Positions 1 to 64,000 of a stretch of 64,000 nt of DNA are shown one piece after another. A program made the position numbers and the translations under genes. Every line of letters starts with the position of its first letter. Positions within the stretch are counted from its first letter, which is position 1. The stretch covers positions 1 through 64,000 of the forward strand of contig JAAYCI010000085.1 of assembly GCA_012729855.1 (NCBI GenBank), written 5' to 3'. Under the pieces are notes generated by a model. The model saw only the letters and a program-made list of their open reading frames with translations, searched no databases and had not been told where the DNA came from. This DNA comes from Oscillospiraceae bacterium (GTDB lineage: Bacteria; Bacillota; Clostridia; Oscillospirales; Ruminococcaceae).

Positions 1-64
1 CGTTGCGCATATGTTCAATCACTTCTCGCTTGAACGCTCCGCTGTGTGGTATGCCTTTAGGCAT
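1..64 (-). CDS. IS3-family transposase OrfA, N-terminal fragment (runs off the window)
   Basis: The minus strand from 64 reads MPKGIPHSGAFKREVIEHMR and then leaves the window. This is the typical opening of the helix-turn-helix OrfA protein of IS3-family (IS150-like) elements. An AAGGGG ribosome binding site precedes the ATG. A terminal inverted repeat lies about 40 bases upstream, which is the normal IS3 layout. Only 21 residues are visible, so subgroup and intactness cannot be judged. Confidence 0.6.
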   Translation of the reverse strand, partial: MPKGIPHSGAFKREVIEHMRN

Positions 65-100
65 GAAAATGCACCCCTTCCATTAAACAGTTTATCATAC

Positions 101-125
101 TGTCTAACTTTTGGGGTGCACTTCA
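101..125. repeat. IS3-type terminal inverted repeat
   Basis: The 25-base IS end reads TGAAGTGCACCCC then AAAAGTTAGACA on the minus strand. The partner repeat is outside the window, so the target duplication cannot be checked. Confidence 0.55.
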
Positions 126-161
126 GATGAACCGCTTCGGGGTTGTTTTATGTCACCAGGG

Positions 162-1178
162 TCAGGCTGCCTGCCGGGCGGAAAGCTCGGGGTGGATGAC
201 CGCCAGCATGGCCCATACCGCGTCCACCACGTGGGTGGTGGGCTGCTGGGAGTCGGCTGGGCTTATCAGCGCCACGGCGCCGCTTTCAACCGCGGGAATG
301 GTCTCCCAGCCGGTGCGCGCCAGTATCTCGCCCACCGGGTCTTCCAGGTAGTCGGCCACGGTGAAAATTACGTCGGGCGCGGCCAGCACAATGGATTCCT
401 CCGTCACGCCAATCCAGCTTTCCTGGTCTTCAAACACGTTTGTGCCGCCGGCCAGGGCAATCATCTCATTCAAGTAGGTGCCGCTGCCGGTGCTGTAGCA
501 GTTGGGCGCGGGGCTCACCTCGAAGTATACGCCGGGGCGGTCCTGGGTGGTGGCCACCAGCGCGGCAATCTCATCCAGCTGGGTTTGGGCGCCGGCCACC
601 AGTGCGGTGCCGGCGGCGGCCTCGCCGCACAGCGCGGCAATGAACTGCACATCCTCAAAAATGCCGGCAATAGAATCGGGCGAGGGAACCTCGGCCACAC
701 AGGTGCCGGAGGCCCGCAGGGGGGCGTAAATATCCTCGCCGCCGGCGGAGGACAGGGGAGAGACGAAAATAATGTCGGGCGCCAGCGAGGCCAGCAGCTC
801 CAGGTCGGGCGCCATCATGTCCAGCTGGGGCAGCTCGGCGGCCATGTCCTCGGGCAGGTTTGCGGCCGAGTAGGTGTCAATGGCCACCAGCTTGTCGGCC
901 AGACCCAGGTCGTACAGGGTGCGGGTGGTGGAGGCCGCCATCGAGACGATGCCATTCACCTGTGCCGGTGGTGTGATGGGATTGCCGGCGCGGTCGGTGG
1001 TCAGGTCTGTGGCTGCGCTGCTGTCTGGGGTACTCTCGGGGGTGCTTTCGGGCAGAGGCGTGCTGCTTGCGGGGGTGCTGCCGGGCGCGCTTTCTGGGGT
1101 GTTGCCGGCGGGGCTGCCGCAGGCCGCAAGCGCGACGGCCAACAGGCAGGCAAGTGCCAGCGATACAAGCTTTTTCAT
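162..1178 (-). CDS. ABC transporter substrate-binding lipoprotein, cobalamin/siderophore (BtuF/FepB) type
   Basis: This 338-aa protein begins with a lipoprotein signal peptide whose lipobox ALAAC places the lipidated cysteine at residue 20. A Thr/Pro/Ser-rich linker runs to about residue 58, followed by a BtuF/FepB-like two-lobe binding domain with typical segments such as SMAAS, PDLELLASLAPDIIF and GGTNVF. It should sit on the outer face of the membrane and deliver a corrinoid or ferric chelate to an ABC permease. The ATG at 1178 follows an AGAGGAG site; a longer upstream reading frame runs through the riboswitch and is rejected. The upstream cobalamin riboswitch makes a corrinoid the best ligand guess. 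No permease or ATPase gene is adjacent: an IS end lies downstream. Confidence 0.85.
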   Translation of the reverse strand: MKKLVSLALACLLAVALAACGSPAGNTPESAPGSTPASSTPLPESTPESTPDSSAATDLTTDRAGNPITPPAQVNGIVSMAASTTRTLYDLGLADKLVAIDTYSAANLPEDMAAELPQLDMMAPDLELLASLAPDIIFVSPLSSAGGEDIYAPLRASGTCVAEVPSPDSIAGIFEDVQFIAALCGEAAAGTALVAGAQTQLDEIAALVATTQDRPGVYFEVSPAPNCYSTGSGTYLNEMIALAGGTNVFEDQESWIGVTEESIVLAAPDVIFTVADYLEDPVGEILARTGWETIPAVESGAVALISPADSQQPTTHVVDAVWAMLAVIHPELSARQAA

Positions 1179-1253
1179 GGGGCATTCTCCTCTTCCGGGC
1201 GAGGCCGGGTGGTGTTCCCAAACCAAACGGGTTTGCGCGCGGCAAAGAGAAAA

Positions 1254-1275
1254 GCCGCGTTCTGCGGAACGCGGC
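1254..1275 (-). terminator. Riboswitch-linked intrinsic terminator
   Basis: A 9-bp GC-rich stem (GCCGCGTTC/GAACGCGGC) with a 4-base loop is followed on the minus strand by TTTTCTCTTT. It lies between the cobalamin aptamer and the coding start, so it is the likely expression platform that stops transcription when cobalamin is bound. Confidence 0.75.
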
Positions 1276-1349
1276 TGTACAAGGCTTGCCAAGGCCGAAT
1301 ATCTGATGAAAACAGAAAAATAGCGGCAATAAGCCCTGCGCATCCTCGA

Positions 1350-1530
1350 AGTCCGGAGAATCAAAGCGCAAAGCAGCCGGGCAAGTTTTCTGACTTGAGG
1401 CGGCCGGGATGGTACAGCCCGGCCCGCGCCCGCCTTCCCGGTTTCCCAGTGGCTATTGGGCGCAATAAAGGAGACTTTACCCACCGCGTCGGCCTTCGGC
1501 CTCCACCGTTCAGGCGCACCCCTTACGGAG
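1350..1530 (-). ncRNA. Cobalamin riboswitch
   Basis: The minus strand shows the class hallmarks in order: GGTGCGCC, a GGTAAAGTCTCC segment, GCGCCC, GCCACTGG, CGGGAAGGCGGG, a long GC-rich arm, and the B12 box AGTCAGAAAACTTGCC at 1394-1379. A terminator hairpin follows at 1275-1254, then the binding-protein gene. This is the common layout for repression of corrinoid uptake when cobalamin is plentiful. The ends are approximate. Confidence 0.85.
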
Positions 1531-1578
1531 CGCCCTTCACGATGCGGTGGTGTGCTTTTGTTTTTGTTCCCGTTGGTC

Positions 1579-2007
1579 ACAAGCCAAAAGCAGCGCTAAA
1601 GCGCCCTCCCTCTCACAGCAGCGGCCCTGTTGGGGATTTGCACCCCATTCCTGTTTTGGCGGGCAAGTTGCCCGCCACGGGGCGGTTAGCCCCACCCGGC
1701 CGCAGTATTCGGTTTTGGGTTTTGCATACAAAACATACCACAGCCCCGGGGGGGCTGTCAATGCCGGTCATGCGGCGGTGAGTGTCCCTTCGCGTTGTTT
1801 TTAAGCATGCAGGATTCCAGCCCTTGAGGGTGTGGGGTGTTCCCGGAGAGAACGTCAGCCGCAAGCCGAACCGTGAACAACGTCTTTATGTTGTACACGG
1901 GGCGGCGCGGAAGGTAGTTCCGGAGTGGAATACCCCGCGCCCTCGAGGGCGGCAGGCTTTGCGCCCGCCTTAAACAACACACAAGGAGCACTCCCCATGC
2001 GGCGTGG
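1579..2007. other. Intergenic region with palindromes, no gene recognised
   Basis: No convincing gene is seen. The stretch holds a 19-base palindrome at 1658-1676 (GGCGGGCAA, one base, TTGCCCGCC) and a short GC palindrome around 1741-1759, neither with a T tract. A GAGCAC...ATG start near 1998 encodes only four codons. The open frames on either strand have no family resemblance or matching ribosome binding site. Confidence 0.4.
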
Positions 2008-3141
2008 CTAGTCCGCCGCCGGCGCGGTATCTGCCACCAGCTTTTCCAGCGTGGCCATAATGGGGATATGCTGCGGACAAACCGACTCGCAGTGCCCGCA
2101 CTGTGTGCAGTGGGAGGCGTTGTTTTCCTCGGGGAAGTGGGGGTAGCGCTGGCGCAGCCCAAAGGTGGAGCCGTCGAACGCGACCTTGTTCAGCAGGTTC
2201 ATCAGGCCGGGGATGTCCACCCCCGCCGGGCAGGGCATGCAGTAGCGGCACTGGGTGCAGGGGATGGTGGCGGCCGCCTTGAACAGCTCGGCGGCCTGCT
2301 CCAGCACGGCTGTTTCCTGCGCGGAAAGCGGCGTAACGTTGCTGAAGGTGGCCAGGTTGTCCTGCACCTGCTCTGCAGAAGACATGCCGCTTAGCACCGT
2401 CAGCACATTGGGCAGGGCGGCCACATAGCGCATGGCCCAGCTGGCAATGCTTTTGCCGGGCGCCTGCCGCTGCAGCACGGCGTTGCCACCTGGGCCAAGG
2501 TCGGCCAGGCGGCCACCGCGCACCGGCTCCATCACAATGCAGGGCAGGCCCTTCTTTTCAATAATCTCATACTGCTCGCGGGCGTTCTGGAACTCCCAGT
2601 CGATGTAATTCAGCTGTATTTGCACAAAGTCCCAATTATAGTGTTCCAGTATCTCGGTCAGCAACTCGGGCTTTGCGTGGAAGGAAAAGCCCATCTGCTT
2701 TATCGCACCGCTGCGGCGCAGGCTGTCCAGCCAGCCTGTCAGCTCCAGCTGCCGGAAGGTGGCAAACACGTCTTTATCCATCGCGTGTATCAGGTAATAG
2801 TCCACATAGTCGGTGTTCAGGCGTTTCAGCTGGGTCTCAAAGGCGGCTTTGGCTTCGTCCAGGCTTTTCATATCCCACAGCGGCAGCTTGGTGGCCAGGC
2901 GGTAGCTGCCGCGCGGGTAGTTGGCCAGCGCCTTGCCGGTAAAAGGCTCCGAGGCTTCGTCGTGGTAGTAGTAGGCGCTGTCGTAATAGTTCACCCCGCC
3001 CTGGTAGCAGGCGTCCACAATGGCCCTGGCGGTTTTTTCCTCAATCTGATCCTGCTTGCCGTCCGCTACAGGCAGGCGCATCATCCCCATGCCCAAAAGG
3101 GATATGTCGTCGCCGTTCTTCGGGTTTTTACGGTATTCCAT
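2008..3141 (-). CDS. Aldo/keto reductase with C-terminal 4Fe-4S domain
   Basis: This 377-aa protein has an N-terminal aldo/keto reductase barrel (about residues 1-285) and a C-terminal ferredoxin-like part. The barrel shows the GMGMMRLP opening, YYDSAYYY with the catalytic Asp and Tyr region, ATKLP with the Lys, and YLIHAMD with the His. The C-terminal region carries two cysteine clusters, CTQCRYCMPCP and CTQCGHCESVCP, able to bind two 4Fe-4S clusters. This fusion is common in anaerobes and suggests ferredoxin-coupled redox chemistry. The ATG at 3141 is chosen because GGGAGG lies 8 bases upstream; the longer frame lacks one. It is divergent from the GH13 gene. The substrate is unknown. Confidence 0.9.
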   Translation of the reverse strand: MEYRKNPKNGDDISLLGMGMMRLPVADGKQDQIEEKTARAIVDACYQGGVNYYDSAYYYHDEASEPFTGKALANYPRGSYRLATKLPLWDMKSLDEAKAAFETQLKRLNTDYVDYYLIHAMDKDVFATFRQLELTGWLDSLRRSGAIKQMGFSFHAKPELLTEILEHYNWDFVQIQLNYIDWEFQNAREQYEIIEKKGLPCIVMEPVRGGRLADLGPGGNAVLQRQAPGKSIASWAMRYVAALPNVLTVLSGMSSAEQVQDNLATFSNVTPLSAQETAVLEQAAELFKAAATIPCTQCRYCMPCPAGVDIPGLMNLLNKVAFDGSTFGLRQRYPHFPEENNASHCTQCGHCESVCPQHIPIMATLEKLVADTAPAAD

Positions 3142-3200
3142 GTCATACCTCCCATAAAATAGTCTGCCACCAGTATACCCGGTATGCGCCCGGCCGTAAA

Positions 3201-3229
3201 GAGACAAAACGCCGTGCATGTGTTATACT
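3201..3229 (+). promoter_or_regulatory. Possible promoter of the GH13 gene
   Basis: GAGACA and TATACT are separated by 17 bases and lie about 55 bases before the GH13 start. The -35 box is weak. Confidence 0.35.
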
Positions 3230-3283
3230 GGAACCCCCGCCCGCACCCCGCCCGCCGGCGGTGGCAATAGAGGAGCAACCGTT

Positions 3284-4594
3284 ATGTGGTTTGAAAAAAC
3301 AACGTTTTACCAGATATACCCGCTGGGGTTCTGCGGCGCGCCACCGCAGAACGATGACGTGGAAGAGAACCGTATCCAGAAGGTGACGCGCTGGATTCCC
3401 CACCTGCAAAAGCTGGGCGCCGGCGCCGTGCTGTTCAACCCCGTGTTCGCCAGCGACGCCCACGGCTACGACACCCGCTGCTTCACCCGCATCGATAACC
3501 GCCTGGGCACCAATGACGATTTTGCCGCCGTGTGCAAGGCCCTGCGGGCCGCGGGCATCCGGGTGGTGCTGGACGGCGTGTTCAACCATGTGGGCCGGGG
3601 CTTTTGGGCGTTTCAGGACGTTTTGAAAAACCGCGAGAATTCGCTTTACAAGGACTGGTTCATCCTGGACTTTGGCCGGCAGAGCAGCTATGGCGACAGC
3701 CTGTGGTACGAGGGCTGGGAGGGCCACTTCGACCTGGTGAAGCTGAACCTGCACAACCCGCAGGTGGTGCAGCATATCCTAAACGCCGTGGGCGGCTGGA
3801 TAGACACGTTTGGCATCGACGGCATCCGCCTGGACGTGGCCTACCTGCTGCACGAGGTTTTTTTGCAAAAGCTGCGCAGCTATGTAAACAGCAAAAAGGC
3901 CGATTTCTTCCTGGTGGGGGAGATGATACACGGCGACTACAACACCATGATTGGCCCCGACAAGCTGGACAGCGCCACCAACTACGAGTGCTACAAGGGC
4001 CTGTATTCCAGCTTCAACAGCCTGAACATGTTTGAGATCGCCTACAGCCTGAACCGCCAGTTTGGCCCCGAGGACTGGACGCTATACCGTGGGCTGCCGC
4101 TGCTGAACTTTGCCGACAACCACGACGTAACGCGCCTGGCCACCATGCTGAAGGATAAAGCCCACCTGCCGCTGCTGTATGGCCTGATGTTTGGCATGCC
4201 GGGTGTTCCCTGCCTGTACTATGGCAGCGAGTGGGGCGCCGAGGGCGGCAAGCGCCAGGGCGACGCCGCGCTGCGCCCGGCCTTTGACGTGCCGGTGGAG
4301 AATGATTTGTTTGCCACCTTGGCCAAGCTTTGCGCCATCCGCGCCAGTGCCCCGGCATTGGCTGGTGGCAGCTACCGTCAGGTCTACCTTACCAACCCGC
4401 AGTTTATCTTTGAGCGCAGCGGCGGCGGACAGCGGCTGCTGGTGGCGGTGAACGCGGCAAACGCGGAGCATGTGGCCCACTTTGACGCCGGCGCCGGCAC
4501 GGCCAGGGACCTGCTCACCGGCCAAATGGCAGACTTTGGCGGCGGCTACCGCATGCCGCCGCTGAGCGTGCAGTTTTTGGAAATGGAGAAATAA
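3284..4594 (+). CDS. GH13 alpha-amylase family glycosidase (cyclomaltodextrinase/neopullulanase-like)
   Basis: This 436-aa protein is a single GH13 catalytic barrel with a short C-terminal beta domain. Region I is seen as VVLDGVFNHVG, region II as GIRLDVAY with the Asp nucleophile, region III as FLVGEM with the Glu acid/base, and region IV as FADNHDVTR with the third acid. There is no signal peptide, so it probably acts in the cytoplasm on imported alpha-glucans or maltodextrins. The long N-terminal carbohydrate-binding domain of classical neopullulanases is missing, which makes the exact specificity uncertain. ATG 3284 follows GAGGAG by 8 bases. The gene lies 26 bases before the GNAT gene and may share its transcript. 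Confidence 0.9.
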   Translation: MWFEKTTFYQIYPLGFCGAPPQNDDVEENRIQKVTRWIPHLQKLGAGAVLFNPVFASDAHGYDTRCFTRIDNRLGTNDDFAAVCKALRAAGIRVVLDGVFNHVGRGFWAFQDVLKNRENSLYKDWFILDFGRQSSYGDSLWYEGWEGHFDLVKLNLHNPQVVQHILNAVGGWIDTFGIDGIRLDVAYLLHEVFLQKLRSYVNSKKADFFLVGEMIHGDYNTMIGPDKLDSATNYECYKGLYSSFNSLNMFEIAYSLNRQFGPEDWTLYRGLPLLNFADNHDVTRLATMLKDKAHLPLLYGLMFGMPGVPCLYYGSEWGAEGGKRQGDAALRPAFDVPVENDLFATLAKLCAIRASAPALAGGSYRQVYLTNPQFIFERSGGGQRLLVAVNAANAEHVAHFDAGAGTARDLLTGQMADFGGGYRMPPLSVQFLEMEK

Positions 4595-4620
4595 AGCGAC
4601 CCCAAAGGAGACCACCGCCC

Positions 4621-5148
4621 TTGCCACTTGAAATTGTACAGGGCCAGCCCGGCGACGCCAACGCCCTGGAAGCACTATACAACGCCGTGCACGACCATTT
4701 GGCCCGCGGCGTGAACTGGCCCGGCTGGGAAAAAGGCATATACCCCACCCGGCGGGACGCTGAACGCGGCCTGGAGGAAGACAGCCTGTTTGTTGCCAAA
4801 GACGGGGCCGACATCGCCGGCTCCATCATTCTCAGCCACCGGCCCGAGCCGGCCTTTATGCCGGTGAAGTGGCTGGCAGACTGCGATTATTCCGAGGTTT
4901 TTGTCATCCGCACCTTTGTGGTGCACCCGCACTACCTGCGCCACGGCGTGGGCCGGGCGCTGCTGGCGTTTGCCCAGCGGCAGGCGCAGGCCACGGGCAT
5001 GCGGTCACTGCGGCTGGACGTTTTCCGCAAAAACACGCCGGCCATCCGCCTGTATGAGCAGTGCGGCTATACTTACATCGACACGGTAGACCTGGGCTTG
5101 GCCGTCTACGGCCTGGATCGCTTTCACCTATACGAGCGCCTGGTTTAA
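4621..5148 (+). CDS. GNAT family N-acetyltransferase
   Basis: This 175-aa protein has the GNAT fold. The acetyl-CoA binding segment reads VVHPHYLRHGVGRALL at about residues 98-113, followed by the characteristic RLDVFRKNTPAIRLYEQCGY motif for beta-5 and the C-terminal helix. The start is TTG at 4621, because AAAGGAG lies just upstream and no ATG fits. The substrate cannot be read from sequence. The gene follows the GH13 gene closely and is probably cotranscribed with it. Confidence 0.85.
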   Translation: MPLEIVQGQPGDANALEALYNAVHDHLARGVNWPGWEKGIYPTRRDAERGLEEDSLFVAKDGADIAGSIILSHRPEPAFMPVKWLADCDYSEVFVIRTFVVHPHYLRHGVGRALLAFAQRQAQATGMRSLRLDVFRKNTPAIRLYEQCGYTYIDTVDLGLAVYGLDRFHLYERLV

Positions 5149-5161
5149 AACAGGGATAAAA

Positions 5162-5188
5162 AAAGAGGGCAGGGGAGAGCCTGCCCTC
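5162..5188. terminator. Convergent intrinsic terminator
   Basis: An AGAGGGCAGG/CCTGCCCTCT stem lies between two convergent genes. The A tract on its left gives a T tract on the minus strand, so it mainly ends the polysaccharide operon arriving from the right; it may also stop GNAT transcripts. Confidence 0.75.
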
Positions 5189-5203
5189 TTGCTATTTGGC
5201 TGC

Positions 5204-6781
5204 CTATACATTGAACCGCCGGTCGATTTCCCAGGCGTTCAGGTCGGTGTCCCACCGGTGGATGACGCCCTCGGTGCGGCTTACCGCGTAACGGGCCAGC
5301 AGGGTGCCGTCCTCCGCGTAGCGTGCCACCACATAGCACAGGGCGCCGCCAATGGTTACGTCCAGCAGCGGGGCGGTGGTTTCGGGCGCGGGAATGGCGT
5401 ATTTTTCGCGCACAATGGCATCGGCGGCGGGGTAGTCTATCCGTTCGCCCGTTTGCAGCCAGTGGCTGGCAGCGGGCAAGCCGCCGGCCTGCGCGTTTTC
5501 AATGGCGCGCACCCCCGGGAAAAACTGCTGGATGGCCTCACCTTTGATGTGCAGGCCGTCGTAAAAATCGCCGCCATAGTTTTGGGTAACACAGGGGTTG
5601 TAGCTGCCGTACAGCGGGATATCATAGTGCTTGGCATACCAGGTGTACCATGGCTCGGTTTGGAAGAAGCCGGTGTATTGGTCGGCGTACTCGGTGGCGT
5701 AGGTGTACACCGTGGGGTGGTAGGGCGTCAGCAGGAACACCACATCCACGCCGCAGGCCCGCACATACTGGATAAACCGGTGGAACATCCCGCACAGCTC
5801 GGCGTCGGGCTGCGTGTAGCCGCCCATGCGCAGGAAGGTAAGCGCCTGGGCCTGGGCCTTTTGCTCCACCAGCTCGGTGTCGGCTTCGCGGTAGCTTACG
5901 GGGTAAAGGGCCTGGCCGTCGGGCTGCTTTACCTCGCTGTATTGCCGGGTGGGGTCGCCCTGCACCACCGGCACGGCCTCCCCGGGTACCCAGGGGGCTT
6001 CTTCCAGGCTGGCACTGGTGTCGGACGCCGCATCGCCGCCCCCGCCAAAAAAGGCGGGCAGGTTTTCGGCAAAGCGGGCCAGGCTCAGCAGGCTGAAAAA
6101 GCCGCCGCCGTCGGATGTGGCCTCCTGCCCGGCATCAGATGCGGCATCCGGGGCGTCGGCTGCCGATGTGTCCGTGTCATCCGAGGCCTCCTCGGTGTTT
6201 TCCACATAGCCCGGCGGGCGCCAGGTCTCGTCGTAGCCCAGCCGCTGCACCAGAAGCTCGGCAAACAGCGCGCCGTCGCTGCGCGCGGGCAAAGACTCCG
6301 GGTCGGGGTTCAGCAGCCAGGCGTCCAGCCCGATGATGACCGTTTTGGGCAGCTTGCCGGCTTTTTCAAAGCGATAAAAGGTGGTCATAATGTCGCGGTA
6401 GTCGGCGCCGCTCACGCCGCAGTTGTAAAAGCGGCCGCCGTCGGCCACGTCGCTGTTTACCTGCAGCACCCGGCTGCTGCCCAGCGCAATGGTGTCAAAG
6501 GGTTCCTCCAGCGCTTCAATCAGCAGTGTCAGCAGCAGGCGCTCATTCAGCTGGTTGTAGGCCTCCAGGGGGTAGCCGGCCAGCAGCGCCCGCACGGTGT
6601 CCCGCTCGGTTTGCAGCGGGTCGGCCGTGGCCACCGCCGGTTCCGGCGCGGGCTGGGTGGTGGCGTTTACAAACGCTACAAAGCCAAAAAACAATACCAC
6701 CAGCGCCAACAACGCCGAAAAACCGGCAATCAAACCGGTTTTTCGGCGGTTTCTTTTTTGGGTGGGGTGCAGTTTTGACAT
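5204..6781 (-). CDS. Membrane-anchored SGNH/DltD-like protein
   Basis: This 525-aa protein starts with a basic stretch and one membrane segment at about residues 15-38, so most of it is extracytoplasmic. It shows three SGNH/DltD-like blocks: IALGSSRV (Ser), GVSGADYRD, and DGLHIKGEA (Asp-x-x-His). Between the second and third blocks an Asp/Ser/Ala/Glu-rich insertion of about 90 residues looks disordered. Proteins of this type transfer or remove acyl groups on cell-wall polymers. It is the last gene of the leftward polysaccharide operon, so modification of that polymer is the likely role. Substrate and direction of catalysis are not known. Confidence 0.7.
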   Translation of the reverse strand: MSKLHPTQKRNRRKTGLIAGFSALLALVVLFFGFVAFVNATTQPAPEPAVATADPLQTERDTVRALLAGYPLEAYNQLNERLLLTLLIEALEEPFDTIALGSSRVLQVNSDVADGGRFYNCGVSGADYRDIMTTFYRFEKAGKLPKTVIIGLDAWLLNPDPESLPARSDGALFAELLVQRLGYDETWRPPGYVENTEEASDDTDTSAADAPDAASDAGQEATSDGGGFFSLLSLARFAENLPAFFGGGGDAASDTSASLEEAPWVPGEAVPVVQGDPTRQYSEVKQPDGQALYPVSYREADTELVEQKAQAQALTFLRMGGYTQPDAELCGMFHRFIQYVRACGVDVVFLLTPYHPTVYTYATEYADQYTGFFQTEPWYTWYAKHYDIPLYGSYNPCVTQNYGGDFYDGLHIKGEAIQQFFPGVRAIENAQAGGLPAASHWLQTGERIDYPAADAIVREKYAIPAPETTAPLLDVTIGGALCYVVARYAEDGTLLARYAVSRTEGVIHRWDTDLNAWEIDRRFNV

Positions 6782-6853
6782 GGCAAATGTCCTATAGGAT
6801 GGGTTTAAAGGGCGGGTATGCTGAAAGCGCTGTTATGCTCTGCCGGAACCGGC

Positions 6854-7354
6854 TCAGTCGCGTGGAGTGCCTGCATCACACGCATGAAGTCCAGGGTTGG
6901 TGACAGCGGGATCTGTTGTGGAAGCTGTCGAGGCTTTAGCGGGGGCATCGGCCGCCAGTGGCGGCGGTGCCGTTTCGTCTGGCTTGGGGGCTTTCAGCTG
7001 GGCCTCCAGCCGGCGCACCCGTTCCTCCAGCAGCGCCTGGGTTTGCACAAGCTTGTTGATGCGCGCCGAAAACCCGGTAACGATGATGGACAGGCTTAAC
7101 AGCAGCAGCAGCACAAAGATAAACAGCAGGGTGAACACCAGGTTCACCGGCATCTCAATGCTGAAAATATCGCGCAGCACCGCAATGATATAAGGGAACA
7201 CCGCAAACAGTATCATCAGCACGGCGCTGGCCAGCCAGATGATGGAGTACTGCACGTTCAGCTTTTTGCGTTTCAGCAGCACAAAGATGATGATGAGGTA
7301 AATCACCGAGCCGACGATCATGGTGATGCGTAAGGCAGGCGGGATGTTCAGCAT
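6854..7354 (-). CDS. DUF2304-type small membrane protein
   Basis: This 166-aa protein has three predicted membrane segments within about residues 8-90, a coiled-coil-like stretch (LVQTQALLEERVRRLEAQL) and an Ala/Pro-rich tail. Size, topology and the internal IIWLASAVLMILFAVFP segment fit the DUF2304 family, usually encoded next to a GT2 glycosyltransferase, as here. The family is thought to assist lipid-linked sugar synthesis, but no reaction is proven. ATG 7354 overlaps the stop of the upstream GT2 gene by one base, so the two are translationally coupled. Confidence 0.75.
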   Translation of the reverse strand: MLNIPPALRITMIVGSVIYLIIIFVLLKRKKLNVQYSIIWLASAVLMILFAVFPYIIAVLRDIFSIEMPVNLVFTLLFIFVLLLLLSLSIIVTGFSARINKLVQTQALLEERVRRLEAQLKAPKPDETAPPPLAADAPAKASTASTTDPAVTNPGLHACDAGTPRD

Positions 7355-8064
7355 CAGGTATCCCCCTTTTTGCGGCTTAAAATGATGCGGTACACCACCA
7401 GCGAGATGCACACCTTCACCATATAGTAGGCGCTTTTCAGCGGGCTGATGGAGCTTTCGCCGCCTTGGCGCTCGTGCATCACCACGGGCACCTCGCCCAC
7501 CGTAAAGCCCCGCAGCACCGCCGATATGATGGCCTCGGGCTCGGGGTAATCGTGGGCGTAGTTGCCGGCGTAAAAGGCGGTCAGTTTGCGGTTGCAGGCG
7601 CGGAAGCCGCTGGTCACGTCCTTCACTTTGGCGCCGGTCAAAAGGCGTATCAGGCCGCTGAGAATGCGAATGCCAAACCGGCGCAGCGCACTGGTTTGGA
7701 AGCCTTTTTTGGTAATGAACCGGCTGCCCACGCACATGTCCAGCTTGCCCTCGGCCACCGGGGCCGCCACGGCGCGCAGGTAGGCGGGGTCGTGCTGGCC
7801 GTCGCCGTCCATCTGCACGGTAATGTCGTAGCCGTTTTCCATGGCGTACAGGTAGCCGCTTTGCACCCCGCCGCCTATGCCCAGGTTCACGGGCAGGTTC
7901 AGGTGGTTATAGCCTTTTTCGGCCAGTATGCGGGCCGAGGCATCGGTGGAGCAGTCGTTCACCACCAGGTAGTCGCCCTCGGGGTAGGCGGCCCGCAACC
8001 GGGTGATCACCTGTTCAATGTTGGCTTCCTCATTGTAGCAGGGAATGATGACCAGTACTTTCAT
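7354..8064 (-). CDS. GT2 family glycosyltransferase (dolichyl-phosphate mannosyltransferase-like)
   Basis: This 236-aa protein is a compact GT-A fold enzyme. It opens with VLVIIPCYNEEANI, has VVNDCSTD for nucleotide binding and QMDGDGQHDP containing the metal-binding DxD-type motif. It has no C-terminal membrane domain, so the adjacent DUF2304 protein may tether it to the membrane. It should transfer a sugar from a nucleotide donor to a polyprenyl phosphate or a nascent glycan on the cytoplasmic face. Its start overlaps the end of the upstream GT4 gene by four bases. Confidence 0.88.
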   Translation of the reverse strand: MKVLVIIPCYNEEANIEQVITRLRAAYPEGDYLVVNDCSTDASARILAEKGYNHLNLPVNLGIGGGVQSGYLYAMENGYDITVQMDGDGQHDPAYLRAVAAPVAEGKLDMCVGSRFITKKGFQTSALRRFGIRILSGLIRLLTGAKVKDVTSGFRACNRKLTAFYAGNYAHDYPEPEAIISAVLRGFTVGEVPVVMHERQGGESSISPLKSAYYMVKVCISLVVYRIILSRKKGDT

Positions 8065-9311
8065 TGTCCCTCCAGAATGAACCGCTCCAGCGCTTTCAGC
8101 AGTGGCGCACGGCGGTAGTGTGCCTGCCAGGCTGCGCGGCCGGCGGTACCCATGGCAGCGCGCTGGTCGGCGGGCATGTCCAGCAGGGCTTCTATGTTGG
8201 CGGCAAGGGCTTCGGCATCGCCTGCGCCGGAAACCAGCGCCGCGCCGCTCTCTTGCGCCACCCGGGCGCCCTCGCCTTCCATGGCCACCAGCAGGGGCCG
8301 GCCGGCGGCCAGGTAGCTGGTTATCTTGGCCGGTACCGTCAGCCCCAGGTTTTCGCTTTGGGTCAGCCCGGCAAACAGCGCGTCGGCCATGCCTGTCCAG
8401 CGGGGTATCTCCTCGGGCGGTACCTGCCCGCAGAATTCAAAGTGTGCGTCCAGCCCTTCGGCTTTTATGGCCTGGGCCAGCGCCTCGCGGCTCATGCCGT
8501 CGCCCAGCAGCAGCACCCGCAGCTTGGCGGCGGGCCGGCGGGCGGTTACCAGTTTCACTGCCCGCACCAGGTTTTCCAGGTTTTGCGCGGGGCTGATGTT
8601 GCCGGCAAACAGGAGGTTGAAAAAGCCGGCAAAGCGCGCTTTTAAGGCGTCATCAGGGATGTCCTGCCCGTAAAAGTCCTCACTGTACTGCGGGATAACG
8701 GCCACCTGCGGCGGGTGCTTGGCGGTGGCGGCAATGGCTTTCAGGCGCTCGGCCAGCGCGTCGCTCATGGCAATAAGGCGGGTGCAGCGGCGGTAGTGCC
8801 AGTCGCTTACCTTCTGGGCAATGCCGCGCAAAAAGGGGCTTTTCACCGGCAGCACCGAGTACAGGTTGTCCGGCCACAAGTCCAGCACATAGCAGGTAAG
8901 CGGCAGCTTGTGGATTTTGGCATGGAGGATGGCCGGGAACAGCATCATCACCGGGCTGGTCTCGTAGCAGAACACGGCGTCGTACCGACGGCCGGCCAGG
9001 CGTGGCAGGCTGAACAGCGCGAAGAAGGGCCAGGAGACATAGTTTAAAAAGATGCGCGCGCCGGTGTTGCCCTTGCGGCGTATTTCGCCCGCGCGGAATA
9101 CCTGGGCCCCGGCGTATTGCTGCCGGCGGGGGCCGGTGTAGCGGTAGCCGTCAAACCACTCGCCCTTTGGGTAGTTGGGCAGGCCGCACAGCACGTCCAC
9201 CTCAATGTCATCGCCCACAAAGCCGGCCACAATGTCGCTGATGCGAAAGTTCTCCGGCCAGAAGTGCTGGCTGACCACCAAAATGCGCCGGCGCTTCGCG
9301 TCATGTGCCAT
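8061..9311 (-). CDS. GT4 family glycosyltransferase (WbjE/CapL-like)
   Basis: This 416-aa GT-B fold enzyme has an N-terminal acceptor lobe beginning ILVVSQHFWPENFRI and a C-terminal donor lobe with NLLFAGNISPAQNLENLVRA and LTVPAKITSYLAAGRPLL. The opening resembles the L-fucosamine transferases encoded beside CapF/CapG-type genes, which are its upstream neighbours. Transfer of N-acetyl-L-fucosamine is therefore plausible but inferred from context. ATG 9311 has GGGGGA 8 bases upstream and overlaps the upstream gene by 11 bases; an earlier in-frame start is rejected for lack of a ribosome binding site. Confidence 0.85.
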   Translation of the reverse strand: MAHDAKRRRILVVSQHFWPENFRISDIVAGFVGDDIEVDVLCGLPNYPKGEWFDGYRYTGPRRQQYAGAQVFRAGEIRRKGNTGARIFLNYVSWPFFALFSLPRLAGRRYDAVFCYETSPVMMLFPAILHAKIHKLPLTCYVLDLWPDNLYSVLPVKSPFLRGIAQKVSDWHYRRCTRLIAMSDALAERLKAIAATAKHPPQVAVIPQYSEDFYGQDIPDDALKARFAGFFNLLFAGNISPAQNLENLVRAVKLVTARRPAAKLRVLLLGDGMSREALAQAIKAEGLDAHFEFCGQVPPEEIPRWTGMADALFAGLTQSENLGLTVPAKITSYLAAGRPLLVAMEGEGARVAQESGAALVSGAGDAEALAANIEALLDMPADQRAAMGTAGRAAWQAHYRRAPLLKALERFILEGQ

Positions 9312-10449
9312 CAGGCCGTTTCCCCCAGGTGGTGATGTCCACAATTTTGGCGTAGCTTTGTATGATGCGTATCACCTTGTTGCTCACGTTCAGGTCGCTG
9401 TAGTCGCGCGGCAAGCCCAGCGCCTCGCCATTGTTGTGCAGGGTCACGGCCAGCTCCATGGCTTGCTCCACGTCGGCGCCGTTTATGCCGCCAATCACAA
9501 TGCTGCCGGCGTCCAGCGCCTCGGGGCGCTCGGTGGAGGTGCGTATCAGCACGGCGGGAAAGTCCAGCAGGGCGCTCTCCTCGCTTAAGGTGCCGCTGTC
9601 GCTCAGCACACACCAGGCGTTCAGCTGCAGCTTGTTGTAGTCCAAAAAGCCAAAGGGCGGCAGGCTCCGCACCAGCGGGTGGAAGACAAAACCGCGCTTT
9701 TCAATAAACTTTTTGCTGCGCGGGTGGGTGGAGTAGATGATGGGCAGGCCCCGCGTTTCGGCAATGCGGTTTACGGCGTTCATCAGGCTGAGGAAGTTGA
9801 CTTCGTCGTCAATGTTCTCCTCTCGGTGGGCGCTGAGCAAAATATAGCCGCCGGGCGCAAGGCCCATGCGGTCCAGCACATCACTGGCATCTATGCCCTC
9901 GCGGTGGGCGTTTATCACCTCGGCCATGGGGCTGCCGGTCACAAAAAGGGTCTTGCCGTCCAGCCCCTCGCTCAGCAGGTAACGCCGGGCGTTCTCGGTG
10001 TAGGGCAGGTTGATGTCGCTGATGTGGTCAACGATCTTGCGGTTGATCATCTCGCTGACGTTCCAGTCCCAGCAGCGGTTGCCGGCCTCCATGTGGAAAA
10101 TGGGCACCTTGAGGCGCTTGGCCGAGATGGCGGCCAGCGCGCTGTTGGTGTCACCCAACACCAATAGGGCGTCGGGTTTGTGCTCGGCTATCACCTTGTA
10201 GCTTTTGGCAATGATGTTGCCCATCGTTTCGCCCAAATCGCCCCCGGCCACCTCCAGGAAGATATCGGGCGCGCGCAGGCGCAGGTCTTCAAAAAAGATA
10301 CCGTTCAGCTCATAGTCGTAGTTTTGGCCGGTGTGCACCAGCGTGTGGTCGAAGTATTGGTCGGCCCGGCGCAACACCTCGGCCAGGCGGATAATCTCCG
10401 GCCGGGTGCCCACCACGGTCATCAGTTTCAGCTTGGGCAATGCGTTCAC
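9301..10449 (-). CDS. Non-hydrolysing UDP-GlcNAc 2-epimerase (WecB/CapG/WbjD-like)
   Basis: This 382-aa protein has the family opening MTVVGTRPEIIRL, the conserved VHTGQNYD, FHMEAGNR, LLSAHREENID and LSDSGTLSEE segments, and is full length. The family inverts C2 of UDP-N-acetyl hexosamines in the cytoplasm. Next to a CapF-type reductase the likely reaction is the last step to UDP-N-acetyl-L-fucosamine (CapG/WbjD role) rather than UDP-ManNAc, but sequence alone does not decide. Its start overlaps the end of the CapF-like gene by four bases. Confidence 0.88.
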   Translation of the reverse strand: MNALPKLKLMTVVGTRPEIIRLAEVLRRADQYFDHTLVHTGQNYDYELNGIFFEDLRLRAPDIFLEVAGGDLGETMGNIIAKSYKVIAEHKPDALLVLGDTNSALAAISAKRLKVPIFHMEAGNRCWDWNVSEMINRKIVDHISDINLPYTENARRYLLSEGLDGKTLFVTGSPMAEVINAHREGIDASDVLDRMGLAPGGYILLSAHREENIDDEVNFLSLMNAVNRIAETRGLPIIYSTHPRSKKFIEKRGFVFHPLVRSLPPFGFLDYNKLQLNAWCVLSDSGTLSEESALLDFPAVLIRTSTERPEALDAGSIVIGGINGADVEQAMELAVTLHNNGEALGLPRDYSDLNVSNKVIRIIQSYAKIVDITTWGKRPDGT

Positions 10450-11615
10450 ACCTTTTCAAAATAAGTGTCGGGGCTGTCGGGGTCGAAGGGCTCGCTGGCC
10501 CACATCAGGGTAACCAGGTCGCCCTCGCCCACGTTTTCAATGTTGTGGGTGGATCCGGGCTGGATGTCGATTACCTCAAGCTTTTCGCCGCTCACCGGGT
10601 ACGCCACCACATCCTTGGTGCCAATACGGCGCAGCCGGATAACAGCCCGCCCGCTGACCACCAGAAACTTTTCGTTCTTGGTGTTGTGCCAGTGGTTGCC
10701 CTTTACAATGCCGGGCTTGGCCACGTTCACGCTCACTTGGCCCGACTCATGGCTGCGCAGAAATTCGGTAAAGCTGCCGCGGTCGTCCACGTTGCTGCGC
10801 AGGGGGTAGCTCAGCTTGTTCTCCGGTATAAAGCTCAGGTAGGTGGCCCACAGCTTGCGGGTAAGGTCGTCGCCCATGTCGGGCACGGTGAGGTTTTGCC
10901 GGGTGGCGGCGAAGCTGCGGATGGTGCCGGCCAGCCAGCCCAGGGATACCTCGTAGCTGGGGTCTATGCCGCAGGTGGTGCCGCTGGCGGCCGGCGCTTC
11001 GCCGGCGGGGGCGGTGCCCTCCAGCCGGGCCATAAAGCTGCGCACCACATCGTCTATGTAACACAGTGCGAAAGCGTAGGCGGGGTCGCGTATCTCAAGG
11101 GGCAGCCCGCGGGCCACGTTGTGGCAGAAGGTGGCCACCACGGTGTTGTAGTTGGGGCGGCTCCACTTGCCAAACACGCCGGGCAGGCGGTAGGCGTACA
11201 CCGGGCTGCCGTTCAGGCGGGCGTGGTCAAACAGGGCGGCCTCGGCCTCCTCCTTGCTTTTGGCATAGTCGGTGCCGTTGCCCGCGTGCGCGCTGGAGGA
11301 AAGCAGCACCGGCGCCTTGTTGCCGGCGGCGCGCAATGCGGCCAGCAGCCGCTGGGTAAGCCCGGCGTTGCCGGTGTAAAATTCCTCGGTGTTCTGGGGG
11401 CGGTTCACCCCCGCCAGATGAAAGACAAACGCCGCCTTGCCGGCGTAGTCCTCCAAGGCGCCCTCGGGGCTGTCCAGGTCCAGCAGCAAAAGGTTCTGCC
11501 AGCCCTCGGCCCGCAGGGTGGCTGCCAGGTTGCGGCCAATAAAACCCGCCGCGCCGGTTATCATCAGCGGGACGGTCTTGTCGGTAACGGGGTGGGAGGC
11601 GTCACGATTTTCCAT
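10446..11615 (-). CDS. CapF-like bifunctional NAD(P)-dependent reductase with C-terminal cupin
   Basis: This 389-aa protein has an N-terminal SDR domain with ITGAAGFIGRNL, LAGVNRP and a YAKSK catalytic motif. The C-terminal cupin domain carries GNHWHNTKNEKFLVV, a signature of CapF/WbjC proteins. In the CapE-CapF-CapG pathway CapF epimerises and reduces the CapE product toward UDP-L-FucNAc precursors. The next gene is a CapG-like epimerase, but no CapE-like dehydratase is in the window. ATG 11615 follows AGGAGAAG. It is the first gene of the leftward operon. Confidence 0.87.
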   Translation of the reverse strand: MENRDASHPVTDKTVPLMITGAAGFIGRNLAATLRAEGWQNLLLLDLDSPEGALEDYAGKAAFVFHLAGVNRPQNTEEFYTGNAGLTQRLLAALRAAGNKAPVLLSSSAHAGNGTDYAKSKEEAEAALFDHARLNGSPVYAYRLPGVFGKWSRPNYNTVVATFCHNVARGLPLEIRDPAYAFALCYIDDVVRSFMARLEGTAPAGEAPAASGTTCGIDPSYEVSLGWLAGTIRSFAATRQNLTVPDMGDDLTRKLWATYLSFIPENKLSYPLRSNVDDRGSFTEFLRSHESGQVSVNVAKPGIVKGNHWHNTKNEKFLVVSGRAVIRLRRIGTKDVVAYPVSGEKLEVIDIQPGSTHNIENVGEGDLVTLMWASEPFDPDSPDTYFEKV

Positions 11616-11708
11616 CGTCCTTCTTCTCCTCTTCACACAACGAGAGTTTGGTTCATACCCAGGCAGGCGGGCACCGCATGTTTTGCCCGTTTGCCATAAA
11701 ACTGTAAC

Positions 11709-11737
11709 ATTATAGCATGTTTCGGGGGATATTGCCA
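11709..11737 (-). promoter_or_regulatory. Promoter of the leftward polysaccharide operon
   Basis: On the minus strand TGGCAA and a perfect TATAAT are 17 bases apart, about 95 bases upstream of the CapF-like start. The -35 box is weak but the -10 is consensus. Confidence 0.6.
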
Positions 11738-11793
11738 GTGCGAGGGCAGGCGGCGCGCGCTTGGGCCGCCCGCCCAAAAAACGCCGCTGGCGA

Positions 11794-11822
11794 TTGACAG
11801 CCGCCGCCTGAAATGCTATTGT
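11794..11822 (+). promoter_or_regulatory. Promoter of the ABM monooxygenase gene
   Basis: A perfect TTGACA is followed 17 bases later by TATTGT, 30 bases before the start codon. Confidence 0.65.
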
Positions 11823-11851
11823 TAAATCACCAAAAAATGGAGGTGGCCGTG

Positions 11852-12142
11852 ATGATTCGTGTAGTAGCCAACAATTATTTCAAAGAGGAAGATGTTGAGA
11901 AGATCATGCCTTACCTGAAAGCGCTGGCCGATGGCAGCCGTACGGACGAAGGGAATATCTCCTACAACCTGTATGTAAACCCCAAGGACAAGGGCAATAT
12001 CGTGATGATAGAAGAGTGGGAGAGCCCCGACAACCTGAAGCCCCATGGCGCCAAAGAGCACTTCACCAAAAATGTGGCGGCACTGAACGAGTATAAGCAG
12101 AAAGACGGCACCATCCAGGTGCTGATTCCGCTGGATATCTGA
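11852..12142 (+). CDS. ABM-domain protein (putative quinol monooxygenase, YgiN-like)
   Basis: This 96-aa protein is the length of a single antibiotic-biosynthesis-monooxygenase (ABM) domain, a dimeric ferredoxin-like fold. Features include IRVVANNYFK, YNLYVNPKD, IVMIEEWES and HFTKNVAAL. Members oxidise small aromatic substrates without cofactor, or help with heme or reactive electrophile handling. ATG 11852 follows GGAGGT. It has its own promoter and stands alone before pepT. The substrate is unknown. Confidence 0.8.
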   Translation: MIRVVANNYFKEEDVEKIMPYLKALADGSRTDEGNISYNLYVNPKDKGNIVMIEEWESPDNLKPHGAKEHFTKNVAALNEYKQKDGTIQVLIPLDI

Positions 12143-12237
12143 AAACATCGGCCTCAAACCCCATAGCGACATAAACCTGTTCCCAGCAATGTGGAATGGG
12201 TTTTGTTATCTTACTTAACAAGCAAAGGAGACCCGCC

Positions 12238-13461
12238 ATGCAAGCCCATGAACGGTTTTTGGACTATGTGAAGGTGCACACCACCTCTGAGCCGTCAAAC
12301 GCCCACCAGCGCCCCTCCAGCAAGCGCCAGTTTGATTTGGCAGGCCTGCTGGTGAAGGAGATGCACGCACTGGGCATTGCGAACGCCAGCGTGGACAAGC
12401 ACTGCTATGTCACCGGCTTTATAGAGGCCACCCCCGGATGCGAGGCCGCCCCGGCGCTGGGGTTTATTGCCCACCTGGACACCGCCCCAGACGCCAGTGG
12501 CAAGAACGTGCGCCCCATGCTGCACCCGAATTACAATGGCGAAGACGTGATGCTGGAGGACGGCTCGGTCATCGCGGTGGCCACCTTCCCCGAGCTGAAA
12601 GCACTGAAAGGGCAAACGCTGATAACCGCCGGCGGCGGCACGCTGCTGGGGGCGGACGACAAGGCCGGCATTGCCGAGATCCTCACCGCCTGCGAGCGGC
12701 TGCTGTGTGGCGGCGTGCCCCACGGCCGCATCTGCATCGCCTTTACGCCGGATGAGGAGATAGGCGAGGGGGCCTCAGACTTTGACGTGGAGGCCTTTGG
12801 CGCCCAATACGCCTACACGGTGGACGGCGGCCCGGTGGAGGAGATCGCGTATGAATCCTTCAACGCGGCGGCGGTGCGGCTGGCTTTTACCGGCGTGGAG
12901 GTACACCCCGGCACGGCCAAGGGCGTGATGGTGAATGCCACCCGCCTGGCGGTAGAGTTTGACATGTTGCTGCCCGAAAAGGAGCGCCCCCAGTTCACAG
13001 AAGGGCGGGAAGGCTTCTACCATCTGCACGACATCAAGGGCGGCGTGGGCCACGCCGAGAGCCACTATATCATCCGCGACCACGACCGCGCCACCTTTGA
13101 GGCCCGCAAGCAGGCCGTGCGGGCCGCCGCCGCCGAGATAGAGCGCCGCCACGGCAAGGGCTGCGTGGCGGTGCAGATAAAGGACAGCTACTACAACATG
13201 GGCGAGGTGATAGAGCAGCACTACCACCTGGTGGAGAACGCCCTGCAGGCCGTGCGGGCCATCGGGCTGCAGCCGGCCATCCAGCCCATACGCGGCGGCA
13301 CCGACGGCAGCCGCCTGTCCTTCATGGGCTTGCCCTGCCCGGACCTGGGTACTGGAGGGCACTACTTTCATGGCCCGGCCGAGTGCATCACGGTGGAGGC
13401 GATGGAGCAGGCCGTGGCATTGATACTGGAGATTGTTGGCATTTACGCCACCATGAAATAG
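12238..13461 (+). CDS. pepT: Peptidase T (tripeptide aminopeptidase)
   Basis: This 407-aa M20B metallopeptidase has its zinc ligands visible: FIAHLDTAPD (His), LLGADDKAGI (bridging Asp), TPDEEIGEG (Glu pair), TVDGGPVEE (Asp) and TGGHYFHGP (His). It removes N-terminal residues from tripeptides in the cytoplasm. Length and domain order are those of intact PepT, with the lid domain in the middle. ATG 12238 is preceded by AAAGGAG. A strong terminator follows, so it is probably monocistronic. Confidence 0.95.
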   Translation: MQAHERFLDYVKVHTTSEPSNAHQRPSSKRQFDLAGLLVKEMHALGIANASVDKHCYVTGFIEATPGCEAAPALGFIAHLDTAPDASGKNVRPMLHPNYNGEDVMLEDGSVIAVATFPELKALKGQTLITAGGGTLLGADDKAGIAEILTACERLLCGGVPHGRICIAFTPDEEIGEGASDFDVEAFGAQYAYTVDGGPVEEIAYESFNAAAVRLAFTGVEVHPGTAKGVMVNATRLAVEFDMLLPEKERPQFTEGREGFYHLHDIKGGVGHAESHYIIRDHDRATFEARKQAVRAAAAEIERRHGKGCVAVQIKDSYYNMGEVIEQHYHLVENALQAVRAIGLQPAIQPIRGGTDGSRLSFMGLPCPDLGTGGHYFHGPAECITVEAMEQAVALILEIVGIYATMK

Positions 13462-13484
13462 GCCGCAAACCCGAATAGAGCCGC

Positions 13485-13527
13485 AAAAAAGACCGCCCTG
13501 CCATGAAATATGGCGGGGCGGTCTTTT
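13485..13527. terminator. Bidirectional terminator between pepT and the chemoreceptor gene
   Basis: GACCGCCC and GGGCGGTC form a stem, with a second inner TGCCAT/ATGGC arm. An A tract lies on the left and TTTT on the right, so it serves both convergent genes. Confidence 0.85.
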
Positions 13528-13543
13528 GTAAAAGCTGGTGCGC

Positions 13544-15646
13544 CTAGAAGTAGTAGGGTTCATCCTGGGCAGTGGCCGCAGGCGTGCCGTAACCCGGCAT
13601 GGGCAGCCCGGCAGCCGGCGCGCCGGCGCCGTCTTTCAGCTTGAACTGGGCCACCATTTGTGCCAGCATGGCCGACTGGCTGCTCATCTCCTCGCTGGCG
13701 GCGGCGCTTTCCTCGGCGGTGGCGCTGTTTTGCTGCACCACAATGGCCACCTGGTCTATGCCCTGGTTTATCTGGCTTATGGCGTCGCTTTGTGTGCTGG
13801 AGGATTGGGCAATGTCGTCCACAATGCGGCTGGACTCGTTGATGCCGGCCACGATCTCGGCCAGGCTGGCCGCGGTATCCTGGGCAATGGCGGCGCCCAG
13901 CTCGGCTTTTTCTATGGAGCTGGCAATCATGGTGCCGGTGTCCTTGGCGGCCTCTGCGCTTTTGCCGGCCAGGTTGCGCACTTCGTCGGCCACCACGGCA
14001 AAGCCCTTGCCGTGCTCGCCGGCGCGGGCGGCTTCCACCGCGGCATTCAGCGCCAGAATGTTGGTCTGGAAGGCAATGTCGTCTATCGCCTTGATCACCT
14101 TGCCAATCTGCTGGCTGGCGTCGCTGATCTCCTGCACCGCCTGCAGCATCTGCGCCATCTGGCCGCTGCCCTTTTCGGCGCCGGCTTTAATGGTGTCGGC
14201 CAGGCGGGCGGCCTCGTGGGCCATATTGGCGTTTTCTTCGGTTTTGGTGGCCACGTCGCCAATGGAGGCGGACAGCTCCTCCACCGAGGCGGCCTGCTCG
14301 GTGCTGCCCTGGGCCAGGCTCTGGGCGCCGTCGGCAATTTGCTTGGAGCCGTTAGAAACTTGCACGGTAGCGTTATTTATATTGCTGAACATCCCGTTTA
14401 GCTTCTCCAGCATCCGGCTCAGTGCCAGGCCCATGGCGTCATTTTCAGAGGCCACTTCAATGGTGGCGGTCAAATCGCCATTGGCAATTTTATCCAGCTC
14501 GCCCGAGATATAGCCCAGCCGCTGCATCAGCATGCCGTAGCTCACGGCCGTTTCGCCCAGCTCGTCCTTCCGGGTGGCAATCTCCGCGGCCAGTGTCTGC
14601 ACATCGGGCGGCAGCTCCAGGTTGCCGGTTTCGGCCAGGTAGTTCAGCGAGAAGCTGAGGCCCTGGGTGGGGATTTTGATGAGGCGGGAAATGTAAAGCC
14701 CCATAATGACCGCCACGGCGATGGAGAGGACGGCCACCACGATCACGATCCAGATGGTGGTTTGCACCAGGCCCGTGGTGGCGGCGATACCGCCCGCCAT
14801 GTCGACATCCAGCGCCTCGGCCAGGCGGGAGATCTGGGCAAGGTTGTCCTCGCCGGCGGCTTCGGTGGTTTTCACCAGGGTCCAGGCGCTGTCGTTCTCG
14901 GCCACAAAGGTGTCAATCAGGTCTTTCAGTGCGTGGCAGGCGTCCAGGGCGGTTTGCAGGTTTTCGGCCACCGAAGGGGAGTCGGCGATGGCGATGGAGC
15001 CCTCCAGAATGGTGATGACTTCATCGATATCGGCAATGAGGACATCGGCCTCGGCGCCGTCGAAGGTGTCGCGGATGTGCCCAAGGCCCTGCCGGATGAT
15101 ACCCATGTCATCCAGGGACTGCAGGTTCAGGGCGCTTTGCTCGGGCGGGGCCCCGGCGGCAATGCGCGCCTCCAGGCCCTGCAGGAAGGTCTGGTATACC
15201 TGGGTGGCCAGCGCCACACCCTGGTTGCCCAGGTCGGTCAGGTGGTCGTTTACCGCTATAATGGTGTATACGTTTTGGCTCCAGGCGTCATAGGCTGTTC
15301 TAAATGCCTGTATTTCAGCCGTATAGTGGCCGGTTTCCGGGTTGGCCTGAGACAGTGCAATGGCCTTGTCCGCCAGCTGCTTCGTCTCGGTGTCGCGCGC
15401 GGTAAAGTTCGCGTTGGCGGTCGGGTTGGTCATGTTGTAAATAACGTTGGCCTGCGTTTGCGTGTTGCCCACGGCCACCAGGGTGTTGTTTACCGCGGTT
15501 TGCAAATCGGAGCTGATTTGAACGTTATTGGCGTTGCTGTTAACCATCAGCGTGGTGGTAATAATGCTGGCAGACATCAGCACCATCATCAGCACCACGG
15601 CCCCAAAGCCGATAAAAATTTTCTTCCCTACCTTGAGATTTTTCAT
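13544..15646 (-). CDS. Methyl-accepting chemotaxis protein
   Basis: This 700-aa chemoreceptor has a first membrane segment at about residues 8-32, an extracytoplasmic four-helix-type sensor domain, a second membrane segment near residues 320-345, a HAMP-like linker and a long signalling coiled coil. The hairpin tip reads [20 protein letters not shown], the CheA/CheW contact. The sensor domain has no recognisable ligand motif. The C-terminus ends DEPYYF after a Gly/Pro-rich linker and may act as a tether. ATG 15646 follows a GGGGGAAG site. With the flagellin gene it supports a motile, chemotactic cell. Confidence 0.93.
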
Positions 15647-15770
15647 ATTGCTGCTCTTCCCCCTTAGTATAAAACTGCTTAATATGTGCCTGTGCAGTGC
15701 CCCCAACAGTGGGTAAATAATGGGAAATCCTTTAAACAAACAAATAACGAACAAAAGGCCGCACGAATTT

Positions 15771-15799
15771 AATATAGTACCATTTTTCCATGAAGTCAA
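15771..15799 (-). promoter_or_regulatory. Promoter of the chemoreceptor gene
   Basis: TTGACT and TATATT are 17 bases apart on the minus strand, about 125 bases before the start codon. It looks like sigma-A; no sigma-28 motif was seen here. Confidence 0.6.
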
Positions 15800-15863
15800 T
15801 AGGGAAAATAGAAAAAATGGGACTACTGGGAAGGCGAATGCCAGGCCGGGCGCCACGCAAAAT

Positions 15864-15892
15864 GCCCTGCCTGATGAGATACCAGACAGGGC
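15864..15892 (-). terminator. Terminator of the three-gene glycan operon
   Basis: A GCCCTG/CAGGGC stem with extra CTG/CAG pairs is followed on the minus strand by ATTTTG. It lies just after the GT4 stop codon. Confidence 0.6.
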
Positions 15893-15930
15893 GTTTGCCT
15901 TATTTTGTGAGCCGCCTATGTAAAAAGGGT

Positions 15931-17139
15931 TTACCGGGCTTCGGGGCCAAACATCATGGCCAAATAGCGCTGCACCATGGCTTCCGTCTCCAGCCCGGCA
16001 AGCACCTCGGCGCCTAGCGCCCCAGCCTGCGCGCGGTAGCCTGCCAGGTTTTCGGCCATCTGCATAAAGGCGGCCACCAGGGCGCCCTGGTTGGCGGCAT
16101 CCTTCTGGCGGGCGTACTCGGGGGTGGTTTGAGGCCGCAGCTTCAGCACGTCGCCGTAGGCGGTGGGCGTTACAATACAGGCGGCCACGTCGCGCACGTC
16201 GCGGGCGTTGCCCACGTCGGTAAGCACCATGGGCACCTGGCAGTACATAGCCTCCAGCACGGCGTTGCTGCAGCCCTCCTGCAGGGTGGGCAGGGTGAAG
16301 ATATCCACATGCCGGCGCAAAAACTCGCCCATATGCCGGTGCGAAAAATAGGGCACGAAGATGATGCTGCTTTTGGCGGGCGACTTTTCTATAACCGCCA
16401 GCAGCGCTTCGTTGTAGTCCGGTTCAATCACATTGCCGGCCAGCAGCAGCTTGAAGCGCGGGTTCTGCTTTGTCAGCTGCTCCATCACGCCCACCATGCC
16501 TATCTGGTGCTTCACGGCGTTGATGCTGGACACCTGCGCAATAACGATATCGTCCTCGGCCAGGCCCAGCGCGGCGCGGGTGGCAAGGCCCGGCGGCGGC
16601 TCGGTGATATCCAGCTCGGCGAAGTCGACCCCGTTGGGGATGACTTCCACCCGGCTTTCCGGCATGCCGCTGCGGGTGCAGAAATAGTCTTTCACAAAGC
16701 TGCTTACCGCCGCAATGCCGTGGCAGGCCTCCAGGCATTCCCGGCGCTCGGCCATCTCGGCGTCGTTGAACCAGGTGTATACGTTGTGGATGGTGTAAGT
16801 GCAGCGGATGCCCAGGCTGGCCGCCCGCTCCATCATAAAGGTGTTGTAGTGGTAGTGCAGCTGCCGGATGTTCTTTTTCAGGCAGAAACCAAAGAAGTCG
16901 GCCTCATTGGCGCTAAATATGCGGAAATGCCGCAAGTCCTCCAGCTGCTCGGCAAACCAGCCGGCCAGCTCGGGTTTTTCGCACAATACGTAGGTGTCGT
17001 AGCCGTGGCGGCGGTAGCCCAGGTAGAGGTTGTACACCACCTGTTCCAGGCCGCCTTTGTCAAAGCCGGTAACCACCAGCCCAATGGCCGGTTTTTCGCC
17101 CTTTTGGCGCCCGTGGCGGAAAAGCCTGTCCCAGTTCAT
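15931..17139 (-). CDS. GT4 family glycosyltransferase
   Basis: This 402-aa GT-B fold enzyme shows an N-terminal [15 protein letters not shown] loop, the mid-protein VIPNGVDF and the C-terminal donor-site block [18 protein letters not shown] with the E-x7-E pattern. It should add a sugar from a nucleotide donor to a lipid-linked glycan in the cytoplasm. It is the third gene of an operon with two pyruvyltransferase-type proteins; its start overlaps the upstream gene by four bases, so it probably acts on the same polymer. Donor and acceptor are unknown. Confidence 0.88.
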
Positions 17140-19742
17140 GCTCCGGCCCTCCCGTCATGCTTTAGGTCCAGCGCGGCCAGCAGGGCCGCCCGGCCGCTCT
17201 TGAACAGCTCGTTTATTTTCAGCAGCACCTGGCGGTTGTCCTCGGCCATTTTTCGGCGGGTGGCTTCGTCTGGCAGGTTACCGGCCAAAAAATCCTCCAG
17301 CGCCACATACTGCATGCCAAAGCGCACAAAGTCGCCAATGCGAGTGCTTTGCAAAATGGGTACGATGCCAAACTCGATGTATTCCACCAGCTTGGTGGGG
17401 CAGCTCACGCGGTTCACGGCGGTGTCCTCCCGCAGGGCAAAGCCATAGTGGCACTGGTTGTATTCGGCCTTCAAATCGTCTACGCTGCGGGTGCCCACCA
17501 GCAGGTGTTCGGGCCTAGGGGCGCCGACGGGCCACATGGCCATAAAGTCGGCCGGCTTACTGGTGAAAATGCGGTAGGAGAAGGCGTCCGGCTGCTGGCT
17601 CATGGCGGCCTGCATCACGTCTATCTGCTGCCACTTTTGCAGCGCGCCGGCGTATACCACCACCGGGCGGCCGTCCTCAAGGCCGCGCTCGGCCAGCGGC
17701 TTGCCCAGCACGTCCAGCGCGGTTTCCAGTATGGGCATGGTGATGATGCCGGGCCTGAAGTCCGGGTACTTCTGCTTGTAGTGTTCGCCCATGGCCTCGG
17801 TAACCACAATGACGCGGTGGGCGGTGGCCGCCACAAATTCCTCCTGGTCGCCGGCGCGCTGGGCGTCGGGCAGGCTGCCGTGCATCACATGCTCCTCGGG
17901 CGAGATGCCGTGCATGTCCACAAACAGCGGGCCGGTGTGGTAGCCGTCGGTGGCAATGGCACTAATTTGTTCCACACTGTGGGAGTAGAAGGTATCGCCC
18001 GGCAGCATCATGGCTTTTATCATGTCCAGCTGCACGGGGTCGTCCCGGTCGTAGGTGATCTCCCACCTGCAGTCGGTGGCAAAGTCTATGGCAATGGGCA
18101 CCTTGATGTTTTTGTCGGCCAGGTACAGCTGCGAAAGGTAGATGCGCTGCACGTCGTCGCCCAAAAGGTCGTCTATGGCCTTGATGCGGCGGAAGTAGCC
18201 GTCGGTCAGCACACTGTCGCGGAACATGGGCGCCAGTATCCACATTACCTTGCGGCGCTTACGCACAATGCGCAGCAGGTCGGCGGTGCGCTTCCAGGTG
18301 TCGTCGTCCATGGGCACATAGCAGTAGCGGGTGGCCAGGTCGTACCCGGGTATGCCCATGCTGCCCTGGTGCGAAAGGTAGCGCTGCACCTGCAGCAGCG
18401 GGTCCAGCAGGCGGTAGCGGTGTATGGCCCCCTTGCGCCCGGCAAGCCGCGCGAACACCGCGGCGATGTACTTGGCCCAGCGCACGGGGTTCAGGCTTTT
18501 GAACTCCCGCAGGCCGGCCTGCATGGTGCGGAAGAACCGGTAGGACCTCGATTTGGCAATGGCGTCCAGATGGGCGGACGCCTGGCGTTCCACATCGCGG
18601 ATGCGCATGTTCTCCCGCCACAGGTAGTCGAACTGGATGATGATCTCCTCGCGGCGGTTTTCGGCCCGCATCAGGGCGGTGCCGGTGCGGGCCTCGCTGT
18701 CCAGGCGGTCGCGGTACACCGCGTAGTTCTCGGCCCGCAGGGCGTTGATGGTATCAAAAGAGGCCTCGGCGGCCTGCTGCATCAGGCCGGCGCGCCAGGC
18801 GGCAAGCTCGGCTTGGCGGGCGGGGTCGGGCGGGGGCACCAGGTGTTCTGCGTCCCGGCAGGCGGCCACAAAGGCCGTCACGGCTTTGTTCAGGGCATCG
18901 CGCAGGGGCTCAAAGGCGCGGGGGTTTTCGGGCGGGGTGATAACCGAATAGTCGCCCATGCCCAGGCCAAACAGGCGCATGTCTTCAGTGTGCGCCAGCC
19001 CGCCGCTGGGGTTGGCCGGCAGGGCGGTGGCATTGTTTTCTGTGGTGGGTTCCGCCAGCAGCAGCACCGGCACGCCCAGGGCAAGGCAGGGCAGGGCGCA
19101 GTGCAGGCGGCTGGTTACCACACAGTGGGCATTGCGGTACAGGGCCAGCTGCTCGGCCACTTTGGCCATGCGGTCGGGCACGGGCAGGGCGGCGTGCCTG
19201 GCGGGCAGCGTGTGGGTGGTTTCCACCACGGTAAAATCCCGCGCGGCCACCTGGTGGCCAATCTCGGCCACGGCCTCGGGGCTGATGTCTACCGCGCAGA
19301 TGTAAGCCGGGCCGCCATAGGCGCGGCTTTGGCGGGGCAGGGTGAGGGTGAGGCAGCCGGAGAGAAAGCTCTCGATGCCCCGGCTGCGCAGTGCGTGCAG
19401 CGAGGCTTCGTCGGCGCAGCCCACCGGGCCGTGGGCCGCCAGCCATTCGCCGCCGGGGCCGTCCAAAAAAGCGGTGCCCAGGCCCCAGTTGTCGGCTTTT
19501 TCAAAGTGCATGCCGGTACACAGCGGGTGCAGCCCTGCCGCCGGCGGCCAGTGGTATTTCTTGTGCAGGTACCAGCCGTTCATCACGGCGGCCACCATCT
19601 GCCCGTCGTCGGGGGCAAAAGTATCCAGCGCCTCGCGGTCCACAAACACATCGGCGCGGGGAAGAAACCGCAGTGCGGCGTAGGTTTGGATATCGTCGCC
19701 CAAATTGTCGGACGCTTTGTGGTAGATGGCAGCAAATTTCAT
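17136..19742 (-). CDS. Two-domain protein: polysaccharide pyruvyltransferase-like plus glycosyltransferase-like
   Basis: This 868-aa protein has a pyruvyltransferase-like domain at about residues 1-330, with NLGDDIQTYAAL near the start and the family motif VTSRLHCALPCLALGVPVLLL. A middle helical stretch (about 330-430) follows. The C-terminal half (about 450-868) looks like a GT-B glycosyltransferase, with VVVYAGALQKWQQIDVM and PTKLVEYIEFGIVP. Pyruvyltransferases of the CsaB/WcaK type add ketal pyruvate from PEP to surface glycans. A combined sugar transfer and pyruvylation role is inferred. The gene overlaps both neighbours by four bases. Confidence 0.7.
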   Translation of the reverse strand: MKFAAIYHKASDNLGDDIQTYAALRFLPRADVFVDREALDTFAPDDGQMVAAVMNGWYLHKKYHWPPAAGLHPLCTGMHFEKADNWGLGTAFLDGPGGEWLAAHGPVGCADEASLHALRSRGIESFLSGCLTLTLPRQSRAYGGPAYICAVDISPEAVAEIGHQVAARDFTVVETTHTLPARHAALPVPDRMAKVAEQLALYRNAHCVVTSRLHCALPCLALGVPVLLLAEPTTENNATALPANPSGGLAHTEDMRLFGLGMGDYSVITPPENPRAFEPLRDALNKAVTAFVAACRDAEHLVPPPDPARQAELAAWRAGLMQQAAEASFDTINALRAENYAVYRDRLDSEARTGTALMRAENRREEIIIQFDYLWRENMRIRDVERQASAHLDAIAKSRSYRFFRTMQAGLREFKSLNPVRWAKYIAAVFARLAGRKGAIHRYRLLDPLLQVQRYLSHQGSMGIPGYDLATRYCYVPMDDDTWKRTADLLRIVRKRRKVMWILAPMFRDSVLTDGYFRRIKAIDDLLGDDVQRIYLSQLYLADKNIKVPIAIDFATDCRWEITYDRDDPVQLDMIKAMMLPGDTFYSHSVEQISAIATDGYHTGPLFVDMHGISPEEHVMHGSLPDAQRAGDQEEFVAATAHRVIVVTEAMGEHYKQKYPDFRPGIITMPILETALDVLGKPLAERGLEDGRPVVVYAGALQKWQQIDVMQAAMSQQPDAFSYRIFTSKPADFMAMWPVGAPRPEHLLVGTRSVDDLKAEYNQCHYGFALREDTAVNRVSCPTKLVEYIEFGIVPILQSTRIGDFVRFGMQYVALEDFLAGNLPDEATRRKMAEDNRQVLLKINELFKSGRAALLAALDLKHDGRAGA

Positions 19743-21988
19743 GTTTGCCTGTAGCTCCTTGCCCTGATTTTAAGATACACGCGGGACAGCCCCAGCGCCA
19801 GCACGTCGCCCACGATGCAGAACAGCCGGTAAACGATGGCGGATGTTGTGAGGATGTTTTGGTCCAGCACGCCGCCCAGGAACATCAGCATGATGGCCTC
19901 GCGCACGCCCAGCCCGGCCGGCGCGCCGGGGGTTACAAAACCAATGGCCCAACTCATCACAAACAGGCCCACCACCTGGGGCAGCAGTTCCCAGGTCATC
20001 GTCTGGCCCATCAGCATCACAATGCACAGGTAAATTACCGCGTTCACCAGCAGGCGGCCGGCCACCTTCAGCACATACATCACGCAGGTCTTTACGCTCA
20101 ACCGTTTCATGATGCCCACATACTTGCGCACCAGCTTGCGGATTTTTTTGCGGAAAAGCACCAGCGCCAGCACCACCACGGCCAGCACCACGGCAATAAT
20201 AATGATCCAGGTGCGGCTAAGGTGTATCTGCCCGATGTAGCTGACCAGATAGTTAAACACGCAGATGGCCGCGATAGCGGCCCCGGCAATCATCATGAAC
20301 AGCGCCTCCAGCATGGTGGACAACGCCACTTCGCTATGGGAGACGTCCTCCTCCACGGCAATTTGATTGCGGGCCACATAGTGCATGATGTTCCCCGGCA
20401 CATACCGGTAGATAAAGGTGTTGCAATAGATGCGCACCACCGTCAGGTGGTTCACCACCTTGGCGGCCATCACATTTAGCAGTTGATTGTAGTAGACAGA
20501 CGCCAAAATGTTGTTGGCGGCGTGCAGCGGCAGCAGCGCCACCATGCCCAGTATCACCCCGGCCGAGGCCAGCACCGAGAAGTCAATGTCGAACTTGATG
20601 ACGGTGTAGATGATATAGGCGATGGCCACCACCATAAGCACCCGGCCCAGGAAATTGGCCACCCGTTTGCCAACGCTGGGGCCCTCCACCGGTTCCTCGC
20701 CCTCCGCCAGCTGCGGGGTGGGCTCAAAGTCGGCGTCTTTCCAGGCCAGGCCGTCAGCCACGTCGCCAATCAGCACGATGTTTTGCCGGCTGCTCTTTAA
20801 CACCTCGGGCAAATGGCTTTGGATGCTTTCGCGTATCTCATCCTCGTGTGCCAGCACCTCGTCAAAGCGCTCCAGCAGCATGTCGCAGCTCAGGTGGGAG
20901 AAATCCACCGCCCAGTCGCCCAGGCCGAACATGTCCAGCACTTCTTTATACTTGTGGCTCCAGCCCACCAGCAGGGTGGGCACACCCTTTTCCAGCGCGC
21001 CTATCATGGCGTGGAAGCGGGCGGCCACCAGCACCCGGCTGCGGCCAATCAGCTCACGAATCTTCTCGGGGCCCATCTCCTCGTGATACCAGCGCACCTT
21101 GCAGGGGTTTTTGGCGGCCGCATATACGTCGTCGCACACCAGCAGGTCGTTGTTGCGGTTCTTTTCGCTGCCCAGCCGCGCGGCATTGGCAATGAGCAGC
21201 ACGCCGAAGCCCCGGTCGGTCAGCGCATCCACAAACTGCGTCATCACGGCCCGGTAGTCTATCTTTAGGTCCTCGCACTTGCTGGCCACCACGCTGCTAA
21301 GGGAAAGCGCTATCACATCGTTTTGGTAGAAATCATCACAGGCCCACAGCGCGGCCACCTCGGCGGCCACGTCGGGGCTGTCCGGCATACTGAACGCGCC
21401 GTCGGCGCACAGCACCACGTTCTCGGTGATGCCAATGCCGGCCAGGCTGTCCTTGGTGATTTGCCCGCGCGCGCAGATCAGCTTCATTTTGGGCAGGATG
21501 ATTTTGGCCAGCAGCTTGTTGAGCGGGGAGTGGAATTCCCCCAGTGCCTGCGAATACTTGACCACCGGCACCCCCAGCAGCAGGGGCACGGCGCATGTGA
21601 TGAAAGCGTACAGGTTCATCACAAAGCCGCGGCTGTCCACAAAAGAGATGCCCGCCTCGTCTATGGCGAGGTCGGTCGTCAGGTAGGTTTTAAGGATGGT
21701 GTTGCGGCACAACAGTTTTTTCATGGGGGGAAGCCAGCGGAACAGCCAGTACAGCAGCGCCAGCGGAAAGGCAAAGAACACCAGTGCCTCCGGCGTGCAG
21801 GGCACCACCCGGATGAAATCGAAGGGCAGCAGCCGGCGGTCGCCCGCAGGATAGGTGGACATCAGGTTGATCTTCAGTTTATCGCCGTAGCGCGCGTGCA
21901 GCTGCTTGATGGAGCTTTGCAGCATTGCAGCCGCGCCCTTGTTGCCATGCCAGCTGGCCGCGATGATAGCCACTTTCAAATCATTCAT
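19739..21988 (-). CDS. Fusion of polysaccharide pyruvyltransferase-like domain and LPG-synthase/flippase-type membrane domain
   Basis: This 749-aa protein has a cytoplasmic N-terminal part (about 1-400) of the polysaccharide pyruvyltransferase type, with NKGAAAMLQ near the start and VLVAARFHAMIGALEKGVPTLL. After a linker, residues about 445-749 form a multi-pass domain that contains TPGAPAGLGVREAIM, a hallmark of the LPG_synthase_TM (AglD/MprF flippase-type) family. This suggests modification of a lipid-linked glycan coupled to its handling or flipping at the membrane. ATG 21988 follows AAGGAG; the longer frame is rejected. It is the first gene of the operon and overlaps the next by four bases. 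I do not know of this fusion as a described enzyme. Confidence 0.7.
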   Translation of the reverse strand: MNDLKVAIIAASWHGNKGAAAMLQSSIKQLHARYGDKLKINLMSTYPAGDRRLLPFDFIRVVPCTPEALVFFAFPLALLYWLFRWLPPMKKLLCRNTILKTYLTTDLAIDEAGISFVDSRGFVMNLYAFITCAVPLLLGVPVVKYSQALGEFHSPLNKLLAKIILPKMKLICARGQITKDSLAGIGITENVVLCADGAFSMPDSPDVAAEVAALWACDDFYQNDVIALSLSSVVASKCEDLKIDYRAVMTQFVDALTDRGFGVLLIANAARLGSEKNRNNDLLVCDDVYAAAKNPCKVRWYHEEMGPEKIRELIGRSRVLVAARFHAMIGALEKGVPTLLVGWSHKYKEVLDMFGLGDWAVDFSHLSCDMLLERFDEVLAHEDEIRESIQSHLPEVLKSSRQNIVLIGDVADGLAWKDADFEPTPQLAEGEEPVEGPSVGKRVANFLGRVLMVVAIAYIIYTVIKFDIDFSVLASAGVILGMVALLPLHAANNILASVYYNQLLNVMAAKVVNHLTVVRIYCNTFIYRYVPGNIMHYVARNQIAVEEDVSHSEVALSTMLEALFMMIAGAAIAAICVFNYLVSYIGQIHLSRTWIIIIAVVLAVVVLALVLFRKKIRKLVRKYVGIMKRLSVKTCVMYVLKVAGRLLVNAVIYLCIVMLMGQTMTWELLPQVVGLFVMSWAIGFVTPGAPAGLGVREAIMLMFLGGVLDQNILTTSAIVYRLFCIVGDVLALGLSRVYLKIRARSYRQT

Positions 21989-22064
21989 GATGGATGTATC
22001 TCCTTGCCGGATTCCAGCGCTGTGGATGGCCAATATCGCTACGGCACAAAATTCACTCCCAACC

Positions 22065-22093
22065 ATCTTAGTCAATATCCATAATGATGTCAA
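22065..22093 (-). promoter_or_regulatory. Promoter of the pyruvyltransferase/flippase operon
   Basis: A perfect TTGACA and TAAGAT are 17 bases apart on the minus strand, about 75 bases upstream of the start. Confidence 0.65.
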
Positions 22094-22138
22094 GAAAGCA
22101 CAGCAGGCCATAATGCCTTCCCAATCAGTAAATATGGC

Positions 22139-22167
22139 TGTTCCCGGGCGCAGCTTTGTGCTATAAT
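22139..22167 (+). promoter_or_regulatory. Possible promoter of the rightward GT2 operon
   Basis: A perfect TATAAT at 22162 lies 44 bases before the GT2 start. The matching -35 position (TGTTCC) is poor. Confidence 0.45.
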
Positions 22168-22210
22168 ACTATCGTTATGTCCAAATGCAATCAGGTGTGG
22201 GAGGGTATGC

Positions 22211-23134
22211 ATGTCGCAAAAGATATCGTTTGTTGTCCCCTGTTATAACGAAGCGGAATCGTTGCAGATGCTCTACGATGGCATTGTGGCCAACACCCCC
22301 GGAGATCTTGAAATACTTTTTATAAACGATGGCTCTACCGACGATACAGCCAATGTGATTCGCAGGCTGCACGAGGCGGACGGCCGGGTACATTTGGTTT
22401 CCTTCCGCAAAAACCTTGGCAAGTCGGCGGCGTTGCAGGCGGGTTTTCGCAACTGCACCGGAGACATTGTAATCACCATGGATGCAGACTTGCAGGACGA
22501 CCCCACCGAGATCGTCCACTTCATTGCCGCCCTCGAAGAGGGCTACGATGTTGTCTCCGGCTGGAAATTCAAACGCAACGACCCGCTGGAAAAACGCCTG
22601 CCGTCCAAACTGTTCAACCGGGTGGTTGCCAGGCTGTCCGGGGTCAAACTGCACGACTTCAATTGCGGCTTCAAGGCCTATCGCCGCGAGGCCGTAGAGG
22701 CCATAGACCTGTATGGTGAACTCCACCGCTATATTCCCGTGTTGGCCTACAGGAAAGGCTTTCGCATCACCGAAATTAAAGTACACCATAACGAGCGTAA
22801 GTTCGGCAAGTCAAAATATGGGTTCGAGCGCTACCTGCGTGGTTTTTTCGACGCGTTGACCGTGGCCTTCATCAGCAAGTTTTATGACCGCCCCATGCAC
22901 CTGTTTGGAAGATTGGGCCTGCTTGTCACACTGATTGGCCTGGTTTTGTGTATCATACTAACCGTGCAGTGGTTCATGGGCATGCCCATTGGCACACGCC
23001 CCTTGCTTATGCTGGGGGTCCTGTGCATCATTGTGGGCATCCAGTTTTTTATCACCGGCTTTTTGGGCGACATGATTGTGGAAAGCACCTTCCGTTCACG
23101 CTATGATGAAAGCCACATCAAGGAGAAATTCTGA
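22211..23134 (+). CDS. GT2 polyprenyl-phosphate sugar transferase (GtrB/DPM-like) with two membrane segments
   Basis: This 307-aa protein begins SFVVPCYNEAESL, has FINDGSTDDT and TMDADLQDDP (metal-binding DxD type), the FNCGFKAY segment, and two C-terminal membrane helices at about 232-256 and 266-290. This is the layout of GtrB/ArnC-type enzymes that make polyprenyl-phosphate sugars for membrane glycosyltransferases. The next gene encodes such a membrane enzyme and starts directly after this stop codon, so donor and user are probably coexpressed. ATG 22211 follows GGGAGGG. Codon use is less GC-rich than in neighbouring genes. Confidence 0.9.
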   Translation: MSQKISFVVPCYNEAESLQMLYDGIVANTPGDLEILFINDGSTDDTANVIRRLHEADGRVHLVSFRKNLGKSAALQAGFRNCTGDIVITMDADLQDDPTEIVHFIAALEEGYDVVSGWKFKRNDPLEKRLPSKLFNRVVARLSGVKLHDFNCGFKAYRREAVEAIDLYGELHRYIPVLAYRKGFRITEIKVHHNERKFGKSKYGFERYLRGFFDALTVAFISKFYDRPMHLFGRLGLLVTLIGLVLCIILTVQWFMGMPIGTRPLLMLGVLCIIVGIQFFITGFLGDMIVESTFRSRYDESHIKEKF

Positions 23135-24793
23135 ATGCAGATAAAGCGGTGGTTCAGCCGGGTGCGGGCCCTTGCACAAAAATACAGGGTTGCCCTTATC
23201 TGCCTGTGCTTTTTGGTCATCCTGGTCACAGGGCTCATCCCCACAGCAGATTATGGCGTCTCCACAGATGAGCCCACACAGAGAAAGCACAGTCTGATCA
23301 CCTACCGGTATGTCTACACCACCCTCACAGGCAAACCGCTGGACATCGATATGCCCGACCTGGAAGATTACCGCGCCAAGCATTACGGCACAGCCATACA
23401 GATGCCCCTGGTTTTCGCAGAGCATCTCACCAGCTTCACCATGCCCAAAAGCACCATTTACCTCATGCGCCACTATTACACCTTCATGGTGTACTTTGCT
23501 TCACTGGTGTGTTTTTTCTTCATGTGCAAAATCCTGCTGAAGTCAGACGTTTTTGCCATGGCCGCCACCTTGATGCTCTACCTTTACCCGCGCTTTTTTG
23601 CCCATGCCCATTATAACATCAAGGATCTGATGTTCACCGCGCTGTTCACCATTACGCTATTTGCCATGGTGTTGTTTCTGAAATACAAGCGGAAATGGTG
23701 GCTGGGCCTTATTTTTGCTTTTTTCACCGCGCTTTCCACCAATAGCCGGGTTATTGGCGTTATGGTGCTGTGTGGCTGCCTGTGCCTGATGCTGCTGGAA
23801 GATATTGCCGCCTGGCTTAGTGCGCGCCGGCAAAAAAACATAGGCGCGCTGGACTATAGCCTCACGCTGCGCCGGCGGCTGCTGTCTTACGTGGTGGCAA
23901 TCGTGGGTTTTGTGGCATTTTATATTTTCATCACCCCAGCAACATGGTCAGACCCCATCCGTGTTTTCATCGACACCTTATCCCGCTTTTCAAGCTACGA
24001 TTCCTGGGCCGGCACCATGCAGTTTATGGGCGAGATGATACGCAAGCCCCAAATGCCCTGGTATTTCCTGCCGGTGTGGTGGCTGTTCACCGTTCCATTC
24101 ATCTACCTGGCGCTGATGGTGGTGGGCATTGTTTTTCTGGTGGTGCGCTCGTTTAGGCCAAGCCCCGAGGGCATTCTTACCAACCGGTATATCTGGCTGC
24201 TTTTTGGCTTTTGGTTTCTGCCCACAGCCATGGTTATCATAAAGCCTTCTACCATTTACACCGAATGGCGGCATGTTTATTTCCTGTTTCCGCTCATGGT
24301 CTTCCTGGCGGTTTACGGGCTGCAGCGGCTTACAGCCGCGCTCGCCGGCAGCCGTTTCGCGCGTTTGCGCTTTGTAGCGCCGGTTTTGCTGGGGGCCAGC
24401 CTTTTATGGCAGGCCGTTTGGATGGTGTGCACCCACCCACACCAAAATGTTTACTTCAACACGCTGGGCCGCCATTATGCCAGCGGCATGACGCGCGACA
24501 GCTGGAAGCTCTGTTACAAACAAATGGTCGAATATATTCTGTCAAACGATCCAGATGATGTCAACATTTTCCTGCCGGACTCCATTAATGAAATACAAAT
24601 GGTGTTTTTTAAAGACCAAGCCCATCGCCTGCGCTTTTTGGAAGGGGAAAAGAACCTGGAAAAAGCGGATTACATTATCTATTCTTTCCGAAACACCGTT
24701 GGAAACAACTATGAGGTAGGCGGTTTTGAAGAAATATATGCCATTTGGGTAGACGGCTTTAAAATTGGCACCATTTTGCAGCGGGTGACATAA
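23135..24793 (+). CDS. Multi-pass membrane glycosyltransferase (GT39/GT83, PMT-like)
   Basis: This 552-aa protein has about ten membrane segments and the GT-C layout: after the first helix comes an acidic loop GVSTDEPTQRKH with the catalytic-type Asp-Glu. A C-terminal extracytoplasmic stretch follows the last helix. Enzymes of this family take sugar from a polyprenyl-phosphate donor outside the membrane and place it on proteins or glycans. The adjacent GtrB-like enzyme would supply the donor. ATG begins one base after the GT2 stop. A convergent terminator follows. The acceptor is unknown. Confidence 0.8.
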   Translation: MQIKRWFSRVRALAQKYRVALICLCFLVILVTGLIPTADYGVSTDEPTQRKHSLITYRYVYTTLTGKPLDIDMPDLEDYRAKHYGTAIQMPLVFAEHLTSFTMPKSTIYLMRHYYTFMVYFASLVCFFFMCKILLKSDVFAMAATLMLYLYPRFFAHAHYNIKDLMFTALFTITLFAMVLFLKYKRKWWLGLIFAFFTALSTNSRVIGVMVLCGCLCLMLLEDIAAWLSARRQKNIGALDYSLTLRRRLLSYVVAIVGFVAFYIFITPATWSDPIRVFIDTLSRFSSYDSWAGTMQFMGEMIRKPQMPWYFLPVWWLFTVPFIYLALMVVGIVFLVVRSFRPSPEGILTNRYIWLLFGFWFLPTAMVIIKPSTIYTEWRHVYFLFPLMVFLAVYGLQRLTAALAGSRFARLRFVAPVLLGASLLWQAVWMVCTHPHQNVYFNTLGRHYASGMTRDSWKLCYKQMVEYILSNDPDDVNIFLPDSINEIQMVFFKDQAHRLRFLEGEKNLEKADYIIYSFRNTVGNNYEVGGFEEIYAIWVDGFKIGTILQRVT

Positions 24794-24796
24794 AAT

Positions 24797-24825
24797 AAAG
24801 GGTGCCATTGGCACCCTTTATTTTT
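24797..24825. terminator. Bidirectional terminator between convergent glycan genes
   Basis: AAAGGGTGCC and GGCACCCTTT form a perfect stem with a three-base loop. A T run follows on the plus strand and the reverse side ends in TTTATTTT. Confidence 0.88.
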
Positions 24826-25786
24826 GCCTGTCGTTGTCGTGCTGGTGTGTCGAATAGTCCATCTTTCTTGTGCGGTACTGAATTTCCTCCAGAATCTTGC
24901 GGTTGGCCGCCACCAAATCGGCCTGCAGCCCGCCAATAAAGCACTGAATGCCCGCCAGCATCATGAAGATGGCCAGCACCAGTGACTGGATATGCCCGTC
25001 GCCCTGGCCCAGGAAAAAGTACACCAGAAAGCGGATGACCACCAGCAGGCCAATGCCCAGCAGGATGCCGCCGATGATGCCAAAAAAGCGCAGTGGCTTG
25101 TACATCATGAAGGAGCGCAGAATCACCGTGGCCGAACGCTTCATGTAGGCCCACATGCTTTTGAACAGCCGGCTCTTGCGGGTTTCCGGGTTGGTGCCTA
25201 CGGGCACCGAGGCCACCGCCATTTTGTTGTGCCCGGCCTGGATGATGGTCTCCAGCGTGTAGGTGTACTCGTTGATGACATTCACCCGCAGCGCGGCCTC
25301 CCGCGAATAGGCGCGGAAGCCGCTGGGGGCGTCGGGCACGTCGGTGCTGCTGGCCACCCGCACCACCCGGCTGCCAAACCGCTGAAAGGTTTTTTTGGAC
25401 TTGGAAAAGTGCGCCGTATCGCTAATGGGCCGCTCGCCAATGACGATGTCGGCCTTTTCGTCCAGAATGGGCCGCACCAGTTTTTCAATGTCGGCGCCGC
25501 AGTACTGGTTGTCGGCGTCGGTGTTCACAATGATGTCGGCCCCCAGCCGCAGGCAGGCGTCCAGCCCGGCCATGAAGCCACGGGCCAGGCCCTTGTTGCG
25601 GTTGAAGCTGACGATGTGGTGCACGCCCAGCTCCCGCGCCACCCGCACGGTGTCGTCCCCGCTGCCGTCGTTTATAATGAGATACTCAATCTCATCGATG
25701 CCATCAATCCGGCGTGGCAGGTCGGCAAGTGTTTGAGGCAGGGTGTCCTGCTCATTGTAGCAGGGAATCTGGATGATCAGTTTCAC
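24818..25786 (-). CDS. GT2 family glycosyltransferase with two C-terminal membrane segments
   Basis: This 322-aa protein opens LIIQIPCYNEQDTL, with IINDGSGDDT and VNTDADNQY as nucleotide and metal motifs and PSGFRAYSREAAL as acceptor-side motif. Two membrane helices at about 234-259 and 268-290 anchor it. The layout fits polyprenyl-phosphate sugar synthesis or direct glycan extension. The start is GTG at 25786, with AGGAGG upstream. It lies 16 bases after the UDP-glucose dehydrogenase gene, so it may use UDP-glucuronate or a derived sugar; that is inference from context. Confidence 0.87.
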   Translation of the reverse strand: MKLIIQIPCYNEQDTLPQTLADLPRRIDGIDEIEYLIINDGSGDDTVRVARELGVHHIVSFNRNKGLARGFMAGLDACLRLGADIIVNTDADNQYCGADIEKLVRPILDEKADIVIGERPISDTAHFSKSKKTFQRFGSRVVRVASSTDVPDAPSGFRAYSREAALRVNVINEYTYTLETIIQAGHNKMAVASVPVGTNPETRKSRLFKSMWAYMKRSATVILRSFMMYKPLRFFGIIGGILLGIGLLVVIRFLVYFFLGQGDGHIQSLVLAIFMMLAGIQCFIGGLQADLVAANRKILEEIQYRTRKMDYSTHQHDNDRQK

Positions 25787-25802
25787 AGCCAGCCTCCTTC
25801 TC

Positions 25803-27104
25803 CTACTCTGTCACGGCCGGCCGGCCGATAGAATCGTAGGTAATGCCGGTGCCCACAAAGCGCCCCGGGTCGTAGCAATTGCGGCCGTCCAACACCAGCG
25901 GCGTAGCCATCAGCTGTTTGTATTTCAAGATATCAAAGTGCTTCACATCGTCCCACTCGGTCATGATCAGGCAAAGGTCTGCCCCGGTGATGGCCTCTTC
26001 TATTGTGGCACAATAACTGATCTGGTAGGGATACACCTTGCGGAAATTATCTTGGGCCACCGGGTCCCAGGCGCGCACCACCGCGCCGGAGCTCAGCAGC
26101 GTGGCCACGTTGCCCAGCGACGGCGCACTGCGTAGGTCGTCGGTATCCGGCTTGAAGGCCAGGCCCAGCAGTGCCACGGTTTTGTCCTCCAGGTCATCGA
26201 TATACCGGCGTGATTTATACAGCAGCCGCGCTTTCTGCCGCTCGTTTACCTCAATGGCGGCCTTCACCGTCTTGATGTCCTTGTCGAACTGGTTGGCGGT
26301 GAAGTGCAGGGCCAGCGTGTCTTTGGGAAAGCAGGAGCCGCCATAGCCGATGCCGGCCCGCAAAAACTTATCGCCGATGCGGGGATCCATGCCCATGCCG
26401 CAGGCCACGTCGTCCACATTGGCGCCCACCTGTTCGCACAGGTTGGCAATCTCATTGATATAAGAGATTTTCAGGGCCAAAAAGTCGTTAGAGGCGTATT
26501 TGATCATCTCGGCGCTGTTGCGGTCGGTGGTCAGGATGGGCTGGTTGAAGGGGCCGTAAATCTCCCGTAGCACCGCCTCACTGTGCGCATCCTGCACACC
26601 AATAACGATGCGGGCGGCGGTCATGGTGTCCCGCACGGCGCTGCCCTGGGAGAGGAACTCCGGGTTGGAGACCACCGCCACCGATACAGGCGCTTTTAAA
26701 TAGCGCTTCAAAAGGTTTTCCACCCGGTCGTTGGTGCCCACCGGCACGGTGGACTTCACCACCACCACGCAGTCCTGTTGCACACACTCGGCAATTTGCT
26801 TGACGGCGGTGAACACATACTTTAAGTTGGCCGAGCCGTCCGGCTGGTCGGGCGTGCCAACGGCCACAAAAATCGCCGCGGCGTCCCGGTAGGCGGCGCG
26901 GTGGTCGGTGGTATAGTTCAGGCGTTCAGCGTGCGCGGCCATCATCTCCTCCAGCCCCGGCTCATACAGCGGGCATATGCCATCCCGCAAGAGGGCAATG
27001 CGGTCCTCGTCCACGTCCAGGCAGGTCACCTCGTGCCCCACACTGGCCAGGCACACGGCGGTCACCAGCCCCACATAACCCACGCCTACCATCGTCAATT
27101 TCAT
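25803..27104 (-). CDS. UDP-glucose 6-dehydrogenase
   Basis: This 433-aa protein has the NAD-binding MVGVGYVGLVTAVCLA opening, STVPVGT and NPEFLSQGSAV motifs, and the catalytic cysteine in GYGGSCFPKDT. The C-terminal domain contains GLAFKPDTDDLR. It oxidises UDP-glucose twice to UDP-glucuronate in the cytoplasm, supplying acidic sugar for surface polymers. A UDP-ManNAc or UDP-GlcNAc dehydrogenase is possible, but the motifs favour the glucose enzyme. ATG 27104 is chosen because a longer frame lacks a ribosome binding site. It lies between two glycosyltransferase genes on the same strand. Confidence 0.92.
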   Translation of the reverse strand: MKLTMVGVGYVGLVTAVCLASVGHEVTCLDVDEDRIALLRDGICPLYEPGLEEMMAAHAERLNYTTDHRAAYRDAAAIFVAVGTPDQPDGSANLKYVFTAVKQIAECVQQDCVVVVKSTVPVGTNDRVENLLKRYLKAPVSVAVVSNPEFLSQGSAVRDTMTAARIVIGVQDAHSEAVLREIYGPFNQPILTTDRNSAEMIKYASNDFLALKISYINEIANLCEQVGANVDDVACGMGMDPRIGDKFLRAGIGYGGSCFPKDTLALHFTANQFDKDIKTVKAAIEVNERQKARLLYKSRRYIDDLEDKTVALLGLAFKPDTDDLRSAPSLGNVATLLSSGAVVRAWDPVAQDNFRKVYPYQISYCATIEEAITGADLCLIMTEWDDVKHFDILKYKQLMATPLVLDGRNCYDPGRFVGTGITYDSIGRPAVTE

Positions 27105-27198
27105 CACATTTTCCTCAGTTCCCGGGTTGCAAACCCTCAAATGGGCGCAGGTGTCACATGGGCACCACGCGCTGTATCGCTGTCAATTGCGTCTGCTC

Positions 27199-28998
27199 TC
27201 AAGTAGCGGCGGGCACGCCCGCGCCGGCGGTTTCCGGCACTTCCGTTTCCCCGCGCGCCTCACTAAGCCAAGCGGCGCCCGCCTCCGACAACCGGCCCTC
27301 GTCCAGCGGCAGTGTGTACAGGAACAACCGTCCCTTGTCGCCCTCATACAGCGGGGTGTTAATCAGCAGATAATCGGCCTCGTCCAGCACGGCATACCCG
27401 GTTTCCAGCGGGTCTGCCACCAAAATTTTACCACCGTCTATTTTCCAGAAATCCACGATGCTCTGGATGCGGACAACAGAGCTGCCGGTGCCGTTCACCA
27501 TGGTCACGTCCCGGTCGCGGTTGTCTATCTGCTCAAAGAAGGTTTGGGAGAAGCCAATGCCGCTGTTGGGCACAATGCGTTCGTTGAACACCGGGAATAC
27601 CGTTACCAGGCCGTATACCAGCAGCAGGCTGGTAATGGCCATGGCGGCCTTTTTGCCGGCGAGCAGGATGGCCATGGCAATGCCCACGGTTATGGCCACG
27701 GCAAAATAAATCATCTCGGGGTTTTGCAGCGTGAAGTGTGCGATATCCGCTGTCACGATACTGTCGGTGACAAAAGGTATTTTCCGCGCCGGGCTGCCAA
27801 TGCTGCCATAAAGCGAGAAGAAAGAGAATAGCAGCAGGAATACGCTGATAATCAGACTGGCAAGCACGTTCCGGGGTTTGGGTGTCTTGCCTATATTGCG
27901 GAACATCACAATAAACCCGTTGATAAGCAGAATGATGACGAGATAGGTGATGTACCGCCCCAGCATATACAGCGAGGTATTCTGGTTGTAGTAGGCTTTG
28001 TCGCTGTGGCGCACCACAATAAAGCCAATGGCGCCGCTAATAAGAAAGGATAAAACCAGCAGACCATTGTACTTGGCCTTTATGGCGTCGGCAATGTATT
28101 CTTTGATGTTCAGCACCAGCGGCAACACAAAAGGGGCCATGCCCAGCAGCATATAGCCAATATACCACACCGCCCACTGGGCAAAGGGCGCCCCGCCGCC
28201 GGTACTGGCCTCGGGCGTGCGCGTTACAAAAAAAAGCATCTCATCTTTAAACGATTGCAGCACGCCCGGGTACAGGAAAACAAAGGCCAAAATTGCCGCT
28301 ATGGCCACCACGCCATAAATGGCCAGCAGCACCAGCCGCTCCACCACATGGAACATCGCCTTTGTGCGCTGCCGCTCGAACCAAAACAGCTTTAAAATAA
28401 GGTAAATGCCAATGGCGGCCATGGCCCCAATAGCCTGGTAGCGGGTAAGGAACATGATGGCTGCCAGCAGCCCATACCAAGCAAACAGCAGGTACACCTG
28501 CCACTTTTTGCCAGCTAAGGGCTTGGAGACAAAATACACGCTGAGAATGATGAGCGGCAACAGCAGGTTTTCGCTGGAAATGTACTGGGGGTAGATCCAG
28601 TGGGAGGGCAGCAACAAGCTGAGCACACACAGCAGATAGCACTTGTTGCGGTCAAGCCAGCGCCGCGCAATCCAGAATATCGGGAAAATCACCGTGGAGG
28701 AGGCCGCCACGTTGATCAGTTTCATCACGGTAAAAAAGTTGGAAAACAGGAACGACGGCATCAACATGGCGGAATAGACCGGCGGGTAGTGCATGTTCAG
28801 CCCGCCCAAGCCTTTGAACATCAGGTGGGCGTTCACCTTGTACACCATCTCATCGCCCAGGAAGGTGGGCTCCTGCGAGCCGCGCAACACAAAATACTTC
28901 AGCACCACCGATGCAAGATAGATGATTACCAAAATAACGGCGCTGGTCAGCACCGGTTTGGTCCAATAGTTTTTAGCGCGTTGTCCCAATTTGCTCAT
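27199..28998 (-). CDS. Multi-pass membrane protein, probable GT-C glycosyltransferase
   Basis: This 599-aa protein has about 11-12 membrane segments. After the first helix an acidic loop reads EPTFLGDEMVY, placed like the catalytic aspartate loop of GT-C (PMT/ArnT-like) enzymes, then GGLNMHYPPVYS. A soluble extracytoplasmic tail of about 130 residues follows the last helix. It probably uses a lipid-linked sugar outside the membrane, perhaps that made by the GT2 protein encoded downstream. ATG 28998 follows AGGAGG. It is the first gene of a leftward three-gene unit with UDP-glucose dehydrogenase. Family assignment is by topology, not by a strong motif. Confidence 0.65.
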   Translation of the reverse strand: MSKLGQRAKNYWTKPVLTSAVILVIIYLASVVLKYFVLRGSQEPTFLGDEMVYKVNAHLMFKGLGGLNMHYPPVYSAMLMPSFLFSNFFTVMKLINVAASSTVIFPIFWIARRWLDRNKCYLLCVLSLLLPSHWIYPQYISSENLLLPLIILSVYFVSKPLAGKKWQVYLLFAWYGLLAAIMFLTRYQAIGAMAAIGIYLILKLFWFERQRTKAMFHVVERLVLLAIYGVVAIAAILAFVFLYPGVLQSFKDEMLFFVTRTPEASTGGGAPFAQWAVWYIGYMLLGMAPFVLPLVLNIKEYIADAIKAKYNGLLVLSFLISGAIGFIVVRHSDKAYYNQNTSLYMLGRYITYLVIILLINGFIVMFRNIGKTPKPRNVLASLIISVFLLLFSFFSLYGSIGSPARKIPFVTDSIVTADIAHFTLQNPEMIYFAVAITVGIAMAILLAGKKAAMAITSLLLVYGLVTVFPVFNERIVPNSGIGFSQTFFEQIDNRDRDVTMVNGTGSSVVRIQSIVDFWKIDGGKILVADPLETGYAVLDEADYLLINTPLYEGDKGRLFLYTLPLDEGRLSEAGAAWLSEARGETEVPETAGAGVPAAT

Positions 28999-29029
28999 GT
29001 TTCCTCCTGTGGCCTGGGGTAGCGGTTTT

Positions 29030-29154
29030 ACAGCTGTTCATGGCGCCCCGCAGCAGCACCAGCTTGATGAGCATCGAAACAAATACAAAGGCAACAGCCT
29101 CTTGGGTAAAGCGGGGCTTTCTTTGCTGGCAATCCGGGTTTTGGCATCGGCCAT
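29030..29154 (-). pseudogene. Degenerate remnant resembling the N-terminus of the downstream membrane glycosyltransferase
   Basis: On the minus strand an ATG at 29154 starts MADAKTRIASKESPALPK. A shift to the next frame gives AVAFVFVSMLIKLVLLRGA. Together they resemble in length and pattern the first 45 residues of the next gene, with its SVVLKYFVLRGSQ at the same place. It looks like a frameshifted relic of a duplicated 5' end, or of a lost paralog. The similarity is short, so this is tentative. Confidence 0.3.
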
Positions 29155-29207
29155 CCGCGCCCCTCTTTTGCCTGTCCGGTAGGTGGTTGTCCAAAGCACC
29201 GCCGTGC

Positions 29208-29230
29208 AATATTCTCAATTAATTAGAATA
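29208..29230. promoter_or_regulatory. AT-rich palindrome overlapping a promoter
   Basis: The minus strand reads TATTCTAATTAATTGAGAATA, an imperfect palindrome with TATTCT/AGAATA arms around AATTAATT. It covers the -10 box of the promoter at 29225-29253, so it could be a repressor site. Confidence 0.35.
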
Positions 29231-29253
29231 CCAGATTCCTACGCACATTTCAA
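29225..29253 (-). promoter_or_regulatory. Promoter of the leftward membrane GT / UDP-glucose dehydrogenase unit
   Basis: TTGAAA and TATTCT are 17 bases apart on the minus strand, leaving a leader of about 220 bases before the start codon at 28998. Confidence 0.5.
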
Positions 29254-29279
29254 TGCGTTCGATGCTAAAAGCGGACAAA

Positions 29280-29327
29280 CCCGGTGCCTGCCGCCCCTTC
29301 TGCACAGGGGAGGCGGCAGGCACCGGG
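29280..29327 (-). terminator. Terminator after carB-dapF
   Basis: A perfect 16-bp stem (CCCGGTGCCTGCCGCC and its complement) lies 14 bases after the stop codon. On the minus strand it is followed by TTTGTCC and then TTTT, so the T tract is interrupted. Confidence 0.6.
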
Positions 29328-29341
29328 CCGCTATGGGCCCG

Positions 29342-32300
29342 CTATATCTTCACTTCACCCTCGTATACCAAATCCACGCCGCCGGCCATGCGCACAGTGC
29401 CGTCTGTGCAGTAGCGCACCCGCATTTCGCCGCCCAGCAGTTTTACGGTGATGTCGGTGTCAATGGCGCAGATGCCGTTCAGCACCGCGGCCACCACGGC
29501 CGCGCAGGCGCCCGTGCCGCAGGCCCAGGTCTCGCCGTTGCCGCGCTCCCACACCCGCATGCGCAGGGTGGTTTCATCCAGCACCTGCACAAACTCGGCG
29601 TTCACCCGCTGGGGGAAGATGTCGGCCTCCTCAAACGCCCGGCCCTCGGTCTCCAGGTCCATGATATCCAGCGCGTCCACAAAGGCCACGGCGTGCGGGT
29701 TGCCCACGTTGATGCAGGTGATGTTATACCCCCGGCCAATATTCACCGGGTGGTCAACGATACGCTCGCCCGGCAGCATTACCGGGACATCGGCCGGGGC
29801 CAGTTTCACCTGGCCCATGTCTATGGCGGCGCGGTGCACCATGCCGTTCTGGGTGCTCAGCCACACCTGGCGAATGCCAAAGTCGGTCTCCACCGTGGCC
29901 TCTAACTTGCTAATAACGCCCCGCTCGTAGGCATATTTGGCCAGCAGGCGGGTGGCGTTGCCGGCGCTGCCGCCCGGGGTGCCGTCCAGGTTGTACATCA
30001 CCATTTTAAAGTCGGCCACAGTGCTGGGGTACAGCAGCACCACGCCCTCGCCGCCAATGCCGTAGTGGCGGCTGGCCAGGCGTATGGCAAGGCCCGCGGG
30101 GTTGTCTATCTGCTGGTCGCGGCAGTCGAAGCAAATGTAATCGTTGCCGGTGGCCTGCATTTTGGCAAACCGCAGCGCGTGGCGGGCGGTGCGGCGGCGG
30201 TTCAGGTCTATCAGCTCGATGTTCTGCTGGCTGTAGCGGCTCTCCATGCTGTCGGCCAGGGCCACGGCGGTGTCTATGGAGGTCAGGCAGGGAATGCCCT
30301 TCTCCACGGCCTTGCGGCGGATGCGCACGCCGTCGCGGGTGGGCAGGCGGCCTTTGCTGGAGGTGGACACCACATAGGCGATCCGGTCGGTCTCCATCAG
30401 CTGCAAAATCTCGTCGCTGCCGGTGGAGAGCTTGGCCACCTCAGTTACCGGCAGGCCGGCGGCCCGCAGTACCCCGGCGTTGCCCTCGGTGGCATACAGC
30501 GGGTGGCCCAGCTCCAAAAAGCGCTTGGCGGGGCCAAACAGCTCGCGCCGGTCGCTTTTCTTCACACTGAAGAACACGCCGCCGGGGCGGTCCATTTTAT
30601 AGCCGGCGGCAATCAGGCCCTTGTACAGCGCCTCGCTTAAGGTAGAAGCCAGCCCCAGCACCTCGCCGGTGGATTTCATCTCGGGGCCCAGCGCGGTATC
30701 CACGTCGGCCAGCTTTTCAAAGCTGAACACCGGCACCTTTACGGCCACATAGGGCGGGATGGGATACAGCCCGGTGCCGTAGCCCATGTCGGCCAGCTTT
30801 TCGCCCAGCATGGCGCGGGTGGCCAGGTCCACCATGGGCACGCCCGTTACCTTGCTGATATAGGGGATGGTGCGCGACGAGCGGGGGTTCACCTCGATGA
30901 CATATAGCTCGTCCTGAAAGATGAGGTACTGGATGTTGACCAGGCCCTTCACCTTGAGGCCCAGCGCCAGCGCGCGGCTGCAGTCCACCAGGCGTTTCAG
31001 CATCACGTCGTCCACGTTCCAGCTGGGGTACACGGCAATGGAATCGCCCGAATGGACACCCGCGCGCTCCACGTGCTCCATCACGCCGGGAATCAAAATG
31101 TCCTCGCCGTCGCAGATGGCATCCACCTCAAGCTCGGTGCCCATCAGGTACTGGTCTATCAGTATGGGGTTTTGGATGCCCTGGGCCAGGATGATGGCCA
31201 TATATTCTTTTATATCTTCCGGCTCAAAGGCGATGATCATGTTCTGGCCGCCCAGCACGTAGGACGGGCGCAGCAGCACCGGGTAGCCCAGCTCGCCGGC
31301 GGCGCACAGGGCCTCATCGGTGTCCAGCACCGTTTGGCCGCGGGGCCGGGCGATGTCCAGCTCGGTCAGCAGGGCGTCAAAGCGCTCGCGGTCCTCGGCG
31401 GCGTCAATGCTGTCGGCCGGGGTGCCCAGGATGGTGATGCCCTGCTCCTGCAGGAAATTGGTGAGCTTGATGGCCGTTTGCCCGCCAAAGGCCACCACCA
31501 CACCCACCGGTTTTTCCACGGCCAGCACGCCCATCACGTCCTCGGGGGTCAGCGGCTCGAAGTAGAGGCGGTCGGCGGTGTCAAAGTCGGTGCTCACGGT
31601 CTCGGGGTTGTTGTTGACGATGACCACCTCGTACCCCTGCTTGCGCAGCGCCCACACGCAGTGTACGCTGGCGTAGTCAAACTCTATACCCTGCCCGATG
31701 CGGATGGGCCCGGAGCCAAATACCACCACGGTGTCCTTGGGGTTTGGCCGCCCGGCCAGGAATTCTTCGGCCTCGTTCTCGTCCTCGTAGGTGGCGTAGA
31801 AGTAGGGCGTCTCAGCGCGGAATTCGGCCGCGCAGGTGTCCACCATCTTGTACACCGGCAGGCGCGGGGCGGCCACCTTTTGGCCGCTCAGCTTTTCTAT
31901 CACCCGGTCGGGGAAGCCCATACGCTTGGCCTTCAGGTAAAGGGTATCGTCGATGGGGGCGGCAGCCAGCGCAGCCTCCATCTTGGCAATATTGTGCAGC
32001 TTGTTAATGAAGAAGCGGTCTATCGTGGTGATCTCGTGAATGGTCTCCACACTGATGCCCGCCTTGAGCGCGGCGTACAGGCAAAACAGGCGCTTGTCGT
32101 CCACCTGGTATAAGCGCTGCTCCAGCGCGGCTTTGTCCAGCCCGGCAAAAAGGGGGTCGTTCAGGTCGTGCAGGCCAATTTCCGCGCCGCGCACGGCCTT
32201 CATCATCGCCTCCTCAAAGGTGGCGCCAATGCTCATCACCTCGCCCGTGGCTTTCATCTGGGTGCCCAGGGTGCGCTGGGCGTACACAAACTTGTCAAAC

Positions 32301-33385
32301 GGCCAGCGGGCCAGCTTCACCACCACATAGTCGATGGCGGGCTCGAAGCAGGCGCAGGTTTTGCCGCCGGTTACCAGGTTGGGCAGCTCGGGCAGGGTGT
32401 AGCCAATGGCTATTTTGGCCGCCACCCGGGCAATGGGGTAGCCGGTGGCCTTGCTGGCCAAAGCGGATGACCGGGACACGCGCGGGTTCACCTCAATAAC
32501 GGCGTATTCAAAGCTTTCGGGGTGCAGGGCAAACTGGCAGTTGCAGCCGCCGGCAATGCCCAGGCTGTCAATGATCTTCAGCGCGGCCGAGCGCAGCATC
32601 TGGTACTCTTTGTCGGCCAGGGTAAGGGCCGGGGCCACCACCGTGCTGTCGCCGGTGTGCACGCCCACCGGGTCGATGTTCTCCATTGAGCAGATGGTGA
32701 TGCAGTTGCCGGCGGAATCGCGCATCACTTCAAATTCTATTTCCTTCCAGCCGGAGATGCACTGCTCCACCAGTATCTGGTGGATGGGCGACATGGCCAG
32801 CCCCCGCCCCGCAATCTCGCGCAGCTCGTCCTCGTTGTCGGCCCGGCCGCCGCCGCTGCCGCCCATGGTAAAGGCCGGCCGCACGATGACCGGATAGCCG
32901 ATTTTTTTGGCAAAGGCCAGCGCGCCCTCCAGCTCCTCCGTCACGTCGCTGGGAATACAGGGCTGGCCTATGGCGGCCATGGCGTCCTTGAACATCTGGC
33001 GGTCTTCGGCTTTGTCTATCGCGTCGGGCTGGGTGCCCAGCAGGCGCACGTTGTGCTTTTCCAAAAAGCCCTCCCGCGCCAGCTGCATGGCAAAGGTGAG
33101 GCCCGTCTGCCCGCCCAGCGAGGGCAGGATGCTGTCCGGCTTTTCCTTTTCGATGATGCGCTTGAGCACCGGCAGGGTAAGCGGCTCGATGTAGATATGG
33201 TCGGCCATGTTTTCGTCGGTCATGATGGTGGCGGGGTTGGAGTTTACGAGGATGACCTCGATGCCCTCGGCCCGAAGCGCCTGGCAGGCCTGGGTGCCGG
33301 CGTAGTCAAACTCGGCCGCCTGCCCAATAACAATGGGCCCCGAGCCAATGACCAGTGTGCGCCTGATGTTCTTATCCAGCGGCAT
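29342..33385 (-). CDS. carB: Carbamoyl-phosphate synthase large subunit fused to a diaminopimelate epimerase domain
   Basis: This 1347-aa protein is one open frame. Residues 1 to about 1067 are a complete CarB: two ATP-grasp halves (GSGPIVIGQAAEFDYAG near residue 13 and GSGPIRIGQGIEFDYAS near 555), the oligomerisation region between them and the C-terminal MGS-like allosteric domain. Residues about 1071-1347 are a full-length DapF-like domain, with KMQATGNDY, VGNPHAV and ERGNGETWACGTGACA. No stop codon, start codon or ribosome binding site separates them. CarB makes carbamoyl phosphate for arginine and pyrimidines; DapF makes meso-diaminopimelate for lysine and cell wall. The second catalytic cysteine (about 1289) is present, but the position of the first (about 1141) is alanine in GGSAGNATR. 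The gene overlaps carA by 14 bases. Confidence 0.92.
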   Translation of the reverse strand: MPLDKNIRRTLVIGSGPIVIGQAAEFDYAGTQACQALRAEGIEVILVNSNPATIMTDENMADHIYIEPLTLPVLKRIIEKEKPDSILPSLGGQTGLTFAMQLAREGFLEKHNVRLLGTQPDAIDKAEDRQMFKDAMAAIGQPCIPSDVTEELEGALAFAKKIGYPVIVRPAFTMGGSGGGRADNEDELREIAGRGLAMSPIHQILVEQCISGWKEIEFEVMRDSAGNCITICSMENIDPVGVHTGDSTVVAPALTLADKEYQMLRSAALKIIDSLGIAGGCNCQFALHPESFEYAVIEVNPRVSRSSALASKATGYPIARVAAKIAIGYTLPELPNLVTGGKTCACFEPAIDYVVVKLARWPFDKFVYAQRTLGTQMKATGEVMSIGATFEEAMMKAVRGAEIGLHDLNDPLFAGLDKAALEQRLYQVDDKRLFCLYAALKAGISVETIHEITTIDRFFINKLHNIAKMEAALAAAPIDDTLYLKAKRMGFPDRVIEKLSGQKVAAPRLPVYKMVDTCAAEFRAETPYFYATYEDENEAEEFLAGRPNPKDTVVVFGSGPIRIGQGIEFDYASVHCVWALRKQGYEVVIVNNNPETVSTDFDTADRLYFEPLTPEDVMGVLAVEKPVGVVVAFGGQTAIKLTNFLQEQGITILGTPADSIDAAEDRERFDALLTELDIARPRGQTVLDTDEALCAAGELGYPVLLRPSYVLGGQNMIIAFEPEDIKEYMAIILAQGIQNPILIDQYLMGTELEVDAICDGEDILIPGVMEHVERAGVHSGDSIAVYPSWNVDDVMLKRLVDCSRALALGLKVKGLVNIQYLIFQDELYVIEVNPRSSRTIPYISKVTGVPMVDLATRAMLGEKLADMGYGTGLYPIPPYVAVKVPVFSFEKLADVDTALGPEMKSTGEVLGLASTLSEALYKGLIAAGYKMDRPGGVFFSVKKSDRRELFGPAKRFLELGHPLYATEGNAGVLRAAGLPVTEVAKLSTGSDEILQLMETDRIAYVVSTSSKGRLPTRDGVRIRRKAVEKGIPCLTSIDTAVALADSMESRYSQQNIELIDLNRRRTARHALRFAKMQATGNDYICFDCRDQQIDNPAGLAIRLASRHYGIGGEGVVLLYPSTVADFKMVMYNLDGTPGGSAGNATRLLAKYAYERGVISKLEATVETDFGIRQVWLSTQNGMVHRAAIDMGQVKLAPADVPVMLPGERIVDHPVNIGRGYNITCINVGNPHAVAFVDALDIMDLETEGRAFEEADIFPQRVNAEFVQVLDETTLRMRVWERGNGETWACGTGACAAVVAAVLNGICAIDTDITVKLLGGEMRVRYCTDGTVRMAGGVDLVYEGEVKI

Positions 33386-34457
33386 TGATGCCCACCTCCT
33401 CCATCAAGCGTATAAACTGGTCAAACAGAAAGCCGGTGTCCTGGGGCCCGGCGTGGGCCTCGGGGTGGAACTGCACCGAAAAGCCGGGGAAGGTGGTGTA
33501 TTCTATCCCCTCGTTGGTGTTGTCGTTGGCGTTCACAAACATCTGGCGGGCGCCCTCGGGCAGGCTGTCGCCCACCACGCAGTAGCCATGGTTCTGGCTG
33601 GTGATATAGACGCGCCCGGTTTCCAGGTGCTGGGCGGGCTGGTTGCCGCCGCGGTGGCCGTACTTCATCTTGCGGGTGCGGCAGCCATAGGCCAGGGCCA
33701 TCAGCTGGTGCCCCAGGCAGATGCCCATCATGGGCACGCCGCTGTCGAACAGGGTGCGCACCTGCCGGATGATGCCGGGGTTGTCGGCGGGGTCGCCCGG
33801 GCCGTTGCTCAGCACAATACCCTGGGGCTTCAGCGCCAGCGCCTCGGCGGCCGGGGTGCCGGCCGGCACGGTGATCACCTCGCAGCCCCGGCGCACCAGC
33901 TTGCCGCGGATGTTGTTTTTTACGCCGAAGTCATACAGCACCACCCGGCGGCCTGCGCCCGCGCTGTGGCTCTGGCGGCAGGTTACCGCCTCCACTGCGC
34001 CGGCCACGGTGTAGCCGCGCAAGCGCTCCCACTGTTCGGCGCTCAGCTGCGGGTCATTCGTCAGGGCCGCGTTCATCACGCCCTGCTCGCGCACAATGCG
34101 GGTCAGGCGGCGTACGTCCACACCCTGCAGGCCCGGCACGCCCTGCCCGCGCAGCCAATCTTCCAGCCTGCCCTGGCTGCGGAAGTTGGAGGGTTCCTCA
34201 CACACCTCATGCACGATGTAAGCTGCCAAATGCGTGCCGTCGCTTTCAAACTCTTCGGGAATCACCCCGTAGTTGCCAATCATCGGGAAGGTGTGTATTA
34301 CCATCTGCCCGTAGTGGCTGGGGTCTGTCAGTGTTTGCAGGTAGCCGGTCATGCCGGTGGTGAACACCAGCTCCCCCACGGTGAAGCCGGCCTCGGCCCC
34401 AAAGCGCTGCCCGGCAAAAACCTGCCCGTCTTCCAGTATCAAATATCCTTGTCCCAT
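33372..34457 (-). CDS. carA: Carbamoyl-phosphate synthase small (glutaminase) subunit
   Basis: This 361-aa protein has the CarA N-terminal domain (YLILEDGQVFAGQRFG, TGMTGYLQTLTDPS) and a class I glutamine amidotransferase domain with the catalytic cysteine in MMGICLGHQ and the His-x-Glu in FHPEAHAGP. It releases ammonia from glutamine and feeds it through the tunnel to CarB. It is full length, and its end overlaps carB by 14 bases, so the subunits are coupled. An ARG-box-like sequence lies about 110 bases upstream. The position before argC-J-B-D-F in the same region fits an arginine role. Confidence 0.95.
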   Translation of the reverse strand: MGQGYLILEDGQVFAGQRFGAEAGFTVGELVFTTGMTGYLQTLTDPSHYGQMVIHTFPMIGNYGVIPEEFESDGTHLAAYIVHEVCEEPSNFRSQGRLEDWLRGQGVPGLQGVDVRRLTRIVREQGVMNAALTNDPQLSAEQWERLRGYTVAGAVEAVTCRQSHSAGAGRRVVLYDFGVKNNIRGKLVRRGCEVITVPAGTPAAEALALKPQGIVLSNGPGDPADNPGIIRQVRTLFDSGVPMMGICLGHQLMALAYGCRTRKMKYGHRGGNQPAQHLETGRVYITSQNHGYCVVGDSLPEGARQMFVNANDNTNEGIEYTTFPGFSVQFHPEAHAGPQDTGFLFDQFIRLMEEVGINAAG

Positions 34458-34562
34458 GCTGCCCCCTCTAAAAGGTTAAGAACGTTTTTCCATCCACCAG
34501 TTTACCCATTTGGGTGTACCGGCGTCAAGCGCTATTCACACTATTTATAAATATACGCTAAT

Positions 34563-34580
34563 TATGTATAAAAATAAAGT
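34563..34580 (-). promoter_or_regulatory. ARG-box-like site upstream of carA
   Basis: The plus strand reads TATGTATAAAAATAAAGT, about 13 of 18 matches to the Bacillus-type ARG box. It sits in an AT-rich stretch upstream of carA. The match is weaker than the one at argC. Confidence 0.35.
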
Positions 34581-34652
34581 TTTTTATAAAAATCCCTGCT
34601 GCGTATTGCCCCGCCGGGTGGTTGGATACAGAGCCGCGCGGGGCAGACCCTC

Positions 34653-34681
34653 TTGCACGCAGCCCCACGCGCTGATATAAT
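34653..34681 (+). promoter_or_regulatory. Promoter of the RsgI-like gene
   Basis: TTGCAC and a perfect TATAAT are 17 bases apart, about 70 bases before the start codon. Confidence 0.65.
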
Positions 34682-34750
34682 GATGGCACGTTTGGCCCCA
34701 CAGGCGCGCTTAGCCATACGCCGCGCCCATTACAGACAAAGGTGGAAAGC

Positions 34751-35734
34751 ATGGATAAGGAAAACCAAGGCGCACCGGCAAGCAAGAAAAAACGCATCAT
34801 CATCATTGTGGTGGCGGCGGCCATTGTGGTGCTGCTGGGCGGGGCGGGCTTTGCCGCCTGGTGGCTGTATGGCCCCAGCAGCCATATCAGCCTGGATGTA
34901 AACCCCAGCGTGGAGCTGGAGATAAACCGCATGGGCGAGGTGACGGCCGTGAAGCCGGTGGGGGAGGACGCCGCCCGCCTGCTGGCCGGCTACGAGATGC
35001 TGGATAAAGACCCCTCTTTCGTGCTGGGCGATATCATCGACCTGTTTATTCTGGGCGGCTTTGTTACCGACGAAACCGACAACGCCCTGCTGCTGACGGT
35101 GAGCACCGGCATGTCCAAAGAGTTGATTACCGAGCTGGACGACACCATTGTTGCCTACTACGAGTATTACGAGCTGGAGAGCGAGATGTACCAGCAGGAG
35201 ATTGAGTTTACCACCGGCCTGCAGCAGGCGGCCGCCGCGGCGGGCATTACCACCGGCAAAATGGCCGTGGTGGAGAAGCTGGAAACCGCCGGCACCGCCA
35301 CCCGCGACCAGCTGGCTGCCATGTCTACCCAAGAGCTGGTGGACTTTGCCGCCCGCAATAACATCGACACCGGCATCTACGACCTGTATGAATATTATCT
35401 CGAAAACTACCTCTACGAGGACGGCGAGTTCGACATCAGCTTTGGCGACTGGGTGTGGGAGGACGACAGCAGCGGCTCCTACGGCGACGGTGACTGGATG
35501 TTCGACGACAGCGATATATCCTGGTACGATGATGACTCCGGCTGGTATTGGGACGACGAAGACGACAGCAGCTGGGTGTGGAGCGACGAGGACGACAGCG
35601 ACTGGACCGAAGAGGACGACAGCGGCTGGTGGGATGAGGACGACGGCGGAGACTGGGCCGACGCCGAATACGGCGACGAAGACGATACCAGCTGGACGGA
35701 GCTGGATGGCGACAGCAACGCGGACGCCGCCTGA
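34751..35734 (+). CDS. Single-pass membrane protein with RsgI-like extracellular domain and acidic aromatic tail
   Basis: This 327-aa protein has a basic N-terminus, one membrane helix at about residues 16-38, then HISLDVNPSVELEINRMGEV, which resembles the region after the membrane helix of RsgI-type anti-sigma factors. Residues about 60-220 are helical. From about 225 to the end the chain is dominated by Asp, Glu, Ser, Trp and Tyr in repeats such as DDSGWYWDDEDD and is probably disordered outside the cell. The cytoplasmic part has only about 15 residues, so it cannot hold the usual sigma-binding domain, and no sigI gene is adjacent. ATG 34751 follows AAGGTGG. The function is unknown; metal or cation binding by the tail is only a guess. 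Confidence 0.7.
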   Translation: MDKENQGAPASKKKRIIIIVVAAAIVVLLGGAGFAAWWLYGPSSHISLDVNPSVELEINRMGEVTAVKPVGEDAARLLAGYEMLDKDPSFVLGDIIDLFILGGFVTDETDNALLLTVSTGMSKELITELDDTIVAYYEYYELESEMYQQEIEFTTGLQQAAAAAGITTGKMAVVEKLETAGTATRDQLAAMSTQELVDFAARNNIDTGIYDLYEYYLENYLYEDGEFDISFGDWVWEDDSSGSYGDGDWMFDDSDISWYDDDSGWYWDDEDDSSWVWSDEDDSDWTEEDDSGWWDEDDGGDWADAEYGDEDDTSWTELDGDSNADAA

Positions 35735-35769
35735 GCTTTTCCCGCACTGCCTGAAGGATACGCGCAATC

Positions 35770-35802
35770 AAAACCCGGGGCACGCCATGTGCTCCGGGTT
35801 TT
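35770..35802. terminator. Bidirectional terminator
   Basis: AAAACCCGG and CCGGGTTTT arms with inner GCAC/GTGC pairs lie between convergent genes, with T runs on both strands. Confidence 0.85.
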
Positions 35803-35810
35803 ATGGTGGG

Positions 35811-36236
35811 TTATTGCAACACACGGTCAAAATAGCAAAGGTCCTGCCGCTGGGTCCAGCCGGTGTGGGCACAAAAGGCACAGCCCGCCGTATTGTCTGT
35901 AAAGCATACCAGCAGGGCCTTTTGGATGCCCTCGGCCCGCAGCGCATTTAGCGCGGCAGCTGCCAGCTGCCGGCCCAGCCCCCGGCCTTGGTGCCGGGGC
36001 GCCACGCACACATGGTACAGCGTCGCCCGCCGGCCGTCGTGCCCGGCCAGGATGGTGCCGGCCAGTTGGCCGTTTGCCTCAGCCACAAAGCAGGTGGTGG
36101 GGTTATGCCGCAAAAAGCGGGCAAGGCCGGCCGGGGTGTCGTCCACGGCGTTGGTGCCCACGCCGGGTGTTGCCTGCCACAGAGCAATGGCGGCTTGGGC
36201 GTCGGCCGGGGTCATCAAGCGCAGTTCCATCGCCAT
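35811..36236 (-). CDS. GNAT family N-acetyltransferase
   Basis: This 141-aa protein opens ELRLMTPADAQAAIALW and has the acetyl-CoA site VAPRHQGRGLGRQLAAAAL at about residues 78-96, followed by the typical CFTDNTAGCAFCAHTGW segment. It closely follows the small single-domain GNAT pattern. ATG 36236 is supported by AAAGGAG; the long upstream frame runs through a repeat-like region and is rejected. The substrate is unknown. It is separated from argF by a 185-base stretch containing a MITE-like end. Confidence 0.87.
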   Translation of the reverse strand: MAMELRLMTPADAQAAIALWQATPGVGTNAVDDTPAGLARFLRHNPTTCFVAEANGQLAGTILAGHDGRRATLYHVCVAPRHQGRGLGRQLAAAALNALRAEGIQKALLVCFTDNTAGCAFCAHTGWTQRQDLCYFDRVLQ

Positions 36237-36260
36237 GGCTCCTTTCCCGTGGTTGTTGTC

Positions 36261-36421
36261 AGGGCGTGTTGACACGTAGTGAGATGGTCGGATTTCCGGG
36301 CGAATTTGCGACTGCTTTGGGACAGTAAAGGCGGAATGCCGGGTGTAATCCGCATGAGGCTGGCGCAGCAAGCGGGGGAACCCGCCGGAAGGCCGCGTAT
36401 CGCTTAAGCGATGTGTGCAGG
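36261..36421. repeat. Possible one-ended MITE-like sequence between argF and a GNAT gene
   Basis: It begins AGGGCGTGTTGACA, matching the end of the element at 57842-58005 over 13 of 14 bases. Internally it holds imperfect stems such as GCGGGGGAACCCGC. No matching inverted end is found before the argF stop, so it may be a decayed or partial copy. Apart from this, the interval holds no gene and no standard terminator for argF. Confidence 0.35.
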
Positions 36422-37324
36422 TCAGCCGAACAGCTTCACCATTACGGCCTTTTGGGCGTGCAGGCGGTTTTCCGCCTCGTCGAAGATCTCCTGCGCGTGG
36501 GCCTCGAACACCTCGGCGGAAATTTCCTCGCCCCGGTGGGCGGGCAGGCAATGCTGCACCATGCAGCCGGGGCTGGCCAGCGCCAGCATGGCGTCGTTCA
36601 GCTGGTAGCCGGCAAAGGCTTTCTGCCGGGCTTTGGCTTCCTCCTCCTGGCCCATGCTGGCCCACACGTCGGTCACCAGCACATCGGCGCCTTTGGCGGC
36701 GGTTGCGGGGTCGTCGGTCAGGGCAAAACCGGGGTAAGCGGCGGCAAAGTCCAGCACCTGCTGCATGGGGCGGTAGCCCTGGGGGCAGGCCACGGTAACG
36801 GCCATGCCGCACTTCAGCGCGCCCACAATGGTGGAGTTGGCCACGTTGTTGCCGTCGCCAATCCAGCCCAGCTTGAGGCCCTCAAAGCCGCCCTTGTGCT
36901 CGCGGATGGTCTGCAAATCGGCCAGTATCTGGCAGGGGTGGAAGTCGTCGGTGAGGCCGTTGATGACCGGGATGCCCGAGCATTCGGCCAGCGCCTCCAC
37001 GTCGCTTTGCTTATAGGTACGGATCATGATGCCGTCGAAGTAGCGGCCCAGCACCCGGGCGGTGTCCTCAATGGGCTCGCCGCGGCCAATCTGGCTTTCG
37101 GCGCTGCTCAAAGTGACGCTGTGGCCGCCCAGCTGGTACACGCCCACGTCAAAGCTGCACCGCGTGCGGGTGGACGCCTTGCTGAAGATGAGCGCCACCG
37201 ACTTGCCGGCCAGCGTGCTGTTCACCACGCCGGCCTTCTGCTCGGCTTTCAGCACGTCGGCCAGGTCCAGTATTTCCAGAATATCTTCGCGGCTCCAATC
37301 CAGCAGTTTCAGCAAATGTTTCAT
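36422..37324 (-). CDS. argF: Ornithine carbamoyltransferase
   Basis: This 300-aa protein has the carbamoyl-phosphate loop ASTRTRCSFDV, the HPCQILADLQT segment, and the ornithine-side HCLPAHRGEE motif. It condenses ornithine with carbamoyl phosphate to citrulline in the cytoplasm. ATG 37324 overlaps the argD stop by four bases, so translation is coupled and the longer frame is rejected. It ends the arg operon. argG and argH, needed to complete the pathway, are not in the window. Confidence 0.95.
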   Translation of the reverse strand: MKHLLKLLDWSREDILEILDLADVLKAEQKAGVVNSTLAGKSVALIFSKASTRTRCSFDVGVYQLGGHSVTLSSAESQIGRGEPIEDTARVLGRYFDGIMIRTYKQSDVEALAECSGIPVINGLTDDFHPCQILADLQTIREHKGGFEGLKLGWIGDGNNVANSTIVGALKCGMAVTVACPQGYRPMQQVLDFAAAYPGFALTDDPATAAKGADVLVTDVWASMGQEEEAKARQKAFAGYQLNDAMLALASPGCMVQHCLPAHRGEEISAEVFEAHAQEIFDEAENRLHAQKAVMVKLFG

Positions 37325-38502
37325 TTTATTTCCTCCAGTACCGTGCGCAGAATGCCTATGCCCTCCGTTATCTCCGCTTCGGTGATGACCAGCGGCGGCA
37401 GCAGGCGCAGGCGGTCTTTGGCCAGCAGGCAAAGCAGGCCCCTGGCCATGGCGGCGTTCAGCACGTCGCCAGCGGAGACGCCGTCTTCAAAGCGGACGCC
37501 CAGCATCAGGCCGTCGCCGCTCACGTCGGCCACGTGGGGCAGCGCGGCCAGTTCCTTTTTAAACAGCGCGCCTTTGTCATTCACAGCGGCCAGGAAAGCG
37601 TCATCCAGGCGTTCCATTACCACCAGCGCGCCCGCGCAGCACACGGGGTTGGCGCCAAAGGTGGTGGCGTGGTCGCCCTTGCCCAGCGCGTGGGCGCAGC
37701 TTTTGGCCAGCAGCACCGCGCCCAGCGGCAGCCCGCCGCCCACGCCCTTGGCCAGGGTAACGATATCCGGCTGCAGGTTTACCTTCTGGCTGGCCAGAAA
37801 AGCCCCCGTGCGGCCCACGCCCGTCTGCACCTCGTCGGCTATCAGCAGGATATCTTTGGCCTTGCACAGGGCCTGCACCTGCGCCAGATAGGCGCTGTCC
37901 AGCGGCACCACGCCGCCCTCGCCCTGTATGGGCTCCAGCATCACGGCGCATACCTCGGCTGTCAGCGCGGCCTCCAGCGCGGCGATGTCCTCGGCCGGCA
38001 CATGTACAAAGCCGGGCAAAAACGGGTGAAAATGCTGATGGAACGCGTCTTGCCCCGTGGCGCTGAGCGTGGCCACGGTGCGCCCGTGGAAAGAATTCTC
38101 CAGCGCCACAATGACATGTCTGCCGTCGCCATACTTGTCATGACTGTACTTGCGTGCTGCCTTGATAGCCCCTTCATTGGCTTCCGCGCCGCTGTTGGCG
38201 AAGAAAGCCTTGTCCATACCGGTGCGCTGGCACAGGGTTTCGGCCAGTTGGGCGCCCGGCTGGGTATAGTACAGGTTGGAGACATGCTGCAGCTTGCCGG
38301 CCTGCGCGGCCACGGCGGCGGCCCACTGGGGGTCGGCCCAGCCCAGGCTGTTCACGCCAATGCCGCTGGCAAAGTCGAGGTAGCTGTTGCCCTCGGGGTC
38401 CTTGCCGCGGCAGCCGCTGCCTTCTATAAGGCACAGGTCGAACCGGGCGTAGGTGGGCAGTACGTAGGCGGCGTCCAGGGCTTTTATCTGTTGGCTGTTC
38501 AT
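37321..38502 (-). CDS. argD: Acetylornithine aminotransferase
   Basis: This 393-aa class III PLP aminotransferase shows GSGCRGKDPEGNSYLDFASGIGVNSLG split over the start domain, FFANSGAEANEGAIKAAR, LLIADEVQTGVGRTG with the PLP-ring Asp, and TLAKGVGGGLPLG with the PLP-binding Lys. It converts N-acetylglutamate semialdehyde to N-acetylornithine. It overlaps argB upstream and argF downstream by four bases each. Confidence 0.95.
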   Translation of the reverse strand: MNSQQIKALDAAYVLPTYARFDLCLIEGSGCRGKDPEGNSYLDFASGIGVNSLGWADPQWAAAVAAQAGKLQHVSNLYYTQPGAQLAETLCQRTGMDKAFFANSGAEANEGAIKAARKYSHDKYGDGRHVIVALENSFHGRTVATLSATGQDAFHQHFHPFLPGFVHVPAEDIAALEAALTAEVCAVMLEPIQGEGGVVPLDSAYLAQVQALCKAKDILLIADEVQTGVGRTGAFLASQKVNLQPDIVTLAKGVGGGLPLGAVLLAKSCAHALGKGDHATTFGANPVCCAGALVVMERLDDAFLAAVNDKGALFKKELAALPHVADVSGDGLMLGVRFEDGVSAGDVLNAAMARGLLCLLAKDRLRLLPPLVITEAEITEGIGILRTVLEEIK

Positions 38503-39380
38503 GCTATGGCACCTCCGGCTGTTTCATTTTTGTATATCAATGTGCCGCTGCCGCGGGTGGAGAAGATCTCCAGCAGGATGGAGTGCGGCACCCGTCCGTC
38601 GATGATGGCGGCCTCGGTCACGCCGGCCTCCAGGCTCTCCACGCAGCCCTGTATTTTGGGAATCATCCCCCCGCTGATGATGCCCGAGGCCACAAGGCCG
38701 GGTATCTCGCCCAGCTCCGCCTCGGTAATCAGGCTGGCGTCGTCGTCTTTGTCGCGCAGCAGGCCGGCCACGTCGGTCATGTTGATGAGCTTGGTGGCCC
38801 CCAGCGCCACGGCGATTTTACACGCGGCGGTGTCGGCGTTGATGTTGTAGGCGGTGCCGTCGTCGCCAATGCCAATGGTGGCAATGACGGGGATGTAGCC
38901 GGAACCGAGCGCGAACTCCAGCAGCTGGGTGCGCACACCCACGATATCGCCCACGTAGCCCAGGTCGGGTTCGGTGGCCATTTTTTTGCACTGCAGCATG
39001 CCGCCGTCCATGCCGCACAGGCCAATGCCGTGGCCGTTCAGCAGGGCCACAAGGTCCTTGTTCACCTTGCCGGCCAGCATCTGCTGCACCACTTCCATCG
39101 TCTCGGCGTCGGTTACGCGCAGACCATTTATAAACTGGCTCTCCTTGCCAATGCGCTTTAGCTGGCCGGAAATCTCCGGCCCGCCGCCGTGCACCAGCAC
39201 CACCCGCACGCCTATCTGGTTCAGCAGGGTCAGGTCACTCATCACCGCGGCTTTCAGCGAGGCACTGGTCATGGCGCTGCCGCCGTATTTCACCACCAGG
39301 GTCTTGCCCTGGTACTTCCGAATGTACGGGTAGGCCTCTTGCATCACTTCGGCCATCACGCTTATTCTGGGCTGTTCCAT
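38499..39380 (-). CDS. argB: Acetylglutamate kinase
   Basis: This 293-aa amino-acid kinase has LVVKYGGSAM, LVHGGGPEISG and NINADTAACKIA, with the C-terminal SGIISGGMIPK motif. It phosphorylates N-acetylglutamate, often the arginine-inhibited step when the N-terminal helix is long; the extension here (about residues 1-25) is compatible with that but not proof. ATG 39380 is preferred over an in-frame TTG at 39389, because GGGAG lies 9 bases before the ATG. Confidence 0.95.
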   Translation of the reverse strand: MEQPRISVMAEVMQEAYPYIRKYQGKTLVVKYGGSAMTSASLKAAVMSDLTLLNQIGVRVVLVHGGGPEISGQLKRIGKESQFINGLRVTDAETMEVVQQMLAGKVNKDLVALLNGHGIGLCGMDGGMLQCKKMATEPDLGYVGDIVGVRTQLLEFALGSGYIPVIATIGIGDDGTAYNINADTAACKIAVALGATKLINMTDVAGLLRDKDDDASLITEAELGEIPGLVASGIISGGMIPKIQGCVESLEAGVTEAAIIDGRVPHSILLEIFSTRGSGTLIYKNETAGGAIA

Positions 39381-39435
39381 GCTTTCCAACTCCCATCATC
39401 GTTGTCCAAAATCAATATTTATACAGTCGTTGGGG

Positions 39436-40656
39436 TCAGCTTCGGTAGTCACCGTTTATTTTCACGTAGTCGTAGGTCAGGTCGCAGCCCCAAGCGGTGC
39501 CCTGGCCGGCGCCCTCGCCCATGTCTATCAGCACGCCAATCTCCTTTTCGGCCAGAATGCGCGCGGCATCGTCCTCGCTGTAGGGGTGATGCACCGATTC
39601 CTTACACACCTGCACCTGGCCCGCGGCGCTTTTCAGCGTTACCGAGATATGATCCACCGGGAAATCGCCCGGGGTGTAGCCGATGGCGCAGAGCGCACGG
39701 CCCCAGTTGGCGTCGGCGCCGAACATGGCGGCTTTGAAGAGGTCGCTGCCCACCACCGTTTTGGCAATCAGGCGGGCCAGCGTGTCGCTGGGCGCGCCGG
39801 TCACCACGCATTCCAGCAGCTTGGTGGCGCCCTCGCCGTCGGCCGCGATGGCCCGGCTCATCCACACGCACACCTCGCTTAAAACGGCGCAGAAGGCGTC
39901 ATAGTCGGCGCCCGGCGCGGTGATCTCGGCGTTGCCGGAAAGGCCGCTGGCCAGCACGGCCACCATGTCGTTGGTGGAGGTATCGCCGTCCACGGTGATC
40001 TGGTTGAAGCTGAGCTGCACCTCGTCGCCAAGCGCCTTTTGCAGCAGGGCCGGCGCAATGGCCACGTCGGTGGTGATGAAGATGAGCATGGTGGCCATGT
40101 TGGGGTTGATCATGCCGCTGCCCTTGCCAATGGCGCCCATGCGGCAGGGCACGCCCCCCAGCGTGAACTCCAGCGCAATCTCCTTCATCACGGTGTCGGT
40201 GGTCATGATGGCGGCGGCGGCGTCCCTGCAGCCGTCCGCGCTCAGCGCGCTTACCAGCGGGGGAATGCCCCGCTCAAACGGCTCGATGGGCAGCACCTGC
40301 CCGATGACGCCGGTGGAAGCCACGACGAAATCTTCGGGGGCCAGGGCGGTGGCATCGGCCAGCAGTTTGCAGCAGTTTTGGGCCAGCTGCACGCCGCCGG
40401 GGGCGCAGGTGTTGGCGTTGCTGCTGTTGCACAAAATGCCCCGGGCGTGGCCGTCGGCAATGTTTTGCCGGGTAACGCCAAGGGGCGCGCCCTGCACTTT
40501 GTTCAGGGTGTATACGGCGGCGGCGGCGCAGTTTACGTCGCTCAATATCAAGGCCAGGTCGGGCTTCTCGGTGTTTTGCCGGAAGCCCACGTGCAACCCG
40601 GCTGCCTTAAAGCCCTGGGGCGCGCATACGCCCCCGGGCAGGGATTTGGTTGTCAT
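39436..40656 (-). CDS. argJ: Bifunctional ornithine acetyltransferase / N-acetylglutamate synthase
   Basis: This 406-aa protein shows the self-cleavage site in NPNMATMLIF, where the Thr becomes the nucleophile of the beta chain, plus NSSNANTC, STGVIGQ and GDTSTNDM motifs. It recycles the acetyl group from N-acetylornithine to glutamate. Whether it also makes N-acetylglutamate from acetyl-CoA cannot be told from sequence. ATG 40656 is used; a GTG one codon earlier is equally possible. It lies between argC and argB. Confidence 0.94.
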   Translation of the reverse strand: MTTKSLPGGVCAPQGFKAAGLHVGFRQNTEKPDLALILSDVNCAAAAVYTLNKVQGAPLGVTRQNIADGHARGILCNSSNANTCAPGGVQLAQNCCKLLADATALAPEDFVVASTGVIGQVLPIEPFERGIPPLVSALSADGCRDAAAAIMTTDTVMKEIALEFTLGGVPCRMGAIGKGSGMINPNMATMLIFITTDVAIAPALLQKALGDEVQLSFNQITVDGDTSTNDMVAVLASGLSGNAEITAPGADYDAFCAVLSEVCVWMSRAIAADGEGATKLLECVVTGAPSDTLARLIAKTVVGSDLFKAAMFGADANWGRALCAIGYTPGDFPVDHISVTLKSAAGQVQVCKESVHHPYSEDDAARILAEKEIGVLIDMGEGAGQGTAWGCDLTYDYVKINGDYRS

Positions 40657-40727
40657 CACGCATCCAACTTTCTTAATGATAATAATATTACACCAGTTGA
40701 ATTATTATATGTAGTTTTTAGTTTGGC

Positions 40728-41678
40728 TTAGAGCTTGAGACCCGCAACCTCCTCGCGCCCAAGCACCAGGTTCATGCACTGCACGGCGGCGCCGGCGGCG
40801 CCCTTGCCCAGGTTGTCCAGCCGGGCGGCCAGCAGCAGCTGCCTGTCGTTGCCCAGCGTGAAGATCTCCAGCGTGTCGCGGCCGCTTAGCGTATTGGCGG
40901 CCAGCATGCCGTCCTCGGGGGCGGCGCCCGCGGGGTGCACCGTTATCAGCTTTTCGCCGGCGTAGTAGTCGGCAAAGTATTCGGCCAGTTTGGCACCGCT
41001 TTGCCAGCCGGCGTTCAGTTGGGCTATGTCCAGCGGCAGCGACACCAGCATCCCGCTGTAGTAATCGGCCACAATGGGGCAGAAGACGGGCGGCGCGGCC
41101 AGGCCGGCAATGGCCTGCATCTCGGGCAGGTGCTTGTGGCCCAGCGTCAGCGCGTACTGCCGGGGGGCGTCATACTCCAGCGGGCGCTCCAGGTGCTCGT
41201 AGCCGGCAATCATCTGCTTGCCGCCGCCCGAGTACCCGCTTACCGCGTGGCAAAAGAGGGTGGCCGAGGCGGGCAGCGCGCCGGCTTCCACCAGCGGCGC
41301 GGCCAGGGCCAAAAAGCCGGTGGCGTAGCAGCCGGGCACGGCCACACGGCTGGAGCCGGCAATCTTGCTTCGTCGGCCCTTCAGCTCGGCAAAGCCATAG
41401 GCCCAGCTGGGCAGGGTGCGGTGGGCGGTGCTGGCGTCTATAATTTTCGCATCCGCCGGGGCAGCGGCGGCAAGCTCCCGCGCCGCGTCGTCCGGCAGGC
41501 ACAGAATGCTCACGTCGGCCTTGGCCACGGCCTTTAGCCGGGCGGGCAGTTCCTTGCGGTTGGCCTCGTCCAGCTGCAGCACCTCAATGCCGGGCTGCGC
41601 GGCCAGCCGCTGGCCAATTTGTAAGCCGGTGGTGCCCACGGCGCCGTCTATATATACGGTATAGGTTTGTTCCTGCAT
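40728..41678 (-). CDS. argC: N-acetyl-gamma-glutamyl-phosphate reductase (type 2)
   Basis: This 316-aa protein begins YTVYIDGAVGTTGLQIGQ, the nucleotide-binding opening of the shorter type 2 ArgC, and has the catalytic cysteine in VAVPGCYATGF and the HAVSGYSGGGK segment. It reduces N-acetylglutamyl phosphate to the semialdehyde. ATG 41678 follows GGAGGAG. As first gene of argCJBDF it lies directly behind a promoter that overlaps an ARG-box-like site. Confidence 0.93.
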   Translation of the reverse strand: MQEQTYTVYIDGAVGTTGLQIGQRLAAQPGIEVLQLDEANRKELPARLKAVAKADVSILCLPDDAARELAAAAPADAKIIDASTAHRTLPSWAYGFAELKGRRSKIAGSSRVAVPGCYATGFLALAAPLVEAGALPASATLFCHAVSGYSGGGKQMIAGYEHLERPLEYDAPRQYALTLGHKHLPEMQAIAGLAAPPVFCPIVADYYSGMLVSLPLDIAQLNAGWQSGAKLAEYFADYYAGEKLITVHPAGAAPEDGMLAANTLSGRDTLEIFTLGNDRQLLLAARLDNLGKGAAGAAVQCMNLVLGREEVAGLKL

Positions 41679-41715
41679 GGTGGCTCCTCCAGTGGCATGA
41701 ATGTTATCCAGCCTT

Positions 41716-41745
41716 ATTATATGCATAAAAATTCAATAAATGCAA
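41716..41745 (-). promoter_or_regulatory. argC promoter overlapped by an ARG-box-like operator
   Basis: On the minus strand TTGCAT and a perfect TATAAT are 18 bases apart. Between them, at 41722-41744, the plus strand reads GCATAAAAATTCAATAAAT, close to the ArgR box, with TGCAT/ATGCA ends. ArgR binding here would block RNA polymerase when arginine is plentiful. Confidence 0.65.
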
Positions 41746-41855
41746 GTATGTTGTGAATATTTATTAAAGTGCCTGAAAACCGATGCTGTGGGCAGCCTTT
41801 TTTAGACAATAATACGGCGCGCCCGGCAATGTGCCAAATTTTGAAATGCCCCAAA

Positions 41856-41889
41856 GGGCTTTTGCCGCGCAAGGCGGCAGCAAAAGCCC
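41856..41889 (-). terminator. Terminator of the RHH-protein gene
   Basis: GGGCTTTTGC and GCAAAAGCCC arms with GC-rich inner pairs lie downstream of the RHH gene. On the minus strand TTTGGGGCATTT follows, so the T tract is weak. Confidence 0.5.
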
Positions 41890-41953
41890 GGGGAAGCCAG
41901 ATGGCGGCCCCGGGTGATGGTTGCTGCGGGTAGCGTGGGTGCAGTGCCGGCCT

Positions 41954-42151
41954 TTACTTGTCCACCAGCTGGTCTGCGCTTATCTCGCCATGCGCCTGCT
42001 CATACTGCTGTACATGCTGGCGCATCAGCAGTTCTATCTCTTTGTTGGCGGTGCGCATATTGTTCTCGGCCACAAACCGAAACTTCTTCAGCAGTTGTGC
42101 GTTGATGCGCATAGAATAATTAACAGTGGTAGCCCCTTTTTCTGTTGCCAT
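41954..42151 (-). CDS. Ribbon-helix-helix (Arc/CopG-like) DNA-binding protein
   Basis: This 65-aa protein has the pattern NYSMRINAQLLKKFRFVAENNMRTANKEIELLM: a short beta strand and two helices with the turn at NMRT, as in Arc-type repressors. Such proteins dimerise and bind DNA with the strand. ATG 42151 follows GGAGG. The 180 bases upstream contain two copies of a motif shared with the neighbouring XRE gene region, which suggests joint control. No toxin partner is seen next to it. Confidence 0.7.
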   Translation of the reverse strand: MATEKGATTVNYSMRINAQLLKKFRFVAENNMRTANKEIELLMRQHVQQYEQAHGEISADQLVDK

Positions 42152-42223
42152 TACAGATATCCTCCAACTTGTGTGTTTTTAATCAGACTACTACTACAAG
42201 CCGGAGAAATTTGTTTTACGAGC

Positions 42224-42298
42224 AATTGTAGAACAAATAAGAGTTTGACACGATTCGATTACTTTTTAATGCAGCACAATTGTAGAATGGTGTCAAAC
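42224..42298. promoter_or_regulatory. Operator-like repeats upstream of the RHH gene
   Basis: AATTGTAGAA occurs at 42224-42233 and 42278-42287. They lie among arms of an inverted repeat, GTTTGACAC (42243-42251) and GTGTCAAAC (42290-42298). The right arm gives a TTGACA in minus orientation, usable as a -35 box for the RHH gene. Related TTGTAG motifs occur upstream of the XRE and 51-aa genes. Confidence 0.45.
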
Positions 42299-42331
42299 AA
42301 AGCACAAGCAACCTGCTTTGCCGCCAGCTGC

Positions 42332-42586
42332 CTACTCCATGGGCAGATGCCTAAAATAGGCGGTGTCGAAAAACTCGGTGATGCTGAGGCCAAAAGCATT
42401 GGCAATTTTCTTAACAGTGTTCAGGTTGATATTCTGGTTCTTACCCTCTGCTATGTAATTGAGGGTACGGGGCGAGAGGTCGGCCTCCATGGCCAAACGG
42501 TAGTAGGTCCATCCTCGCTGCCGGCATAGCTGCTTTATCCTGCGTTTCACGGCCGATTGTAAACTTGTTTGCACCCCTCGGGCCAT
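42332..42586 (-). CDS. XRE-family helix-turn-helix regulator
   Basis: This 84-aa protein is a single HTH_3 domain: VKRRIKQLCRQRGWTYYRLA, EADLSPRTLNYIAEGKN and NTVKKIANAFGLSITEFFD are the expected helices. It should bind DNA as a dimer and probably regulates its own region, where TTGTAGAA-type motifs recur. ATG 42586 has GGGAG about 10 bases upstream. It is divergent from a 51-aa gene, with about 150 bases between. Confidence 0.82.
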   Translation of the reverse strand: MARGVQTSLQSAVKRRIKQLCRQRGWTYYRLAMEADLSPRTLNYIAEGKNQNINLNTVKKIANAFGLSITEFFDTAYFRHLPME

Positions 42587-42620
42587 ATGGCAACATCTCC
42601 CATTATATTGATAGCATTCA

Positions 42621-42698
42621 TTCTACAAAATACAGCTGTGCCGATATAGAAATATATTTCTATAAATTGTAGTTTAATAATTGTATGTATGCTATAAT
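42621..42698 (+). promoter_or_regulatory. Divergent control region with TTGTAG motifs and a TATAAT box
   Basis: TTTTGTAGAA on the minus strand (42630-42621) and AAATTGTAG on the plus strand (42664-42672) repeat the motif seen upstream of the RHH gene. TTGTAG at 42668 and TATAAT at 42693 are 19 bases apart and can drive the 51-aa gene. Confidence 0.45.
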
Positions 42699-42737
42699 CA
42701 TGCTATTATCTCTTAAAAAAGTTTAGGGGGATGACAC

Positions 42738-42893
42738 ATGGATTACAAGACAGCCTACGAGCGCCTGTACCGGGCGGTGGGGCAGTATATTATGGCCAAC
42801 CAGGAGGGCATGGGCCGCCTGGTAGCCCTGCAGCAGGAACTGGAGGAAGCCTACCTGGAAAGCCCTGAGGCAACTATGCCGCCCGAAGACTGA
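42738..42893 (+). CDS. Small 51-aa protein of unknown function
   Basis: An ATG at 42738 with AGGGGG 8 bases upstream opens a 51-codon frame: MDYKTAYERLYRAVGQYIM, then NQEGMGRLVALQQELEEAYL and a Pro/Glu-rich end. It is predicted to be two amphipathic helices, with CTG- and GCC-rich codon use like real genes here. A promoter precedes it and a terminator follows. It is divergent from the XRE gene and may belong to the same regulatory unit. No family is recognised. Confidence 0.6.
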   Translation: MDYKTAYERLYRAVGQYIMANQEGMGRLVALQQELEEAYLESPEATMPPED

Positions 42894-42949
42894 GGGATGT
42901 GCCCGACACCGAAAGCAAAAAAGCTTTGAGTCATAACTAAAAATACAAT

Positions 42950-42975
42950 GCGCCACCTGAATAGACAGGTGGCGC
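42950..42975. terminator. Bidirectional hairpin after the 51-aa gene
   Basis: A perfect GCGCCACCTG/CAGGTGGCGC stem with a six-base loop lies between convergent genes, followed by TTGGTTATT on the plus strand. Confidence 0.65.
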
Positions 42976-43005
42976 TTGGTTATTATCAGGTTCATAAAGG
43001 GAAAC

Positions 43006-43338
43006 TCAGTGAGTGTAGTCAATAATTTGCACGGCGTTGCCCACCTCGGCCTGCACAATCTCCCGCATTTTTTGGGCAAAAGGGCAGGGGTAGCCCATGG
43101 GTGTGCCCTTTTGTATGCAGGAGGCAAAAGCAATGGTGTCGGCGCCGCGCTTTACCAGCTCACGCGCGCGCAGCACCGTTTTTTTGCCGGGGCAGCCGCC
43201 GCAGGAGATAAAACCCACAAGGTGGATGTCTTCATCAATGCCTTCAAACGCGCCCCGCTTCTCACGCACCACGGTAAAGTCTGTGGTGCCGGGGCAGAAA
43301 TCTTCGGTTTGCATGCAGCGGATGATGCCCAGTTTCAT
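43006..43338 (-). CDS. CGGC-domain protein
   Basis: This 110-aa protein contains FISCGGCPGKK, the defining CGGC motif of a small family of presumed metal- or cofactor-binding proteins found mainly in anaerobes, with further cysteines in IRCMQTEDFCPG, ASCIQ and YPCPF. The five to six cysteines suggest metal or cluster binding in the cytoplasm. The role is not established for the family. The ATG at 43338 follows GGGAG. It is a single gene between hairpins. Confidence 0.82.
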   Translation of the reverse strand: MKLGIIRCMQTEDFCPGTTDFTVVREKRGAFEGIDEDIHLVGFISCGGCPGKKTVLRARELVKRGADTIAFASCIQKGTPMGYPCPFAQKMREIVQAEVGNAVQIIDYTH

Positions 43339-43440
43339 AGGGTTTCTCCCATCGTAGCGTTGTGATTATGATCATACTCTCCTATTATATTGTATCACAA
43401 ATAATGGCGGGGATGTTCCGGATTTTGCAATACAACAGGA

Positions 43441-43472
43441 GGAGGGGCAGCCATTCGCGGCCGCCCCTCCCC
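43441..43472 (-). terminator. Hairpin after the nitronate monooxygenase-like gene
   Basis: GGAGGGGC and GCCCCTCC arms form a GC-rich stem downstream of the gene on its strand. The following T content is low (TCCTGTTGT). Confidence 0.4.
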
Positions 43473-43509
43473 GTGTATCTCAATGCATTCCAAACAGGCC
43501 TGAGTGGGT

Positions 43510-44625
43510 TCAGCCCACCAGTGCGGAGGCGCCCTTCAGAATCTTCTCGGCGTCGCCCACCATCTGCTGCACAACGTCGTTTACCATGGGCATGTCATTG
43601 ATGCGCTGGGCGCATTCGCCGGCGGCCATCATGGCGTTCTCTTTGTCACCGGCCATCGCCGCGTTGATGGAGTCGTTCTCGTAATCGGTCAGCTTGTCAA
43701 TGGTCTCCTGCGGCGTGTCGTCGTCGGGCACGCCAATGTACAGGCCGGGGGAGTATTTCAGGGTGTTCTGGGCATGCAGGTCGCTGCGGGCGCTCTTCAG
43801 CCAGCGGGCGGGGCCCACAAAGCCGCGGGCCACAATGGTGGCGCGGTCGCCGGCGTCCACCACGCTCTGCTTCCACAGCGGGGCGAAGTCGCTCTCCTGG
43901 GTGGCCAGGAAACGGGTGCCCATCTGTACGCCGTCGGCGCCCATCAGCAGGGCGGCGGCCAGGGTCTTGCCGTCGCAAAAGCCGCCCGCGCCGCACACCA
44001 CGGTTTTGTCATCGTTGATGGCTTCCACAACGGCCGGCAGCAATATCATAGAGTGCACGGGTTCCCACGAGGTGTGGAAGCCACTTTCGTGCCCGGAGGC
44101 CACGATGATATCGACGCCCGCTTTTTTGCAGCGCAGCGCGCCCTTTACAGACGGCACGATGTGTGCCCAGGTGAGGTCGTTGGCTTTCACGGTCTCGCCC
44201 CAGGGCAGCGGGTCGCCGGCGGAGGTATACAGTACCTTAAAGCGCTTTTTCATCTCGGGGTTTGCGTTGCGCAGGCGAATCAGGGTTTCAATAACAATTT
44301 TGGCCCACGGCAGCATTTCGGCCGAAACCATCACGTTTACGCCAAAGATGCCCTGGGCGTCCTTGGTCTGCTCAAAAGCTTTGATGAACATTTTCTCAAT
44401 GACCGCCGCGGGGCCTTCCTCGCGCTTGGCGCCGGCGGCCTTGCAGAATACGTCATAGATATGGGGCATGGTGTCCTGGCTGGCAATGGCGCTGGAGCTC
44501 ATAATGCCCAGCACGCCGGCGTTGGCCGAGGCGATGGCCAGCTCGGTGGTGGGGAAGGGCCCCATGCCCGCCTGGATGATGGGATACTTGGTGCCTACAC
44601 GTTCACAAAACTTCGATTTCAGCAT
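43510..44625 (-). CDS. Nitronate monooxygenase / FabK-like flavoprotein
   Basis: This 371-aa TIM-barrel flavoprotein has YPIIQAGMGPF near the start, IVASGHESGFH and VVCGAGGFCDGKTLAAALLMGADGVQMGTRF split as FMN-binding segments. The family includes nitronate monooxygenases and the enoyl-ACP reductase FabK; the SGHE segment is close to the catalytic His region of nitronate monooxygenases. The choice is uncertain. ATG 44625 follows AAAGGAG; the longer frame is rejected. A terminator-like hairpin lies about 150 bases upstream on the same strand. Confidence 0.8.
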   Translation of the reverse strand: MLKSKFCERVGTKYPIIQAGMGPFPTTELAIASANAGVLGIMSSSAIASQDTMPHIYDVFCKAAGAKREEGPAAVIEKMFIKAFEQTKDAQGIFGVNVMVSAEMLPWAKIVIETLIRLRNANPEMKKRFKVLYTSAGDPLPWGETVKANDLTWAHIVPSVKGALRCKKAGVDIIVASGHESGFHTSWEPVHSMILLPAVVEAINDDKTVVCGAGGFCDGKTLAAALLMGADGVQMGTRFLATQESDFAPLWKQSVVDAGDRATIVARGFVGPARWLKSARSDLHAQNTLKYSPGLYIGVPDDDTPQETIDKLTDYENDSINAAMAGDKENAMMAAGECAQRINDMPMVNDVVQQMVGDAEKILKGASALVG

Positions 44626-44737
44626 ATTCCCGCTCCTTTTTTCCACTTGTTTTTTTCTGTCGCAAACCCGCAGAGTATTTTTACTCAACTAAAGTAAATT
44701 CTAGCCTCTGCAAGGGCATCTGTCAAGGCAATATGGC

Positions 44738-45556
44738 ATGGGAACCGCCCGAAAAAGCGGCTTACAAAGAAAAGCCGTCTCCACGGAATGCTTCCTGCAT
44801 TCCATAGAGACGGCCTGTGGCAAAACAGGGCAGGCGGGATGCCGTGGGTGGTTACCCGGCGGCCGGCTGCAGCTGCGCGCCTTTGCTGGTTTCCAGGCGG
44901 TGCAGGTTGCGCAGTTCCAGCACAAACAGCACAAAGGCGGCACAAAGGCGGCACTGTCGGCGGCCGCGGCCACCACAAACACCACCAGCCCCCAGATAGA
45001 AAAGGTGGAATACGATGGCAACGGCAAGGTGGAAGTGGATTTTGTGGGCAAGGTGTCCTGGGAAAACCCCAAGGTGACGGTGAAGGACGGCGCCGGCAAA
45101 ACCTACGCCGCCCGGGTGACCGACCGTGACAGTGACGAGCTTGACTTCAAAGTGTCGGGCATTGCGGCGGGGAAAAGCTATACCTATACCATCAGCGGCA
45201 TAAAGGCGCGCTACGGCAAAGCCGACGCCGGCTATGGCAGCGTGAGCGGCAAATTCAGCACCCCAAAAGCCTCCGCAATTGTGGTGGAAAGCATTGAATA
45301 TGACCGGGACGACGGCGAGTTGAACATCGACTTCCTGGGCTGGGTGCAGTACCAGAACCCCACCGTGACGGTGACCGACAGCGCCGGCAACAACTACCCC
45401 GCCAGCATCCGCGAATGGGACAGTGATGACATGGAGATTTACGTGCCGGGCCTTGTTTACGGCCAGCAATACACCGTGAAGGTCAGCGGCATCAAGAACC
45501 GTTCGGCCGGCAGCTACACCACGCTGACCAAGACCTTTTATGCGTGGGACGACTGA
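44738..45556 (+). CDS. Two tandem FN3-like domains; 5' end doubtful, possibly truncated
   Basis: From about residue 85 the 272-codon frame encodes two clear repeats of about 90 residues. They align at IEKVEYDGNGKVEVDF with VESIEYDRDDGELNIDF, at KVTVKDGAG with TVTVTDSAG, and at YTYTISGIK with YTVKVSGIK, like Ig/FN3-type surface domains. The first 80 codons overlap a minus-strand terminator hairpin, lack a signal peptide and have no good ribosome binding site. An 11-base tandem duplication at 44930-44951 shifts frames there. The gene therefore looks like the 3' part of a secreted protein gene whose start was lost, or a frameshifted gene. A terminator follows. Confidence 0.5.
   Translation: MGTARKSGLQRKAVSTECFLHSIETACGKTGQAGCRGWLPGGRLQLRAFAGFQAVQVAQFQHKQHKGGTKAALSAAAATTNTTSPQIEKVEYDGNGKVEVDFVGKVSWENPKVTVKDGAGKTYAARVTDRDSDELDFKVSGIAAGKSYTYTISGIKARYGKADAGYGSVSGKFSTPKASAIVVESIEYDRDDGELNIDFLGWVQYQNPTVTVTDSAGNNYPASIREWDSDDMEIYVPGLVYGQQYTVKVSGIKNRSAGSYTTLTKTFYAWDD
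44774..44814 (-). terminator. Terminator-like hairpin on the minus strand
   Basis: GCCGTCTC/GAGACGGC arms enclose GGAATGC/GCATTCC and are followed on the minus strand by TTTTCTTTG. It fits an intrinsic terminator after a short reading frame that ends at 44853, or a leader control element for the flavoprotein gene at 44625. Confidence 0.6.
44930..44951. repeat. 11-base tandem duplication
   Basis: CACAAAGGCGG occurs twice in a row. Eleven is not a multiple of three, so the duplication shifts the frame on both strands at the damaged junction before the FN3-like repeats. Confidence 0.85.
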
Positions 45557-45583
45557 CACAGCAAACAGGTGGATGACCATAGA

Positions 45584-45621
45584 ACAGGACCCTGCGGCGC
45601 TTACAGCCTGCAGGGCCCTGT
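45584..45621 (+). terminator. Terminator after the FN3-like gene
   Basis: ACAGGACCCTGC pairs with GCAGGGCCCTGT with one mismatch, followed by TTTGTGTTTG. Confidence 0.7.
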
Positions 45622-45645
45622 TTGTGTTTGCCGAAATGCGTGCAT

Positions 45646-46341
45646 TTAAAACGGCCCCACCTCAAATATGCCCACCTCCCTCACACGGGAGAAAAAAAGC
45701 GGCCAGCGGGGGCTTTGGGTGGCCTCCAGCCGCTGGGCCAGAAAAGCCTCCAGCTCATCATCGGGGATGCCGGGCGCGTAGGTGCGCACAAAGGCGCGGG
45801 CGTCGTCGCGGTTTTCAAAGGGCTGGCCAAACTCCATGGGGGCCTGGGTCAGGGTATAGGGCCAGCCGTTTTCGGCCAGGTAGGCTTTTTCCCGCTCGAT
45901 GGTGTTGCGCTCTTTGGTGCGGTACTTTTCGGGGAAGAAGCCCTGCTGCGACGTGCCGCCCACCACCACCAGCAGGCGGCCGGCGCGGGTAGCAAAGCGC
46001 TCCAGGTGGCTGCTGGAAAAAAAGCTGAGGTAGATGGTGTCCCACCGGCCGGGCAGGGTCTCGGCGTCGCCCTGTATGGCGCGAATGTTACCAATGCTGC
46101 GCGCCCTGGCGGCGTCTTGCAGCGCGGCAATGGCCGTTTCGCTAATGTCCACGCAGGTGATGTCGTCTACCAGCGCGGCCAGCTCCAGGTCTATCAGGCC
46201 CAGGCCGCAGCCCATGTCGCAAAAGCGTTCCTGCCGGCGCAGCAGGGGCGCCAGGCGCGCGGCCAGCTTTTGGTAGTAGCCGGTGTATGCGGCGGCGGCG
46301 TGGTACCAGCGCACGGTGTCGGCGTTCCAGGTGAAGATCAC
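45646..46341 (-). CDS. SAM-dependent methyltransferase
   Basis: This 231-aa class I methyltransferase has the SAM-binding motif I FCDMGCGLGLIDLELA at about residues 41-56, motif II VDDITCVDIS with the acidic residue, and QGDAETLPG. It modifies an unknown small molecule or macromolecule. The start is GTG at 46341, with AAAGGGGG upstream; the track-length frame beyond it runs into the divergent promoter region. The closeness to a molybdenum-enzyme maturation gene (xdhC-like) may be chance. Confidence 0.78.
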   Translation of the reverse strand: MIFTWNADTVRWYHAAAAYTGYYQKLAARLAPLLRRQERFCDMGCGLGLIDLELAALVDDITCVDISETAIAALQDAARARSIGNIRAIQGDAETLPGRWDTIYLSFFSSSHLERFATRAGRLLVVVGGTSQQGFFPEKYRTKERNTIEREKAYLAENGWPYTLTQAPMEFGQPFENRDDARAFVRTYAPGIPDDELEAFLAQRLEATQSPRWPLFFSRVREVGIFEVGPF

Positions 46342-46371
46342 GGCGGGCCCCCTTTGGTACTGCCGCCGGCG

Positions 46372-46401
46372 TTGACGCCCCGGCGGCCTTTGGCTTATAA
46401 T
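46372..46401 (+). promoter_or_regulatory. Promoter of the xdhC-like gene
   Basis: TTGACG and a perfect TATAAT are 18 bases apart, about 88 bases before the start codon. Confidence 0.7.
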
Positions 46402-46489
46402 GGAAACAGTTATGCGAACGATTTCATGATACCATTCCATTGGTGCGGGCGCAAGACAGGGCGCGCCGGTGATGAAAAGAGGCACAGTT

Positions 46490-47548
46490 ATGGATCAACT
46501 GTTCAAGACCCTGGGCGGGCTGCTTGAGCGCGGCCAGGACGCCGTGCTGGTCAGCATCGTGGCGTCGTCCGGCTCCACCCCGCGGGGCAGCGGCGCGCGC
46601 ATGCTGGTGGCTGGGGCCGGCCGGCTAAGCGGCACCATTGGCGGTGGCGCGGTGGAGTATAAAGCCGAGGCCCTGGCCAAAGAGGCACTGGCCGAGCGCC
46701 GCTCCTACACCAAGGCGTTCACGCTGCGCCGCAATGAGGTGGAGGACCTGGGCATGATTTGCGGCGGGGACGTCAAGGTCTACTTCCAGTACATTCCGGC
46801 CGGGCCAGCCGCGGCGGCGTTCGCCGCACAGGCCATTGCCTGCTTTGGCCGCGACGAAGACGCCTGGCTGGTCACCGACATCACCGACGACGGCGGCTGG
46901 ACCATGGCACTGCACACCGCCGGCGCGCGCTTGGCCGCGCTGGACGCCGATGGCAAGACCGATTTGCCGCCCCTGCCGGAAAACCAACTGGCCGGGCTGC
47001 TGCTGCCGGCGCCCGTGCGCCTGCCGCTGGGCGCCCACCTGCTGTACGCCGAGCCGCTGGTGCAGGCCGGCCGGGCCGTGCTGTTTGGCGGGGGGCATAT
47101 CTCGCAGGAGCTGCTGCCCCTGCTGGCCCACCTGGGCTTCAACTGCGTGGTGTTCGACGACCGCCCCGACTTTGTGACCGAGGCGCTGTTCCCCGCCGCG
47201 CAGGCGCGTATACTGGGCGACTTCGAGGACATCGACCGAAACATCACGCTGACCCCCAACGACTATGTCATCATCATGACGCGCGGCCACGCCGGCGATT
47301 ACTCGGTGCAGCGGCAGGCCCTGCGCCAGCCGCACGCCTATGTGGGTGTTATTGGCAGCCGCAGTAAAATCGCCTCTGTCAGCAAGCGCCTGCTGGAGGC
47401 GGGCGTCAGCCAAGCGGCCATCGACGCGGTATATACCCCCATCGGCCTGTCCATCGGGGCCAAGTCTCCGGCCGAGATCGCCATCAGCATCGCGGCGCAG
47501 CTTATTCAGGTGCGGGCGGCCCGCCGGGCCGGGCCAAAGACGCCCTGA
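46490..47548 (+). CDS. XdhC/CoxI family protein (molybdenum hydroxylase maturation)
   Basis: This 352-aa protein has the XdhC N-terminal domain (VSIVASSGSTPRGSGARMLV, GTIGGGAVEY) and a C-terminal Rossmann domain (AVLFGGGHISQELLPLL, IGSRSK, PIGLSIGAKSPAEIAISI). Family members bind molybdenum cofactor and insert or sulfurate it in xanthine-dehydrogenase-type enzymes. The CxxGG-like site appears as MICGGDV. No hydroxylase gene is adjacent, so its partner lies elsewhere. ATG 46490 has AAAAGAGG upstream and its own promoter; a start at 46472 is less likely. Confidence 0.88.
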   Translation: MDQLFKTLGGLLERGQDAVLVSIVASSGSTPRGSGARMLVAGAGRLSGTIGGGAVEYKAEALAKEALAERRSYTKAFTLRRNEVEDLGMICGGDVKVYFQYIPAGPAAAAFAAQAIACFGRDEDAWLVTDITDDGGWTMALHTAGARLAALDADGKTDLPPLPENQLAGLLLPAPVRLPLGAHLLYAEPLVQAGRAVLFGGGHISQELLPLLAHLGFNCVVFDDRPDFVTEALFPAAQARILGDFEDIDRNITLTPNDYVIIMTRGHAGDYSVQRQALRQPHAYVGVIGSRSKIASVSKRLLEAGVSQAAIDAVYTPIGLSIGAKSPAEIAISIAAQLIQVRAARRAGPKTP

Positions 47549-47575
47549 GGCTGCCGCCGCGGCCCCGCAAAAACG

Positions 47576-47596
47576 GGGGAATGCTGTGCATTCCCC
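47576..47596 (+). terminator. Terminator after the xdhC-like gene
   Basis: GGGGAATGC and GCATTCCCC form a perfect 9-bp stem with a three-base loop, followed by TTGTTGCAGTT. Confidence 0.65.
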
Positions 47597-47718
47597 TTGT
47601 TGCAGTTATGTGGATATGATACAATGATAGGGGTCTTTTTATGGCCCTGCAGCGGTCGGCATTTTTGACCGCTTTATATTGCATCCACATGGATTTTTTA
47701 TTGCAGAGAGGCTTTTCT

Positions 47719-48672
47719 ATGCTGATTTTATGCATCATACTGGTGTTTGCCGGGGCCGCCATCCTGCTGGCCAGCATCATTCGCTACTACCGCGCGCTTA
47801 TCCACCTGCGCTCCGAGGCCTATGCCGACAAGACCTTCTCCAACTGGACCTATGTTTTGTGCATGCTGCTGATGGTGTTCTTCCTGCTGGGTAATGTGGC
47901 GCTGGGCAGCGTTTTCCTGGTGGGCAAGGCATATGCTGTCAGCGATTTGCTGATTTCCCTCATTTTCTTTTTTGGCGCGGTATTCGTGTTTGTGGTCATC
48001 TCGGTGCAGGGGCGCATGTCCAAGGCTATCTCCCACCAGACGGACGAAATCATCCGCACGCTGGTAAACGCCATGGAAGCCAAAGACAAATACACCCGCG
48101 GCCACTCGGTGCATGTGATGAACCTGGTGAACCTGTTTTACAAGTACCTGCCGGACGAAATGCGCCAGCAGATAAACCCCGAGCACCTGGCCGACGCCGC
48201 CATCCTGCACGACATTGGCAAGCTGGGCATATCGGACATCGTCCTGAACAAGCCCGGCCCGCTTACCGAGGATGAGATGGCGGTCATCCGCACCCACCCA
48301 CGGGTGGGCAAGGACATTTTGGCCCAAACCAGCTTCAGCGAGCTGGGGGACATCATCCTGTGCCACCACGAGCGCATTGACCAGCGGGGCTACTACCGCC
48401 TGCCGGAGGATCAGATCCCGCTGGAGTCCAAGATCATCGCTATTGCCGACACCTTCTCGGCGCTTTACTCCGACCGTGTGTACCGCCCGCGCAAAAGCTA
48501 TATCGAGGCAATGCGCATCATCCAGCAGTCGGCCGGCACCCAGCTGGACGCCGAGCTGGCCTCGATTTTCACCAAGATCCCGGAGAGTGAAATACTAAGC
48601 GCCTCGCGGGATCTGTTCCAGATGGAACAAGGGGCAGGTACGCCGTTCACCCGTTTGCAGCACATAAAATAG
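47719..48672 (+). CDS. HD-GYP-like membrane phosphodiesterase
   Basis: This 317-aa protein has three membrane segments within about residues 1-105, then an HD domain. The metal-binding motifs are RGHSVHVMNL, AAILHDIGKLGI and ILCHHERID, followed by RGYYRLP, where HD-GYP proteins have GYP. IIAIADTFSAL and the PRKSY segment are also typical. It probably hydrolyses cyclic dinucleotides such as c-di-GMP at the membrane and may link to motility. The Tyr in place of Pro in the GYP triplet is unusual. ATG 47719 with AGAGAGG upstream is preferred over the in-frame ATG at 47689. Confidence 0.8.
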   Translation: MLILCIILVFAGAAILLASIIRYYRALIHLRSEAYADKTFSNWTYVLCMLLMVFFLLGNVALGSVFLVGKAYAVSDLLISLIFFFGAVFVFVVISVQGRMSKAISHQTDEIIRTLVNAMEAKDKYTRGHSVHVMNLVNLFYKYLPDEMRQQINPEHLADAAILHDIGKLGISDIVLNKPGPLTEDEMAVIRTHPRVGKDILAQTSFSELGDIILCHHERIDQRGYYRLPEDQIPLESKIIAIADTFSALYSDRVYRPRKSYIEAMRIIQQSAGTQLDAELASIFTKIPESEILSASRDLFQMEQGAGTPFTRLQHIK

Positions 48673-48688
48673 CGGCCGGCACAAAGTG

Positions 48689-48718
48689 TTGACAAATCCC
48701 CCGGCTATCGGGTATTAT
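48689..48718 (+). promoter_or_regulatory. Promoter of tRNA-Trp
   Basis: A perfect TTGACA and TATTAT are 18 bases apart, about 43 bases before the tRNA 5' end. Confidence 0.7.
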
Positions 48719-48760
48719 TGTAAGGCGTTGCTGCGCTGCATAGCCGCAATGCCACAGCCT

Positions 48761-48836
48761 AGGGGCATAGCTCAGTTGGTAGAGCAGCGGTCTCCAAAAC
48801 CGCGTGCCGAGGGTTCGAATCCTTCTGCCCCTGCCA
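48761..48836 (+). tRNA. tRNA-Trp (CCA anticodon)
   Basis: A 76-nt cloverleaf: acceptor AGGGGCA/TGCCCCT, D arm GCTC/GAGC, anticodon stem GCGGT/ACCGC with loop CTCCAAA (anticodon CCA), T loop TTCGAAT, and encoded CCA end. Confidence 0.97.
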
Positions 48837-48882
48837 AAAAACCCGAGCTAATTACGTCTCATCGTAATTAGCTCGGGTTTTT
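48837..48882 (+). terminator. Strong terminator after tRNA-Trp
   Basis: AACCCGAGCTAATTACG pairs perfectly with CGTAATTAGCTCGGGTT over about 17 bp and ends in TTTTTG. Confidence 0.93.
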
Positions 48883-49089
48883 GTCTATTCCACACACTAT
48901 AGAATGTTTATAAAAAGCCTGTAAATCAGTAATGAATCCGTGATTTCGCTATCGAAAAGACAAAAAATAGTCCTTGCGCGATAGCGCTCCTTGGCGCACG
49001 CATCAGCCGTTTACGATAACATTATGTCACGCCCCATTTTTCTATTTTCGCAAATGCATCCGGCGGCCTAAAGTGACGATGCAAATCCG

Positions 49090-49118
49090 TTGACTTTACT
49101 TTAATCTTATGGTAAATT
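49090..49118 (+). promoter_or_regulatory. Promoter of the SDR gene
   Basis: TTGACT and TAAATT are 17 bases apart. The AT-rich 200 bases before it (48883-49089) show no gene. Confidence 0.5.
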
Positions 49119-49171
49119 ATCAGTGTTCTGATTGGCATTTCTTGTTAATATACGCAACGCGTTTTATTGTG

Positions 49172-49200
49172 AATCCCCGTACACAACCTGTGCGGGGATT
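49172..49200 (+). promoter_or_regulatory. Leader hairpin upstream of the SDR gene
   Basis: AATCCCCG...CGGGGATT with inner CACA/TGTG pairs forms a stable stem in the predicted 5' leader, ending 25 bases before the start codon. There is no T tract, so it may affect RNA stability or act in attenuation. Confidence 0.35.
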
Positions 49201-49225
49201 TATCAAGCAGGGGAGGTGCATCAAG

Positions 49226-50038
49226 ATGGGTAAACTGACAGGCAAGGTGGCACTGGTTACAGGCGCCGCGCGTGGGCTGGGGCGTGTGTACGCACTGCGG
49301 CTGGCCCAGCTGGGCGCGGATGTGGGCATCATCGACGTCAACCTGCGCTCTTATGCCGACTATGAGGCCGAAGCCGCCGTGATGACGGCCGACACCACCA
49401 TGGACGAGATACGCGCGCTGGGCGTGAAATCGGCCGGGGCAGAGGCGGATGTGTCGAACAAGGACCAGCTGTTTACCGCTGTGAAAGCCATTGCCGACGC
49501 GCTGGGCAGCATAGACATTGTGGTGTGCAACGCCGGCGGCGGCAGCGGTGCGCCCACCGAGAATTCCCCGGCGCTGATGGACTTTGAGCAGTTCGACCTG
49601 GTGGTGCGGCGCAACCTGTACGGCACGGCCCATACCATAGCCGCTGTGGCGCCCATGATGAAGCAAAAGCGCTGGGGGCGCATCATCACCGTGGCGTCCC
49701 ATATGGGCATAGAGGCGGGGGCACGTGGCACGTACGCACACTATAGCACATCCAAGGCGGGTATCCGCCACCTGACCATGGCCGCGGCCAACGAGCTGGG
49801 GGCGTACAACATCACGGTGAACTGTATTGCGCCCGGCTATATCTCCACCGGGCGCATGGACCAAAGCTTCCAAAAGCGCGGGGTGGAAAGGTTTGAGGCC
49901 GTCACCTCGCTGGGCCGCCTGGGCCGCCCGGAGGACTGCGCCGGCACCATCGAATTCTTCGCCACCGACCTGGCCGATTTTGTAACCGGGGTAACCATTG
50001 ACGTGACCGGCGGCACGGTGGGCAAGCTGGGTTATTAA
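49226..50038 (+). CDS. Short-chain dehydrogenase/reductase
   Basis: This 270-aa SDR has the cofactor loop VTGAARGLGRVYA, VCNAGGG, a Ser region IITVASHMG and the catalytic YSTSK. It ends with the classical VTIDVTGGTVGKLGY. It oxidises or reduces an unidentified hydroxyl/keto substrate with NAD(P). It resembles 2-deoxygluconate- or carveol-type dehydrogenases in layout, with a longer insertion around residues 42-60. ATG 49226 follows GGGGAGG. It stands alone with its own promoter before tRNA-Asp. Confidence 0.85.
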   Translation: MGKLTGKVALVTGAARGLGRVYALRLAQLGADVGIIDVNLRSYADYEAEAAVMTADTTMDEIRALGVKSAGAEADVSNKDQLFTAVKAIADALGSIDIVVCNAGGGSGAPTENSPALMDFEQFDLVVRRNLYGTAHTIAAVAPMMKQKRWGRIITVASHMGIEAGARGTYAHYSTSKAGIRHLTMAAANELGAYNITVNCIAPGYISTGRMDQSFQKRGVERFEAVTSLGRLGRPEDCAGTIEFFATDLADFVTGVTIDVTGGTVGKLGY

Positions 50039-50109
50039 GCGTAAAAACAGCTCCAGCGGTGGGCAGGGCCCGCGCGTGTAAAAATACCGGGCAAGTTTCA
50101 CTTTGGCAA

Positions 50110-50138
50110 TTGACATTTTGGGTTGGCTATGGTAGATT
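50110..50138 (+). promoter_or_regulatory. Promoter of tRNA-Asp
   Basis: A perfect TTGACA and TAGATT are 17 bases apart, about 80 bases before the tRNA. Confidence 0.55.
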
Positions 50139-50219
50139 ATTAATGTTGTCGATTGCCGTAGCCGTATGGTTTGCCACCTGGTGGCGCCCGGTGTGAAACG
50201 GTGCGGCAGCGCCAAGCTT

Positions 50220-50297
50220 GGCCCGGTAGTTCAGTTTGGTTAGAACGCCAGCCTGTCACGCTGGAGGTCGTGGGTTCGAGCCCCATCCGGGTCGCCA
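50220..50297 (+). tRNA. tRNA-Asp (GTC anticodon)
   Basis: A 78-nt cloverleaf: acceptor GGCCCGG/CCGGGTC, anticodon stem CCAGC/GCTGG with loop CTGTCAC (anticodon GTC), T loop TTCGAGC, and encoded CCA end. Confidence 0.96.
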
Positions 50298-50322
50298 AAA
50301 CGCCGGTTTTATGCCGGTACAT

Positions 50323-50384
50323 GCTGCTATGGCTCAGGTGGCAGAGCACATCCTTGGTAATTACTGTATGGATGTGTGCCTGAA
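50323..50384 (+). pseudogene. Degenerate tRNA-Thr relic 1
   Basis: The sequence GCTGCTATGGCTCAGGTGGC, then AGAGCACATCCTTGGTAA, matches the 5' half of the intact tRNA-Thr at 50666 with a few changes. The anticodon stem CATCC/GGATG is interrupted by an enlarged loop, and no T arm or acceptor 3' strand follows. Confidence 0.6.
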
Positions 50385-50439
50385 AAGGCGGGAAGTCTCT
50401 TTCTTCCCTCTGCCCTCTGGCTTTAGTAGTGCCCAATAT

Positions 50440-50505
50440 GCTCTTATAGCTCAGGTGGCAGAGCGCATCCTTGGTAAGGACGTGCTCTCCCAGAGCCATA
50501 AGAGC
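50440..50505 (+). pseudogene. Degenerate tRNA-Thr relic 2
   Basis: Its first 41 bases are identical to the intact tRNA-Thr 226 bases downstream. It keeps an acceptor stem (GCTCTTA/TAAGAGC), but the anticodon stem is damaged (CATCC/GGACG), the TTCGAAT T loop is missing, the total length is 66 bases, and CCA is absent. Confidence 0.75.
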
Positions 50506-50665
50506 CGATGTATCGAATTTTTTTGCCCTTATTCGGTACATCAACCGCTATCACTCCCAGCCAAAACCGCGCCACACTTCAATTCCGTTTTTTGAGGTTG
50601 GCTGGGGGTGGCGCGGGTGAAAAATAGAAGTCCAGCCACCAAATTTGTACGCAATATCGTCAAAT

Positions 50666-50741
50666 GCTCTTATAGCTCAGGTGGCAGAGCGCATCCTTGG
50701 TAAGGATGAGGTCTCCAGTTCGAATCTGGATAAGAGCTCCA
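50666..50741 (+). tRNA. tRNA-Thr (GGT anticodon)
   Basis: A 76-nt cloverleaf: acceptor GCTCTTA/TAAGAGC, D arm GCTC/GAGC, anticodon stem CATCC/GGATG with loop TTGGTAA (anticodon GGT), T loop TTCGAAT, and encoded CCA. It is the probable integration site of the element that carries the adjacent integrase. Confidence 0.96.
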
Positions 50742-50776
50742 AAAAACCGCGAAACAGCAATGTTTTCGCGGTTTTT
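50742..50776. terminator. Bidirectional terminator between tRNA-Thr and the integrase gene
   Basis: AAAAACCGCGAAA and TTTTCGCGGTTTTT form a stem with T runs on both strands. Confidence 0.85.
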
Positions 50777-50842
50777 GCTTTGCGGCATCTTGCGCTTTTT
50801 TCGGCGCGGGTGGCGCGGTTGTAGTTCTGTGCTCCATAAGAA

Positions 50843-52153
50843 TTACCGCGCCCTGCCGGATTTTTTCTTTGTACCCTTCGCCGCTCGGCTGGCCGCGTTT
50901 TGGGCCTTCTTGTTCATGCCCTTGAAGTTGGGGTAATGCGCATTGGCCGGGGCCGGGGTTTGCTCCGGCTCCTTTGTCAAGCCTGTAAACAGTCCATCCA
51001 GTTTGGCGGCTTGCTCATGGGCCGTGCTGTCGAACACATGGGAATAGATTTGCAGGGTGGTTTTCACATCGGCATGGCCGAGGATTTCCGACACCACCTT
51101 GGGCGGCACTTCCTTTTCCAGCATCCGGGTGGCATAAGTATGTCTGAATGTATGGATTCCGAATTTGTCAAGGCCGTATGTCTCGTTGATTTTATCCAGC
51201 TCGGTCTGAATGCGGCGCGGCTCCACCCATGAACCCACCGTGGAGCAGAACACAAGATTGCCATTGTTCCACGCTGAACCGGCCTCCCGCTTCATGGCCT
51301 CCTGCTCCTGTTTGTGCGCTTTCAACACCGGGGCAAAGCTCGGCAGTATAGGCACCTTGCGCGCCCCTGCGTCCGACTTCGGCTCCCCCTCCTGCAAGCT
51401 GGTTTTCTTGGTGTCCATATCCATGATGCGCACCACATTGCGCTTGACGGTTATCTGCATCTTTTTGAAATCGATGCAATCCCATGTGAGGGCGATAATC
51501 TCGCCCCGGCGCATACCTGTGGCAAGCGCGAACACGAACAACGTCTCAAATCGGTTGCCTTTTACGGCCTCCATAAATTGAAGCTGTTCTTCTTCGCTCA
51601 ACACCCGGATTGGCTTTTGCTTGATGGAGGGGGTTTTCACGCCTTTACAAGGGTTTGTTGTCACAAGCGGCGGGGTCTGCTCCATCGCCGCCGTGTAGGC
51701 GCTGCTGATGATGTTTTTCAGCTTGTTCAGCGTCCACGGCATGAAGCTCTCTTTCTTTTGCAGCTTGTTAATCATGGCCTGTATGTCCACGCTGCGTATC
51801 TGCTGCAAGTACAGCCCGCCCAGCGCCGGCTTGATGTGCTTTTCGATGTTGCGGTAGTAACAGTCCAGCGTCGAGGGGCGCACCGCATGGGGCAGTATTT
51901 CGCTCTGCCACACGTCCAGCCATTCGCTGAAAAGATAGTTGTTTTGAGGGACGTAGTCCGGGTCGGCGGCCAGTTCCTTCTCCCGCTCGATTTTGTCAAT
52001 CAGCTTGTCCAGCTTGTCCTTCGCAATCGCGTGGGTTTTGCCGCTGACCTGGCGGTACACCCGCTTGCCGCTGGCGTCCCGATAGTTGACGCGGCCCTCC
52101 CAACTGCCATTGGGCAGTTTTCTCAAAAAGCCCTCGCCCCTGTCTCTAGCCAT
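50843..52153 (-). CDS. Tyrosine-family site-specific integrase
   Basis: This 436-aa recombinase has an N-terminal arm-binding domain (GEGFLRKLPNGSWEGRVNY), a SAM-like core-binding domain (about 75-165), and a catalytic domain with Arg in ATGMRRGEI, HTFRHTYATRML, GHADVKTT and the Tyr nucleophile in QIYSHVF. All key residues are present, so it may be active. A basic tail rich in Lys and Arg ends the protein. It is transcribed toward tRNA-Thr 100 bases away and overlaps the excisionase gene by 8 bases, a normal integrative-element end. Confidence 0.95.
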   Translation of the reverse strand: MARDRGEGFLRKLPNGSWEGRVNYRDASGKRVYRQVSGKTHAIAKDKLDKLIDKIEREKELAADPDYVPQNNYLFSEWLDVWQSEILPHAVRPSTLDCYYRNIEKHIKPALGGLYLQQIRSVDIQAMINKLQKKESFMPWTLNKLKNIISSAYTAAMEQTPPLVTTNPCKGVKTPSIKQKPIRVLSEEEQLQFMEAVKGNRFETLFVFALATGMRRGEIIALTWDCIDFKKMQITVKRNVVRIMDMDTKKTSLQEGEPKSDAGARKVPILPSFAPVLKAHKQEQEAMKREAGSAWNNGNLVFCSTVGSWVEPRRIQTELDKINETYGLDKFGIHTFRHTYATRMLEKEVPPKVVSEILGHADVKTTLQIYSHVFDSTAHEQAAKLDGLFTGLTKEPEQTPAPANAHYPNFKGMNKKAQNAASRAAKGTKKKSGRAR

Positions 52154-52358
52154 TGGCGGCGTCCCCCCTCCCGGCCTGCTCGCTCACCCAGGCATGGAAC
52201 AGGTCGGTGGGTATGACGATGCGCGCCCCCACGCGGATAGCGGGAAAACCCTCTTGCCGAATGAGGTTGTAGGCGCTGTTGCGGCCAATACCCAAAAGCC
52301 GCTGTATATCTTCAACCCGGTAGGAAACCGGCTGTTTCATCGTTATGGATTCCTGCAT
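52146..52358 (-). CDS. Excisionase-type helix-turn-helix protein
   Basis: This 70-aa protein has a MerR-like winged helix pattern, SYRVEDIQRLLGIGRNSAYN then GFPAIRVGARIVIPTDLFHAW, typical of Tn916/phage excisionases that steer the integrase to excision. ATG 52358 follows AAAGGAG. It overlaps the integrase start, so the two are coexpressed. Confidence 0.85.
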   Translation of the reverse strand: MQESITMKQPVSYRVEDIQRLLGIGRNSAYNLIRQEGFPAIRVGARIVIPTDLFHAWVSEQAGRGDAANG

Positions 52359-52747
52359 AACACTCCTTTACTCAAACGGGAATCCACGCCCGATAAAGGT
52401 TTATCCGGCGTTTTCCCGAATAAACAGATGGTCATGGCTTATCTTTTGGCAACTGGTCGTGGCGCCACATGCTCTCGCATCCCCCTAAACGCGGGCTGCC
52501 CCAGGCTGTAAGGCCGGCAAGGCAGGTGTATCATTATCGGGTTCCGTTTCGCTTTTCAAAGGGGCACCACTCCCTCTTGCTTGCGGGTGGATATCGCTCC
52601 CACACAGCCCCATTCACCCCCTTTGGCCGTGTGATCGTGGCGTACCTGCAAGCTGGCTTTTCCCGCGCACAGCGCGGGCAGCAAACCCAACGTAAAAGAC
52701 AAGCCTATTCGATTTTCAATGTCCCATGAGGGGCTTTTTTTCGTCCC
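52359..52747. other. Gap in the integrative element with one doubtful ORF
   Basis: An 86-codon plus-strand frame at 52469-52729 contains HSLLLAGGYRSHTAPFTPFG and ends AYSIFNVP, but it lacks a ribosome binding site and is Arg/His/Pro-rich. I think it is non-coding sequence of the element rather than a gene. No terminator or RNA gene was recognised. Confidence 0.3.
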
Positions 52748-53266
52748 TCATATTAAAGGACACAAATCGTCGAAAAGTTGACCATCCGAAAAAAGTTGAC
52801 TATCTGCAAGCAATTTTTTGAGATTTTTTCGCGCCCGTTTTAGAATGTGGCTCACTGCGGATTTGCTGGTTCCCTCATGCTCTGCAATCTCCCGCATGGT
52901 GTAGCCGGTGAAATAGTAGGCCCGGATAACGCGCTGCTGGGTTTTCGTCAAGGTGGCAATTGCTTCTTGCAAGGCGGCGTTGCGCTCCCGCTCCAGCAAC
53001 TTGCTCACTGTGCCGCCGCCCTGCGGCGCCAAGCGCAATTCCGTTTCACCCTCAACATATCCGCCGGGAACAAGGTTGCGCCGGTCTACCCGGCCCTGTG
53101 CTTTCAAACGATTGTCGTCCTTCTTGAGAAAAGCCGCCACATCCTTGCTCACAGAAACATGGATCACTTGCCCGTTGAAAAGCGTGTATTCAACGTCTAC
53201 CAGTTTGTTGCCCAAACGCAAACCCCCGTAATCATATTTGGCTTTTGCGACGTTTGATTTCCCCAA
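52748..53266 (-). CDS. Sigma-70-like regulator of an integrative element (region 4 HTH)
   Basis: This 172-aa protein has a divergent N-terminal half with beta-rich segments and a C-terminal region 4-like helix-turn-helix: ALQEAIATLTKTQQRVIRAY, then FTGYTMREIAEHEGTSKSAV and a basic helix. It has no region 2, so it is not a full sigma factor. Such proteins occur in Tn916/Tn1549-type elements as regulators. The start is TTG at 53266, with GGGAGG upstream. The 90 bases upstream hold nothing recognisable. Confidence 0.75.
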   Translation of the reverse strand: MGKSNVAKAKYDYGGLRLGNKLVDVEYTLFNGQVIHVSVSKDVAAFLKKDDNRLKAQGRVDRRNLVPGGYVEGETELRLAPQGGGTVSKLLERERNAALQEAIATLTKTQQRVIRAYYFTGYTMREIAEHEGTSKSAVSHILKRARKNLKKLLADSQLFSDGQLFDDLCPLI

Positions 53267-53358
53267 AACCTCCCTTTGGCAGATTTATCGCAACGCCATA
53301 ATGGGGATTCTAAACGCAAAATCTTTTGTAACGGTTATGATTTACGGCTTTGAATTCG

Positions 53359-53847
53359 TCATCTGCATGGCAGAATGGTGATGTGCAGGATATAAGTGTA
53401 GGTGGTGGTGTCGGTTTCTTCATCGTAATGCTCGATTTCCTCGATGCGATGGGAAAGTTCGGTCATGTCCCAAAACACGGCGCGGATGCGCTCAGCCTTG
53501 TCGGCGTCGATGGTCACAACATCGGCGGCGTTTTCGTCAAACAGCACGGTTTTCACAGCGAACACGGCCAAAATATCCTTCCAGTTGTTGCCGCGCTTGC
53601 CCTCATAGTGAACCTGCAACTCGTCCCACTCGTTTGTATTCTGAATTTCCTTCACGCGGGCGTTAAAATCCTCGGCCAACTCGCGGATGACGACGGAGAT
53701 GGGCGCGACGCCCTGCCCGGTGTCCTCTTTGGAAAAGAACAGGCCGAAAGGGGACGCGATCATCATGGCGATGGCGGCAAAAGCAATGAGAACCACCACA
53801 AATGGGCCAGCCGCCGACGCTATCATGGCAAGCACCTTCACAACCAC
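53359..53847 (-). pseudogene. Truncated CD1108-family mobile element protein
   Basis: The 162 codons match the N-terminal part of CD1108-type proteins of conjugative elements: a membrane segment (about residues 12-36), FGLFFSKEDTGQG, VVIRELAEDF, ILAVFAVKT, VFWDMTELS and TTYTYILHIT. Normal members continue for several hundred residues with a peptidoglycan-hydrolase domain. Here the frame ends ITILPCR and stops, and the usual N-terminal basic stretch is lost where a hairpin-rich repeat abuts the gene. It is a fragment, probably without function. Confidence 0.65.
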
Positions 53848-53854
53848 CCGGGCA

Positions 53855-54008
53855 AACGGTTTTCAAGACGGCAGGCGAAGCCTGCCAGCACACCCTGCGG
53901 GTGTGCGTTTGACTATATAACGGCAACCAAACCGCCCTTCGGGCAGTTCCGCGCGATTCTCTCGCGCGGCTTCAAAGCCGTCTCGGTTTTGAAGTGGTTT
54001 TAGTATAC
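53855..54008. repeat. Hairpin-rich MITE-like repeat, copy A (truncated)
   Basis: About 154 bases match copy B at 56147-56300 in inverse orientation at roughly 93-95% identity. It contains a row of short palindromes: GGCAGGC/GCCTGCC, CACACCC/GGGTGTG, ACCGCCC/GGGCAGT, CGCGCGA/TCGCGCG and CTTCAAA/TTTGAAG. It lacks the outer end present in copy B, where it meets the truncated CD1108 gene. Confidence 0.8.
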
Positions 54009-54092
54009 ATGGAGGCAGGGGCGGGTTTTATGGCATGGTAGCTTTTGCCAGCCCTGGGCGCCGGCAAGGCCACTGGCGCACATCATAAAAAA

Positions 54093-54114
54093 CCCCCGCG
54101 CAAAAGCGCGGGGG
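54093..54114 (-). terminator. Flagellin terminator
   Basis: CCCCCGCGC and GCGCGGGGG form a 9-bp stem with a four-base loop, followed on the minus strand by TTTTTTATG. Confidence 0.88.
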
Positions 54115-54239
54115 CTAAGTACGCGGGGGCTTTTTCTGCCATTATGCTGCCAGCCTGGTGGGCCCTGAGCCGGCGGCGAAGGCTGAAAGTTTTATGAGGG
54201 TTCGGGCCATGCCCGTTCTCATGAAACCGCTGGTAGTGC

Positions 54240-55880
54240 TTAGCGGAGCAGCTGCAGCACGTTCTGCGGCTGCTGGTTGGCCTGTGCCAGCATGGCCTGG
54301 GCGGCCTGGCTCAGCACGTTGTTCTTGGTGAACGCCATCATTTCCTTCGCCATGTCCACGTCGCGGATACGGCTCTCGGCAGCGGTTATGTTCTCGCTGG
54401 TCACGTTCAGGTTGTTGATGGTGTACTCCAGGCGGTTCTGCAGGGCGCCCAGGTTGCCGCGGTTCACGGAAACCTTCTCAATGGCGGCGTTGATGCGGTC
54501 CAGGGCGCGGGAAGCGCTTTCCTGGGTGGCCATGGAGATGTTCTTGATGCCCAGGCCGGCGGAGCTCATGTCGTCCACGCTCACGGTAATCTTGTTGAAA
54601 GCGGCGGCGGTGTCGCCCACCTGCATGGTCAGGCCGTTGCCCTCGCTCTTTGCTTCCAGCAGGATTCTGGTGTTGGCCACGTCGGCTTTAAGAGCCAAAC
54701 CGGTCTTGTTGTTAATGTCGGCCGCAATATGGCTCAGGTCGGTGGCAGCCACATTGGCGCCCGCGATGCTGATGATGTTGACGCCGTCGTTTTCCAACTG
54801 GGCAACCGCATTGGCATAGGTGTCGTCGCCCAACGCGTTGGCATTTACCAGAACAAACTTCTCGCCGTTTACTTCAAAAGTGGCCAGTTCTTCATTGGAA
54901 ACGTTGTTGGTCACTGCGAAGGGAATCAAATCGCCCATGGAAATGTAGCGCTCGGCGTCTTTGGCAACTACGGAAGTGGCGTCGGTGGTGCCGGCCGCAT
55001 TCTGGGCAAGAGTTTCCGCTACTCCACCATTTTTCCGCAACTCAATGCCCTTGACAGCCGGGGCGGCGGTGCCGGTTTCGCGGCTGGTGAGGGTAATGCC
55101 GGTGTTGCCGGTGTGGGTTTTGATAATGAAGTCGTCCTGCAGCTTGGTCTTGCGCAGCTGGGCCTCCATGGCCTTGCCAAAGTCTACGTCCGTCACTGTG
55201 GCGGCACTGGCGGAGTTGGCCGCGGTGGAAAGTGCGTGCACGGTGCCGTCGCTTGAAACCATGGTCTTGCCATCTTTGCTGATGGTGAAGGTCTCGGTGA
55301 AGCTGTCACCGTTCTGCAAGCTGACGGTGAACTCATACTTATCCCCGGCCACTGCATCGTTAACAGTGGTAAAGGCGGAGAAAGCGTATTGGCCGGCAAT
55401 GGCGGCATCCTCACCGGTACGGACGCCTTCTGTCGTGATGCTCTTCGGGGTGGTGGTGGACAGGCTGCCGTCCAGCAAGGCGATGCCGTTAAAGTTGGTG
55501 GCCTTGGAGATGCGGTCGATCTCGTCCTTCAGGGCCTGGGTCTCGGCTTCAATCTTCTGGCGGTCGGAAGCCTGGATGGTGCCGTTGGCGCTCTGGGTAG
55601 CCAGCTCGACCATACGGTTCAGCATGCCGTGCACTTCCTGCAGCGCGCCCTCAGCGGTTTGAATGAGGCTGGCGCCGTCCTGGGCGTTCATAACAGCACG
55701 GTTCAGGCCGGTGATCTGAGCACGCATTTTTTCGGAAATCGCAAGGCCGGCAGCGTCGTCAGCCGCACGGTTGATGCGATAGCCGCTGGACAGTTTTTCC
55801 AGGTTCTTGCTGAGGTTGGTGTTGTTGATGCCCAGCTGACGATGCGAGTTGATCGCCATAATGTTGTGTTGGATAATCAT
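54240..55880 (-). CDS. Flagellin
   Basis: This 546-aa protein has the conserved D0/D1 N-terminus (IIQHNIMAINSHRQL, NLSKNLEKLSSGYRINRAAD, DAAGLAISEKMRAQI) and C-terminus (NVTSENITAAESRIRDVDMA, ending PQNVLQLLR). The middle (about 150-430) is the variable surface-exposed region and is longer than in minimal 280-aa flagellins. It polymerises into the flagellar filament after type III export. ATG 55880 follows GGGAGG. A sigma-28 promoter precedes it and a terminator follows. No other flagellar gene is in the window, so it is a separately placed unit between two inverted repeats. Confidence 0.96.
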   Translation of the reverse strand: MIIQHNIMAINSHRQLGINNTNLSKNLEKLSSGYRINRAADDAAGLAISEKMRAQITGLNRAVMNAQDGASLIQTAEGALQEVHGMLNRMVELATQSANGTIQASDRQKIEAETQALKDEIDRISKATNFNGIALLDGSLSTTTPKSITTEGVRTGEDAAIAGQYAFSAFTTVNDAVAGDKYEFTVSLQNGDSFTETFTISKDGKTMVSSDGTVHALSTAANSASAATVTDVDFGKAMEAQLRKTKLQDDFIIKTHTGNTGITLTSRETGTAAPAVKGIELRKNGGVAETLAQNAAGTTDATSVVAKDAERYISMGDLIPFAVTNNVSNEELATFEVNGEKFVLVNANALGDDTYANAVAQLENDGVNIISIAGANVAATDLSHIAADINNKTGLALKADVANTRILLEAKSEGNGLTMQVGDTAAAFNKITVSVDDMSSAGLGIKNISMATQESASRALDRINAAIEKVSVNRGNLGALQNRLEYTINNLNVTSENITAAESRIRDVDMAKEMMAFTKNNVLSQAAQAMLAQANQQPQNVLQLLR

Positions 55881-56014
55881 CTGTAAATCCTCCCTAATTA
55901 ATTGCTCCGGTGGCGTCTTGCCCCGGTTTTTATGCTAACCCGGTCTCAAGCGGGCCCTGCCTGCGCCCGGGTTCACATCCATTTTGTAGTGCCCGTTTGG
56001 GCCGTACACCTGAT

Positions 56015-56040
56015 ATATCGGCTGCCGTGCAGAAAACTTA
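56015..56040 (-). promoter_or_regulatory. Sigma-28 (SigD/FliA) promoter of flagellin
   Basis: On the minus strand TAAGTTTT, ten bases, then GCCGATAT closely match the sigma-28 consensus TAAAGTTT-N11-GCCGATAA. It lies 135 bases upstream of the flagellin start codon, giving a leader of about 125 bases. Confidence 0.8.
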
Positions 56041-56146
56041 ACCCCTTTTTGTAGGTGAATGGCGGTCAAATTTTGTTTTTTTACCCCGGCGGCAAAGACC
56101 GTATTGCCCGGCGCCCGGCGGGGTTTCGCCCAAACCCTATTACAAT

Positions 56147-56330
56147 AGTATACTAAAACCACTTCAAAACCGATACGGTTTTGAAGCCGCGCGAGAGAAT
56201 CGCGCGGGACCGCCCGAAGGGCGGTTTGGTTACCGTTTATAGTCAAACGCACACCCGCAGGGTGTGCTGGCAGGCTTTGCCTGCCGTCTTGAAAACCGTT
56301 TCGGTTTTCAAGTGGTTTGACTATATATAA
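56147..56330. repeat. Hairpin-rich MITE-like repeat, copy B (complete)
   Basis: The unit is about 184 bases with imperfect terminal inverted repeats: TATACTAAAACCACTTC at the left and, inverted, TATAGTCAAACCACTTG at the right. The interior is a chain of five or six short stem-loops. It carries no gene. Size, ends and TA-rich borders suggest a non-autonomous transposable element, with copy A as an inverted relative across flagellin. Confidence 0.7.
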
Positions 56331-56332
56331 AA

Positions 56333-56360
56333 GCCGGGGCAAGCACGCAGCTGCCCCGGC
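56333..56360 (-). terminator. Terminator after the OadA/5S-like gene
   Basis: GCCGGGGCA and TGCCCCGGC form a 9-bp stem, followed on the minus strand by TTTTATATA. Confidence 0.85.
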
Positions 56361-56370
56361 AGGGCTGGGT

Positions 56371-57771
56371 TTATACAGGCAGGGCTTTGGCGGCGTAGTC
56401 CACATGCTGGCCGTCCACACCCTGCAGTTTTTCGTTGCGCTTTTCAAAAAACTTGGGCGCCACCTGCGGGAACATGGCGTAGGTCAGCACGTCCTCCGGC
56501 TGCCTGGCCCATTTTTCAGCCTCTTTTGTCAGCTTGTCCAGCTCGGGCGCTATCTTGTCGGCCGGGCGGTAGGTGATAGGCGCGTCGTCGCCCAAAATCT
56601 TTTTGCTGAACGCGGGGTCGATGGGGGCGGGGGTTTTGCCGTAGTCGCCGTGCACCATGGCGCGGAACTCTTTGGTCACCATCTTGTACGGCTCGCCGGT
56701 AATCACGTTGAACACCGCCTGGCTGCCCACGATTTGGCTGGTGGGGGTAACCAGCGGCGGGTAGCCGCTGTCCTTGCGCACGCGGGGAATCTCGTTCAGC
56801 ACGTCCTCCAGCTGGTCGCCCTTGCCGGCCTCTTTCAGCTGGTTCAGCAGGTTGCTCAGCATGCCGCCGGGCACCTGGTACAGCAAGGTGTTGGCATCCA
56901 CGCCCAGCATTTTGGGGTCCAGCTGGCCGCTGGCCAGGTATTTTTCGCGCAATTTGGCAAAATGGGCGCGCACAATATCCAGCTTGTTCAGGTCCAGCCC
57001 GGTGTCATACTCGGTGCCGCGCAGTGCGGCCACCAGGCTTTCGGTGGGCATGTGGCTGGTGCCCAGGGAAAGCGGGCTGATGGCGGTGTCGATGATATCG
57101 GCCCCGGCGCGGATGCCCTCAAAGATGGCCATGGAGGCCATGCCCGAGGTATAGTGGCTGTGGATATCCACCGGGATCTTCACCGAGCTTTTCAGCGCCG
57201 ACACCAGCTCATAGCAGCTTTCGGGTGTCAGCAGGCCGGCCATGTCCTTGATGCACAGCGAGTCGGCGCCCATGTCCTCCAGGGTTTTGGCGTAGGCGGC
57301 AAAGTAGGCGTTGTCGTGCACGGGGCTCAGCGTATAGGAGATACAGCCCTGCACGTGGGCGTTTTCCTTTTTGCTGGCGCGGATGGCCGTTTCCAGGTTG
57401 CGCGGGTCGTTCAGCGCGTCGAAAATGCGCATGATGTCGATGCCGTTGGCCACGCTCTTCTGCACAAAGTATTCCACCACGTCGTCGCCATAGTGGCGGT
57501 AGCCCAGCATGTTCTGCCCGCGGAACAGCATCTGTAGCTTGGTTTTGGGGCACAGCTTGCGGATGATGCGCAGGCGGTCCCAGGGGTCCTCATCCAAAAA
57601 GCGGATGCAGGAATCAAACGTGGCGCCGCCCCAGCACTCCAGCGAGAAGTAGCCCACCTCATCCATGGCGGGCAGAATGGGAATCATTTCCTCGGTGGTC
57701 ATGCGGGTGGCAATAAGGCTCTGGTGGGCGTCGCGCAGGGCGACCTCGGTAATTTTTACGGGATGTGCCAA
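56371..57771 (-). CDS. Biotin-dependent carboxyltransferase subunit (oxaloacetate decarboxylase alpha / transcarboxylase 5S / pyruvate carboxylase B type)
   Basis: This 466-aa protein has a TIM-barrel HMGL-like domain with ITEVALRDAHQSLIATR at the start (metal and substrate Asp), LECWGGATFDSC, MLFRGQN, CIKDMAGLL with the carbamylation-type Lys, and IHSHYTSGMA with metal-binding His. The conserved carboxylase domain (PGGMLSNL) follows. It moves carboxyl between biotin and pyruvate/oxaloacetate. There is no attached biotin domain; the neighbouring small gene supplies it. The start is TTG at 57771, with GAGGTGAT upstream. No membrane decarboxylase beta subunit is present, so a soluble transcarboxylase role is as likely as a sodium pump. 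Confidence 0.85.
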   Translation of the reverse strand: MAHPVKITEVALRDAHQSLIATRMTTEEMIPILPAMDEVGYFSLECWGGATFDSCIRFLDEDPWDRLRIIRKLCPKTKLQMLFRGQNMLGYRHYGDDVVEYFVQKSVANGIDIMRIFDALNDPRNLETAIRASKKENAHVQGCISYTLSPVHDNAYFAAYAKTLEDMGADSLCIKDMAGLLTPESCYELVSALKSSVKIPVDIHSHYTSGMASMAIFEGIRAGADIIDTAISPLSLGTSHMPTESLVAALRGTEYDTGLDLNKLDIVRAHFAKLREKYLASGQLDPKMLGVDANTLLYQVPGGMLSNLLNQLKEAGKGDQLEDVLNEIPRVRKDSGYPPLVTPTSQIVGSQAVFNVITGEPYKMVTKEFRAMVHGDYGKTPAPIDPAFSKKILGDDAPITYRPADKIAPELDKLTKEAEKWARQPEDVLTYAMFPQVAPKFFEKRNEKLQGVDGQHVDYAAKALPV

Positions 57772-57841
57772 TTGATCACCTCGTCTATAAAGGTACCACA
57801 AAGCTGTGATGTTTCTATGTGGTTCAGCGGATGTTCAGGTC

Positions 57842-58005
57842 AGGGCGTGTTGGCATAAAATGGAATGCACGGATTATTGAGGAAATTTTATACACTCCAA
57901 GGCGGACGATTGAGCAGCCCTTTGTGGGTTGTGATTAAGGACAACGCAGGAATGCGTAAAATTTACCAATAAGACGGGTCGTTAGCTTTTATGCTAACAC
58001 GCCCT
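57842..58005. mobile_element. MITE-like element at the end of the biotin carrier gene
   Basis: A 164-base segment is bounded by 19-base terminal inverted repeats, AGGGCGTGTTGGCATAAAA and TTTTATGCTAACACGCCCT, matching at 18 of 19 positions. It has no reading frame. Its last two bases form part of the TAG stop codon of the biotin carrier gene. A shorter match to its end occurs at 36261. The target duplication is unclear. Confidence 0.75.
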
Positions 58006-58387
58006 AGTTCAGCGTCAGGAACACGTCGCCCACGTTGACGGTGTCGCCCTTGGCCACGTTGATGCTGGCCACGGTGCCGTCCTGCGGGGCGACGATCTCG
58101 TTCTCCATCTTCATGGCCTCCAGGATGACAAGGACATCGCCATCCTTCACGGCCTGCCCGGCGGCCACCTTGATGTCCAGCACGTTGCCGGGCATGGGGG
58201 CGGTAACCGGGATGCTGCCGGCGGCAGCGGCGGGCGCGGCGGGCGCCGCCGGGGCGGCAGCCGGTGCAGGCGCCGCGGGGGCGGCAGCAGGGGCCGGTGC
58301 GGCGGCCACAGGCGGTGCGCCCGCGCCGCTTTCCTGCACGGTAACGTCGTAGGGGGTGCCGTTTACGGTGATGGTGTATCTTTTCAT
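58004..58387 (-). CDS. Biotin carboxyl carrier protein (transcarboxylase 1.3S / decarboxylase gamma type)
   Basis: This 127-aa protein has an N-terminal segment (KRYTITVNGTPYDVTVQE), an Ala/Pro hinge at about residues 24-60, and a biotinyl domain with PMPGNVLDIKVAAGQ and the EAMKMEN biotinylation site (central Lys). It carries carboxybiotin between the carboxyltransferase subunits encoded on either side. ATG 58387 follows GGAGG; a slightly longer frame is rejected. The stop codon TAG is formed at the boundary with a MITE-like element. The FLTLN end is a normal biotinyl-domain end. Confidence 0.93.
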   Translation of the reverse strand: MKRYTITVNGTPYDVTVQESGAGAPPVAAAPAPAAAPAAPAPAAAPAAPAAPAAAAGSIPVTAPMPGNVLDIKVAAGQAVKDGDVLVILEAMKMENEIVAPQDGTVASINVAKGDTVNVGDVFLTLN

Positions 58388-58440
58388 GGATGATTCCTCC
58401 AAAACACAATGATGGGGTGGGGCAGGCCGATGCCTGATGG

Positions 58441-59784
58441 CTACAATGGCATGTTCCCGTGCTTCTTGGGCAGGCGTTGGGCGCGCTTGGTGGCTAAAAT
58501 ATCCAGCGCGGTGGCCACGCAGCCGCGCAGGGCGGCGGGGGCTACGGCAAAGTTGGCCAGGCCTGCATTCAGCAGGGCGGTGGCACTGGCCTGCTCGGCT
58601 TCGTACTGGGCAGCGCGCGCGGCGGTCTCGGCCTCAATGGGTTTGTCCGACGCGGCGATCTCGTCGCGGTACAGCACGGTAACGGCGGCGCTGGGCTCCA
58701 CCGGGGCGGTCACGCTGCCCTCCAGCGCAATGGTGAGGTCGGCGTTGGCCAATGCGCTGTACACCGGGCCAAAGGTGCGGCCGGCCAGCACGGCCACCTT
58801 GGCGCAGGTGGCGTCGGCATAGGTGGCGGCCAGGCGGGCGGCCTGGCGTATGGCGCCGTCCTCGTCGCTCTGGCTGCTCAGCACAAAGCCGCCGGTGTTT
58901 ATCACGGTAACCAGTGGGATGCTGTAGCTGTCGCACAGGCGTGCAAAGCGGGCGGCCCGGGCGGCGCACAGGCGGCCCAGATAAGTTTCCGGGCCATTGG
59001 TGGCGGTAATGCCCACCACACTGCCGGCCACGGTGGCCAGGGCGGTGGTTACCCCCCCGCCAAAGCCGGCAAACAGCTCCACGGCGCTGTCGGCGTCGGC
59101 CAGGGCCTCTATGGCGCCCCTGCCGGTGTAGGGGGCCAGGCTGAAAGCCGTGGCCGGGGTCTCAAACTCGAAGGTGGCGGTTTCGGCCAGGTTGTTGGCC
59201 GGCAGCAGGGCCAGCAGCTTGATGACCGTCAGCACGGCCTCCGCGTCGCTTTCGGCCACCACGCTGGCAACGCCCGCGTGGGCCGCGCCCTCGGCGCCGC
59301 CGGCGCCCGCCTTGCCATTACCGGCGGCGGCCGCCAGGAAGGGCGGGCTCAAAAACAGCTCGGCGTCACGGGTCATCACGCACAGGTCGGCCGAGGCGGC
59401 AGCCAGCGCGCTGGTGGCGCCGCACGGGCCGGTGACCACCGCGATTTGCGGCACCACGCCCGACAGGGTGGCCGCGGCGCCCGCCAGCCGGCGCGTGCCG
59501 GACAATACCTTGGCGGGGGTGTCCAGCCTGGTGCCGGGCGCGTTGTAAAAGGTAACCACGGGGCAGCCGGTTTCGCCGGCCATGCGCAGCACCCGCCGGG
59601 TGATACCGATATCCACCGGGCCCACGGCCTGCCCGGTTTGGCACACGGCGTATACGCCCCGGCCATTCACCATGCCAAAGACAGCGTGCACCGCCCCGCC
59701 GTCGGCTTGGAACAACGGTGTGGTCACGCCTCCGTCAAACAAAGCGCCCAACAGCGCAGAGGCATCCATTTTATCAGCAGCCAT
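58441..59784 (-). CDS. Acyl-CoA carboxyltransferase-like protein (MmdA/12S type, divergent)
   Basis: This 447-aa protein has the crotonase-like double-domain carboxyltransferase layout. The N half shows YAVCQTGQAVG and ADLCVMTRDAELFLSPP, the C half PLVTVINTGGFVLSSQSDEDG, KVAVLAGRTFGPVYSAL and the hallmark end ATKRAQRLPKKHGNMPL. It is about 60 residues shorter than typical MmdA, and the usual Gly-rich oxyanion motifs are altered. It should transfer carboxyl between acyl-CoA and biotin. With the biotin carrier and the 5S/OadA-like gene downstream it forms a transcarboxylase-like set. ATG 59784 follows GGAGG. Confidence 0.8.
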   Translation of the reverse strand: MAADKMDASALLGALFDGGVTTPLFQADGGAVHAVFGMVNGRGVYAVCQTGQAVGPVDIGITRRVLRMAGETGCPVVTFYNAPGTRLDTPAKVLSGTRRLAGAAATLSGVVPQIAVVTGPCGATSALAAASADLCVMTRDAELFLSPPFLAAAAGNGKAGAGGAEGAAHAGVASVVAESDAEAVLTVIKLLALLPANNLAETATFEFETPATAFSLAPYTGRGAIEALADADSAVELFAGFGGGVTTALATVAGSVVGITATNGPETYLGRLCAARAARFARLCDSYSIPLVTVINTGGFVLSSQSDEDGAIRQAARLAATYADATCAKVAVLAGRTFGPVYSALANADLTIALEGSVTAPVEPSAAVTVLYRDEIAASDKPIEAETAARAAQYEAEQASATALLNAGLANFAVAPAALRGCVATALDILATKRAQRLPKKHGNMPL

Positions 59785-59822
59785 TTACAATCCTCCAGTT
59801 CTCGGAGTCAAAATCAACACCT

Positions 59823-59852
59823 ATTATACTATATATAGATATGCTTCTACAA
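59823..59852 (-). promoter_or_regulatory. Promoter of the carboxyltransferase operon
   Basis: TTGTAG and a perfect TATAAT are 18 bases apart on the minus strand, about 38 bases before the first gene. Confidence 0.6.
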
Positions 59853-59902
59853 GCGCTGGTTTGACAAAACTGGCAAAAATGCGTCGCGTTTGCATGCAAA
59901 AA

Positions 59903-59925
59903 CCCCCGGAAGTGGCTTCCGGGGG
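59903..59925 (-). terminator. Terminator after the first AroE-like gene
   Basis: CCCCCGGAAG and CTTCCGGGGG form a perfect 10-bp stem with a three-base loop, with TTTTT on the minus side and TTTTG on the plus side. Confidence 0.88.
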
Positions 59926-59946
59926 TTTTGTTTACAGTGCAGTGGC

Positions 59947-60861
59947 TCAGGTTTGCCAGTGCTTGGGCACGGGCAGGCCGGTGCTGTCGCAGATGATATC
60001 CACCACCAGCTTGGCGTCGTTGCGGGTGAGGGTGGTGCCGGGGAACAGGAACTCCACCACGGCGGCGGCCTGGTTGGCGGCCATGTCCAGGCCCAGGGCG
60101 GGGTCAAAGCCCTGCTTGCGGGCCTCGATGACGAACTCGGTTTCCACCGGGGCGATAACGCCTTCCATTACGACGCAGTCTTTGGGCAGCTTGGCCAAAA
60201 AGCCCAGGTAGGGGTGCTGCGGCATGCCCGCCATGCCCTGGGCCGACACCTGCACCAGCACGTTGGCCTTGGCCGCGGCGTCGTCCAGCTCTTTTTCGGT
60301 CAGGCCGCCCCAACTCACCTTCATGTTGGTGTTGTCGGCCAGTGTTTGGCCCACGTTCTGGGCGTTGGCCACCGTGCGGTTCAGGATGGTCAGGTGCTCC
60401 ACGCCGCTTTGGGCCAGCTCGTAGCCAATCACGCCGCTGATGCTGCCCGCGCCAATCATCATAACATTGGCGCCTTTCAGCTTGGCGCCCACCGCCTCCA
60501 GCGAGCGGATGGTGCCGATGCCGTCGAAGCCCTTGCCCACCAGCTTGCCGTCTACGGTGGTAACCTGGTTGACGGAGTGGAACAGCCGGCTGGGGGTATC
60601 CACTTCGTCCAGGAAGGGGATCACGTCGGCCTTGTGGGGCATGGTGAGGGAGAACTTGTCCACATGGAAAACCTTGCAGGCCTCCAGGAAGTCGCCAATA
60701 TGGCCCTTTTCCACCTCCATTGGCAGCGAGATGGCATTGATGCCGTTCACCCGGAAAATTTCGCTGAAAGCCGATGAAACACCGGCGCCCTTTTTCAGGG
60801 GGTAGCCAATCAGTGGTATCAGCTTGGTTTCGCCGTCGAACACGCGGTAGTCCAGTTTCAT
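59947..60861 (-). CDS. Divergent shikimate dehydrogenase (AroE)-family oxidoreductase, paralog 1
   Basis: This 304-aa protein has the AroE two-domain layout: substrate domain with FSLTMPHKADVI (catalytic Lys) and GFDGIGTIRSL (catalytic Asp), then a Rossmann domain with MMIGAGSISGVIGYELA, LTILNRTVANAQ and VVMEGVIAPVETEF. True AroE has GxPIxHSxSP near the N-terminus, where two serines hold the shikimate carboxylate; here it reads IGYPLKKGAGVSSA. The Asn-Thr before the catalytic Asp is also changed. A different hydroxy-acid substrate is likely. ATG 60861 has GGAGGT 7 bases upstream. It shares about half its residues with the next gene. Confidence 0.78.
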   Translation of the reverse strand: MKLDYRVFDGETKLIPLIGYPLKKGAGVSSAFSEIFRVNGINAISLPMEVEKGHIGDFLEACKVFHVDKFSLTMPHKADVIPFLDEVDTPSRLFHSVNQVTTVDGKLVGKGFDGIGTIRSLEAVGAKLKGANVMMIGAGSISGVIGYELAQSGVEHLTILNRTVANAQNVGQTLADNTNMKVSWGGLTEKELDDAAAKANVLVQVSAQGMAGMPQHPYLGFLAKLPKDCVVMEGVIAPVETEFVIEARKQGFDPALGLDMAANQAAAVVEFLFPGTTLTRNDAKLVVDIICDSTGLPVPKHWQT

Positions 60862-60980
60862 AACATACACCTCCGTTTAATGTAACGAACCCTCTTGTGC
60901 CCTGTACATTTTACGGGGAAGGCCCCGGATGTGCCCTGCCGGGCGCCCTCCGCCTTTGGCAACCATAAATGACGGCAAGC

Positions 60981-61886
60981 TTATTGCCAGTGCTTGGGCA
61001 GCGGCTGGCCGTAGCCGGCGCAGATGATCTGCACCATCATCCGCTTATGCTGGTCTTCCAGCGTGAGGTCGAACAGGTTTTTGAAGATGGTGCCCAGCTC
61101 GTGCATGGTCATGTCCAGGCCCAAAATGGGCTCGAAGCCGGCGGCGGTGGCGGCCTTCACAAGGCCGGTGTCGATGGGGGCCATCACGCCCTCCATGACG
61201 ATGCAGCTTTTGGGCAGCTTGTCCACAAAGCCCAGGTAAGCAAAATCGCCCACCACGCGCATGCCCTGGGCCGAGACCTGCAGCATCACGTCGGCCTTTT
61301 CGGCGGCGGCGTCCAGTTCGGCATTGGTCATGCCGCCGGCAACGGATTTCATCTGGGTGTTGGCGTTCAGCTTGTCGGCCACGGCCTGGGCGTTGGCCAC
61401 CGTGCGGTTTAAAATGGTGAGGTTGGCCACGCCGTTTTTGGCCAGCTCGTAGCCAATGATGCCGCTGATGCTGCCCGCGCCGGTCATCATCACGCTGGCG
61501 CCCTGAAGCTTGGCGCCGGCGGCTTTCAGCGCGCCCACCGTGCCAATACCGTCGTAGCCACGGCCGTAGTATTTGCCGTCTATGCTGGTGACAACATTCA
61601 CGGAACTAAACAGCCGGCTGGCCTCGTCCACCTCGTCCAGCAGGGGGATGATGTCGGCCTTGTGGGGCATGGTGAGGGTGAACTGCTCAATGCCCAGGAA
61701 TTTGGCCACTTTCATGAACTCCGGCAGGCTGCCCTTGGCCAGCTTCAGCGGCAGCAGGGTGCGGTTCAGGCCCACAGATTCAAAAAACTTGTTGTAGGCC
61801 GCGGGAATGGGCCCGCCGCCAATGGGGTCGCCAATCATGGGCATGATGCGGGGGTTGGCATAAAACTCGGTGTAAGGCAGTTCCAT
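60981..61886 (-). CDS. Divergent shikimate dehydrogenase (AroE)-family oxidoreductase, paralog 2
   Basis: This 301-aa protein has FTLTMPHKADII, RGYDGIGTVGAL, VMMTGAGSISGIIGYELA, NLTILNRTVANAQA and IVMEGVMAPIDT, matching its neighbour throughout. The N-terminal loop reads IGDPIGGGPIPAA, again without the paired serines of true AroE. Catalytic Lys and Asp are kept. Both proteins end LPKHWQ. They may form a heteromer or act on related substrates, for example quinate-like or other cyclic or branched hydroxy acids; this is inference. ATG 61886 follows GGAGGTG. It lies 119 bases upstream of paralog 1 on the same strand. Confidence 0.78.
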   Translation of the reverse strand: MELPYTEFYANPRIMPMIGDPIGGGPIPAAYNKFFESVGLNRTLLPLKLAKGSLPEFMKVAKFLGIEQFTLTMPHKADIIPLLDEVDEASRLFSSVNVVTSIDGKYYGRGYDGIGTVGALKAAGAKLQGASVMMTGAGSISGIIGYELAKNGVANLTILNRTVANAQAVADKLNANTQMKSVAGGMTNAELDAAAEKADVMLQVSAQGMRVVGDFAYLGFVDKLPKSCIVMEGVMAPIDTGLVKAATAAGFEPILGLDMTMHELGTIFKNLFDLTLEDQHKRMMVQIICAGYGQPLPKHWQ

Positions 61887-61986
61887 AGCAAGTGCACCTC
61901 CGTATAATAAGGGTTATACCCGTACTCAAAAAAGGGGGGATTGCGCAGAACATGGCTTTTACATCAGGGCTTGTGCCCGGGCCCCG

Positions 61987-62331
61987 CTAGCAGAAGGTGA
62001 ACAGATGATCCACCGACACCGGCTGCTCTTTGTCTTTGCAGAACACGCGGAACCACTCAGCCAGCGGGGGATGGCTGAGATTGACGGCAAACAGCTTTGC
62101 GCCGCGGTTGTCGCCCGAGGCGATGCAGGCGCGCACGATGCCGTCCAGCATCACGTTTTGCTCCACGCCGCTGTCCAGCACGGTGGTAACGCCGTCCTCC
62201 ACCTTGAACAGCGCGTGGCCCAGATACTCGGGGCCGTCCATCATGATATAGCCCTCCACCTCGCCGTCAAAGCGGCCGTCGTTCAAAAGGTCTACCACAT
62301 CGGGCTCGTCAATGGGGCGCATGGCTAACAT
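61987..62331 (-). CDS. Small protein, possibly GNAT-like
   Basis: This 114-aa protein begins MLAMRPIDEPDVVDLLNDG and includes IMMDGPEYLGHALFKVEDG, DGIVRACIASGDNRGAKLF and PPLAEWFRVFC. The strand-helix order and the DGIVRACI...RGAKLFAVN part recall a shortened GNAT fold, but the acetyl-CoA loop is not obvious. ATG 62331 follows GGAGG. It lies about 100 bases upstream of the AroE pair and may share their transcript. I do not recognise a function. Confidence 0.6.
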   Translation of the reverse strand: MLAMRPIDEPDVVDLLNDGRFDGEVEGYIMMDGPEYLGHALFKVEDGVTTVLDSGVEQNVMLDGIVRACIASGDNRGAKLFAVNLSHPPLAEWFRVFCKDKEQPVSVDHLFTFC

Positions 62332-62369
62332 AGGGTTTCCTCCAGGGGGTGTGATGATGTGGGCCGGGT

Positions 62370-62397
62370 TTGAAAAACCGGCCCGGTATGTTATACT
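62370..62397 (+). promoter_or_regulatory. Promoter of the 153-aa membrane protein gene
   Basis: TTGAAA and TATACT are 16 bases apart, about 68 bases before the start codon. Confidence 0.55.
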
Positions 62398-62464
62398 GGT
62401 TCAAGTTTTACAGCAGCCAACCGGTGCGAAAGCTGCACCGCAGTGCATTTAAGGAGACCACCAC

Positions 62465-62926
62465 ATGCCCAACCAAACCTGGTTCCTGCTGGCCGCCGAC
62501 AGCGGGGTGAAAGCCAGCTTCACCGGCGAATGGTCGCTGTACAGCCTGCTGCTGGTGGGGCTGTGTATCTTCATTGGCTTTGTGGGGCTGATAGCCCTGA
62601 TTGTGCTGGCCGTGATGGGGCGCTTCCGGGGGCATTTGCCCGAGGATACGCCGCCGGCTGAAACAGGTGAAGCCGCCGACAGCACGAACGAACAGCCTTT
62701 ACCGGCTCATACGCCACAGCCCCGGCGCAAAACCGGCTTGTGGCAGATGGTTGCGGCCGTGGCGGTGGGCGTGGCCTCGCCCCTGTGCTATGCGCTTACC
62801 GACAACGTTTATGGCCGCATGGTGGCGATGACCGGCGGCACCATCTTGCAGCTGGTGCTGCTGCTGGCACAGATCGTGTTTATCCTGCTGGTGTTTTGGC
62901 GGCAACGGGGGCTGCCGGGGAAATAG
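62465..62926 (+). CDS. Membrane protein of unknown function
   Basis: This 153-aa protein has a membrane segment at about residues 24-50, a hydrophilic Pro/Glu/Thr-rich loop (about 53-88), and two more at about 92-113 and 119-145. Its genome neighbours give no hint, and no conserved motif stands out. ATG 62465 follows AAGGAGA and has its own promoter. Convergent with the pseudouridine synthase gene. Confidence 0.6.
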   Translation: MPNQTWFLLAADSGVKASFTGEWSLYSLLLVGLCIFIGFVGLIALIVLAVMGRFRGHLPEDTPPAETGEAADSTNEQPLPAHTPQPRRKTGLWQMVAAVAVGVASPLCYALTDNVYGRMVAMTGGTILQLVLLLAQIVFILLVFWRQRGLPGK

Positions 62927-63005
62927 GTTGTCAGACGCTTTGCCCCTGGCAGCCCCGAAGGGCAAAGCCATGTAAATAGGTGCGCATTTGCGTGAAGCGG
63001 CCCCT

Positions 63006-63770
63006 TTACCGGGGCTGCTGTTTTTTGGCGGGGGTTTGCCGGGTGGATTTGCCGGCGCTGCCCTTCAGGGCGTTTACCTCGCCGGGGGTAAGCTCCCGCC
63101 ACTGGCCGGGCTTCAGCATGCCCAGCTTCAGCGGGCCCACGGCGCTGCGGCGCAGGCGGGCCACCTGCAGGCCCACGGCCTCGCACATGCGGCGCACCTG
63201 GCGGTTTTTGCCCTCCCGCAGGGTTATTTCCAGCACGCTGCGGTCGGGGTATTCGGCCACCACCCGCACCGAGGCCGGCATGGTGCGGCTGCCGTCGTCC
63301 AGCGTGACGCCCGAGGCTAAGCGTGTGGTTTGGGCCTCGGTGGCCATGGGGCGCACGGTGGCGCGGTACAGCTTGGCCACCCCGCCTCCCGGGTGGGTGA
63401 CGAGGTTGGCAAAGGCGCCGTCGTTGGTAAACAGCAGCAGCCCCTCGCTGTCTTTATCCAGCCTGCCCACCGGGTACACCCGCTGGGGTACGTCGGCCAG
63501 CAGTTCCATCACCGTGCGGCGGCCGCGCTCGTCCTTGGAGGTGGTGAGGTAGCCGCGGGGCTTGTACAGCATGATGTAAACGGGCTGGCGTTTTTTTTCG
63601 GCGCGGATGGTCTCGCCGTCAATGCTCAGCTCGTCGCGGTCCTCCATGCTGTCGCCCAGCTTCACCGGGCGGCCGTTCACCTTGATGCGCCCGGCGGCAA
63701 TCATGGCCTCGGCGGCGCGGCGGCTGCAAATGCCGCGCGCCGCCATCACTTTTTGAATACGCTCTCTCAA
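63006..63770 (-). CDS. rluB: RluB-type 23S rRNA pseudouridine synthase
   Basis: This 254-aa protein has an N-terminal S4 domain (RIQKVMAARGICSRRAAEAM, AAGRIKVNGRPV) and a catalytic domain with PVGRLDKDSEGLLLFTNDG, where the Asp is the nucleophile. Later blocks are LREGKNRQVRRMCEAVG and LRRSAVGPLKLG. It isomerises a uridine in 23S rRNA. The start is TTG at 63770, with GGAAGG upstream, which gives the usual RluB N-terminus; an ATG at 63785 lacks a ribosome binding site. A Lys/Gln-rich tail of about 15 residues follows the domain. Confidence 0.92.
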   Translation of the reverse strand: MRERIQKVMAARGICSRRAAEAMIAAGRIKVNGRPVKLGDSMEDRDELSIDGETIRAEKKRQPVYIMLYKPRGYLTTSKDERGRRTVMELLADVPQRVYPVGRLDKDSEGLLLFTNDGAFANLVTHPGGGVAKLYRATVRPMATEAQTTRLASGVTLDDGSRTMPASVRVVAEYPDRSVLEITLREGKNRQVRRMCEAVGLQVARLRRSAVGPLKLGMLKPGQWRELTPGEVNALKGSAGKSTRQTPAKKQQPR

Positions 63771-63819
63771 TGGGGTTCCTTCCATGGCAGCCATGGGGCC
63801 GCGCTGTGCTATATGGTAC

Positions 63820-64000
63820 TTACAGATCCTTGTCTGTCACAACGGTTTCGTCCACCGTAAAGCTGGCGGGGCCGGGCGCTTCCTCGGTGGGCATGGCGTC
63901 GTCGGCCTCGGGGGTGGCGGCTTTGGCGGCCTTGTCGGCTTTCTTTTTGTCCATAAAGCCCTGCAGCTTGTCCACAATTTCGGGCAGCATGTTCAGCACA
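63820..64000 (-). CDS. Partial C-terminus, possibly GerW/YtfJ-type sporulation protein
   Basis: The last 60 codons of a gene that starts outside the window read NMLPEIVDKLQGFMDKKKAD, followed by an Ala/Glu/Asp-rich tail ending VTDKDL and TAA. The MLPEIVDKL...KKK segment resembles the C-terminus of GerW/YtfJ-family sporulation proteins, which often lie upstream of RluB-type genes in Clostridia. The stretch is too short for certainty. Confidence 0.45.
   Translation of the reverse strand, partial: VLNMLPEIVDKLQGFMDKKKADKAAKAATPEADDAMPTEEAPGPASFTVDETVVTDKDL

Follow-up and report, generated by a model that had tools for sequence, protein, structure and literature searches.

A pyruvyltransferase domain joined to an MprF/AglD-type membrane domain in one gene of an uncultured Oscillospiraceae bacterium

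Enzymes and flippase-type domains on one polypeptide

Membrane domains of the MprF/AglD (UPF0104) type act as lipid flippases or scramblases, a function that has been demonstrated for MprF and that AglD is predicted to have (PMC8131360, PMC11980842, PMC5898192). Both proteins carry an enzyme on the same chain. MprF, the lysyl/alanyl-PG synthase and flippase, has about 13 helices and places its membrane domain before a DUF2156 aminoacyltransferase; in the Rhizobium tropici protein (RtMprF), a gate formed by E280 and R304 parts the cavities beside a loop containing P273, A274 and G275 (PMC8131360). AglD of Haloferax volcanii, a member of a dolichol-phosphate sugar pathway, has a cytoplasmic N-terminal GT2 enzyme followed by a C-terminal UPF0104 domain predicted to be a flippase (PMC5898192). 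In bacteria, the UPF0104 flippase-type proteins HexF (Clostridioides difficile hexSDF) and GpgF (Pseudomonas aeruginosa gpgSDF) are encoded with glycolipid head-group enzymes; they are unfused, their modifying enzyme is a deacetylase, their carrier is a glycerolipid, and their flippase role is likewise unproven.

Pyruvyltransferases with a PF04230 domain, including CsaB (Paenibacillus alvei), WcfO (Bacteroides fragilis) and Pvg1p (Schizosaccharomyces pombe), are free-standing enzymes that lack such a membrane domain. CsaB and WcfO pyruvylate undecaprenyl-PP-linked precursors at a cytoplasmic stage, before translocation (PMC10435577, PMC6801904). The PEP site comprises R148, R306, H308 and K328 in CsaB and R217, R337, H339 and K361 in Pvg1p, and changes at R148 and some at H308 of CsaB abolish activity (PMC10435577). 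Many pathways pose the question of how pyruvylated glycan precursors get across the membrane.

Here, we describe a single gene that encodes both a pyruvyltransferase domain and an MprF/AglD-type membrane domain, and thereby names a candidate flippase for such precursors. It lies in a 64,000-nucleotide stretch of contig JAAYCI010000085.1 (the window). This kind of fusion is already known, since MprF and AglD pair an enzyme with a UPF0104-type domain on one chain. A pyruvyltransferase as the enzyme partner appears to be a new pairing, seen once: our literature searches returned no pyruvyltransferase-flippase fusion and nothing relevant on pyruvyltransferases with FrhB, the domain that accompanies them in the relatives described below. 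Like AglD, the window protein has its enzyme first and its UPF0104-type domain last, although the enzyme is a PF04230 pyruvyltransferase and the GT2 is encoded by a separate nearby gene. With MprF it shares profile similarity and a gate pair of the same spacing, whereas the domain order is reversed, about eight helices are present and Pfam finds no DUF2156 domain in it.

One gene with two domains

The fused gene occupies 19739..21988 on the minus strand, exactly where the sequence-only reading had placed it, with an ATG at 21988, a stop codon ending at 19739 and 749 codons free of internal stops. A ribosome-binding site, AAGGAG, precedes the start (22000..22005, minus strand). The two halves share a common frame and an identical GC3 (0.82 and 0.82), and the stop and the ATG of the following gene (17136-19742) overlap by 4 bp, so that this is one gene, not two; the single clean frame rules out both a gene pair and a frameshift. 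The fusion comes from one draft metagenome-assembled genome of an uncultured bacterium (94% complete) and is absent from genomes of the same genus, which are 63-78% complete. Even so, an assembly artefact or a functionless one-off accident is highly improbable, as it would take a chimera of two complete domains, in frame and with matching GC3, at the very point where genes of the same families adjoin in relatives, and the start, the ribosome-binding site and the downstream overlap are all regular.

The N-terminal domain (residues 1-415; 20744..21988, minus strand) matches PF04230 (PS_pyruv_trans) over residues 16-345 with an E-value of 9.9e-23 and 81.9 bits, well over the Pfam cut-off of 25.3, and shares 53-61% identity with the N-terminal domains of five pyruvyltransferase-FrhB proteins. 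A motif singled out earlier, AARFHAMIGALEKGVP (residues 322-337), coincides with the PEP site of CsaB and Pvg1. All PEP-contact residues of these enzymes, R, R-x-H and K, are present: R174 (21467..21469), corresponding to CsaB R148 and Pvg1 R217; the R324-F325-H326 motif (21011..21019), corresponding to CsaB R306/H308 and Pvg1 R337/H339; and K346 (20951..20953), corresponding to CsaB K328 and Pvg1 K361, all on the minus strand, with the correspondence set by motif and spacing instead of by direct alignment to CsaB. R174, R324, H326 and K346 are invariant in a 10-row family alignment. With PF04230 matched above its cut-off and the PEP-site residues kept, the original assignment of the first 400 or so residues to the pyruvyltransferases holds, and from these residues and the homology we infer that the domain is a PEP-dependent ketal-pyruvyltransferase.

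A different activity of the GT-B-like superfamily, such as a sugar transferase or another PEP-dependent transfer, seems unlikely to us, given that the four PEP-contact residues are all in place and that the H-to-K spacing is 20 residues in the window protein as in CsaB. Arguing for it are the NCBIfam equivalog models, whose cut-offs the domain misses by far (CsaB, 57.7 against 213.1; WcaK, 33.3 against 727.1 and 50.6 against 399), the FrhB domain to which the relatives' domain is fused or adjacent and for which no part in pyruvylation is known, and several membrane-domain loci at which a GT4 takes the neighbouring slot instead. Structure prediction gave poor models (pLDDT 46 for the full length and 56 for the N-terminal domain) because only two or three sequences went in, and the Foldseek matches of the low-confidence model to GT-B folds, with TM-scores near 0.3, were given no weight.

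An acidic linker of 23 residues (416-438; 20675..20743, minus strand) follows, in the place held by the FrhB domain in relatives such as L005 and L102, and shows no homology to FrhB or to the membrane domain. The remainder of the protein (residues 439-749; 19742..20674, minus strand) is a multi-pass membrane domain, hereafter TM, which is assigned to the MprF/AglD (UPF0104) type from its clade, its matches to MprF structures and its hydropathy. It had been proposed to carry an LPG_synthase_TM signature, and this stands through its relatives and not through its own Pfam score. In the full protein, LPG_synthase_TM (PF03706) covers residues 464-724 with an E-value of 2.2e-4 and 21.2 bits against a cut-off of 33.4, and the isolated C-terminal part reaches 26.3 bits (E 6e-6), still sub-threshold; the assignment therefore rests on homologues. 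Two standalone clade members tested in full exceed the cut-off (L005, 55.2 bits; L049, 38.1 bits), 11 of the 20 members of the TM clade match PF03706, and a 20-row TM profile matches solved MprF structures (E 8e-8). In a tree, the 20 TM relatives, standalone or fused, make up a single clade that is distinct from typical PF03706 proteins (support 99/99, with long branches). The window domain thus appears to be a divergent, distant homologue of the MprF/AglD flippase domain that falls outside curated PF03706 membership. A phmmer search of the window protein against the PDB returned chance matches to YscU only, and no relative turned up when viral sequences were scanned with the TM profile.

The C-terminal motif noted earlier, TPGAPAGLGVREAIM (residues 686-700), coincides with the gate region of MprF, and the gate residues tie this signature to a functional site. 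E697 (19898..19900, minus strand) is the counterpart of RtMprF E280 and R721 (19826..19828, minus strand) that of R304; both are invariant across 20 TM rows, their spacing of 24 equals that of the RtMprF pair, and a PGAPAGLG loop precedes them in the window protein. The wider form of this loop, PGxPxGxGVRE, is retained in all or nearly all of the 20 relatives, and the subfamily has a second hallmark motif, YxPGNxMxxxxRN. Of all the observations, the invariant gate pair and the loop point most strongly to a lipid flippase or scramblase role for the domain. Next to the first helix and the last, positive residues lie on one and the same side, an arrangement that would fit a cytoplasmic enzyme.

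The membrane half might instead be a mere anchor that holds the pyruvyltransferase at its lipid-linked substrate, with GtrA, Wzx or another flippase performing the export. The divergence of the domain and its score below the Pfam cut-off are compatible with this, as are two GtrA genes elsewhere in the genome and the dispensability of HexF and GpgF for product formation. An anchor has no need of the E697-R721 pair and the PGxPxGxGVRE loop, however, and the standalone TM proteins are joined to no enzyme that could be anchored, which leaves this explanation improbable. A role for TM as a replacement of GtrA was also considered and is unsupported, GtrA being present as well in all eight genomes checked.

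Unfused relatives and a possible origin of the fusion

A census of the fusion with its operon neighbours, as envisaged in the sequence-only reading, yielded no second fusion; it did recover the same parts as separate neighbouring genes in relatives. The searches covered 100 genomes of relatives, 391 of the class, 248 of the family, 145 around the closest unfused genome and 368 of the phylum, in samples that overlap and with a permissive initial screen by which distant cases can be missed. Plasmids likewise contained no fusion, and a widespread architecture is ruled out within the searched genomes. Long PF03706 frames of the class were inspected in part, and those of 837-880 aa are probably MprF, judged by length only. 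Two candidates, L045 with a low-complexity N-terminus and L046 with a kinase-like C-terminus, proved not to be pyruvyltransferase fusions. The latter (L046 3538-5466, from another Clostridia-class genome) combines a short UPF0104-type domain with a kinase/phosphotransferase-like domain, named by eye, and would thus be a further pairing of an enzyme with a flippase-type domain.

In five genomes, the proteins most similar to the N-terminal domain (53-61% identity) each carry an FrhB/FdhB domain on the same chain (PF04422, PF04432), and a sixth such fusion, in G872, is 57% identical to the window domain. In four of the first five (L005, L102, L103 and L104), a separate TM gene directly follows the pyruvyltransferase-FrhB gene. 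In G1018 (L117 6728-11052), the pyruvyltransferase (45% identity), FrhB, TM and GT2 are four consecutive separate genes, and in G691 pyruvyltransferase-FrhB, TM and GT2 lie side by side. The loci L117, L005, L102, L103 and L104 share with the window the pyruvyltransferase subfamily (45-61% identity), the class of membrane protein and the GT2, but unlike the window protein they have FrhB and a separate TM. The conserved pyruvyltransferase-FrhB-TM-GT2 order supports a common pathway.

The pyruvyltransferase-FrhB fusions are located at L005 8001-10346, L102 8226-10559, L103 2788-5130, L104 2936-5152, L105 7939-10227 and L116 7854-10187, and the two genes are separate but adjacent in L117, L009 and L085. 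FrhB/FdhB is of the flavin/Fe-S oxidoreductase beta-subunit type.

The window protein contains no FrhB, and no FrhB_FdhB_C domain was found anywhere in its genome (94% complete). Because FrhB is missing from both the protein and the genome, the gene has the appearance of a deletion-fusion within a pre-existing operon: from adjacent pyruvyltransferase, FrhB and TM genes, FrhB would have been lost together with the stop that separated it from TM, joining the pyruvyltransferase to TM. Loss of FrhB along with this stop would be the simplest account of the origin. The tree agrees with this account without proving it: the TM domains of the window protein and of G691 fall together in a supported five-member group.

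Glycosyltransferase neighbourhood and a possible pathway

Downstream of the fused gene, the 17136..19742 gene (minus strand) encodes a second N-terminal PS_pyruv_trans domain (Pfam E 1.1e-11) with an incomplete PEP site and a weakly GT4-like C half (E 0.028). This second domain has the R and H of the site, apparently without the K, and its C-terminal half has 430 residues. A GT4 glycosyltransferase assigned by Pfam (15931..17139, minus strand) overlaps it by 4 bp, and the successive 4-bp overlaps make the three genes a tight operon. On the other side, an intergenic region (21989..22210) separates the fused gene from a divergent GT2 that resembles ArnC/PgfS-like polyprenyl-phosphate sugar transferases (22211..23134, plus strand; NCBIfam E 6.5e-56, below the equivalog cut-off). 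Beyond it lie a large multi-pass protein lacking a Pfam match (23135..24793, plus strand), which may be GT-C-like by position and composition; an AglJ/DPM1-like GT2 with C-terminal membrane helices (24818..25786, minus strand; AglJ model E 1.7e-29, below cut-off); a UDP-glucose dehydrogenase (25803..27104, minus strand; NCBIfam TIGR03026, over cut-off); and a GT-C (PMT_2-like) membrane glycosyltransferase (27199..28998, minus strand; PF13231 E 1.8e-5, just below cut-off).

The AglJ/DPM1-like GT2 is a recurrent companion of TM. Loci were gathered without regard to their neighbours, through matches to the window protein or the TM profile, and in 16 of the 20 with usable flanks an orthologue of this GT2 lies within 6 kb of TM, often directly adjacent; outside the window these orthologues are 56-72% identical to it. 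With three random GT2 copies per 2.6-Mb genome, chance would give about 1.5% per locus and about 1e-26 for at least 16 of 20, a figure that would in truth be less extreme, since the window is counted among the 16 and the genomes are related. The GT2 is missing near TM in L081, L107, L108 and L110. Judged by position, several TM loci also include GT-C-type proteins, large and multi-pass, most of which lack a Pfam match. The TM-GT2-GT-C loci are the bacterial counterpart of an archaeal neighbourhood of UPF0104, AglD-like GT and PMT/STT3-like genes (PMC5898192), and the linkage suggests that in a wide range of Bacillota the AglJ/DPM1-like GT2 has an MprF/AglD-type protein as its partner. In L085, GT2, GT4, pyruvyltransferase and FrhB are followed by a flippase of the Wzx/MurJ superfamily where other loci have TM, a swap that favours a flippase role for TM.

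The GT2 linkage suggests that the carrier is a polyprenyl phosphate. A glycerolipid carrier, on which an acidic membrane glycolipid would be made and flipped in the manner of HexSDF/GpgSDF, is the doubtful alternative: the closest studied bacterial UPF0104 proteins, HexF and GpgF, use diacylglycerol- or PG-based glycolipids, and MprF scrambles many lipids. Set against this, the acceptors required by the known bacterial pyruvyltransferases CsaB and WcfO are of undecaprenyl type, and the AglJ/DPM1-like GT2 and GT-C genes linked to TM recall the archaeal AglD-type dolichol-phosphate module (PMC5898192).

On a polyprenyl carrier, the observed gene, its two homologies, the active-site and gate residues that it has kept, the order of the unfused genes and the GT2 linkage are consistent with the following sequence of steps. 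The GT2 and GT4 enzymes encoded alongside would charge a polyprenyl-phosphate(-diphosphate) carrier with sugar; the cytoplasmic N-terminal domain, using PEP, would pyruvylate the carrier-linked sugar at the inner leaflet; the C-terminal domain would give the modified lipid passage to the outer leaflet; and the GT-C membrane transferases of the locus would use the exported lipid outside. That the parts are separate but neighbouring in relatives suggests that a lipid-linked sugar is modified and exported in coupled steps of one pathway. It had been suggested from the outset that one protein could modify a lipid-linked glycan inside and hand it across the membrane. The domain assignments, the gene order and the fit with known biology agree with this; pyruvylation and flipping by the window protein are both predicted from homology, and the fusion alone suggests a hand-over from domain to domain.

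We regard it as an evenly balanced judgement that one polypeptide, derived from a pyruvyltransferase-FrhB-TM operon, couples pyruvylation to the flipping that follows it in a lipid-linked glycan pathway. Weighing against it are the TM score under the Pfam cut-off, the four TM loci with no GT2 orthologue nearby, among them L107 and L108 with the nearest TM relatives of the window domain, the low-confidence structure models and the restriction of the fusion to a single metagenome-assembled genome. HexF and GpgF, close functional analogues, are dispensable for making their lipids, and their flippase role has been questioned. A natural fusion of this kind, whose parts are unfused neighbours in relatives, allows the coupling to be tested on a single protein. 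More speculatively, and rather less probably, the pyruvyltransferase-FrhB-TM-GT2 order could represent an undescribed pathway in which a pyruvyl-derived, possibly redox-processed lipid-linked sugar has its own MprF-type flippase, the window protein being a streamlined version that couples modification directly to flipping and thereby exports only a pyruvylated carrier.

Other genes of the window were noted as well. A UDP-L-FucNAc-like synthesis and transfer set (8061-11777, minus strand) comprises a WbcJ/FnlB-like reductase, a WecB-like 2-epimerase and a WcaI/WbuB-like glycosyltransferase. A flagellin gene (54240-55880, minus strand) shares the contig with the glycan locus, and flagellin is a possible glycan acceptor. 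The gene at 29342-33385 (minus strand) fuses the carbamoyl-phosphate synthase large subunit (CarB, residues 1-1051) to the diaminopimelate epimerase DapF (residues 1072-1345); full-length matches to this CarB-DapF fusion occur in at least 12 of 41 relatives, from several families, so that it recurs across the order, and other relatives have CarB alone.
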